Made by a program: the position numbers and the translations under genes. The notes under the pieces were generated by a model. That model had not been told where the DNA came from, searched no databases, and was given only the letters and a program-made list of their open reading frames with translations. From NCBI GenBank assembly GCA_017858255.1, contig JAFMBV010000032.1:1-34162 (forward strand): a stretch of DNA of 34,162 nt, read 5' to 3'. Positions within the stretch are counted from its first letter, which is position 1, and each line of letters begins with the position of its first letter. This DNA is from Bacteriovoracaceae bacterium (GTDB taxonomy: Bacteria > Bdellovibrionota > Bacteriovoracia > Bacteriovoracales > Bacteriovoracaceae). Positions 1 to 34,162 of this stretch are shown here, in pieces.

Positions 1-771
1 AAAGCCACCTCCAGGCATACCAAAGCCGCCGCCGCCGCCTAAACCAATGCCAAATTGACCACCGATTCCGAAGCCACCGCCTGGCATTCCGCCAAAACCA
101 CCGCCGAATCCACCACCGGGCATTCCGCCAAATCCACCGCCGAAACCTCCGCCGATACCAATCTGACCACCGACACCAAATCCTGGTCCCATCATACCGC
201 CCATAAATCCAGGGCTAAAACCAGCTCCTAAAAAAGGACTACCAAATCCACCGTAACTATTTCCGCCCATACCACCAAAGCCAGAAAATTGACCATAGGG
301 TGAACCGTTACAGCTCATCAAGCCTTCAGCTTGCTCAGGTAAAATTGGATTGGCTCCTCTAGTAATTGAATAATCAAGATAGGAATTAAATCGTGAAGTA
401 CAGCCTGCATGACCAGCTTCATAAGCACCGGCCCACTCTTTTTGAGACTTGTAAGCATAACGAGCACCTACATAGGCAGAGCCAAAATAAGCAAGTGGTC
501 CTGCTACAATCCCAAGAGCTTCCACCCACGGATTTGTTTTTTCTTGTTCATTGAAAAGACACTCAACACAGTCAACGTTTGCTCCGCCAGCAATCTCAAG
601 CCTCAAACAAGCTCTAAATTCTGTTTGATATTGAACGGGGTCTATCCCTTCACATTCGTCGTAACGACTGGCCTGAACGGTCTGAACTTGAAACAAACTT
701 AGAAGAAGAAGAGTAAGTGAAATACCCTCTCTTACGTTGTTTAACCGTCTTTTAAAATTTAGATACCTCAT
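1..771 (-). CDS. Gly-rich secreted protein, C-terminus cut by the window edge
   Basis: An open frame of 257 codons runs without a stop from the ATG at 771 to the window edge, so the C-terminus is missing. The start has GGAG seven bases upstream. Residues 12-30 are a hydrophobic stretch after basic residues and look like a signal peptide ending near VQA. A Cys-containing region follows (Cys at about residues 35, 51, 61 and 64), then a hydrophobic stretch (about 79-100). From about residue 155 the protein is almost only Gly, Phe, Met and Pro in repeats such as GGGFGGGFGGMPGG and IGGQFGIG. The codon pattern stays in frame through the repeat, so this is real coding sequence. I recognise no family. 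A Gly-rich tail suggests a surface or self-associating protein, which is inference only. Confidence 0.75.
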   Translation of the reverse strand, partial: MRYLNFKRRLNNVREGISLTLLLLSLFQVQTVQASRYDECEGIDPVQYQTEFRACLRLEIAGGANVDCVECLFNEQEKTNPWVEALGIVAGPLAYFGSAYVGARYAYKSQKEWAGAYEAGHAGCTSRFNSYLDYSITRGANPILPEQAEGLMSCNGSPYGQFSGFGGMGGNSYGGFGSPFLGAGFSPGFMGGMMGPGFGVGGQIGIGGGFGGGFGGMPGGGFGGGFGGMPGGGFGIGGQFGIGLGGGGGFGMPGGGF

Positions 772-962
772 GATATGGCTCCGATTTCTCTCACAAAATG
801 GACTAAGTCCGCTATATCTCATTAGATTTATCGGTGCTCACCAGTAATTACTTTAATTATATAGTCTTACTCTCAACAATTCGCCTTAAGTAGTTGTAAT
901 TAATAAACTCATCTAACGACTAAGACTTGTCATATACGGGATATTTAGCCATAAATAGGCCT

Positions 963-1568
963 ATGTTAGACAATAATTTGGTGAGCTGGACCATTCTCGC
1001 GGCCTTTCTCCTCTTCCTTATTTACACCCTTATCGTTGTGCGTGAAGAGAAGCAGAGCTTTGTAGACAGTGCAAAAAGCTTTGCTTTTAAACAATTTGCT
1101 TTCAAGATTCCCTCTTGGTGGGGTCTCGTGGAGGAAAAGCCCAATCTAATTCGTTGGAAACGTCTTGATACGCGCTACGACTGGGAAGCAAAGCTTGAGT
1201 GGCAAGACTATCTAGACAGCGCGATCAGTATTGAAGAAGACTTCAAGAATAGAATTGAAATATTACAGATGGTTTTTGACCTCGATAGTAGTGATATTCT
1301 CATGCCTAGTCATTTTAAAGATCGTTTGGAAGTTCAAAATGGAAACCTTGAACTTGTCCGAATTGAAGGTACAGCGACTCAAGAAGGAGTTGAAAGATGC
1401 TATCTAGATGCTTTTCTCATTAGAGACCATCAGCGCAAACAAACCCTCTTTGCCACTAGCCTCTCCTCTGTTCTTAATGGCCTAGTAGAAGGACCTTATT
1501 TTGAGGATATGATGCTTAACCTGAAGTGGACACCAAGAGATACTGAAGAATCTGTTTTAATTAATTAG
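963..1568 (+). CDS. Membrane-anchored protein of unknown function
   Basis: The 201-residue product begins with one hydrophobic segment (about residues 8-24, ILAAFLLFLIYTL), followed by a basic stretch and a soluble remainder. It is probably anchored in the inner membrane with a cytoplasmic domain. The frame also opens at a TTG at 927, but no ribosome-binding site precedes it, so I prefer the ATG at 963, although its own upstream AGG is weak and close. The soluble part is rich in Trp and acidic residues and resembles no family I know. It stands alone between two minus-strand units. Confidence 0.65.
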   Translation: MLDNNLVSWTILAAFLLFLIYTLIVVREEKQSFVDSAKSFAFKQFAFKIPSWWGLVEEKPNLIRWKRLDTRYDWEAKLEWQDYLDSAISIEEDFKNRIEILQMVFDLDSSDILMPSHFKDRLEVQNGNLELVRIEGTATQEGVERCYLDAFLIRDHQRKQTLFATSLSSVLNGLVEGPYFEDMMLNLKWTPRDTEESVLIN

Positions 1569-1579
1569 ATTCATCCCAT

Positions 1580-1610
1580 AAAAAAAAAGAGTCTTTTATA
1601 AAGACTCTTT
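1580..1610 (-). terminator. Rho-independent terminator of the murJ unit
   Basis: The arms AAAGAGTCTT (1586-1595) and AAGACTCTTT (1601-1610) form a perfect 10-bp stem with a 5-base loop. Read on the minus strand, the hairpin is followed by an uninterrupted T run (1588-1580), so it ends transcripts coming from the minus-strand gene above it. On the plus strand it has no T run after the stem, so it would be weak for the gene ending at 1568. Confidence 0.8.
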
Positions 1611-1637
1611 CCAAAAAAAAATAATAATTTAAATTTC

Positions 1638-2084
1638 TTAGTTTTTCTTTGTAGAGAAAACACGAATTTTTGAAACTAAAAAGGCGTGTATTTCTTCATC
1701 AGAGCCAAATACATCGTCGATGACTTCACAGTCCATTAAGAACTTAGTCAATCTGTTAGCCGCTTGATGAAGGCTTTCAACCAAATATAGACCAGAAATA
1801 TTTTCACCAGAAAAAGATTTAATAATTTCTTTTCTAGCGTGATTAAACATTTCACTTTCTAAAATATCTTCAGGAAGATTATCAGCGCCCATTTTGTCTT
1901 CGACTTCTTCAATGGCTTGATCGCGAATATCTTCATCGGTAGCAAAACTTACACCATACTCAGTGGCCATGGCATCAATTAATGCTTCACGCTTCTCGAT
2001 ATCAAACTCAATCATCTTCGCTTCTACGAGTAAGTTAATCGTATAAGTGGCGAGGATTCTGAGGGTGTCAAAATCTGTTCTCAT
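1638..2084 (-). CDS. Small acidic helical protein, possibly DUF507-like
   Basis: The predicted product has 148 residues, is acidic and looks helical, with no signal peptide or membrane segment. The ATG at 2084 is chosen because AGGA lies 8 bases upstream. An in-frame ATG at 2093 is directly next to that AGGA and so is badly placed. The opening pattern (helix, 'LVEAKMIEFD', then alternating acidic helices) reminds me of DUF507 proteins, but this is a weak resemblance and the function is unknown. It lies 105 bases downstream of murJ on the same strand, with a terminator just after it, so the two are probably co-transcribed. Confidence 0.7.
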   Translation of the reverse strand: MRTDFDTLRILATYTINLLVEAKMIEFDIEKREALIDAMATEYGVSFATDEDIRDQAIEEVEDKMGADNLPEDILESEMFNHARKEIIKSFSGENISGLYLVESLHQAANRLTKFLMDCEVIDDVFGSDEEIHAFLVSKIRVFSTKKN

Positions 2085-2189
2085 GAACAACATCCTAATA
2101 TTTGACCCAAAGGGCTAATCTTAAATACTATGCCAGTCTATCGAAATGATATTGTTCCTACAAGAGGATAGTTCATTAAAAACAACAAT

Positions 2190-3773
2190 TTATTTCTTAT
2201 TTAGAAGCTTTTTTATTAATTTTGCTTCCCCAGTTAGAAGTAAAAAGGAGATATAGACCAAAGCTCCTAGTGCGACACAGCCCAAAAATCCCACTGATCT
2301 TTCAAGCAACGCCCCTTCTAAAAGGTACCAAGTGCCCTTTATAGAAGTGACACTCCACCAACTAAGACCACCAGCAATTACAAACTTCAACAAACGCCAA
2401 CTAAAGAAGAACGAGGTTTCCAACTTTAAAATTCTTGCTAAAAAGAACCCCTGAAGGGAGCAATTTAAAAACATCGAGAGGCTGGTTCCTAAGGCCAAAA
2501 TTGAGAAACCATAATGAGGAACCATAATCAGACAAAAGATTATATTTACTCCAATGGCGGCCATCGATATAAAGACAGGCACTTTAGGTCTATCCACACT
2601 AAAGAATGTCGGAGCAAAAATCTTATATAGACCATAGAAGGGTAAGCCCCATAAATACATTCTAAGGGCAATCGACGCCATTTGAGTGTCTCGACTATCA
2701 AATGCGCCTCTTTCAAAAATCAAATGAACCGTTTCCTCTGATAAGGCCATCAACAGAGCAAAAGCTGGAATTATCACCACCCAGCTCATTAGATAACTAG
2801 TTTTGAGAATTTTAGCAGCTTCCTTTTCTCTGCCGGCCTTCCATTCATCTGAAAAGTGAACCAAGTTTGAACCGGCGATACTTACACTCAATATCCCCAC
2901 CGGAAATTGAAAGAGACGAAAGGCATAAGTTAACCAAGAAACCGCCCCAAGCTGAGTGCCCGTGGCCAAAATTGTGGTTATAAGGATATTAATCTGAGTG
3001 GCCGCAATCCCAATAGTCCCAATTCCCAAGCGGTTCAAAATACTTCCAGTCCATTCACTTTTAAATGACCACTGTCCAGTTGGACCAAAGCCCTTATAAA
3101 GAACAAGGGGTATTTGAAGAAGCATCTGGACAAAACCACCTAGAATCACCCCTAAAGCCAAGGCCAGAGCAGCATGAAAGCCCCGCGCCTCCAGATGAGG
3201 AGGCAACGTAAACATACAAATAATCATCACCACATTAAATAAAGCAGGTGCTAAGGCCGGTACAAAGAACATTTTGAGGGTATTCAAAGCACCCATAAAG
3301 AGAGCAGCTAAGGAAACCAAAGTCAGAAAGGGCGCCATAATTCGCACCATCTGAACTGTAATTACCATACGCTCTTCATCCGCAACAAAGTCCTTATCCG
3401 TCATTAAATGGACAACTTCTGGAGCAAAAATGATTACCGCAGTAACAATCGTCCCAGTCAAAAGAGTGAGGATGATGGCCATGGACCACAAAAGGGTTCG
3501 CGCCTCTCGATCTCCGAGCTGGCGAACCTTGGTAAAAACAGGTACAAAAGCGGAGCTAAAGGCTCCTTCGGCAAACAGGTCCCGAAGCATATTTGGAACA
3601 CGATAGGCCACAGTAAAGGCATCAGTGATCCCCGAAGCTCCAAAAGTAGCAGCCATTACTTGCTCACGCACTAAGCCAAGAATCCGGCTTGAAAAAGTCG
3701 CTGTTGCCATTTTGAGTGAAGAAAAAATAAGGGAACTCATCCCCCGTCTTGGTTTTTTTTCGCCTGAAGTCAA
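2190..3773 (-). CDS. murJ: Lipid II flippase MurJ (MviN)
   Basis: This 527-residue polytopic membrane protein flips lipid II across the inner membrane for peptidoglycan synthesis. The N-terminal family signature is clear: SSRILGLVREQVMAATFG, then DAFTVAYRVPNMLRDLFAEGA and FSSAFVPVF, with the Arg and Asp/Glu residues typical of the MOP-superfamily cavity. About 14 hydrophobic segments follow, and the length matches MurJ (about 510-530). The start is a TTG at 3773 with AGGA six bases upstream; the first ATG (codon 12) has only a G run touching it. It is transcribed with the small gene downstream and divergently from hppA. Confidence 0.95.
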   Translation of the reverse strand: MTSGEKKPRRGMSSLIFSSLKMATATFSSRILGLVREQVMAATFGASGITDAFTVAYRVPNMLRDLFAEGAFSSAFVPVFTKVRQLGDREARTLLWSMAIILTLLTGTIVTAVIIFAPEVVHLMTDKDFVADEERMVITVQMVRIMAPFLTLVSLAALFMGALNTLKMFFVPALAPALFNVVMIICMFTLPPHLEARGFHAALALALGVILGGFVQMLLQIPLVLYKGFGPTGQWSFKSEWTGSILNRLGIGTIGIAATQINILITTILATGTQLGAVSWLTYAFRLFQFPVGILSVSIAGSNLVHFSDEWKAGREKEAAKILKTSYLMSWVVIIPAFALLMALSEETVHLIFERGAFDSRDTQMASIALRMYLWGLPFYGLYKIFAPTFFSVDRPKVPVFISMAAIGVNIIFCLIMVPHYGFSILALGTSLSMFLNCSLQGFFLARILKLETSFFFSWRLLKFVIAGGLSWWSVTSIKGTWYLLEGALLERSVGFLGCVALGALVYISFLLLTGEAKLIKKLLNKK

Positions 3774-3935
3774 AAACTGTCCTTTAAATTAAAGTTTTAC
3801 GCTTCTAAGTGTCTATGATAATTCTACTCGACCATTATTGTTACGTTTTTTTTAGAATTTCGATGTTCATTTGAACTCGGTTTTCACTTTATTAACTGTC
3901 TTTAAATGAGACTGACTTGAAAGGAGTTGATTCTG

Positions 3936-5942
3936 ATGGAATCGTCACTTAGTTTTCTTTCCCTAAGCCCTATTGTTGGCGCCGCAGGCTTTTTGTTTGC
4001 GTTACTGACATACTTTTGGGTGGTAAAACAACCTGCTGGTAATGCCAAAATGACTGGTATTGCTGATCTTATTGAAAGTGGTGCTATGACTTTCTTAAAG
4101 AAAGAATACACTATTCTTGCAGGATTCTTGGCAATCGTTGCCATTCTTCTCGGAGTTTATCTCAGCTGGAACACAACAATCTGCTATCTCGTAGGTGCCT
4201 TCTCTTCCATGCTTTGCGGCTGGATTGGGATGAAAGCTGCTACCAAGGCCAATGTTAGAACAGCTGAAGCGGCTGCTCAAAGTGGTCAAGGAAAAGCCCT
4301 ATCGGTTGCCTTCTATGGCGGTTCGGTCATGGGTATGTGTGTGGCCTCAGTTGGTCTCTTTGGTGTGGCCATGCTTTATAAGTGGGTATCTGGATTACCT
4401 ACACTAGAAGCTCTTAATGGTTTTGCCATGGGTGCTTCATCAATTGCACTCTTTGCTCGTGTTGGTGGCGGTATCTTTACAAAAGCTGCTGATGTTGGCG
4501 CTGACCTAGTTGGAAAAGTTGAAGCTGGTATTCCAGAAGACGATCCAAGAAACCCAGCGACTATTGCTGATAACGTTGGTGACAACGTTGGTGATACAGC
4601 CGGTATGGGTGCTGATATTTTTGAATCTTATGTAGGTTCAGTTATCGCTACAATGGTAATCGGTACAACTTATGCTGCTGGTGCCGATGTAGGTCCAATT
4701 ATTCTACCAATAATCATTATTACTATCGGATTGATTGCCTCAGTTCTTGGTATTCTTTCGATGCAAGCTCTTAAAGGTGTTGATCCTGCTTGGGCCCTAC
4801 GTCTAGCCCCTATGGTTGGTCTTGTTGGTCTCTTTGGTGGTTCATACTTCGCTGTTCAGGCAATGAACTTCACAGTTTTTCCATTTGCTATGGGTCCATT
4901 CTACGCCATGGTTCTGGGATCTCTTGTAGGTCTCTTTATCGGCCTAGCTACTGAATATTATACTGCCGGTGAATTTGCACCTGTTAAGCGAATAGCAGAA
5001 GCAGGAAAAACAGGTCCCGCAACAAATATCATCGCTGGTCTTGCAGTTGGTATGTACTCATGTATTCCCGCAATCTTGTTAATCTGTGTTGGTATTTACT
5101 TTGCTGACTACTTTGCAGGACTATACGGAATTGGTATCGCTGCAGTTGGTATGCTTGCAACTGTTGGTGTAACAATGACAGTTGATGCTTACGGACCAAT
5201 ATCAGACAATGCTGGTGGTATCGCAGAAATGAGTCAACTTGGACCTGAAGTAAGAGCAATTACTGATGGACTTGATTCAATCGGAAATACAACCGCAGCT
5301 GTTGGTAAAGGTTTTGCTATTGGTTCAGCAGCTCTTACTGCTCTTGCCATGTTCTCAGCTTACTCTGCAAAAGTAGGACTTGAAGCAATTGACCTTATGT
5401 CCCCACAAGTTGTGATCGGACTTTTCATTGGTGGTGTTCTTCCTTTCTATGTTGGAGCAAACACAATGAGTGCAGTTGGCGCAGCTGCTCAACTTATGGT
5501 TGAGGAAGTTCGTCGTCAATTTAGAGAAATTCCAGGAATCATGGAAGGTACAGGAAAGCCTGATACCGAGAGATGTATAGCCATTGCTACAACAGCTTCT
5601 CTTAAAGAAATGATTGCTCCTGGCTTAACAGCTGTACTTGCACCTGTTGTAGTCGGATTAATTCTAGGTAAAGAAGCCCTTGGTGGTATGCTTGCCGGTG
5701 CTACTGTGACAGGCGTTCTTCTTGCCCTTTTCATGGCAAATGCTGGTGGAGCTTGGGATAATGCTAAAAAAGCTATCGAACAAGGTCATATTCCAGGTGA
5801 GAAAAAAGGATCTGAAGCCCACAAAGCAGCCGTTACTGGTGATACTGTTGGTGACCCATTTAAAGATACTTCTGGTCCAGCGATGAACATTCTCGTAAAA
5901 CTTATGAGTATCGTAGCTCTTGTAATTGCACCTCTTCTTTAA
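3936..5942 (+). CDS. hppA: Membrane pyrophosphatase, K+-dependent, probably Na+-pumping
   Basis: The 668-residue protein couples hydrolysis of cytosolic PPi to ion pumping across the inner membrane. About 16 hydrophobic helices carry the family motifs: the PPi/Mg2+ loop [11 protein letters not shown] (about 186-196), the run [20 protein letters not shown], and a second acidic loop, [14 protein letters not shown]. Subtype residues can be read. [10 protein letters not shown] (about 450-459) has Ala where K+-independent enzymes have Lys, so it should need K+. GADIFESY has Glu (about 230) at the position used by Na+-pumping enzymes, whereas plant-type H+ pumps have Gly there. Na+ or mixed Na+/H+ transport is therefore likely. 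The ATG at 3936 is chosen because AAGGAG (3921-3926) lies nine bases upstream; an in-frame TTG at 3927 touches the AAGGAG. Confidence 0.96.
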
Positions 5943-5976
5943 TATCAAAGAAGATTTCTTATACAACTAAAGGTTT

Positions 5977-6004
5977 GGCCCAGCGAATGCTGGGCCTTTT
6001 TTTT
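5977..6004 (+). terminator. Rho-independent terminator after hppA
   Basis: GGCCCAGC (5977-5984) and GCTGGGCC (5989-5996) form a perfect 8-bp GC-rich stem with a GAAT loop, followed by eight T residues. It lies 34 bases after the hppA stop. Confidence 0.95.
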
Positions 6005-6044
6005 GGCTCTTTTCTCTCACATCCAGATCAGTTAAGATCGTCTC

Positions 6045-7046
6045 ATGAAATGGAAAACCCTCTTCCTCATTAGCCTAGTCTGCTTAATAGCATCTTATTT
6101 AATCTACAATAAAAGATTAAATAAATTTAACAGCATGCTTGAAACACCCAAGGAAAAAAAGCTAGTTCCTCAAAGTAAATTTAAAAACACTCCAAATAAA
6201 AACCTCTCTCACAAAAAAGTTCACTATAAAAAAGCTGATAAAAAAATAAAAAATAATACTCAGACTTTTAAGACGAACTCTCCTCACCAACTCCCTATTA
6301 ATGACCCGAGACATTTGGCCTTAACTGACTCTAAAGGAAATATTTATCCAGATAGTCTTGGTGTTGATGGCGAATACGTGGTCGCTTATGGAGATATTAT
6401 CGTAGGTGAAAGCCGATACATCCAAGATTACGAATCAGGGGACAAAGTTCTAAAAGTGAACAGGCCACAGGTTTGGCCTAGTCGCAGAATCCCCTTTCGA
6501 ATAGCAGAAGATATAACAGAGGCGCAAAAGCGCGCCATTGAGAATATAGCGACTAAGCTCGCAGCAGAAGTTCAATTGAGCTTAACTCCCTATGATCCCT
6601 ACAAAGACAAGGCTTACGTCTATTTCAAAAAGGGCTCTCAGCATTGTTACGCTCAGGTGGGATATTCGGGAGAAATCGCGGAAGTCGCACTAAACGAGAG
6701 ATGTGGTCAAACAGAAATATTTCATGAGGTTTTCCACGTTTTAGGATTTTTTCACGAGCAAAACCGATTTGACCGAGATGATCACATAAAAATCCTATGG
6801 GAAAATATTGACGAAAAAAATTGGCCTCAATTTGAAAAATTCCCAGAGGAAAGCTTTCCCGAAATCTTTATAAACCAAGCTCCTTTTACATTTAATACTT
6901 TAATGCTTTATCGCCCGAACGCCTTCAGTGAAAATAGCGATTATTCAATTGTGAATATTTATGGTGAAGCCTACAAAGTCATTAGCGAACCAACTAAAGA
7001 AGATTATCGGCGAATTATGCTCCTCTACCAAGACATCACACTATAA
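6045..7046 (+). CDS. Secreted or membrane-anchored astacin-like zinc protease
   Basis: The 333-residue protein starts with a hydrophobic segment (about 5-21) that is a signal peptide or anchor, followed by a Lys-rich linker to about residue 80. The catalytic domain starts near RPQVWPSRRIPF (140-151), a form typical of the mature N-terminus of astacins (peptidase M12A). The zinc motif HEVFHVLGFFHE puts ligands at His227, His231 and His237 with Glu228 as the base, and is followed by the family run EQNRFDRDDHIKI. Cys201 and Cys220 match the astacin disulfide pair. The Met-turn reads TLMLY instead of the usual S-[IVL]-MHY: Met287 and the zinc-side Tyr289 are kept, but the His is Leu288. It is probably exported and may help digest prey or host protein, which is inference. 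It appears monocistronic, after the hppA terminator. Confidence 0.9.
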   Translation: MKWKTLFLISLVCLIASYLIYNKRLNKFNSMLETPKEKKLVPQSKFKNTPNKNLSHKKVHYKKADKKIKNNTQTFKTNSPHQLPINDPRHLALTDSKGNIYPDSLGVDGEYVVAYGDIIVGESRYIQDYESGDKVLKVNRPQVWPSRRIPFRIAEDITEAQKRAIENIATKLAAEVQLSLTPYDPYKDKAYVYFKKGSQHCYAQVGYSGEIAEVALNERCGQTEIFHEVFHVLGFFHEQNRFDRDDHIKILWENIDEKNWPQFEKFPEESFPEIFINQAPFTFNTLMLYRPNAFSENSDYSIVNIYGEAYKVISEPTKEDYRRIMLLYQDITL

Positions 7047-7138
7047 CCGCCTAATATTATGTAGATAAAATTCTACTTGCCTAATAAATTATGCTGGCGA
7101 AGTATTGGCACTTAATCTTAAACGGACTATAGTGGCCC

Positions 7139-8653
7139 ATGCTCGAAAATCAAGCACCAGGGAAGCGACGTTTCGCCGTTATTGACCTTGAAGCGTCTTC
7201 CACTAAGCCTAGAAATAGAATAATTGAAATTGCCGCCTTAATCCTTGAAGATGATGGCAGTTCATTTTCGTTAATCGACTCTTACTCGACTTTGGTTAAT
7301 CCAGAGCTTGAAGTTCCAAATGATATTTTGGAGCTTACGGGAATAACAACTGAAGAACTTGATTCGGCACCAAAGTTTTTTGAAGTTGCTGAAGACCTTG
7401 AACTCATAACTCGTGACTGTACTGTTGTTGCCCACAATGTGGAATTTGATATTGGTCTTTTACAAGAGGAATATGAAAAACTCGGTACGGAATATTTAAG
7501 AAAAACCAAGTGCACTCATAAACTAGCAAAAGAAAACTACCCAGAACTTGCGAGCTATGACCTAAAGGGCCTTTGCGAGCTCCTTGAAATTGACCTTGAT
7601 TTTAATCACCGTGCCATGGACGACGCCGTTGCCTGTGCAGAGCTTTTTCAGAAAACTTATTTGAAAAATCTAGGCTCCCCCAGAGAGGAAGGGCCTTCGC
7701 TAACAAAAATCCATAAAGTACACCCCGGCCTTGACCTAAAGTTCTTATCTAAACTTTCGACAACACCTGGCCTTGTTCATTTTATTAAGGATAGTAAAAC
7801 TGTTTACGTAGAAAGGTTCGAAAACCTTTCCACTGAAGTACCTCGCTATCTCCTTCGTTTTTCTGAAAGGCATGATGCAGATATAGAAGAAGTCCAAGTC
7901 GTTTCCTTAAAAGACTCACTCATGGCGATGAGGCAGAAAGAGGAAAAAATCAATGAGCTTCAGCCCCACTATAACTTAGAAGAAAGAAAAGGATCTTGGG
8001 GCGTTTATCTAAGTGAAAACCCAACCTCATTAAGAGCATTCCCCTTATCCAGGGGAAAAGGGGACCTCTTATTTATTTCGAATAATAAAGACGATTCTCT
8101 TCACTGGATTAAGCTACAACTGAACGATATAGAAAAACAAGAATTTGCCTATATCGACCAACAAGATCAGAGATTAATAAATCGCTTAAAAAAAGAGAGA
8201 GAGAAATCAATACGAGCTAAGGTTAAGCCATTTGCTCAATATCCCCACGACTACTTTGTTGTTATGGGGCCTGGACGAGATGATGACGAACTTTCTTGTC
8301 ACTTCTTTACTGGGGGAAAACTAACCGGCCATGCTTTCTTGTCAGGACAGGCCGTCTTTACCCTAGAAAAAGCCCCCGCAAATGTTAAGCCAATAAGAGA
8401 AACTGACCTTCTAAAGCATTACTTTTTGAGGGAGTTTCAAGATTGGAAAACTCGCTCACGTCGAGATCATTCAATAAAAGTGTTAAAATCTAATAAAAAA
8501 ACAAGTAGCACTCGCACTACTGATAACGGGAATAATGCAGGCGCCTCCAAAAAATATAAAAAGAAGACAAAAACTAATAAAAACTTCCGGGGAAAAAAGC
8601 ACAGTAATCGACGGCCTCAAAATAAAAATCAATCTAAACCAACACCTCAGTAA
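7139..8653 (+). CDS. DnaQ-type 3'-5' exonuclease fused to a degenerate GIY-YIG domain
   Basis: Residues 11-175 form a DEDDh exonuclease domain: Asp16/Glu18 (VIDLEAS), Asp104 in VAHNVEFD, and His157/Asp162 in HRAMDDA, so all catalytic residues are present. Residues about 200-280 match the layout of the UvrC/Cho-type GIY-YIG nuclease domain, including 'TTPGLVHFIKD', 'TVYVERFENL' and the closing 'INELQPHYN'. However, the active-site Tyr and Gly are replaced (GIY reads GLV, YVG reads YVE) and the helix Arg is missing, so this second domain is probably inactive. The tail (about 450-504) is rich in Lys, Asn and Arg and probably binds nucleic acid. The fusion layout is known for DnaQ/UvrC-like proteins. 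It probably acts in DNA repair or processing. It opens a likely three-gene operon with the two genes after it. Confidence 0.85.
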   Translation: MLENQAPGKRRFAVIDLEASSTKPRNRIIEIAALILEDDGSSFSLIDSYSTLVNPELEVPNDILELTGITTEELDSAPKFFEVAEDLELITRDCTVVAHNVEFDIGLLQEEYEKLGTEYLRKTKCTHKLAKENYPELASYDLKGLCELLEIDLDFNHRAMDDAVACAELFQKTYLKNLGSPREEGPSLTKIHKVHPGLDLKFLSKLSTTPGLVHFIKDSKTVYVERFENLSTEVPRYLLRFSERHDADIEEVQVVSLKDSLMAMRQKEEKINELQPHYNLEERKGSWGVYLSENPTSLRAFPLSRGKGDLLFISNNKDDSLHWIKLQLNDIEKQEFAYIDQQDQRLINRLKKEREKSIRAKVKPFAQYPHDYFVVMGPGRDDDELSCHFFTGGKLTGHAFLSGQAVFTLEKAPANVKPIRETDLLKHYFLREFQDWKTRSRRDHSIKVLKSNKKTSSTRTTDNGNNAGASKKYKKKTKTNKNFRGKKHSNRRPQNKNQSKPTPQ

Positions 8654-8664
8654 CGGCAAAAACA

Positions 8665-9159
8665 ATGTGGGAACAAATAATAAATTACCAAGCTTACTTT
8701 TATGGAGCTTTTGCTCTACTAATCCCATTACTCTCTTATGCTGTATATCTTCAGCTAAAAACTTTTCGTGGTCTAAAAAATCAACAAGAAGAAGAGTTTA
8801 ATAAATCACAAAATCGAGAAGAAGAACGGCAAAAAAACCTACAAGAAAGTATTCGCATTATTTCGATGGCAACTATCCAAGAGCAATGTGAAACCTCAGA
8901 AGCTTGCCTTCGAATTGCCAACCTTCTTCCTCACTATAAATCCATTAATCATCGTGAAGCCTCCTTGCGTCCTCTCTTTAATATGTTTGAGGAAATTAAA
9001 GTATTAAAAACATTACAAGAAAGAAAAGAGCTTAAGTTGGCACAAAGGCATGCTGAGGATCAAGTTCGATATGCAATAGAAGATAAGTATCATGAAGATA
9101 TTCTAAAAATTTGTGAGTTTCTTTATGAGAAGACTAAAGAAATGGAAGACAAAGTATGA
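8665..9159 (+). CDS. DUF2489-like membrane-anchored coiled-coil protein
   Basis: The 164-residue protein has one N-terminal membrane segment (about 10-31, FYGAFALLIPLLSYAVYL) followed by a long charged helix (about 35-60) and a helical domain. The run SIRIISMATIQEQCETSEACLRIANLLPHY is the shape I know from DUF2489 proteins, whose role is not established. It starts 12 bases after the exonuclease gene, and its stop overlaps the next start in an ATGA (9156-9159), so all three genes are probably translated from one mRNA. Confidence 0.75.
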   Translation: MWEQIINYQAYFYGAFALLIPLLSYAVYLQLKTFRGLKNQQEEEFNKSQNREEERQKNLQESIRIISMATIQEQCETSEACLRIANLLPHYKSINHREASLRPLFNMFEEIKVLKTLQERKELKLAQRHAEDQVRYAIEDKYHEDILKICEFLYEKTKEMEDKV

Positions 9160-9692
9160 CGACAACTCCGAAAGCTCCCATCTCTTGGGATGAATACTTT
9201 ATGTTACAAGCAATGATGGCGAGCTTTAGATCAAAAGACCCATCAACTAAAGTTGGTTCTGTCTTAGTGGATGAAAATAATCATCAAATATCTATGGGCT
9301 ATAACGGCTTCATCGCAGGGATTGATGAAAGCCAAATCCCTTGGACTAAAGATTTAGAGCAAGGCCTCGTTAATACTAAGTACGGCTATGTTGTCCATGC
9401 TGAAGCAAATGCTATCCTCCATTCTCCAAGGGCGATTGAAGGCTCTCGTTGCTATGTCACTCTCTTTCCCTGTAATGAGTGCGCTAAACTTATTGCTTCA
9501 AAGAAAGTTAAAGAAGTCGTGTACCTCTCAGATAAACATCAAGACAAAGAGCACACTATCGTTGCGAAGAAAATTTTCGACTTATCTGGAATAAATTATA
9601 GAAGTATGACCGTAACCCCAAACCTTCTTGAGGAGCTCCAGGGCCACCTCAAAGCCCTTTTGCATGATGTCCAATTTGGAGGCAAATTGTAA
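9156..9692 (+). CDS. Deoxycytidylate (dCMP) deaminase
   Basis: This 178-residue cytosolic zinc enzyme deaminates dCMP to dUMP, feeding dTMP synthesis. The zinc site is complete: His81 and Glu83 in HAEANAIL and Cys106/Cys109 in PCNECAK. The N-terminal run WDEYFMLQAMMASFRSKDPS and the VGSVLVDENN and MGYNGFIAG motifs are typical of ComEB/dCMP deaminases rather than cytidine deaminases. Length fits the family. It is coupled to the upstream gene by a 4-base overlap. For a predator that degrades host DNA, nucleotide salvage would make sense, but that is inference. Confidence 0.93.
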   Translation: MTTTPKAPISWDEYFMLQAMMASFRSKDPSTKVGSVLVDENNHQISMGYNGFIAGIDESQIPWTKDLEQGLVNTKYGYVVHAEANAILHSPRAIEGSRCYVTLFPCNECAKLIASKKVKEVVYLSDKHQDKEHTIVAKKIFDLSGINYRSMTVTPNLLEELQGHLKALLHDVQFGGKL

Positions 9693-9976
9693 CCGGGCCA
9701 ATTGCTCGGAAATCAGTTTGACCATCTTAACTCATTGAAAATTATTCCATGACGAATTAGTGGTCCCAGTTTGATCTTAAATTTCTAACAATCCCCTACC
9801 TCTCCGTAAGTAAAGATTAGCTGAAAGCCCGTGTTAATCGGTTATCCGCACGATAACGTTATAAATAAGGGGGAGCTGGCTAAACGGAGAATGCCGGACA
9901 TGATGTCATGCAAAGCTCTACGCACACACAATTTCGCTCAGCTCCTTGGATGAGAACTTTTACAAGGGAGGCATTC

Positions 9977-10324
9977 ATGAAAATGGCCATTGCTGTCGAG
10001 GCTTTTAAACATCCTGACAAAAACTCTGACTACAAAGTCTGGTACCTCAACCTAAGTCAAATTGGTGAAGTCGTAGGTATCGGTGTGATGACGAGAAAGG
10101 AGTTAGTTCAGGATCTTTTCACTGAATACAAGCGAACCGGAAAATCTGGCTGGAGAGCATTTTGTTCAGAGGAAGAAGCGTCGCGACCTATTGAGGTCTT
10201 TGACTTTATTGCTCAGAACACTTGCGAAAACACCCATTTTGGAAATCTTCCAACACTGGCAGAGTTTCAAGTAACCCTCAACCAACTTCAATTAAATCTA
10301 GAATTAAGATCGATCGCTAGTTAA
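9977..10324 (+). CDS. Hypothetical protein, 115 residues
   Basis: The frame is open from an ATG at 9908 (138 residues), but only the ATG at 9977 has a strong ribosome-binding site (GGGAGG at 9966-9971, five bases away), so I use that start. The product is soluble, without signal peptide or membrane segment, and contains KVWYLNLSQIGEVVGIG and a short Cys-containing C-terminal half. I do not recognise a family. It stands alone, ends in a shared terminator with the minus-strand gene that follows, and is preceded by about 280 bases without another gene. Confidence 0.6.
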   Translation: MKMAIAVEAFKHPDKNSDYKVWYLNLSQIGEVVGIGVMTRKELVQDLFTEYKRTGKSGWRAFCSEEEASRPIEVFDFIAQNTCENTHFGNLPTLAEFQVTLNQLQLNLELRSIAS

Positions 10325-10329
10325 AAGTG

Positions 10330-10358
10330 TTAGGAAAGGACAGGACGTCCTTTCCTAA
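10330..10358. terminator. Bidirectional terminator between convergent genes
   Basis: TTAGGAAAGGAC (10330-10341) pairs perfectly with GTCCTTTCCTAA (10347-10358) around a 5-base loop. A T-rich stretch follows on the plus strand (ATTTCTTT) and a TTTT follows on the minus strand. It overlaps the stop codon of the scramblase-like gene and lies 5 bases past the stop at 10324, so it serves both. Confidence 0.85.
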
Positions 10359-10981
10359 TTTCTTTGATTATCCTCAAAAAAGTCTAAATCAATAGAAACT
10401 GCACATGCTAAAGAAAGAACTCTTTTTTCATATTCCCAATTCGGCAAGCTGATACCAAATTTATCCGAGTCAGTGAAAATTTCCTTCAAAAGACCACCCC
10501 ACTTTTTAGAGACCACACCAACTTGATTGTGCCTGTTATCTAAAATCGGAAATGTCCAAAGGTTCCAGATTGGCGCGTTGACTCTCCCAAAGACATGGCC
10601 TTGCTTATCCACCAGGTCATACTTCTTATATAAAAAGGCAAAGTGTCTCCGAATTTGACCGAGGCGGCCTCCACTTTCATCCAAAACGTGCAAGTCTGAG
10701 AAAAACCAAAAAAAAGGTCTCTCCAGAGTTAAGTATAAGTTACCCGCAGCGTCCCAAATCTTAATCGTCATTGAACGGTGAGATCGAAAAAATTGTTTTT
10801 TGATAAAATGAAACACTCCAGAGCCTTCTTCCGCCAAAAAACCGATCTTTCTTCCCTGTGCGTCTTGGAGTTCATATTTATTTGAAGTTTCAAAGCCCGA
10901 AAGTATCTCACCCCATTCTTTGACTTGATGAATAAAAACTTCACCCGTTTGTTCAATGTGTTGACGCAGATCTGAACTCAT
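10355..10981 (-). CDS. Phospholipid scramblase-related (LOR-fold) protein
   Basis: The 208-residue protein has the scramblase/Tubby-like pattern: GFETSNKYELQDAQGRKIGF (about 29-48), FFRSHRSMTIKIWDAAGN, then RPFFWFFSDLHVLDESGG, and a C-terminal run KKWGGLLKEIFTDSDKFGISLP (about 160-182) ending in LDFFED. This matches bacterial phospholipid scramblase-related proteins, a 12-stranded barrel family; scramblase activity in bacteria is not established. There is no signal peptide. The start has AGAGGA a few bases upstream. It is a single gene, convergent with the hypothetical gene before it. Confidence 0.85.
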   Translation of the reverse strand: MSSDLRQHIEQTGEVFIHQVKEWGEILSGFETSNKYELQDAQGRKIGFLAEEGSGVFHFIKKQFFRSHRSMTIKIWDAAGNLYLTLERPFFWFFSDLHVLDESGGRLGQIRRHFAFLYKKYDLVDKQGHVFGRVNAPIWNLWTFPILDNRHNQVGVVSKKWGGLLKEIFTDSDKFGISLPNWEYEKRVLSLACAVSIDLDFFEDNQRN

Positions 10982-11043
10982 AAAATCCTCTTTTCTATTA
11001 ATATCTACAGGGCTTTCGGCTTTCCACTAAGTCTTGAGAATCG

Positions 11044-11070
11044 TATAATGGGGCCGGTTACCCCCATTAT
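11044..11070 (+). promoter_or_regulatory. -10 box overlapped by a 9-bp inverted repeat before serA
   Basis: A perfect TATAAT lies at 11044-11049. It overlaps the left arm of an inverted repeat, ATAATGGGG (11045-11053) and CCCCATTAT (11062-11070), with an 8-base spacer. No good -35 box is seen 16-18 bases upstream (TTTCCA at 11021). There is no T run after the stem, so it is not a terminator. An operator over the -10 box is a reasonable reading, unproven. Confidence 0.5.
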
Positions 11071-11102
11071 TATAAGACATATTGCCCAAAAGAGGAGTTT
11101 TC

Positions 11103-12050
11103 ATGAAACCTTTTATTTTAGTGTGCGACGGAATGGATAAGGAAATTTTTCAAGACCTGCAAGCTATTTCAGAATTTGATGTACATCCAGAACCTAAGAA
11201 CTCTCAAGACACGATAAAAGAACTCCTTCCAAAGGCAACTGCTCTGGTTATACGATCTGCAACAACAATCACACCAGACTTTCTTGAGATGGCCCCCAAT
11301 CTAAAACTCGTAATCAGAGCTGGTGAAGGCACCGATAATATTGATAAAGGTGCTTGCGCTGCTAAGGGTGTAAAAGTCGCCAACACGCCGGGTGCCAATA
11401 ACAATTCAGCCGCCGAGCACGCCATTGCCCTTATGATGACAGTGCTTAGAAAAACTGCTGCTGCTGATAAAACAATGAAGGCCGGTGGCTGGGATAAAAG
11501 TAAATTCACCGGCGTTGAATTAAGTAATAAAAAAGTTGGAATCGTGGGCTTTGGTCGTATCGGTCAAATTGTTGCAAAAAGACTTCAAGGTTTTGAACCT
11601 CAAGTTCTTTTCTTTGATCCCTTTGTTGAAAAAAGTGAATTTTCATATGCTCAAAAAGCAAAAGACCTGAAAGAAGTTTTTTCTACTTGCGATGTAATCA
11701 CTCTTCATAGCCCTCTTATGGATAAGACAAAAGGCATGGTTAACAAGGAATTATTGGAGTTGATGCCTTCTCACTCTATTCTAATTAATGCGTCTCGAGG
11801 TGGGATTGTCGATGAAGACGCCCTTCTCGATGTTTTAAAAAATGGCAAGATTAGGGCAGCAGGCTTTGATGTCTTTGCTACTGAACCTCTTGATGAAAAC
11901 TCAGAGCTTCGTAAACTCGATAACTTGGTACTCACTCCACACCTTGGGGCCAGTACCGAAGAAGCACAACTAAGAGTCGGTGAAATGACCGTTAGTCAGT
12001 TAAAAGAATTTCTTCTCAATGATAATCTTCAAAATGAGGTAAAAGCCTAA
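11103..12050 (+). CDS. serA: D-3-phosphoglycerate dehydrogenase, short form
   Basis: The 315-residue cytosolic enzyme oxidises 3-phosphoglycerate, the first step of serine synthesis. The NAD-binding motif is GFGRIG (149-154), and the catalytic triad of the D-2-hydroxyacid dehydrogenases is visible as Arg232 (NASRGG), Glu261 (ATEPLDE) and His280 (TPHLGAS). TDNID, TPGANNNSAAEHAIAL and GFDVFATEP are typical of SerA. It ends straight after the catalytic domain and lacks the ACT regulatory domain of the longer forms, so serine feedback through that domain is not expected. The ATG at 11103 is chosen because AGAGGAG (11091-11097) is five bases upstream. Its stop overlaps the purA start by one base. 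Confidence 0.93.
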   Translation: MKPFILVCDGMDKEIFQDLQAISEFDVHPEPKNSQDTIKELLPKATALVIRSATTITPDFLEMAPNLKLVIRAGEGTDNIDKGACAAKGVKVANTPGANNNSAAEHAIALMMTVLRKTAAADKTMKAGGWDKSKFTGVELSNKKVGIVGFGRIGQIVAKRLQGFEPQVLFFDPFVEKSEFSYAQKAKDLKEVFSTCDVITLHSPLMDKTKGMVNKELLELMPSHSILINASRGGIVDEDALLDVLKNGKIRAAGFDVFATEPLDENSELRKLDNLVLTPHLGASTEEAQLRVGEMTVSQLKEFLLNDNLQNEVKA

Positions 12051-13324
12051 TGCAATCACTAGCAATCGTTGGCTCCCAATGGGGAGATGAAGGTAAAGGC
12101 AAGATAACTGATCTCCTTGGGCAAAAATGCGACCTAGTAGTCCGCTACCAGGGTGGAAATAATGCTGGTCACACCATCATTGTGGGAGACAGAAAAATTG
12201 TTCTCCATTTGATTCCTTCAGGTATCCTCCATGATCATTGTGTTTCAGTTGTCGGTCATGGTGTGGTCTTTGACCCAAGGGCCTTCAAAGAGGAACTTGA
12301 GCACGTTAGAAAGGCCGGTGTTGAGATAACACCTGCCAAGCTAAGAATTTCTGAAAACTGCTCCGTTATTACTTACTACAACAAGCTTCTCGATGGTCAG
12401 AGAGAGGCCAAAGGGCCCATTAAAATTGGGACGACTGGAAAAGGTATTGGACCAGCTTATGAAGATAAAACTTCAAGAAAAGGCTTAAAGCTTAAAGACC
12501 TACTTAATAAAGATATTCTTGCTGAAAAACTCCACGCCAATATGATTGAAAAAGAGATTCTTTTTAAGCACTTATACGAAGTTGAATACCCCCCACTTGA
12601 AGAAGAAGTTGAGAAGCTTTTTGAACTAGGAAAAATGCTTGAACCTTTTCTCTGCGATACCTTTAGTTTATTAGACCATGCTATCCAGGCAGACAAAAAA
12701 GTCCTTTATGAAGGAGCGCAAGGTGTTCTTCTTGATATTGACTACGGCTCTTACCCTTATGTTACCTCCTCAAGTACAGGTGCCGCAGGTATCTATACCG
12801 GAGCAGGACTTCCTGGAAAATATGTCGATGAAGTATTAGGAATCACAAAAGCCTACACAACGAGAGTTGGTGAAGGTCCTTTCCCAACAGAGCTTTTTGA
12901 TGAGCTTGGAGAAAGAATTCAAAGAATTGGTAACGAATTTGGTGCAACTACCGGCCGTAAGCGTCGTTGTGGTTGGTTAGATATCCCTCTTTTAAAATAC
13001 ACAGTAAAAGCTTCTAATATTACTTCTATTGCTCTGACAAAAGTTGATGTCCTATGTGGGCTTGAGAACCTCAAAGTTTGTACTGCTTATAAGTACAAAG
13101 GGGAAGTCATAGACTGCGCCTACCCGGGAATTGATTTATCAGCAGTAGAGCCGATCTTAGAAAATATCCAACCCTTTCATGATGACTTTAAAAGCGACGA
13201 GTTCTCACCAGAATTAAAGTCCTATATTGATCTCATTGAAAAAGGTATTGGTATTAAAGTTGGGATTTTGGCCTATGGCCCGGAAAGAAGTGAAATAAAA
13301 TTCGTTAAGAATTACTTTAATTAA
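12050..13324 (+). CDS. purA: Adenylosuccinate synthetase
   Basis: The 424-residue enzyme joins IMP and aspartate using GTP in the committed step to AMP. Signatures are complete: the P-loop GDEGKGK near residue 12, GGNNAGHTI, the IMP/aspartate region GTTGKGIGPAYEDK, and TTGRKRRCGWLD before the guanine site with TKVDVL. Length matches bacterial PurA (about 425-430). The start codon overlaps the serA stop (TAATG), so the two are translationally coupled. Its 3' end overlaps the 3' end of mtaB by 8 bases on the opposite strand. Confidence 0.97.
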   Translation: MQSLAIVGSQWGDEGKGKITDLLGQKCDLVVRYQGGNNAGHTIIVGDRKIVLHLIPSGILHDHCVSVVGHGVVFDPRAFKEELEHVRKAGVEITPAKLRISENCSVITYYNKLLDGQREAKGPIKIGTTGKGIGPAYEDKTSRKGLKLKDLLNKDILAEKLHANMIEKEILFKHLYEVEYPPLEEEVEKLFELGKMLEPFLCDTFSLLDHAIQADKKVLYEGAQGVLLDIDYGSYPYVTSSSTGAAGIYTGAGLPGKYVDEVLGITKAYTTRVGEGPFPTELFDELGERIQRIGNEFGATTGRKRRCGWLDIPLLKYTVKASNITSIALTKVDVLCGLENLKVCTAYKYKGEVIDCAYPGIDLSAVEPILENIQPFHDDFKSDEFSPELKSYIDLIEKGIGIKVGILAYGPERSEIKFVKNYFN

Positions 13325-14624
13325 GAATTTCACCTCTTAGCATATTGTCTGTGAAGTTATTTAAGTAGACGTGGCGAATTTGATTTTTCAATTCGCCATC
13401 ACTTTTAACCCAAACACGCACATAGTTTCTGGTATAACCTTCCCAAAAGCCTTGGTCCTTTCTTCTTTCAAAGAGAACTTCGCTAGAGGAGCCAACCTGA
13501 TCTTCTGCAAAGAGGTTTAGTTTGGCTTCACCAAACATCTTAAGAGTGCGAACTCTATCTTTTTTTATACCGTGTTGAATATGATCATCCATTTTAGCGG
13601 CCGTTGTATTCTTGCGACTAGAATAAGGAAAGACATGAAAATGAGTGATCGGTAATTCTTTTAAAAGATTATAAGTATTTTTAAATTGCTGTTCTGTTTC
13701 TCCAGGAAAACCACAAATGATATCGGCACCTATACCTGCATCAGGGAACATTGATACGACCCTAGAGATCAGGTCACGGTACATTGAAACAGTATATTTT
13801 CTGCGCATAAGCTTCAAGATATCATCATCCCCACTTTGAAGGGGAATATGAAAATGCTCCAAAAACTTAGGAGAGCTTGCAAAGGCCTTCAATAGGTCGT
13901 CGTTTAAAGTGTTAGGCTCTACGCTTGATAACCTTAAGCGCTCTAGCCCCTTCAAATCTAAGAGTTCATAAACAAGGTCGGTGAGTTTTTCACCTGTATT
14001 GGCCTCATACTCACCAATATTGACTCCGGTAAGCACGATCTCTTTAAACCCGTCTTGAATGACTTGTTTAGCGTTTTCAATTGCCTGCTTAATCGGAAGG
14101 GCACGACTTCTCCCTCTGGCCTGAGGAATTATACAAAAGGAGCAAACATAGTTGCAGCCATCCTGAATTTTTAAAAAGGCGCGTGTATGGCCTTCGGCCT
14201 CGGTAGTCGCAGCACTATAAAATGAGTTTGTTTTATCAATATGAACTTTTTCATCTTGTTCTTCTTCTAAATAATCAAAGACTTTGTATTTTTCAGAAGT
14301 CCCCAAGACCAAATCGACCCCAGTCATTTGAGAAATTCGCTCTGAATCCATCTGAGCATAGCAGCCAGCGACAACGACTTTGCCTTCAGGGCTCACCTTA
14401 TGCGCTTTACGTATGAGGTTGCGACAAGTTGAGTCCGCTCCGTCAGTTACTGTACAGGTATTAATAAAGCTCACATCAGCAGGTTCGCCAAAATCGACTA
14501 TTTCATAGCCCCTTTCTTGAAAACCTTTAGCAATAGAGCCAGTTTCAGAGAAATTGAGCCGGCAACCCAAGGTATGGAGGGCCACTCTCTTTTTATTTAA
14601 TTTCACGTCCCCAGACTGAGTCAT
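13317..14624 (-). CDS. mtaB: tRNA N6-threonylcarbamoyladenosine methylthiotransferase
   Basis: The 435-residue radical SAM enzyme adds a methylthio group to t6A37 of tRNAs reading ANN codons. The N-terminal UPF0004 domain has three cluster cysteines, Cys21 (TLGCRLN), Cys57 (NTCTV) and Cys88 (AGCYAQ). The radical SAM cluster is CNYVCSFC (Cys157, 161, 164). A TRAM-like domain fills the C-terminus. TLGCRLN (rather than TYGCQMN of MiaB) and the length place it with MtaB. GAGG lies four bases before the ATG. It is convergent with purA (8-base overlap) and its 5' end lies next to the tRNA operon, which runs the other way. Confidence 0.93.
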   Translation of the reverse strand: MTQSGDVKLNKKRVALHTLGCRLNFSETGSIAKGFQERGYEIVDFGEPADVSFINTCTVTDGADSTCRNLIRKAHKVSPEGKVVVAGCYAQMDSERISQMTGVDLVLGTSEKYKVFDYLEEEQDEKVHIDKTNSFYSAATTEAEGHTRAFLKIQDGCNYVCSFCIIPQARGRSRALPIKQAIENAKQVIQDGFKEIVLTGVNIGEYEANTGEKLTDLVYELLDLKGLERLRLSSVEPNTLNDDLLKAFASSPKFLEHFHIPLQSGDDDILKLMRRKYTVSMYRDLISRVVSMFPDAGIGADIICGFPGETEQQFKNTYNLLKELPITHFHVFPYSSRKNTTAAKMDDHIQHGIKKDRVRTLKMFGEAKLNLFAEDQVGSSSEVLFERRKDQGFWEGYTRNYVRVWVKSDGELKNQIRHVYLNNFTDNMLRGEILN

Positions 14625-14751
14625 AGCGCCTCAAAATTACTCTTAAACATATATTAATGCGAGATTAGCCAATCTAGCTGAACTGCACAAGAGAATCAAC
14701 CAACGACATGAAAAAAACGCCCCAATGAATCAAATTCAAGGGCTAAACTCG

Positions 14752-14780
14752 TTGACAAATTTCCCCTGAAACATTAATTT
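14752..14780 (+). promoter_or_regulatory. Sigma-70-type promoter of the tRNA operon
   Basis: A perfect -35 box TTGACA (14752-14757) is followed, 17 bases on, by TAATTT (14775-14780). This places the transcript start about 18 bases before tRNA-Lys. Confidence 0.75.
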
Positions 14781-14804
14781 AACTTTCACGTTTCAAAAGA
14801 TGTC

Positions 14805-14881
14805 GGTCCTGTAGCTCAGTTGGTTAGAGCATCTCCCTTTTAAGGAGAGGGTCCTGTGTTCGAGTCACAGCGGGATCACCA
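14805..14881 (+). tRNA. tRNA-Lys (anticodon TTT)
   Basis: A full cloverleaf can be drawn. The acceptor GGTCCTG pairs with CGGGATC (with GU pairs), the D-stem is GCTC/GAGC, the anticodon stem is TCTCC/GGAGA around CTTTTAA (anticodon TTT), and the T-arm is CTGTG-TTCGAGT-CACAG. The discriminator A is followed by an encoded CCA. It is the first gene of a two-tRNA operon. Confidence 0.97.
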
Positions 14882-14924
14882 CTTTTGAAACTCGGTACGA
14901 TAAGCACTTCTGTAATAAGAAAAT

Positions 14925-15002
14925 GCTCCCATCGTCTAGTCTGGTCTAGGACACCGCCTTTTCACGGCGGTAACAGGGGTTCGAATCCCCTTGGGAGTAC
15001 CA
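14925..15002 (+). tRNA. tRNA-Glu (anticodon TTC); integration target
   Basis: The acceptor GCTCCCA pairs with TGGGAGT, the anticodon stem is CCGCC/GGCGG around TTTTCAC (anticodon TTC), the T-loop is TTCGAAT, and CCA is encoded. The last 16 bases (14987-15002) recur four more times downstream without the rest of the tRNA, always followed by a terminator. This gene is thus the complete member of a set of integration sites. Confidence 0.97.
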
Positions 15003-15012
15003 AGTTATAATT

Positions 15013-15038
15013 AAGCCCCTAGAAATAGGGGCTTTTTT
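15013..15038 (+). terminator. Terminator of the tRNA operon
   Basis: AAGCCCCT (15013-15020) pairs with AGGGGCTT (15027-15034) around AGAAAT, with T residues to 15038. If the array model is right, this terminator belongs to the last inserted module and replaced the original one. Confidence 0.93.
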
Positions 15039-15068
15039 ATTGCCTACGCGACCCGGCCACAAAAGATT

Positions 15069-15078
15069 TGCTCACACC
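15069..15078 (+). repeat. Left-end arm-like motif, module 1
   Basis: TGCTCACACC lies 82 bases from the tRNA-Glu core start. It matches the first unit of the doubled TGCTCAC motif found at the right end of this module, in the same orientation. Confidence 0.5.
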
Positions 15079-15126
15079 TGTACGTATAAAATCGATTCAA
15101 AAATAATAGTTTTGATTTGAAATTTA

Positions 15127-16287
15127 TTAAGGTGATTGATCTTCAGGAACAGGGACTCCAAGTGTTTCATAAAATTCTTTAATCATTGGAATCTCTCTAA
15201 GGTAAACCCAAGAACTCTGGTACTTTTCTTCACGTGGAATTTTTTGAATTGAACGATAATCAGGATGGATATTTTTACTTCGCTCCCACAATGGAATCAA
15301 GAAAAGGGCCTCGTCATTAGAGAGTGCTTTTGATGGTACTCCATAGGAAGTAATTTTACTTTCCTTACCCAATATTGAAACTGAAGGTATCCAGATTTTA
15401 TTCTCTTGGTTTTTTAAAATGTAGTAAGAAATATTTTGATTTTTAGACCAATATTCGAAGCCGGAGACTTGACCATAATAGTTTATAAGATAGTCTTCTG
15501 ATTCAAGAGGACCCACACTGTAATCTGGAGTATTCTCGAAAGATAGAAAATCAACACTTTCAGGTTTTGCAAATACATCTGATCTTTCCTCTCTTTTATA
15601 GATAAAGCTTCGCTCTTCCAGTAGAGGTTCTATCAGCAGACCCCTTGCAAAGCTAACTTCTTTAGCCATCAGAGCATCCTGCTTTGATTTAAAATCATTA
15701 AAAAGTCGCCTTTTTCTCTCGTCATATTGCTCAAAAGATTCGTTAAGCAACATCCCTCCAGCTTCATTATGGGAAGGAATCAATTGGTAAATGTGATTAA
15801 TGTTAATATCACTTCTATGGCTTCCCTTAGAAATTTCCTTAGCAAGATAAATTTGTAATTTTGGAGGTAGAGCTAAAGAGCCCTCTCCTATTCCCTTGCT
15901 GTACCACATGATTGAAGAAACTATTTCCCCAGCATGATTCTTACCTTTATAGTACTGAACAAATGGAGCTAAACGGAATATGCCATGAGAACCAGATTTG
16001 TAAAAAAATCTAAAATACTTCTTCCCATCAACTTCAACTGAAATAAAAACACCATACCTCTGGCTTCCAATAGAGGGAATGTGGGTAACAAACTTAAAAA
16101 GCTCTGAAACATGATAGACAGCATTTTTAAGTTTAATCTTCTTAACTGGGTATAGCTTCAAGGAATGGTAAAGCTCTAATGAGCGAGACTGATCGCTGGA
16201 TGAAAATATTAGATTTTCCGAATTAGAGACTTCTCCATAAGCTCCCCAAATAATAAAACATAATGCTGTGATTACTAGGCTTTTCAT
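15127..16287 (-). CDS. Secreted protein of unknown function (module 1 cargo)
   Basis: The 386-residue protein opens with a clear signal peptide (MKSLVITALCFIIWGAYG, cleavage near 18-20). The mature part has many aromatic residues (VQYYKGK, IMWYSKG, SWVYLREIP) and no Cys after the signal region. I see no catalytic motif and recognise no family. The ribosome-binding site is weak. It is the only gene of the first module and runs against the tRNA direction. Confidence 0.75.
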   Translation of the reverse strand: MKSLVITALCFIIWGAYGEVSNSENLIFSSSDQSRSLELYHSLKLYPVKKIKLKNAVYHVSELFKFVTHIPSIGSQRYGVFISVEVDGKKYFRFFYKSGSHGIFRLAPFVQYYKGKNHAGEIVSSIMWYSKGIGEGSLALPPKLQIYLAKEISKGSHRSDININHIYQLIPSHNEAGGMLLNESFEQYDERKRRLFNDFKSKQDALMAKEVSFARGLLIEPLLEERSFIYKREERSDVFAKPESVDFLSFENTPDYSVGPLESEDYLINYYGQVSGFEYWSKNQNISYYILKNQENKIWIPSVSILGKESKITSYGVPSKALSNDEALFLIPLWERSKNIHPDYRSIQKIPREEKYQSSWVYLREIPMIKEFYETLGVPVPEDQSP

Positions 16288-16394
16288 AAGAAGAACTTAA
16301 CATATCTCCTTTTACAAATAAGATAACTTGTAGATTTTATATCTCTAAGATTTCCAATCTCTAGATAAGGACACGAAAGAGATACTTTAAAGAA

Positions 16395-16550
16395 TGCTCA
16401 CACTTTGCTCACGGCCACATGTGAACTTTGATGAAGTATCATGAAATAAGATGAAATGAAAAATAAGGGTAAGTTATTAATATTCCTCAAAAAGTTAATG
16501 ATTCTGGAAGGTTAATTGTTAAGTGCTTGTAACTCCCCTTGGGAGTACCA
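16395..16550 (+). repeat. Module right end (156 bp) ending in a tRNA-Glu 3' copy
   Basis: The block starts with the doubled motif TGCTCACACTTTGCTCAC (units 11 bases apart) and ends with the tRNA-Glu end at 16535-16550. It is identical to the block at 18317-18472 except for one base (GTATC against GTTTC). Homology to tRNA-Glu continues past the CCA through AAGTTATAATT. No 5' part of a tRNA is present, so this is not a tRNA gene. The core in this copy is a short inverted repeat, ACTCCC-CTT-GGGAGT. The rest of the 391-base gene-free stretch 16288-16678 holds the terminator and left motif listed next. Confidence 0.9.
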
Positions 16551-16567
16551 AGTTATAATTTATAATC

Positions 16568-16593
16568 AAGCCACTGGAAACAGTGGCTTTTTT
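16568..16593 (+). terminator. Terminator at the second junction
   Basis: AAGCCACTG (16568-16576) pairs with CAGTGGCTT (16581-16589) around a GAAA tetraloop, then T residues. It is identical in sequence to the terminator at 23652-23677. Confidence 0.93.
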
Positions 16594-16610
16594 ATTGCCT
16601 AAAATCCATC

Positions 16611-16627
16611 TGCTCACACTTGCTGGC
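16611..16627 (+). repeat. Left-end arm-like motif, module 2
   Basis: TGCTCACACTTGCTGGC follows the terminator, 76 bases from the core start. The first ten bases equal the start of the right-end motif. A near copy sits inside this module at 17351. Confidence 0.55.
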
Positions 16628-16678
16628 AGGTATGATATTTTCAAAACTATATAAAATTTTGAAGTATAGAAACTAGCT

Positions 16679-17236
16679 CTAAAACTCAATAAACTCAATT
16701 TCAGCTATTGGGAAAACTCTGCTACCACTCGGGATAATCCAAATTTGCTTGAATGGATTTAAGCTATACATAGAATCAAAGCCACGCTTAGGCATCATAT
16801 ATTCTGGTTTAGAATAAACCGCTCCATTTGGCTCTCGAACTGTAGTTTCATCACTACTGGAATTTCCATGGGCTCTACCAATAAGAACCTTGGCCACAAT
16901 TATTGATACCTTCTTTGAATCGGACTTCCTCATTCTGCGATATTTAAGTACATCTTCAAGCTTGGGGCAAAGGTTTACTCCTCTACCGAAAGCCTTATAG
17001 TAGGAGCGAGACGAGTTGAATCCATTCTGAATTATCAATTTAGCACTTTTCGTATCAGTGAGATGATACATAGTTTTTATAGATGGCTTGATTCCTTTAT
17101 CTAAAAGCTTCTCTTTTTCCTTCTCAAATTTATTTCTAAATATCTTCGTATCGATAATAGTGGTCCCGATTACTTCTTTTAAGTAAGGCCTAATTTGTTC
17201 TTGAATTCTTTTTGGTAATTTCAGCAAATCTTCCAT
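16679..17236 (-). CDS. PARP-like ADP-ribosyltransferase-fold protein (module 2 cargo)
   Basis: The 185-residue protein has a charged helical N-terminus (1-50) and then the order of motifs of a PARP catalytic domain: MYHLTDTKSAKLIIQNGF (His58 where PARPs have the NAD-binding His), YKAFGRGVNLCP (82-91, matching the G-x-G-I-Y-F loop), Tyr99, KVLIGRAHGN (116-125, the 'RVLVG' strand), RGFDSM (151-156), and FPIAEIEF near the end (the 'YPEYLI' strand). The Tyr of the H-Y-E triad is Asn88 here, and the place of the Glu is unclear, so activity as a mono-ADP-ribosyltransferase is uncertain. No signal peptide is seen. Ribosome-binding site is weak. It may be a toxin, defence or regulatory protein, but this is inference. 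Confidence 0.6.
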   Translation of the reverse strand: MEDLLKLPKRIQEQIRPYLKEVIGTTIIDTKIFRNKFEKEKEKLLDKGIKPSIKTMYHLTDTKSAKLIIQNGFNSSRSYYKAFGRGVNLCPKLEDVLKYRRMRKSDSKKVSIIVAKVLIGRAHGNSSSDETTVREPNGAVYSKPEYMMPKRGFDSMYSLNPFKQIWIIPSGSRVFPIAEIEFIEF

Positions 17237-17350
17237 TTTTATATTTTAACTCAAATTTCCAATAATAATTCGACAATATGTCGCTCTCAAATATTTTCAC
17301 CTTACTTTAATAATGAGTACACCTTTTCTCAAAATTAAAGTTGTTCTTTT

Positions 17351-17368
17351 TACTCACACTTGCTGGCC
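17351..17368 (+). repeat. Orphan left-end motif inside module 2
   Basis: TACTCACACTTGCTGGCC copies the left-end motif at 16611 with one change in the first positions, but no tRNA end or terminator is next to it. It lies between the PARP-like and GNAT genes and looks like the scar of a lost junction. Confidence 0.45.
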
Positions 17369-17370
17369 TT

Positions 17371-18279
17371 TCATCTCAATTTAAACTGATACCTATAGAG
17401 CCTTTTCCAAATAGAAGGAGTCCACTCACACATAAAGTCAAAAGTCGGCTCAAACGAATCGAATTCAAAATAGACCTTGTCGCCAAGACCACGGCACTCG
17501 CTTATTTGTTTTGAATAGAGTCCGATGATTCTCTGAAACTCTTCTTCAACTGTAGGACCTTCAGCATAACCATGAATACAGGTAACAGGTTCATCGATAT
17601 TTAACCTCTTAGAAAAGTCTCTAAAGCAAAGTGATACGCCACAAATTTGGTTATCTTTGTCCATTAGAACAAAGCCTAAGTTTTGATCCCCCTCAAGAAA
17701 ATAATCATCTCTGACTTCTTTATCCTTCGTAAGAGGCCAAACAGGATCGTGATCTCTGTCATAAATTCGACAATGAAAATTTTTAACATCTAAAGGGCTA
17801 CCACCATTTTTGTAATATTTTTTAAGACAGACTAAATTTTCCGTGAAGGCCATAAGAGGGAATTCTTCAGGGTGGCTCAGTACACTGGTCCCAGTAATCC
17901 TATTATCCGGGCACAATGATTCTATAAATCGCGTTTTCTCTTCCTCATTTTCATAGCATCCCATGTCTATAGAAAAGTCTTTTTCCTTGGGGGGGAACAG
18001 AGACTGGAGATTATTGTGAAGAGTTGTTCCAACTCCTTTTCTACGGCTTTCGTTTCTGACGTAAACATCTTCTACGAGTGTGAAAGGGTGAAGCTCATTT
18101 CTTGAATAACAGGCGACTCCTAGAATTTCGCCAGCTGTATCTGAAGAAATAGCAATCGATCGAGTATTTAGAAAAGTTCTCAGAAGCACTGAGTCGACTT
18201 TCTCATTGTTTAAAAAGTGCTCAACTTCTTCTAACTGTACTTCCTTTAAAGCCTTTATTTTCATAAAGCTCAATTTCAC
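17371..18279 (-). CDS. GNAT-family acetyltransferase, possibly two-domain (module 2 cargo)
   Basis: The 302-residue cytosolic protein has a GNAT core in its first half: a strand GEILGVACYSRNELHPFTLVEDVYV and the acetyl-CoA motif RNESRRKGVGTTLHNNL (about 77-93, R-x-x-G-x-G type). The second half (about 175-302) contains GFVLMDKDNQICGVSLCFRD, which looks like a second, weaker GNAT-like domain without a clear acetyl-CoA loop. The substrate is unknown. It starts 43 bases before the next right-end block on the other strand and is oriented away from it. Confidence 0.75.
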   Translation of the reverse strand: MKLSFMKIKALKEVQLEEVEHFLNNEKVDSVLLRTFLNTRSIAISSDTAGEILGVACYSRNELHPFTLVEDVYVRNESRRKGVGTTLHNNLQSLFPPKEKDFSIDMGCYENEEEKTRFIESLCPDNRITGTSVLSHPEEFPLMAFTENLVCLKKYYKNGGSPLDVKNFHCRIYDRDHDPVWPLTKDKEVRDDYFLEGDQNLGFVLMDKDNQICGVSLCFRDFSKRLNIDEPVTCIHGYAEGPTVEEEFQRIIGLYSKQISECRGLGDKVYFEFDSFEPTFDFMCEWTPSIWKRLYRYQFKLR

Positions 18280-18316
18280 ACAATCACTGAGAAAACTAAA
18301 GCCAATTTATTCAACT

Positions 18317-18472
18317 TGCTCACACTTTGCTCACGGCCACATGTGAACTTTGATGAAGTTTCATGAAATAAGATGAAATGAAAAATAAGGGTAAGTTATT
18401 AATATTCCTCAAAAAGTTAATGATTCTGGAAGGTTAATTGTTAAGTGCTTGTAACTCCCCTTGGGAGTACCA
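18317..18472 (+). repeat. Module right end (156 bp) ending in a tRNA-Glu 3' copy
   Basis: The block has the same length and sequence as 16395-16550 with one mismatch, from the doubled TGCTCAC motif to the CCA. After the CCA the sequence differs (GTTATTAAAGCCC), so homology stops at the tRNA end, as expected for a crossover there. Together with the terminator that follows, it fills most of the 328-base gene-free stretch 18280-18607. Confidence 0.9.
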
Positions 18473-18478
18473 GTTATT

Positions 18479-18510
18479 AAAGCCCTGCTATATGCGGGGC
18501 TTTTTTTTTT
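18479..18510 (+). terminator. Terminator at the third junction
   Basis: AGCCCTGC (18481-18488) pairs with GCGGGGCT (18494-18501, one GU pair) around TATAT, followed by a run of ten T residues. The sequence differs from the other junction terminators while position and direction are the same. TGCTCAAATC right after it (18510) is a weak version of the left-end motif. Confidence 0.92.
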
Positions 18511-18607
18511 GCTCAAATCTTCAGTTTGAAATTAAGTTTAAGTCAAGATTCAAACAAGCTGCTTTATATCATTTAAACCTAAACACGTTTGACTGTAGTT
18601 TAGGGAC

Positions 18608-19738
18608 ATGAAGAAATCATCATTATTATTGATTCTTGGTCTTTACCTATTTCTCCTATCTTTAACGGGGTTTAAGGAAGCGTGGCATTTAGCTTTTATG
18701 AATCCTCAAAATGAGCATTGGATAAAATCAATTCTTCACAATGCTTTAGAGAGTCCTTTCACAGGGCTGCTTGCTGGAATTGTTATTACCTCAATGGTTC
18801 AAAGTAGTTCAGCAACTATCGCACTAGTGGTGGCAACTGTTGGCTCGGGAGTGATTGAAGTCTCTCATAGTGTCTTTATTTTAATGGGGGCAAATATTGG
18901 CACCACAATAACAAATACTATTGTCGGTCTTGGTTATGGAAAAGATAATACGGACTTCAAGCGCGTGCTTCCCTCCATTCTAGTCGATGATATTTTTAAA
19001 ATGCTAAACGTCGCCCTCTTTTTTACTCTTGAAGTTTTGACGGGTTTTCTTCATAAACTCTCTCAATACTCAGTTGATTTTTTCACAAAGGACACAGGAA
19101 AGAACTCTCTTCTAGCCTATTTTCCCGACCTAGTCGATGTAATCACAAAGCCCGTAATCAACCACACGGTTCTTCCCTTCGCCCATCTCGTCTCCTCTCC
19201 AATTGTCTCTGCATTAATTGTGGGCATCGCATTTTTTTTGCTGCTTATTTTTGCCCTCAACATGATGGGTCACTCCTTGGAAAGACTGCTCAAGGATAAA
19301 AGTGAAGCCTTCTTGAAAAAGGCTCTCGCTAATCGCCCCCAGGCTTTTGGTATTGGCTTGGTCCTTTGCTGGCTTTTACAGTCAAGTTCTGTCACCACGA
19401 GCCTGATCATCCCCCTCGTGTCTCAGTCTATTGTTAGCCTTCCCTCTGTTTATTACTACTCACTTGGTGCGGCTATTGGGACGACCTGTGATCCGGGACA
19501 ACTCCTCTCTTATCTTAAGTTTGGACCCCTCGGCCTTAAGGCAGGGGCTATTCATATCTTCCTTAATTTATTGGGAGTGTTAATTTTTGCTCTTGTTCCC
19601 GGATTAAAAGAACTTCCACAATTCATTGCCACCTCCCTAGGTAATACTATAGCCAGCCGTAAAAAAGGTCCTCTCTATTTGATTGGCTACACCTTTACAG
19701 TTTTTATCTTATTTCCCTTGGGGGCCATTTTTCTTTAG
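18608..19738 (+). CDS. Na+/phosphate-cotransporter-family membrane protein (module 3 cargo)
   Basis: The 376-residue protein has about 8-9 hydrophobic segments and the two inverted repeats of the NptA/SLC34 family. Each repeat has its QSSS signature: MVQSSSATIALVVA (about 63-76) and LLQSSSVTTSLIIP (about 257-270), followed by GANIGTTITNT and GAAIGTTCDPG. It should import phosphate (or a similar anion) with Na+ across the inner membrane. There is no C-terminal PhoU domain, unlike many bacterial YjbB-type members. Cargo of this type is unusual beside secreted proteases. It is the first gene after the third junction, in the tRNA direction, with AGGGAC just before the ATG. Confidence 0.88.
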   Translation: MKKSSLLLILGLYLFLLSLTGFKEAWHLAFMNPQNEHWIKSILHNALESPFTGLLAGIVITSMVQSSSATIALVVATVGSGVIEVSHSVFILMGANIGTTITNTIVGLGYGKDNTDFKRVLPSILVDDIFKMLNVALFFTLEVLTGFLHKLSQYSVDFFTKDTGKNSLLAYFPDLVDVITKPVINHTVLPFAHLVSSPIVSALIVGIAFFLLLIFALNMMGHSLERLLKDKSEAFLKKALANRPQAFGIGLVLCWLLQSSSVTTSLIIPLVSQSIVSLPSVYYYSLGAAIGTTCDPGQLLSYLKFGPLGLKAGAIHIFLNLLGVLIFALVPGLKELPQFIATSLGNTIASRKKGPLYLIGYTFTVFILFPLGAIFL

Positions 19739-19884
19739 AGCACCTGAACTATAAAGGGTGACTCCTAACCTATTACTAAAATTCTAAGGCCAAATTTAAA
19801 GCGAGCATTAAATACCTAACTGGATATTTATCCTCCCTCCACCTAATATGCCCTTGATTAAAGAATATCAATCAGGAGGGACCT

Positions 19885-20028
19885 ATGATCCTAAGATTTT
19901 TTAAAAAATTTTTCTATTGTATTTTAAGAAAGTCACCCGAAGCTCCTTATGACTTTTTGAAGCTAGAATATTCAAGGGCAAGGCCTTTAGGTGAATATCA
20001 GCAAGAGGATCACATAATTAGTAAGTGA
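19885..20028 (+). CDS. Small basic protein, 47 residues (module 3 cargo)
   Basis: A very strong ribosome-binding site (AGGAGGG at 19874-19880) lies four bases before an ATG that opens 47 codons ending in TGA. The product starts MILRFFKKFFYCILRK, an amphipathic, basic and aromatic helix, then a polar tail with SPEAPYDFLKLEYSRARP. No family recognised; the N-terminus may sit on a membrane. Evidence for coding is the ribosome-binding site and the clean open frame. Confidence 0.5.
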   Translation: MILRFFKKFFYCILRKSPEAPYDFLKLEYSRARPLGEYQQEDHIISK

Positions 20029-20038
20029 GCCTCTTAAA

Positions 20039-20986
20039 TTAATGAAATTGAGGGAGATCTAAATGGTAGCCAAACCAAACTTGAACTCCCTCTTCATATT
20101 TTTGGGAATCTCTTTCAGGCCAACTTTTTGTTTCGGGACGAAATGCCCTAAAGTGGTTTTCTTCATGAATGGCTTGTGCTTCTGAACCAGAAAAGCTCAT
20201 GGTTCCACACATGATATGCTTGGCGTGAACGAGTTCATGATAGACGTTATCAATATAAAGAAAGGGAATCTGCTCTCTCTCAGAGGATTTTGTACCAACG
20301 AGATGAGAGCCCTCCACAGGTTGATCAAAGCGAAAACGAATGTAAGCATTCTCTCCTCTTCCTTCAAAAATTCCTGAACTTGCGTGATTTGCCCCAGTAT
20401 AGCCTCCACCAGAAAGGGAATGCTTATCATCGTAAATTAAAAGTTCTTTTTGGCAGTCCTGCATATCCTCATAAAGTTTCATGCCTAGGGGGTTTGCCTT
20501 AATTTGGTGAAGAGTATTAAGCATTCTTTTTAGTTTTTTAGGAGAACCTTTAACTGTGATAAACGGAAATGGAGCAAAAGAAATAGTTTCTTCTTCGGCC
20601 TCTTCAAGCTCTTTAAGGAAGTCTGCTTCACTTAGATTAAATGCACCTCCATACTCTTCTTGAAAGACTTCAAAAAGTATGGGGAAGAGACTGTAAGCAT
20701 CAGTGCTAACACTATTTCCCAACAGTTCTCTCAAACCGCCACCTTGATAAGCGAGGTGCGAATCGTTTATCGAGACACGAAACTCAGGTCTTTTATGTTT
20801 AAGACCATGAATAAGCATTTCTCCAGTTTTTGTTTTATAAATTTCTGTCATGGTGTCTGTTAGTTTTAGAACCAAGCTTCTTGGACCTTTAAAAGTAGTA
20901 CGTTGGTAACTCCATGAAATATCGGCTTCATTCGCATGAACTAGGCCTAAATGAAAAAAGAAACTGAATAAGATTATTTTTTTCAT
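20039..20986 (-). CDS. Secreted HExxH metalloprotease-like protein (module 3 cargo)
   Basis: The 315-residue protein has a signal peptide (MKKIILFSFFFHLGLVHA, about 1-18) and a zinc motif HELVH (His250, Glu251, His254) in the context YIDNVYHELVHAKHIMCG. Downstream EAQAIHEENHFRAFRPETK could supply the third ligand. This pattern is like the M91 (NleD-type) peptidases, but I hold that loosely. It is probably exported. The ATG at 20986 overlaps the stop of the upstream gene (TGATG), with no ribosome-binding site of its own, so translation is probably coupled. Confidence 0.75.
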   Translation of the reverse strand: MKKIILFSFFFHLGLVHANEADISWSYQRTTFKGPRSLVLKLTDTMTEIYKTKTGEMLIHGLKHKRPEFRVSINDSHLAYQGGGLRELLGNSVSTDAYSLFPILFEVFQEEYGGAFNLSEADFLKELEEAEEETISFAPFPFITVKGSPKKLKRMLNTLHQIKANPLGMKLYEDMQDCQKELLIYDDKHSLSGGGYTGANHASSGIFEGRGENAYIRFRFDQPVEGSHLVGTKSSEREQIPFLYIDNVYHELVHAKHIMCGTMSFSGSEAQAIHEENHFRAFRPETKSWPERDSQKYEEGVQVWFGYHLDLPQFH

Positions 20987-21795
20987 CAATGATACTTTTG
21001 GATTAGTGCCTTCACTTTACTTTGAATATCAAAATCTTCTAAAAACTGTACTCGCTTTTGTTCATCCTCTTGCCAGGCAGCTTCTTCCTCAAGCAACTCG
21101 CATGCAAAAGCCACTTCTTCAGCTGAGTGTTCAACCTGGGGAAAGCAACAAAATTGGGTAAGATAAACAATGTCCACGTACTTTTTTGGAAAGTGACTAC
21201 TTCCCGTCCAGTGAAACATCTCATGAAAGACTAGAGAACGTGGATTTTCTATAAAACCAACTCTTGGATTTCGAGTGCCTGGAATTACATCTTCAATTCT
21301 TAGTTCGTGGTTATAAAAAAGAACGAAATTATTCCTTTGAGCCTCAGTCATATATACAGGAAAATTACCCGCCATCCTATTAGTATCAAATAAAACCGAA
21401 GGGTGGGGAGGGAGTCCATGATCTTGGCCTCCCTGTTCAAGCTCATCAGCTAAAGAAGAGGCGACAGCATAATAGCTATTTGTGACTCCGTAATTACACG
21501 TCAATATTTTCTCTTTCGTCCCCTCGATAATTTCAAAAAAGTGCTGAAACTTATCAACAACAAAAGGAGCAAAGTCATGGTTATTAAGGCAGGTTTTTGT
21601 CTGTGATAGTGAGCTTAAAAAATCATTTTTAAGCCTGGTATTTCCCTCTGTTTGCTCTATCTGAGAGTCATAATAGGGATAGGTCTCACAGCTTTTAATC
21701 ATAAGGTTAAAACGCTCAAGTCGAAGCTCACTTGAAAAGACAGAACTCACTGAAATTACGCTAAAGAGCAATGTAAGGAATACTAAATTTGGCAT
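20986..21795 (-). CDS. Secreted protein with a metzincin-like zinc motif (module 3 cargo)
   Basis: The product (269 residues from the ATG at 21795; a GTG at 21810 is also possible, neither with a good ribosome-binding site) has a signal peptide (about 1-22). Near residue 191 lies HEMFHWTGSSH, a full H-E-x-x-H-x-x-G-x-x-H motif, which gives three zinc ligands and the catalytic Glu. Metzincins have a Met-turn after this motif, but no Met is found anywhere downstream, so it is either a divergent clan or uses another ligand, for example the acidic HSAEEVAFAC stretch. Six or more Cys suggest disulfides in an exported protein. It is the first gene of a coupled pair with the HELVH protein. Confidence 0.72.
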   Translation of the reverse strand: MPNLVFLTLLFSVISVSSVFSSELRLERFNLMIKSCETYPYYDSQIEQTEGNTRLKNDFLSSLSQTKTCLNNHDFAPFVVDKFQHFFEIIEGTKEKILTCNYGVTNSYYAVASSLADELEQGGQDHGLPPHPSVLFDTNRMAGNFPVYMTEAQRNNFVLFYNHELRIEDVIPGTRNPRVGFIENPRSLVFHEMFHWTGSSHFPKKYVDIVYLTQFCCFPQVEHSAEEVAFACELLEEEAAWQEDEQKRVQFLEDFDIQSKVKALIQKYH

Positions 21796-21941
21796 GCCCA
21801 AAGAAAGCACAATTCTGCCAAAAGCCCCTGAATTTTGTAGTTTATTTAGGGACTAACAACCTGTAGAGCCCAGCATGTAAGAAAAAGTCAGAAAGTTCAA
21901 TGTTTTCTATTTGGACTCCTTTAATTACGACCTCTTTTAGT

Positions 21942-22097
21942 TGCTCACACTTTGCTCACAGGCACATGTGAAATTAGATGAAGTTTCGTGAAAAAAGATG
22001 AAACAAAGAATCAGGGTAAGCTGTCGATATTCCTCTAGAAGGCAATGATTCTGGAAGGTTAATAAATTGGTGTTTGGAATTCCCCTTGGGAGTACCA
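21942..22097 (+). repeat. Module right end (156 bp), diverged copy
   Basis: The block aligns without gaps to 18317-18472, with 26 mismatches by my count (about 83% identity). The doubled TGCTCACACTTTGCTCAC, the stretch AATGATTCTGGAAGGTTAAT and the tRNA-Glu end (22082-22097) are kept. The gene-free stretch 21811-22185 holds this block and the terminator that follows; the first 130 bases show nothing else I can name. Confidence 0.88.
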
Positions 22098-22107
22098 ATT
22101 TTATATT

Positions 22108-22136
22108 AAAGCCCCGTTTTTACGGGGCTTTTTTTT
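22108..22136 (+). terminator. Terminator at the fourth junction
   Basis: AAAGCCCCGT (22108-22117) pairs with ACGGGGCTTT (22122-22131) around TTTT, with T residues to 22136. Confidence 0.93.
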
Positions 22137-22150
22137 GTCCAAAATCCTCT

Positions 22151-22170
22151 TGAACACCTTTGAACACCCC
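22151..22170 (+). repeat. Left-end arm-like motif, module 4 (different type)
   Basis: TGAACACCTT and TGAACACCCC lie in direct tandem, 69 bases from the core start. The same motif recurs at the right end of this module (23486) and nowhere else that I saw, so both ends of module 4 share their own motif in place of TGCTCAC. Confidence 0.65.
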
Positions 22171-22185
22171 AACCGACAAGAGCCC

Positions 22186-22419
22186 TTATTCAATACAGTC
22201 CCATGCTTCAACGATTTCGGGTATGGACTGACTAAGTCTGTAAAAACTACTTCTATTTTGAAATCCAAGATAACGAGAAACACGTTTCTTATTCCCCTCA
22301 CAAAAATCTATTGCAGTATTTATTTCCTTGGCCACAGCAATAGTGACCTTACAAGACCCACATACATTCTTTCCAAGATTATTCTTCGTGAAACACCGTT
22401 TACAATATGGATGATACAT
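22186..22419 (-). CDS. Zinc-ribbon plus Fis-type HTH protein (module 4 cargo)
   Basis: The 77-residue protein has an N-terminal zinc ribbon (Cys6-x2-Cys9, Cys20-x2-Cys23) and then INTAIDFCEGNKKRVSRYLG followed by QNRSSFYRL (about 33-62). This has the shape of the Fis/NtrC C-terminal helix-turn-helix (compare A-L-x-x-x-x-G-N-x-x-x-A-A-x-x-L-G-I-x-R-x-T-L-Y-R). The ribosome-binding site AGGAGG lies six bases before the ATG and is one of the best in the window. It is probably a small DNA-binding regulator. Its place just inside the left end of a mobile module makes a role in excision control or element regulation possible, which is inference. Confidence 0.75.
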   Translation of the reverse strand: MYHPYCKRCFTKNNLGKNVCGSCKVTIAVAKEINTAIDFCEGNKKRVSRYLGFQNRSSFYRLSQSIPEIVEAWDCIE

Positions 22420-22754
22420 CTATTGCCTCCTAAGTAGCTGATTTAGACTTTTTTCGTTCAATAGGGTCTCTTTAGTCCTTTTAAAATATTAATATTATCA
22501 ACACTCATTCTATCTCCCATGGGTTGTTGGATAGGTCGAATGAATTTTATGATGATTAGATGGACTTTTATATTTTCCATATAAGTAACTGAGAATACAG
22601 ACAAAATCGACAATGCAAGCAACTGCATTTATAGAATTATTAAAAGTTGAATTATTTTGTTTAGTTCAACTATTGGCAGTTTAAAGAATTATTAAAGTTT
22701 TACCTGAATTGTTCGATAAATTATTTGAATACTTGCGAACTAAATGGAGTCATT
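22420..22754 (+). other. Gene-free stretch in module 4
   Basis: The stretch is AT-rich and has stops in all frames. It holds an imperfect hairpin (AGTTGAA near 22645 with TTCAACT near 22664) and presumably the divergent promoters of the two module 4 genes. I see no clear -35/-10 pair. Confidence 0.4.
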
Positions 22755-23114
22755 TTGAATATATACAAACGCATCATCCTATTTCTGGCTATTTCCTTTA
22801 GCTTTAACGTGATGGCAAACGACTGTGAAGCAATTGATAAAAAACGATACCCTACAGAATATAAAATGTGCAAAGATATTGCAAAAAAATCTGCTGACTC
22901 CAAGGGGATAGATTGTCCAAATTGTTTGGTTGATGACTTATCTGATTGTACTAGGCAAATAAACAAGGAAATTTCATGTGATGAAGGAAACTATATTTTT
23001 GTTAGTGGAAAAACAGGTACTAATATCAATGACACCCTAACTAGAGAATCAAAAAAATCATCTCCTGCTTCAAATGGAGGTAGTGATAATACTTCAAAAA
23101 CTATCCCGAAATAG
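22755..23114 (+). CDS. Small secreted Cys-containing protein (module 4 cargo)
   Basis: The frame opens at a TTG at 22725, but GGAG (22746-22749) points to the TTG at 22755, five bases away, so I use it. The 119-residue product starts with a signal peptide (MNIYKRIILFLAISFSFNVMA, cleavage before NDCEA). The mature part has Cys in DCEA, KMCKD, IDCPNC, SDCTR and ISCDEG (six in all, probably disulfides) and a Ser/Asn/Lys-rich tail. No family recognised. It ends before an AT-rich hairpin. Confidence 0.6.
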   Translation: MNIYKRIILFLAISFSFNVMANDCEAIDKKRYPTEYKMCKDIAKKSADSKGIDCPNCLVDDLSDCTRQINKEISCDEGNYIFVSGKTGTNINDTLTRESKKSSPASNGGSDNTSKTIPK

Positions 23115-23120
23115 ATTAAA

Positions 23121-23160
23121 AATAATTATAAATTAGACTTATAATTATTAAATTATTTTT
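23121..23160 (+). terminator. AT-only hairpin, possible terminator
   Basis: AATAATTATAA (23121-23131) pairs perfectly with TTATAATTATT (23139-23149) around ATTAGAC, with a T run at 23156-23160. The stem has no GC pairs, so termination would be weak. It lies just after the stop at 23114. Confidence 0.45.
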
Positions 23161-23271
23161 AAAGTCAAGAGAACGAGGGAGTCATTATCAGTATCGACTA
23201 TATCCTTAAACTACCTTGAACTAATGATTTAACTGGATGTTGTTCTTAATCCAAATATAGGTCGGGTAATT

Positions 23272-23442
23272 CTAAGATAGCCTTGTGTTGAACAAACTCT
23301 CCTTTACGCAATCGCTTGCATGGCCAATTAAAAAAGCTTTTAAGATGCCGATACAAATATCCTTACTTGGATAGAAGTTTATCAAAAAAATGTCTTTGAT
23401 GGCTTGTTCTGGTCTGTTTTCGCATTCATTAATTATCCTCAA
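23272..23442 (-). pseudogene. Possible small or decayed ORF in module 4
   Basis: A 57-codon frame from a TTG gives a protein-like sequence (LRIINECENRPEQAIKDIF and PSKDICIGILKAFLIGHASD). No usable ribosome-binding site precedes it, and the frame is closed by a stop a few codons further upstream. It is either a gene remnant or chance. The rest of the 645-base stretch 23115-23759 holds only the AT hairpin, the diverged right-end block and a terminator. Confidence 0.2.
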
Positions 23443-23485
23443 TACCCCACAACCTATTCAAAATTTCCCAAGTAGTAAATCTACC

Positions 23486-23641
23486 TTGAACACCTTTTGA
23501 ACACCCCAACTCATGAATTACGGTGAAATATCCAAGGATAAGATTAAATAAGAAAATGAGGAAGACCGCATTCACACTGACAAAACCTTGATTTCATAGT
23601 GGTTTAATTATTAATGGTTTAAGCACCCCTTGGGAGTACCA
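23486..23641 (+). repeat. Module right end (156 bp) with a different arm motif
   Basis: The block begins with TTGAACACC repeated at an 11-base interval (23486 and 23497) and ends with the tRNA-Glu end at 23626-23641, the same overall length as the other three blocks. The interior is strongly diverged, but core-proximal similarity remains: GGTTTAATTATTAATGG against GGTTAATTGTTAAGTGC, each starting 29 bases before the core. Confidence 0.8.
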
Positions 23642-23651
23642 AGTTATAATC

Positions 23652-23677
23652 AAGCCACTGGAAACAGTGGCTTTTTT
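23652..23677 (+). terminator. Terminator at the fifth junction
   Basis: AAGCCACTG and CAGTGGCTT form the stem around GAAA, then T residues. The sequence from the tRNA end through this hairpin equals that at 16568, apart from 8 extra bases before the hairpin in the 16568 copy. Confidence 0.93.
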
Positions 23678-23759
23678 ATTGCCTAATTTCTATTTTTTGC
23701 GACTCATTATTCACCACTACTAACATTGCTAACAATCTCAGCAATTGGCCCAACTTACA

Positions 23760-24482
23760 CTAGACTTTCATTTTGGAGTACTCATGACGGGAAAGCTGAT
23801 CAAGTTTTTTCATCCAAGGAAAAAGGTACTCACTATCTTTAATAAAGTCCCTAAAGAAACAAAGCTGTGGGTTGTAGAGTTGGTAGCAAAAACTAAAAAG
23901 CGAGAAGTCGACAATAGAGATCTCTTCACCGAGCCAAAAAGTAGAGTTTTTCAAATGATTATCAAATCCAGTAAGGAGCTCTAGAGCCAACTCTTTCTTT
24001 TGGTTGGCCATGTAGGAGATATCTTCCACCTGCGAATTTAGAGTCAGCATTGTCTTCGATATGAGATTCAACTTTTCTTCCGTAAGGCCATCATAAATCT
24101 TGGTGTAATCTTTGAAGATTCTTTCTTTAACCTTCTCCTCAGTGCAAAGAATGCTTGTGTAGAGTCCCACTAAGTTCGTTGTGGACCACTCGAAAAGAAT
24201 TCGCGTAGCAAGTGAGTTCATCTCCGGAATAAGGCAGATATTATTTCGATGAGCCGAGTCCTTACATAGTTGAATGATCTCAGTTGATGAAAAAATCTTT
24301 TCATTTTCCCTCAAGAGAGGAACTTGTCTTAACTCGAGATGAAGACTTTTAGCATCCTGAGGCATGACAATCCAGCGAGGACTAAACTCAACCTTACAAT
24401 ATTTCAGAAGCCTCATAAAGAAGAGGCACCTTATGGAGATGCTCTCCACATATGAATCAGAAAACCAGACAATTAATTCCAT
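23760..24482 (-). CDS. Glutathione S-transferase-like protein (module 5 cargo)
   Basis: The 240-residue protein has a diverged thioredoxin-like N-terminal domain, in which RQVPLLRENEKIFSSTEIIQL (about 52-72) matches the GST pattern V-P-x-L-x-x-x-x-x-x-x-x-E/S-S-x-x-I. The C-terminal helical domain carries FWLGEEISIVDFSLF (about 182-196), like the conserved F-L-x-G-x-x-x-S-x-A-D-x-x-L motif. No Ser/Cys/Tyr catalytic residue can be named with confidence near the N-terminus. It is probably cytosolic, with unknown substrate. It is the only gene of the fifth module and runs against the tRNA direction. AAGG touches the ATG, so the ribosome-binding site is poor. Confidence 0.65.
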   Translation of the reverse strand: MELIVWFSDSYVESISIRCLFFMRLLKYCKVEFSPRWIVMPQDAKSLHLELRQVPLLRENEKIFSSTEIIQLCKDSAHRNNICLIPEMNSLATRILFEWSTTNLVGLYTSILCTEEKVKERIFKDYTKIYDGLTEEKLNLISKTMLTLNSQVEDISYMANQKKELALELLTGFDNHLKNSTFWLGEEISIVDFSLFSFCYQLYNPQLCFFRDFIKDSEYLFPWMKKLDQLSRHEYSKMKV

Positions 24483-24609
24483 CCTTAAATTATAGTGTAT
24501 TTTTTCATTAATCTAAACGCGAATAAAGGGTCTAAAACAACCAAAGAAATGCAAAATAAATCCTTTGAACACAGGCGTTAAACAATAAGTATTGTGCCCA
24601 ACTATACGG

Positions 24610-24655
24610 GACCAAGGAAAGGACAGATCAATTGGAAACAGTGGCTTTTTTTTTT
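24610..24655 (+). repeat. Decayed sixth junction
   Basis: GGAAACAGTGGCTTTTTT (from 24634), then TTTGCCTTTAAGGTATCTGCTCACTC, follows the left-end pattern at 16577-16620 (terminator right arm, T run, GCCT, ATCTGCTCAC). The left arm of the hairpin is degraded (GATCAATTG for AAGCCACTG), and only GGGACCAAGG remains where the tRNA end should be. This looks like an old left end whose core site has decayed. Confidence 0.5.
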
Positions 24656-24749
24656 GCCTTTAAGGTATCTGCTCACTCTTGATAGAGTTAATAATTTCAG
24701 GCCTACTTAGAAAATAACGATTTAACGGCTTTAACCTAAGGAGCGATTC

Positions 24750-25145
24750 ATAAAAAAGCTTTTTACGTTTACATTTTTGCAGCTACTTATTCCAACAGTT
24801 ATATTTGGTTTATTTTTATTACTTTTGACCATCACCCCAATGATCCCAAGTTCTGACAAGAAGTCAGTCTACGTTGTGATTTTGATGACTTTGGCTTCTG
24901 GAGTATTTTGTGGAGCGATTCCTTGCATAACCTTTGGATTTTTAACTCAGAGAACTTTTCCCAACTTTAATTTTCAAGTTAAATCGCTGCTCTACTGGTT
25001 CTTAAGTTTTCTTTTTACAATGTTGATATGGTTTCCTAGTGGTGGAGGAGCCGAAGAGGGAAAAATTTATTTGATTGTATGCTATGCTTCTATTGCAGCT
25101 ATTTGCTGGATTCTTTTGTCAAAAAGATATTTATCTAGCCTTTAA
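24750..25145 (+). CDS. Small membrane protein with an apparent ATA start
   Basis: AAGGAG (24738-24743) lies six bases before ATA AAA AAG CTT TTT, in frame with the whole protein. Read from there, the N-terminus would be (M)KKLFTFTFLQLLIPTVIFG, a natural membrane-protein start. The first ordinary start codon (TTG at 24777) has no ribosome-binding site and lies inside the first membrane segment. So the start codon seems to be ATA, through mutation or real AUA use. About four hydrophobic segments follow in 131 residues. No family recognised. The 3' end overlaps the radical SAM gene on the other strand by 11 bases. Confidence 0.55.
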   Translation: MKKLFTFTFLQLLIPTVIFGLFLLLLTITPMIPSSDKKSVYVVILMTLASGVFCGAIPCITFGFLTQRTFPNFNFQVKSLLYWFLSFLFTMLIWFPSGGGAEEGKIYLIVCYASIAAICWILLSKRYLSSL

Positions 25146-26001
25146 AGCGTTTTATATAAGTACACTTTTGGCAAAGGTCTTCCACAAGACGGCCGTTTTC
25201 AAAACCTACTTTTATATCCTGTGCTCTCTTTGAATTTAGAATATTTTCCACAGAGTCGTTAAAGCAATTGCCCAAATCAATTAACGCCTCCTTATCTAAA
25301 CAGCAAGGAACGACTGTTCCATCGGCATGAATACCGAAGTGGTTTCTTAATCCCTGGCAGGTTCCTTGCTCCCCCTGTGGTGGGTAGTGAGGAGATGGCC
25401 AATCAAAGCGACTATCAAAATGAAAATATAGCCTTTTATCTTCAAATACTTTTTTACTCTTGATACTTCCTACATCGACTGTTCTCTTTAAGTTAAATGA
25501 AAAGTTTTCTTCAAAGTATTGGATTATGTCCTCATTTTCAGAAAAGCTCTCAGTACCATGATTCCATAGCCTTAGATTAATATATAAATCTGGACGATTC
25601 TCAAAAGCCGTCTTGATAAAAGCACGAATAGGATCTAGGTATCCCTCTAAAGGTCTATCGGGAAAGTTATCTTTGAAGGCCTGCAGAGAAAAGTTAATTT
25701 GCCTCAAAGAAGGTGAATTGATCAATATATCACCCAGCTTCTTAATCAGAAGACCGTTAGTTGTAATTTGCAAACTTGCTTTATGAGTCTGAGATACCTT
25801 TAAAATTTCTACTATTTCAGGATGCGCCAAAGGCTCTCCCATAAGGTGGAGACAAACATCTTTCGTGAGAGGCACAACTTCTTTTAAGACCTTTTCAAAT
25901 TTCACGAGACTCATGATGTCTTTAGGACGTTCTACAACGGGACAAAAGGAACATTGAACATTACAGATATTTGAAATTTCAATATGAACTTTTTGAAACA
26001 T
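25135..26001 (-). CDS. Radical SAM protein with SPASM-like C-terminal cysteines
   Basis: The 288-residue cytosolic protein has the SAM-cluster motif CNVQCSFC (Cys13, 17, 20) at the very N-terminus, HLMGEPLAHPEI (the GGE-like motif, here MGE), and TTNGLL. The C-terminal part has TCQGLRNHFGIHADGTVVPCCLD and LCQKCTYIKR, the auxiliary-cluster pattern of SPASM proteins, which modify peptides, proteins or small molecules. No peptide substrate gene is obvious nearby. The substrate is unknown. The ribosome-binding site is weak. It is convergent with the small membrane protein. Confidence 0.85.
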   Translation of the reverse strand: MFQKVHIEISNICNVQCSFCPVVERPKDIMSLVKFEKVLKEVVPLTKDVCLHLMGEPLAHPEIVEILKVSQTHKASLQITTNGLLIKKLGDILINSPSLRQINFSLQAFKDNFPDRPLEGYLDPIRAFIKTAFENRPDLYINLRLWNHGTESFSENEDIIQYFEENFSFNLKRTVDVGSIKSKKVFEDKRLYFHFDSRFDWPSPHYPPQGEQGTCQGLRNHFGIHADGTVVPCCLDKEALIDLGNCFNDSVENILNSKRAQDIKVGFENGRLVEDLCQKCTYIKRFKG

Positions 26002-26034
26002 AGAAATTTCTTAACACATTCGATAGGCGGGATA

Positions 26035-26256
26035 TTATTTCTTTTTGCCTTTCACTTTTACTTCTTCGTTAATGCCTTGTTCGTACTTTGCTATTTCATC
26101 CGGAGACAAGGTTGTGACCTCAAGCTTCTTTAAAGAATTTCTCATATTCTCCATTTGCTCGCACTTATGGATACCGCCATCGCCTTCCACAGGAACATTC
26201 TTTCGCCCCTCTTTCATCCAGGTTACTTCTTTTTGGCAGTACTTACATCTGGCCAT
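26035..26256 (-). CDS. Small zinc-binding protein
   Basis: The 73-residue basic protein starts MARCKYCQKEVTW (Cys4, Cys7) and has GGIHKC (His30, Cys32), which together could bind one zinc. A charged helix and a Lys-rich tail (KVKGKKK) follow. GAGGA is five bases before the ATG. The pattern is common in small proteins of unknown role, and I cannot name a function. Confidence 0.7.
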   Translation of the reverse strand: MARCKYCQKEVTWMKEGRKNVPVEGDGGIHKCEQMENMRNSLKKLEVTTLSPDEIAKYEQGINEEVKVKGKKK

Positions 26257-26380
26257 GAGTGTCCTCTTTTTAACAAGTTAAGTTATTGGTGCAAATTGGC
26301 TCCACTGTGGAAAATTTACCATCTTGGGCCAAAGAATCAAAGCCTTAGGTAATAAAGACATTGAAATACTGGAGAGAAAG

Positions 26381-27043
26381 ATGAAAAGACCAACTCAAAC
26401 GCTTATATTTATCACCATTTTGCTTTCTACTTATTCATTCCTTAGCTGTAGTAAGAAAAATGAAATCAAAAGCCCAGAGACACCAGTGACTGGAATAGGC
26501 TTTCAAAATACAAATCTATTAAGTGCTTTTGACCCTGGCTTTGAAAACTCTTCAACAACGGCCTCAAGACCTCCCCAGAGAAATTCTAACAAGCGTTATT
26601 TTAGAGTGGCAAATCGTCGTGGAACAAGAACGGCAAATTTTGAAATTTCCAATATTGCGGCGAGAAGCGGCCAAATGTCACTTAGGCTTCTGGAGGCCGG
26701 AGAACAAACGCTTATTATTCCTGCCCAAGTGCGAAACAATCAAAATGCCCTTCAATTAGTTAGCGGAGCTCGCTATAGAGTTCAAGCCTATATCCGCCTA
26801 CCGAGAAGGACAGGAAATAGGCAACCTCAAGGCACTGTTGAAGTGGCCTTCAAAGATAACAATACTCGTTCTGGAACAACCGACTTCAACTTAAGTGTAT
26901 CGTTGCCAGACTCTAACAATTGGCATGCCTTAAGTGGGGAATTCGAAGTCCCTTCACTTGTTAATGAAGGAAAGCTTCTTTTTCAATTCTCTGGCTCTAG
27001 GGATTTGTTAATAGATGATATTTCTTTAATCAGAATTCGATAA
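26381..27043 (+). CDS. Lipoprotein with a carbohydrate-binding-module-like domain
   Basis: The ATG at 26381 has GGAGAG four bases upstream; the frame is open further up, but without a ribosome-binding site. The 220-residue product starts MKRPTQTLIFITILLSTYSFLSCSKKN, a type II signal peptide with Cys23 as the probable lipid site (the -3 residue is Phe, so the lipobox is imperfect). The rest (about 45-220) has the pattern of a CBM_4_9-type jelly roll: DPGFENSS near the start, LVSGARYRVQAYIRLP, NNWHALSGEFEVP, and a closing LLIDDISLIRIR. It is likely held in the outer membrane, binding an unknown ligand. A strong terminator follows. Confidence 0.72.
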   Translation: MKRPTQTLIFITILLSTYSFLSCSKKNEIKSPETPVTGIGFQNTNLLSAFDPGFENSSTTASRPPQRNSNKRYFRVANRRGTRTANFEISNIAARSGQMSLRLLEAGEQTLIIPAQVRNNQNALQLVSGARYRVQAYIRLPRRTGNRQPQGTVEVAFKDNNTRSGTTDFNLSVSLPDSNNWHALSGEFEVPSLVNEGKLLFQFSGSRDLLIDDISLIRIR

Positions 27044-27047
27044 AAAA

Positions 27048-27073
27048 AAAGCCCCTTATTACTGGGGCTTTTT
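27048..27073. terminator. Bidirectional terminator
   Basis: AAAGCCCC (27048-27055) pairs with GGGGCTTT (27064-27071) around an 8-base loop. A T run follows on the plus strand and an A run precedes it (27042-27050), so it serves both the lipoprotein gene and the minus-strand gene ending at 27075. Confidence 0.92.
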
Positions 27074-27074
27074 A

Positions 27075-27320
27075 TTAATTATTTAAATAACTCTTTTGCG
27101 GTAATGTCACCACACCTGAGGCAAAGAACACTCTTATCTCAGAGTCGCTAATAATTTCCTCTACAAAACCAATACCCATTTCTGAATGTTTAATAAAGTC
27201 CAAACGATTATACTCATCATCTTGATTATAAATCTTAGGGTTAATCGATGGAATATTCTTTAAGCTCTGAAGATGATTAACCTTGTCTTGTTCTGTTTCA
27301 AATTTAATAGTACTCATCAT
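27075..27320 (-). CDS. Small protein with a Tudor/SH3-like strand pattern
   Basis: The 81-residue soluble protein has FIKHSEMGIGFVEEIISDSEIRVFFASGVVTLPQ in its second half. This follows the H-x-x-F-G-x-G-x-V-x-x-V...V-x-F-x-x-G-x-x-x-L pattern of small beta domains, as at the C-terminus of UvrD/PcrA helicases. This is pattern similarity only. GGAG lies 8 bases before the first ATG; a second ATG follows directly. A perfect inverted repeat about 52 bases upstream of the start may be its operator. Confidence 0.65.
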   Translation of the reverse strand: MMSTIKFETEQDKVNHLQSLKNIPSINPKIYNQDDEYNRLDFIKHSEMGIGFVEEIISDSEIRVFFASGVVTLPQKSYLNN

Positions 27321-27371
27321 TTGAAATTCTCCTTTTCATAAGGGTCCAACTCCTGTGGACACTTCAGTTAA

Positions 27372-27392
27372 TTAAGAACAATCTGTTCTTAA
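27372..27392. promoter_or_regulatory. Operator-like inverted repeat in a 345-base gap
   Basis: TTAAGAACA (27372-27380) and TGTTCTTAA (27384-27392) are perfect inverted arms around ATC. It lies between divergent genes (starts at 27320 and 27666), nearer the minus-strand one. The regulator is unknown. The rest of the gap 27321-27665 is AT-rich and shows no gene or clear promoter. Confidence 0.5.
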
Positions 27393-27665
27393 AAACAACT
27401 TCATTACTCTGGGCATGAAATAAAGCCGTGATTTAGACATAATAATTGGGACAACTATAAGCCTAGGCAATACAAATTTAGCACAATCGTGCGTTTTTTC
27501 AAGTTAGACAAGTAAGAAAAACACTAACATTAACCAACTCTTTTGGAATCTTAGCACTTTATATCACTCAAAACAAAAGATATTTACTATCCTAGTCAGA
27601 TTAATTGTCCTTTATTTTATAAAATTGAGGAGCATCCCTTATTTGTAATGGGATAAAATAACAGC

Positions 27666-28007
27666 ATGACAGAAGAACCGTTAGATCGAAAAATATTTGA
27701 ACATGCCTTCCCAAAAGAATGTAAGGCCTGTGGAAGCATCTATAACAATTATGACGACTTCATTAAAAATACTGAAGCGCTGGCAAATGGAGATCTTTCA
27801 CAAGGACCCAAGAGAAGTGTACTGGCCTATCGAAATTGTCCTTGTGGCTCTACCATAACGATAAAATTGGAAGATCTAAGAGATTATTCTGAAGAAGGAA
27901 AAGAGAGAAGGCAGCTATTTAAAGAGAAGCTTTCAGTGCATCTCGAAAATGGCGTAGATGAGGCTGACGCCATTGAAATCGTGAAAAAAGAAATGGACCT
28001 CGATTAA
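27666..28007 (+). CDS. Small Cys4 protein of unknown function
   Basis: The 113-residue soluble protein has two Cys pairs, CKAC (19, 22) and CPC (58, 60), likely binding one zinc, and an acidic helical C-terminus (HLENGVDEADAIEIVKKEMD). No family is recognised and the ribosome-binding site is weak. It is a single gene upstream of the YheT-type hydrolase. Confidence 0.65.
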   Translation: MTEEPLDRKIFEHAFPKECKACGSIYNNYDDFIKNTEALANGDLSQGPKRSVLAYRNCPCGSTITIKLEDLRDYSEEGKERRQLFKEKLSVHLENGVDEADAIEIVKKEMDLD

Positions 28008-28124
28008 AAAGAAGGTCTGCTACAATAAAATACGACTAGTTGAATGTCTCAGTTATTTTCACAAGCATTCGATATCTTTTTATGAGAAAATAAAAATTCG
28101 GACAAATTGTGAAGGTAGAGGAAT

Positions 28125-29096
28125 ATGCCATTAGTTGAATCAACATATAATACGCCGGCCTTCATGGCGAATGGCCACCTTCAAACACTTTACCCTTACT
28201 TTTTTAGAAAAGTTAAAGAGGTTCCTTTTACTCGAGAAAGAATCGAACTCAAAGATGGAGATTTCATCGACATCGACTTTTTAAATAATAATGCGAAAAG
28301 TTTAATTGTCCTTTCTCATGGACTAGAAGGTAGTTCCAATACTGGTTATATAAGAGGCATGTCCAAATTCCTTGGCGAAAGTGCAAACGTAGATGTTGTG
28401 GCATGGAATATGAGGAGTTGCTCAGGAGAACTAAATAGGAAGAAACACTTTTATCATGCTGCTAGCTGTGAAGACCTAAGCGAAGTCATTGAGCACATGA
28501 AAGAAAAGAAAACTTATGATCATGTTCATATCATTGGGTTTAGCTTGGGTGGCAACTTAACAGCTTTTTATGCTTCGACTATGGAAGAACAAAAACTAAG
28601 TGAAATTAATTCAGCGACAATTTATTCAGGCACCCTTCATCTGGCGTCGAGTATCAAAAAGCTTGAAGATAGCCAAATTGGTCAATTTTATTCAGAGAAC
28701 TTTCTTGTAACAATGAGAAAGAAGGCCATTGAGAAACAAAAACTTGGTCTACTCGATATCGATCCGAATCAAATTCGAAGTTGTAAAAGTTTTATCGACT
28801 TTGATGAGCTAGTGACTGCACCAACGAATAGTTTTAAAAATGCTCAACACTACTACGAGGAGGCCAGTGCCATTAACGTCCTCCACAAGATCAAAGTTCC
28901 AACCTTACTCATCCAGTCGAAAGATGACCCATTCTTAACTAAAGAGTGCTTCCCTATCCGTGAGGCATACCGTCATAAAAATCTTTTTCTTGAAATAACT
29001 CCCACTGGTGGCCATGTAGGATTTATGAAGCTCGACAAGAAACTTATGTTCTGGAGTGAAGAAAGGGCCCTGCAGTTCATAAAGGAAGTGGCATAA
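28125..29096 (+). CDS. YheT-family alpha/beta hydrolase
   Basis: The 323-residue protein has the YheT-type opening (NGHLQTLYPYFFR), the oxyanion strand LIVLSHGLEGSSNTGYIRGM (about 60-79), the nucleophile elbow GFSLGG (Ser140), an acidic residue in QSKDDPF (Asp267 or 268) and the catalytic His297 in GGHVGF. These complete a Ser-Asp-His triad. The family members are esterase-like hydrolases of poorly known substrate. There is no signal peptide. AGAGGAAT lies directly before the ATG. It is followed by a convergent gene. Confidence 0.9.
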   Translation: MPLVESTYNTPAFMANGHLQTLYPYFFRKVKEVPFTRERIELKDGDFIDIDFLNNNAKSLIVLSHGLEGSSNTGYIRGMSKFLGESANVDVVAWNMRSCSGELNRKKHFYHAASCEDLSEVIEHMKEKKTYDHVHIIGFSLGGNLTAFYASTMEEQKLSEINSATIYSGTLHLASSIKKLEDSQIGQFYSENFLVTMRKKAIEKQKLGLLDIDPNQIRSCKSFIDFDELVTAPTNSFKNAQHYYEEASAINVLHKIKVPTLLIQSKDDPFLTKECFPIREAYRHKNLFLEITPTGGHVGFMKLDKKLMFWSEERALQFIKEVA

Positions 29097-29122
29097 CAGA
29101 ACCACTCCCCTCAAAAGTTCAA

Positions 29123-30250
29123 CTATTCGACTATCAACTTATAACTTCCCATCGCACCTTTATATCCCTTTACCAAAACATAATAAGTACCAGCTGGAGC
29201 TGTTCCTCCAATCTCCTCTAGAGGCTTGATACTTTCACTTTTGGCCAACTGCTTTTTCTTAGAGTTATAAACGTAGAGGTCCAGATCTTTTCCCCCACTT
29301 ATATTTAGTTTGATAGAGATCTTTGAAGTTTTACTCAACGTAAATTTAAAATAATCAAGGTCTCCTACTGAACCAATCTTCCCGCTCATCACCTTTTTGA
29401 TTGAAAGGGAGCTTGCCCCCTCAAAAGTATCATTATTGACAGAGTTGACCGGTGCAGGCGCGTTGCTAGTTAAGACCTGTGGATGAAAAGCTAAAATATG
29501 AGTCACTATCTCTTTCATAGGAACAGCATAGTTTTCAATCCCTCGCCCCTGACCATTATTTCCAAGGCCAGCATGATGAATGCCCACGACCTTATGAGTG
29601 ATACTAGAAAAAACGGGAGAACCACTGGAACCGCCAAGAGTATCAGCATCATGAGTGATACTTCCATTTTGAAGATTCGCAGTGCCAAAGCTAATCTTCT
29701 TTGTGTAGTAACAGTCTCTTTGGTCATAGTAATCGCAATTTTGCTGAATAACATAGACTTGTTCATCAGAACTCAAGTTACTAGTTGAGAGTTCAAGAAC
29801 CTTATATTTTTGGCCAGGGTTTCCTTTACACTTCAAAAGAGCGAAGTCGAGTTCCTTATTATTTCCAACAAACTCGCTACAATCAAAGCGCTCTTCACGA
29901 CCTTTTTCAATTCCTTCTTCTACGTTAAAGCTTACAGTCACACCTCTAGCGTAAGCTGCAGATGGAATACAGTGCTGATTTGTCATTACGATATTACTTG
30001 ATATCAGAAACCCCGTGCAACGAGACCCCATGGCAGGAAGGTCCACATGGGCCACGCCAAAAGAATTCGTCCTCTCCTCTCCTAGAGATTTCAGAGTGGT
30101 AATTTCCTCCCAATCTAAACCTCCCACAATTATTGATGATTGTGTTACTTCAAAACCATTTTGAAGGACAGAGTCTTTCTTTCCACAAGAAATCGATAAA
30201 AACAGAGAAACAAATAGAACGGGCACTAGGACTAATGATTTGATATTCAT
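29123..30250 (-). CDS. Trypsin-like serine protease lipoprotein with PPC domain
   Basis: The 375-residue protein starts with a type II-like signal peptide (lipid Cys near residue 22, SISCGKK). The S1 protease domain (about 40-260) has IVGGLDW, His93 in MTNQHC, Asp135 in ELDFALLKC and Ser209 in GGSSGSPV, so the triad is complete. Cys pairs in the domain may form disulfides. The C-terminal 95 residues form a pre-peptidase C-terminal (PPC) domain (DYFKFTLSKTSKISIKLN, DLDLYVYN, AGTYYVLVKGYKGAMGSYKL). It is probably outer-membrane-anchored or surface-exposed and digests protein; a role in prey killing is inference. AAGGAG is five bases before the ATG. Confidence 0.92.
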   Translation of the reverse strand: MNIKSLVLVPVLFVSLFLSISCGKKDSVLQNGFEVTQSSIIVGGLDWEEITTLKSLGEERTNSFGVAHVDLPAMGSRCTGFLISSNIVMTNQHCIPSAAYARGVTVSFNVEEGIEKGREERFDCSEFVGNNKELDFALLKCKGNPGQKYKVLELSTSNLSSDEQVYVIQQNCDYYDQRDCYYTKKISFGTANLQNGSITHDADTLGGSSGSPVFSSITHKVVGIHHAGLGNNGQGRGIENYAVPMKEIVTHILAFHPQVLTSNAPAPVNSVNNDTFEGASSLSIKKVMSGKIGSVGDLDYFKFTLSKTSKISIKLNISGGKDLDLYVYNSKKKQLAKSESIKPLEEIGGTAPAGTYYVLVKGYKGAMGSYKLIVE

Positions 30251-30566
30251 GGCAACTCCTTTTCCATGGCAATTAAGTGTACGACCCCTCTCTAAGGCCG
30301 TTCAAAAAGCCTCTCTATTAAAGCGTTTACATATTTCATTGGCCCCTCATATAGTCTTTCACTAGTGACTAAGAAAGCTTTTGTTTGATTGCCTTGTAAG
30401 TGCTTATTATAAAAACGTTTTACCCAAATTTTTTTCAAACATAATAGGTCTCACCATGACACTGGTAACTTTTTGTCACCATAGGCAATCCCTATCCAAC
30501 GATACTTTTTAGGTATTATCAAAAAAAATCAGCAGCGAGTAAGGTTTCAATATCAAAGGAGATAAT
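30251..30566 (+). other. Divergent intergenic region, 316 bases
   Basis: The region lies between the S1 protease and the VOC gene, which diverge. It holds a short imperfect inverted repeat GGTAAC-TTTTT-GTCACC (about 30464-30480), and TTGATT (30385) with TTATAA (30407) as a weak promoter candidate. No coding frame is supported. Confidence 0.4.
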
Positions 30567-30959
30567 ATGATAACAATTAATGGAATTGATCATTTAAATA
30601 TATCTGTAAGTAACATCGATGAAAGTCTTAACTTTTATAAGAAGGTTTTTGGATTTAAAATTTATGAGCAAGGTGAAAGCCACGGCAAGCCCTACTTTAT
30701 AATTGGAGAAAAAAGCGCCCTTTACTTATGTCTTTATCAAAGTGAAGAGAGAACACGTGGTCCAATTAATCATATAGGCATTAATGTACAAAACTTTAAC
30801 TCTATTGAAGAAAAATTAAAGCTTGCCGGTATTCCCCTTCTTTATGGAGGTGTTGTGGAATATCCATTAAGCCAATCTATTTATATTCAAGACCCAGATG
30901 GAAATGAAATAGAACTTTCGGAGAAATTTGGAGGAGGCTTAAAAGAGACTCTTCATTGA
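30567..30959 (+). CDS. VOC-superfamily (glyoxalase/dioxygenase-type) protein
   Basis: The 130-residue protein shows the two beta-alpha-beta-beta-beta repeats of the VOC fold: GIDHLNISVSNIDESLNFYKKVFGF (5-29) and GPINHIGINV (65-74). Metal ligands are likely His9, His69 and Glu116 (PDGNEIELSEK). Members are glyoxalases, fosfomycin-type transferases or dioxygenases, and the sequence alone does not decide which. AAAGGAG lies just before the ATG. The next gene has its own riboswitch, so they are probably separate units. Confidence 0.85.
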   Translation: MITINGIDHLNISVSNIDESLNFYKKVFGFKIYEQGESHGKPYFIIGEKSALYLCLYQSEERTRGPINHIGINVQNFNSIEEKLKLAGIPLLYGGVVEYPLSQSIYIQDPDGNEIELSEKFGGGLKETLH

Positions 30960-30991
30960 CACAACTAATACTTAAGTTAAACTAAAGGCTA

Positions 30992-31077
30992 GGAATCAGG
31001 GGAGTCAATAAGACTGAGAGGTGGCCATGCCACGACCCATTGAACTTGATGTAGTTAATTCTACCGTAAGGAGTTCC
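30992..31077 (+). promoter_or_regulatory. TPP riboswitch (THI element)
   Basis: The conserved core is present in order: GGGG (30999-31002), CTGAGA (31014-31019), ACCC (31035-31038), TTGAACTTGAT (31040-31050), and a P5-like GTAG/CTAC pair (31051-31064), ending CCGTAAGGAG. GGAA (30992-30995) can pair with TTCC (31074-31077) as helix P1. An extra small hairpin GTGGC-CAT-GCCAC sits at 31021-31033. The ribosome-binding site AAGGAG (31068-31073) lies in the 3' part of the aptamer and P1 covers the bases before the start, so TPP binding should block translation directly. No separate terminator is seen. Confidence 0.95.
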
Positions 31078-31078
31078 T

Positions 31079-32497
31079 TTGCCTACTTTTGAAAGTGCTC
31101 CTGACATTCTGTCTCTATTGACCTGGTTAGATTGGTCTATTTTCTTTTCAATTCTCTTTTTAACAATTGCGTTTGTTTTTTATGGTGACCTTCGTGCAAA
31201 AAAGACGATTAATAAGTTTGATCTAATTGATCACTTGATCATGGGTCGAAGACTTACCACTCCTTTTTTTATAGCTACCCTTGTTGCGACTTGGTACGGC
31301 GGTATTTTTGGTGTTACACAAATTGCTTTTAATAAAGGGATTTACAACTTCATTACTCAGGGAGTTTTTTGGTATATTGCTTATATAATTTTTGCTCTCT
31401 TCTTGGTCGACAAGATCACATCTTATAAGGCAGTAACCCTACCAGACTTGATCCACAAGATGTTTGGACCAAAGTCTGGCAAAATAGCGGCGATTTTTAA
31501 TTTCTTCAATGTCTTACCTATTGCTTACGTCATTAGCCTTGGCCTATTTATTAAGTCTTTTTCAGGCTTTGACCTCAATGTATCCATGGTCTTGGGCCTA
31601 GTCTGCGTTTTAAGCTATTCCGTTTGGGGAGGCCTTAGATCTATCGTACTCTCAGATGTCATTCAATTCTTTGTTATGTGCATCGGTGTATTTTTAGTTA
31701 TTGGTTTTAGTGTTTCTACCTTTGGAGGAATGAGCTTTCTAAAATCAAGCCTACCAACTCATTACTTCTCTCTCACTAGCGATGAGAGTATTTTACAAAC
31801 ACTTATTTGGGGTTTTATTGCACTAAGCACCTTAGTCGATCCCAACTTTTATCAAAGATGTTTTGCAGCAAGAGATACAATTACCGCCAAGAAAGGCATT
31901 TTAATTTCAACGGGTGTTTGGATTCTATTTGATCTATCAACAACCTTTGGGGCCATGTATGCTAAAGCCGTCATTCCAGACGCTAACTCTGGAGAGGCCT
32001 ATCTCTTTTATTCAACCCAATTATTACCAAACGGTCTTCGCGGATTTTTTCTCGCTGGTATACTCGCCACAATTCTTTCAACCCTAGATAGTTACTTATT
32101 TTTAGCAGGAACCACTCTTACCTATGACCTTTCTAGTGAGAAGAGTAGAAAGAACCCCATCTTCCATTATCTAGGTGTAGTTTTTGTTGGTGCTCTAAGC
32201 TTAGTCTTTGCTAACTTTTTTGAAGGAAATATTAAGATGGTCTGGAAAACTCTGGGAAGCTATTCAGCAGGCTGCCTACTTTTCCCCGTTTTAATTGGCC
32301 ACTTTAGCAAAAGAAAATTTAGTGATGAAAGCTTTATGGGTTCTTGCCTTAGCGCAGCATTAGTGATGACTTTATGGCAGATTTTTGCCCCAAAAGCTTG
32401 GATCCAACAGCTTGATTCGCTCTATATTGGCATCCTGACCTCTTGTATTTTTCTATTTGGTCTCAATAAATTCCTTAAACGCAAAAGTCATTCCTAA
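31079..32497 (+). CDS. Sodium:solute symporter, probable thiamine or precursor importer
   Basis: The 472-residue protein has about 13 hydrophobic segments and the sodium:solute symporter (SSS) signatures: HLIMGRRLTTPFFIATLVATWYGG, GVLTQ-like GVTQIAFNKG, YSVWGGLRSIVLSDVIQF (about 180-197) and GFFLAGILATILSTLDSYL (about 321-339). The start is a TTG five bases after the AAGGAG inside the TPP riboswitch. Control by TPP means the solute is probably thiamine or a precursor such as HMP; SSS-family proteins under THI elements (ThiV-type) are known from comparative genomics. I infer this substrate from the riboswitch, not from the protein. Confidence 0.9.
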   Translation: MPTFESAPDILSLLTWLDWSIFFSILFLTIAFVFYGDLRAKKTINKFDLIDHLIMGRRLTTPFFIATLVATWYGGIFGVTQIAFNKGIYNFITQGVFWYIAYIIFALFLVDKITSYKAVTLPDLIHKMFGPKSGKIAAIFNFFNVLPIAYVISLGLFIKSFSGFDLNVSMVLGLVCVLSYSVWGGLRSIVLSDVIQFFVMCIGVFLVIGFSVSTFGGMSFLKSSLPTHYFSLTSDESILQTLIWGFIALSTLVDPNFYQRCFAARDTITAKKGILISTGVWILFDLSTTFGAMYAKAVIPDANSGEAYLFYSTQLLPNGLRGFFLAGILATILSTLDSYLFLAGTTLTYDLSSEKSRKNPIFHYLGVVFVGALSLVFANFFEGNIKMVWKTLGSYSAGCLLFPVLIGHFSKRKFSDESFMGSCLSAALVMTLWQIFAPKAWIQQLDSLYIGILTSCIFLFGLNKFLKRKSHS

Positions 32498-32600
32498 CGC
32501 TATGTTTCCTCATGCATTTTTAGAACATTACATCATGTAAACCTATGAAAATTCAGCTATTCTAAAGAGCAAAAAAAGGTAAAGAAACCAAGGATGAGAT

Positions 32601-34162
32601 GTGTCTGATAATAAAGATAAACAAGAGGCTCAAAAGCAAGCCGCATTAGAATACCATACGTTAGGTCGCCCAGGAAAACTTGAAGTAATCTCAACAAAGC
32701 CAACGCTTAGTAGTTCTGACTTAGCAAAGGCCTATAGTCCAGGCGTAGCTTGGCCATGTATGGAAATACATAATGATCCAGATACTGTTTACAAGTATAC
32801 GGCCAAAGGAAATCTTGTTGGTGTTGTCTCCAACGGATCTGCTGTTCTCGGTCTTGGAAATATTGGTCCCTTGGCAAGCAAGCCTGTTATGGAAGGAAAA
32901 GGAATTCTCTTCAAGAAGTTTGCTGATATAGATGTCTTTGACATAGAAATCGATGAAACTACTGTAGAAGGAATGGTTAGAGTTATAAAATCGCTCGAGC
33001 CAACCTTTGGAGGAATTAACCTAGAGGATATAAAAGCACCTGAGTGTTTTGAAGTTGAAGAGCAACTTAAAGAAATCATGGATATTCCTGTCTTTCATGA
33101 TGATCAACATGGAACCGCCATTATCGCTAGTGCCGGTTTTCTTAATGCCCTAGAAGTGACGGGTAAAAAAATTGAAGAAGTTAAAGTAGTATTCTCAGGA
33201 GCTGGTGCAGCTGCCGTAGCTTGTGCCCGACTTTTTAAAAACCTTGGTGTCAAAGATGAAAATCTTACGATGTGTGACTCAAAAGGAGTTATCTACAAAG
33301 GCCGAACTGAGGGCATGAATAAATATAAGGAAGAGTTCGCCGTAGATACTTCAAACCGAACACTCGGCGATGCAATGGATGGTGCTGACGCTTTTATGGG
33401 TGTTTCAGCAAGGGGTGTCCTTACTAAGGATATGGTAAAGACCATGGCAGCAGGGCCGATCATTTTTGCGATGGCCAACCCTGAGCCAGAGATTTATCCA
33501 CACGAAGTCGCTGAAGTTAGAAGTGACGCCATCATGGCAACTGGACGAAGTGATTTCCCTAACCAAGTTAATAACGTTCTAGGGTTCCCCTTTATCTTTA
33601 GAGGAGCACTCGACGTAAGCGCCCGCAAAATAAATGAAGAAATGAAGATTGCAGCAGTTAGGGCAATCGCAGATCTCGCTAAAGAAGAAGTAACTGAAGA
33701 GGTTCGTCTTGCTTATGGCAATGAGGATTTTACCTTTGGACCCAACTACATTATTCCCAAACCTTTTGACTCACGAGTTTTAACGACAGTGACTCCCGCC
33801 GTAGCAAAGGCCGCGATGGATTCAGGTGTGGCCAGAAAAGAAATTAAAGATCTTCATGAGTATGCGGCCAATCTGCAAAATAGGCTTGGTACTACAGCTT
33901 CTTTTATGAAGTCACTAAGAGATCGCTTAAGTACTTTTGTAGGCAAAAAAGAATCTAGAATAAGAATGGCATTTGCAGAAGGCTCTAACACTCGTATTCT
34001 TCAAGCCAGTAAGACTCTTCTTTCAGAGGGAAGGATAGAGCCCGTTCTCTTAGGAAATGAAAAACAGATCAAGGCCAAAATGGAATCCTTAGGACTCACA
34101 GAGAGTCTTAAGGATTTAGAAATCATCCAACCTGACAAGTCTCCTCATTTTAGTGAATTTTA
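32601..34162 (+). CDS. maeB: NADP-type malic enzyme (MaeB-like), cut by the window edge
   Basis: The open frame starts at a GTG with AAGGA six bases upstream and runs 520 codons to the window end. The malic domain has [26 protein letters not shown], then [18 protein letters not shown] and [11 protein letters not shown], the metal- and malate-binding motifs. The NAD(P)-binding loop is [12 protein letters not shown], followed by [10 protein letters not shown] and [26 protein letters not shown]. After about residue 430 a second domain begins ([18 protein letters not shown]), the phosphotransacetylase-like C-terminal domain of MaeB, which usually makes a protein of about 750-770 residues. It decarboxylates malate to pyruvate. 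The last third lies outside the window. Confidence 0.93.

Follow-up and report, generated by a model that had tools for sequence, protein, structure and literature searches.

For islands that lack a recombinase it is usually hard to tell dead remnants from passengers that depend on the integrases of others. This question is raised by the window analysed here, a stretch of 34,162 nucleotides from a Bacteriovoracaceae bacterium in which a row of small modules follows a tRNA-Glu gene. An exact search confirmed the five copies of CCCCTTGGGAGTACCA reported in the initial annotation, all on the plus strand and starting at 14987, 16535, 18457, 22082 and 23626, and in 100 shuffled versions of the window the mean and the largest count were both 0. 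Allowing up to 2 mismatches, no further copies turned up in the 4.08-Mb genome. Of the five, the first is the 3' end of the tRNA-Glu gene itself, and the other four are displaced copies of this core. A terminator had also been claimed after each copy, and a terminator-like hairpin does begin 6-17 nt past every core (5/5; starts 15013, 16568, 18479, 22108 and 23652). The features of the locus are as follows.

13317..14624, minus strand: mtaB, conserved chromosomal left flank
14805..14881, plus strand: tRNA-Lys(ttt), left neighbour (ARAGORN; Rfam RF00005)
14925..15002, plus strand: tRNA-Glu(ttc), integration target; the core is its last 16 nt, 14987-15002 (ARAGORN, Rfam)
15003..16550, plus strand: module 1; terminator 15013-15034, right end 16395-16550
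15067-15075: single left arm of module 1, TTTGCTCAC
15127-16287, minus strand: module 1 ORF, no Pfam match at E 0.01
16395..16550, plus strand: module 1 right end; arm pair 16395-16412, core 16535-16550
16421-16455: 10-bp-spaced (A/G)TGAA units of the module 1 right end
16551..18472, plus strand: module 2; terminator 16568-16589, right end 18317-18472
16611-16621: left arm of module 2, TGCTCACACTT
16679-17236, minus strand: module 2 PARP-like ORF, below the Pfam cut-off
17353..18510, plus strand: unit also present in relative G002, at 90.3% identity; it extends from the internal arm copy across the right core and terminator
17371-18279, minus strand: module 2 GNAT acetyltransferase
18317..18472, plus strand: module 2 right end; arm pair 18317-18334, 10-bp units 18343-18377, core 18457-18472
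18473..22097, plus strand: module 3; terminator 18479-18503, no recognisable left arm, right end 21942-22097
18608-19738, plus strand: module 3 Na+/Pi cotransporter
20039-20989, minus strand: module 3 M91-type peptidase-like ORF
20986-21810, minus strand: module 3 ORF without Pfam match
21942..22097, plus strand: module 3 right end; arm pair 21942-21959, 10-bp units 21978-22002, core 22082-22097
22098..23641, plus strand: module 4, second arm class; terminator 22108-22131, core 23626-23641
22150-22167 and 23486-23504: left and right arm pairs of module 4
22186-22419 (minus strand) and 22725-23114 (plus strand): module 4 ORFs
23513-23527: module 4 right end, two 10-bp-spaced units only
23642..24659, plus strand: damaged module 5; terminator 23652-23673
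23760-24482, minus strand: module 5 GST-C-like ORF
24670..24681, plus strand: left-arm-like sequence TGCTCACTCTTG (from sequence; repeat family D5)
25135..26001, minus strand: radical SAM/SPASM gene, conserved chromosomal right flank

Measured from start to start, the four core-to-core modules are 1,548, 1,922, 3,625 and 1,544 bp long. The five modules of 1.0-3.6 kb originally described are therefore four complete ones (1.5-3.6 kb) and a damaged fifth without a right-hand core, in which a partial terminator is found at about 24630-24659. Beyond it, TGCTCACTCTTG may be what is left of another unit that has lost its core. A 15-bp piece of the module 2 left arm (16613-16627) is repeated at 17353-17367, where homology to the G002 module begins, and module 2 looks like two fused units. 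The radical SAM/SPASM gene is also found to the right of the site in G001, G002, G005 and G006. Rfam at gathering threshold detected the two tRNAs in the window and nothing else, and promoter-like sites were at chance level (31 versus 29.1).

The array had been described as lacking a recombinase, and this was upheld. The 12 PF00589 hits of the genome are all on other contigs, none being on the array contig (C166), and no window ORF of at least 80 aa matched two integrase profiles, so that no integrase remnant was found at that size. Pfam searches with 10 ORFs from the array region showed no transfer genes, PADLOC gave 0 hits on 10 ORFs of the region, and NCBIfam gave none or sub-cutoff matches only for seven array proteins. 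A tyrosine recombinase encoded elsewhere with matching ends had been envisaged, and such integrases, with the same att layout at tRNA-Glu, were found in relatives. The nine tRNA-Glu integrases first found there form one clade (support 100/98). None of the 12 integrases of the source genome belongs to it; the nearest (34% identity) is on contig C125, beside a mutM/fpg gene with other repeats. An integrase matching the clade profile was found within 600 bp at 13 of 62 usable tRNA-Glu loci, a set that rests on the first automatic labels and in which the integrase-bearing locus L119 is not included. In complete elements the integrase gene is at the left end. A small HTH_17 gene adjoins most of the nine clade integrases, with an HTH_17 match in 4/4 small integrase neighbours tried. 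The integrase of G003 has no N-terminal part, and at least one helper element carries phage-like genes.

Displaced core copies are present in 32 of the 74 genomes having the tRNA-Glu core. Integrase-bearing and integrase-less elements have a common layout, consisting of a paired arm repeat whose letters vary, ATGAA-like units every 10 bp, the core and the terminator. All four displaced cores of the window present this att layout of the relatives' tRNA-Glu integrase family (with two units in module 4), although no clade integrase is carried. The 10-bp signature was found at 34/50 displaced cores versus 0/66 intact tRNA ends, these controls being related sequences and so not 66 independent trials; at least 3 of the 16 displaced cores without it are chance matches inside genes. 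The figure of 50 is a recount, because the automatic labels (60 displaced, 68 intact) had misfiled some tRNAs as displaced. In 39 hand-picked right ends the signature was present at 10/10 integrase-bearing and 16/19 integrase-less ends. ATGA[AG] occurred 116 times in the 39, versus 14.1 in 500 shuffles (sd 3.6, most 25) and 3 in their control stretch, and 61 of 78 spacings were exactly 10 bp. These 39 right ends and the 31 elements of the arm test described below were picked by hand; spacers of roughly 170-185 bp were excluded, along with intragenic matches and ends lying at a contig edge.

A fixed 156-bp end had been attributed to all modules, and this did not hold. Of the four displaced copies, three have the block (at 16395, 18317 and 21942, with 100, 99 and 83% identity), and one fixed end common to all modules was rejected because the module 4 right end has only 49% ungapped identity to that of module 1 over the 150 bp before the core. 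Despite its differing letters, the module 4 end is built of paired arms and two units 10 bp apart, with the core and a terminator after them. The block does recur in related genomes, as had been thought worth looking for: 6 of the 59 genomes searched, including the source genome (G000), gave matches with E <= 0.001. An exact-pattern scan of genome contigs with the 17-nt arm pair gave 28 stretches, 4 of them titled Bacteriovoracia or Halobacteriovorax, and therefore the arm pair alone is no marker. Three patterns scanned against viral contigs found no array; they gave 0 stretches, 2 without a tRNA gene, and 2 that are both intact tRNA-Glu genes.

We then compared the left and right arms of the same elements. 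When the 11 integrase-bearing elements are taken together the arms match (2/20,000 permutations as good), although two of them do not match singly (ranks 25 and 13 of 31). For 19 integrase-less modules the match was not significant (1,901/20,000); a value of 97/20,000 hung on the 244-bp module G002m7, whose two ends overlap and which was dropped from the repeat. Within the window, each of modules 1-4 lies between two cores. Left arms are found in modules 1, 2 and 4, and each of these three has arm letters common to its own two ends. The left arm pair of module 4 is identical over 18 nt to the pair beside the integrase of G003, which is of the same genus, and in G029 an integrase-bearing element stands in tandem with an integrase-less module of 3.2 kb, both having the same right arm pair. 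Arm letters showed no relation to integrase similarity in a Mantel test of 14 integrases (Spearman 0.09, 1,977/10,000).

Movement of an integrase-less module was indicated by silent-site differences. The GNAT gene differs between the window and G002 at 12/95 silent sites, whereas the flanking genes of the same species pair differ at 92/163 (mtaB), 68/121 (purA) and 47/77 (radical SAM), with Fisher values of 9e-13 against mtaB and 2e-11 against radical SAM. Being far more alike at silent sites than its flanks, the GNAT module has moved horizontally, and the tract common to the window and G002 starts at an arm and ends past the terminator of the core. Judged by silent-site divergence, these comparisons show that the two species had long been separate when the integrase-less GNAT module passed between them. 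A second pair, G084/G085, gave 48/277 and 23/158 for the two longest module genes versus 24/49 for part of mtaB. Array content also differs between species of the genus (one genome per species compared). Repeated site-specific integration of integrase-less elements at one tRNA, with cargo differing between related genomes, is supported as originally suggested. The locus is a tandem array of four complete modules and a damaged one, all integrase-less, which probably arose by site-specific integration and whose modules were probably moved in trans by the tyrosine integrases of related elements that insert at this tRNA.

The main rival history is that the modules are CIME remnants, complete elements stacked by tandem accretion that lost the integrase and left end in place and did not move afterwards. 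Loss of left arms is frequent. In the window, right arm pairs are kept at 4/4 displaced cores while a left pair is kept in module 4 only, with single left arms in modules 1 and 2, and the left end is the side on which complete elements have the integrase gene; module 5 and the unit near 24670 have lost cores, and module 4 of G002 looks like a deleted relative of module 3 (228 bp common). Integrase-less modules are also smaller than integrase-bearing elements (median 1,911 versus 8,833 bp, 20 versus 11 elements). However, remnants fixed in place would not account for the late exchange of the GNAT module, nor for a 5-kb tract adjoining a core that was likewise exchanged late, and the arm letters common to the two ends of modules 1, 2 and 4 and the lack of any integrase remnant of at least 80 aa also speak against this history, which we regard as rather unlikely. 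Gain and loss might instead have occurred mainly by homologous recombination between similar ends, for example after DNA uptake, the integrase having only founded the site. The right ends of modules 1 and 2 (99% identical over 156 bp, 95% over the 150 bp before the core) offer RecA homology, and the source genome has no cognate integrase that we could find. Against this improbable origin, the module 4 end has only 49% identity to that of module 1 over the 150 bp before the core, and the 1,931-bp module 3 of G002 ends in an arm class unlike both its neighbours. An ordinary dispersed or tandem repeat unlinked to integration, for which nothing speaks beyond the repetition itself, was rejected as next to impossible, being contradicted by the exact tRNA end, the single orientation and locus, the unrelated cargo, the integrase clade at the site and the integrase-element layout of the copies.

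The likeness to tycheposons that had been proposed extends to the tRNA site (here the tRNA-Glu 3' end) and the cargo, but we rejected this assignment, since there is no tyrosine recombinase and the complete modules of 1,544-3,625 bp are far below the 4-200 kb given in the available text of PMC10872708. The suggestion of an undescribed family stands in part, tandem integrase-less islands at tRNA or tmRNA genes being already known from the accessible parts of PMC3146451, PMC10872708 and PMC5704250. As far as the portion of PMC3146451 at hand describes them, the Dehalococcoides ssrA islands are likewise in tandem behind one RNA gene, whose 3' end is copied at their borders; an integration module adjoins attL in 16 of them and is missing from 15, and the authors suggest that the latter may be cis-mobilizable elements. 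They involve a serine recombinase module and tmRNA, whereas here a tyrosine integrase of relatives with an HTH_17 neighbour and tRNA-Glu are involved, the modules have one to three genes, and the att arms differ within one array. In fGI-2 at the tRNA-Lys of Methylopumilus, repeats of the last 20 tRNA nt precede variable islands of 330 bp to 42 kb (PMC10872708, in part), and for additive fGIs, including Alteromonas fGI1 (PMC4119200, in part), a conserved tRNA is the cassette insertion target. Here too tRNA 3'-end repeats bound variable units, but no att arms or helper elements are mentioned for those islands in the available passages of both sources. An integrase, xerC, is described as occasional in fGIs. 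CIMEs, in the excerpt of PMC5704250, are similar in having no integration or transfer genes; they keep att ends and undergo tandem accretion, as the modules here may in part do. By definition, however, they are ICEs or IMEs that lost these genes, whereas the present modules are of small size, and one or more of them passed between species with no integrase of its own. CALINs, integron cassette arrays without integrase, are likewise cassette rows without recombinase, and they can be mobilised in trans (PMC11389934, in part), but the modules of the window are bordered by tRNA cores with paired arms.

Coming back to integration in trans, the modules were probably inserted one after another behind the tRNA-Glu gene by integrases borrowed from other mobile elements, which occupy this tRNA in related bacteria. 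The excised circle would carry the core and the terminator, and consequently every insertion would rebuild the tRNA end and its terminator and leave a core for the next. Perhaps the N-terminal part of the integrase reads the variable arm pair as an address, and the HTH_17 protein may sit along the 10-bp units as a directionality factor or excisionase. RdfS, an HTH directionality factor, occupies 40 bp of attP as a tetramer, with one subunit to every 10 bp, and showed no consensus motif according to the available text of PMC11963761; its 10-bp footprint is therefore only an analogy for this reading of HTH_17. A module lacking both genes would move when the integrase and HTH_17 are provided by an element with fitting arms, whether already resident or newly arriving.

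More tentatively, we suggest a cassette system for phage-type tyrosine integrases, in which units that comprise one to three genes, enclosed in a standard att package, circulate in the Bacteriovoracaceae and pile up at tRNA-Glu. The package would consist of a variable arm-pair address per integrase type, a fixed 10-bp ladder for a shared excisionase, the tRNA core and a built-in terminator. If this is true, one array mixes modules addressed to different helpers, as a counterpart of integrase-less integron arrays. Since the att package can be read from sequence, many integrase-less modules could be assigned to a candidate helper by their arm letters. This would make available a naturally occurring collection of arm addresses for tyrosine integrases with one core and apparently one excisionase ladder, and it would give these bacteria a route to gain single genes at a fixed, terminator-insulated site.

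The genome under study is assembled as 4.08 Mb in 207 contigs, and the window is its 34-kb contig C166. The five exact copies of CCCCTTGGGAGTACCA, the last 16 nt of tRNA-Glu (hereafter the core), listed in the initial annotation are present at 14987, 16535, 18457, 22082 and 23626. The first is the tRNA-Glu end and the remaining four are displaced copies, and a terminator-like hairpin follows all five. A whole-genome search allowing up to 2 mismatches gave no further core. Of the five modules that had been proposed, four are complete; the fifth has no right core and is damaged, with a partial terminator and an arm-like remnant left at 24630-24681. The cargo of modules 1 and 2 comprises an uncharacterised 386-aa protein, a PARP-like protein (below cut-off) and a GNAT; later modules carry a Na+/Pi cotransporter, an M91-like protein with an uncharacterised protein, two small ORFs and a GST-C-like protein. 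No defence system was matched in the 10 ORFs examined.

The left flank of the array includes purA, mtaB, tRNA-Lys and tRNA-Glu, and mtaB homologues (a 23-member cluster) are found upstream of the site in most of the first set of relatives fetched. The right flank has a radical SAM/SPASM gene (window 25135), which occupies the same side of the site in G001, G002, G005 and G006. Within the reach of the relatives' fetched contigs, module DNA was matched at the locus of G002, a member of the same genus, for the GNAT unit and for a 228-bp part of module 3, and right ends, terminators and flanks aside it was unmatched at the loci of G001, G003, G004, G005, G006 and G013. Five genomes of genus g3 (L068, L114, L115, L116 and L117) have two complete tRNA-Glu copies about 1-4 kb apart, and tRNA-Lys is also doubled, at least in L068, a different type of duplication at the same site. 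At 68-277, close to the window start, an imperfect 36-bp repeat with abundant CCGCC/CCACC occurs four times and may encode a glycine-rich repeat on the opposite strand.

The exact core was found in 66 of 129 family genomes, and the fetched loci represent 74 genomes once cores with one mismatch are added. Displaced cores number 50, in 32 of these 74 genomes, and at least 3 of them are chance matches within genes. G002 has seven, one with a mismatch, and its cargo includes an esterase-like protein, a sigma-70-like protein, an uncharacterised 181-aa protein, a double GNAT, a histidine kinase and an Rrf2 regulator. G005 (L060 13075-13235) has a decayed site, where the right-end block is about 79% identical and the core differs by more than 2 mismatches. 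Behind the terminator, several left ends in G002 (L059 2574-2854, 8720-8964 and 13193-13484) and one in G005 (L060 866-1024) have in common another sequence of 130-290 bp, where no arm pair was seen; it may represent a second type of left end or be a small repeat in its own right. An integrase-less module of G012 (L073 7110-10159) contains two diverged copies (75%) of one gene pair.

Right ends with and without an integrase have one common layout. Two repeats of 7-8 nt, 10-11 bp apart (the arm pair), lie roughly 125-140 bp before the core, ATGAA-like units follow near -111, -101, -91 and -81, and about 65 bp separate these from the core. In 39 hand-picked right ends, 116 units were observed against 14.1 expected, and their spacing was exactly 10 bp in 61 of 78 cases. 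Two units 10 bp apart were present in 34 of the 39 (10/10 integrase-bearing, 16/19 integrase-less and 8/10 undecided), and this signature marked 34 of 50 displaced cores versus none of the 66 intact tRNA ends. A terminator-like hairpin lies behind 92 of 128 cores, including 37 of the 60 labelled displaced, versus 16 of 1,500 random stretches. Site-specific integration of this kind at tRNA-Glu very probably gave rise to the array.

The letters of the arm pair are highly variable (TGCTCAC, TTGAACA, TGTTCCG, TTGGTCT, TGCTCGT, TTACCCA and others). As a group, integrase-bearing elements have a left end, on the integrase side, that matches the right-arm letters (2 of 20,000 permutations as good, n=11); the match fails the group test for integrase-less elements (1,901 of 20,000 permutations as good, n=19). 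Window modules 1, 2 and 4 retain some left-right match and module 3 none. The right ends of modules 1-3 carry TGCTCAC pairs and module 4 has TTGAACAC pairs at both ends, which points to two address classes within one array. The left pair of module 4 is identical over 18 nt to the pair beside a shortened integrase of G003, of the same genus, and TGCTCAC pairs are present beside the integrase of G026, of the same family. A 15-bp piece of the module 2 left arm, CTCACACTTGCTGGC, occurs twice (16613 and 17353; region 16613-17367), bracketing a 0.7-kb stretch with the PARP-like ORF that is absent from G002's version of the module; the stretch would be an insertion at the arm or a fusion through it.

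In G029, a 60-kb core-to-core interval, whose sequence was read at its two ends, has an integrase at the left end and adjoins an integrase-less module of 3.2 kb whose right arm pair is the same, the two right ends being 85% identical without gaps. This is likely a helper and a passenger side by side. Genes by the integrase (L067 9003-12160) match phage families, with a single-strand-binding protein (7e-24), a weak terminase match (1.7e-7) and a weak replication initiation match, and the helper may therefore be a prophage.

An integrase matching a profile built from the first nine found starts less than 600 bp from tRNA-Glu in 13 of the 62 loci labelled intact with 1.5 kb of sequence. On a tree in which these nine represent the tRNA-Glu integrases, they form a supported clade (100/98), and the 12 integrases of the genome under study fall outside it. 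One of the latter, a sister integrase on contig C125 (L092 4350-6782), directly adjoins a mutM/fpg gene with GGTTGGCA repeats, which suggests that its target is a protein gene; it also has its own HTH_17 neighbour. Clustering placed a small protein of HTH_17 type next to the integrase in 7 of the 9, and an eighth copy was read next to the G006 integrase. Pfam HTH_17 was matched in 4/4 neighbours tried and the excisionase model TIGR01764, below cut-off, in 2/2. A published study of RdfS describes a tetramer on 40 bp of attP, one molecule per 10 bp, with no consensus motif found, and integrase and attP as the only element-encoded needs for integration (PMC11963761). By analogy, the 10-bp ladder and the HTH_17 gene would fit an RdfS-like picture.

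The GNAT module is common to the genome under study and G002 (90.3% identity), and the common tract begins at an arm and stops past the terminator of the right core. Differences at fourfold-degenerate sites were 12/95 in GNAT versus 92/163 in mtaB, 68/121 in purA and 47/77 in the radical SAM gene. Simple constraint does not account for this, because conservation at the protein level is lower for GNAT than for MtaB (89% versus 93%). Between G084, whose element is split across contigs and may have an integrase, and G085, four module genes gave 48/277, 23/158, 2/40 and 13/44 versus 24/49 in part of mtaB. The pair G129/G135 was mixed, with 23/87 and 23/46 versus 96/147, 112/168 and 73/131. These silent-site comparisons therefore indicate that integrase-less DNA at the tRNA-Glu site moves between species. 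The agent is one we infer, and we lean towards the modules moving in trans.

Tandem integrase-less islands at RNA genes are already known, as earlier reports describe (PMC3146451, PMC10872708, PMC4119200, PMC5704250). Among the literature matches listed, with subscription papers mostly outside the coverage, there was no description of such a system in Bacteriovoracaceae. What appears to us to be new is a readable att package common to likely helpers and passengers, the presence of two candidate address classes within a single array, and silent-site evidence for the movement of an integrase-less module.
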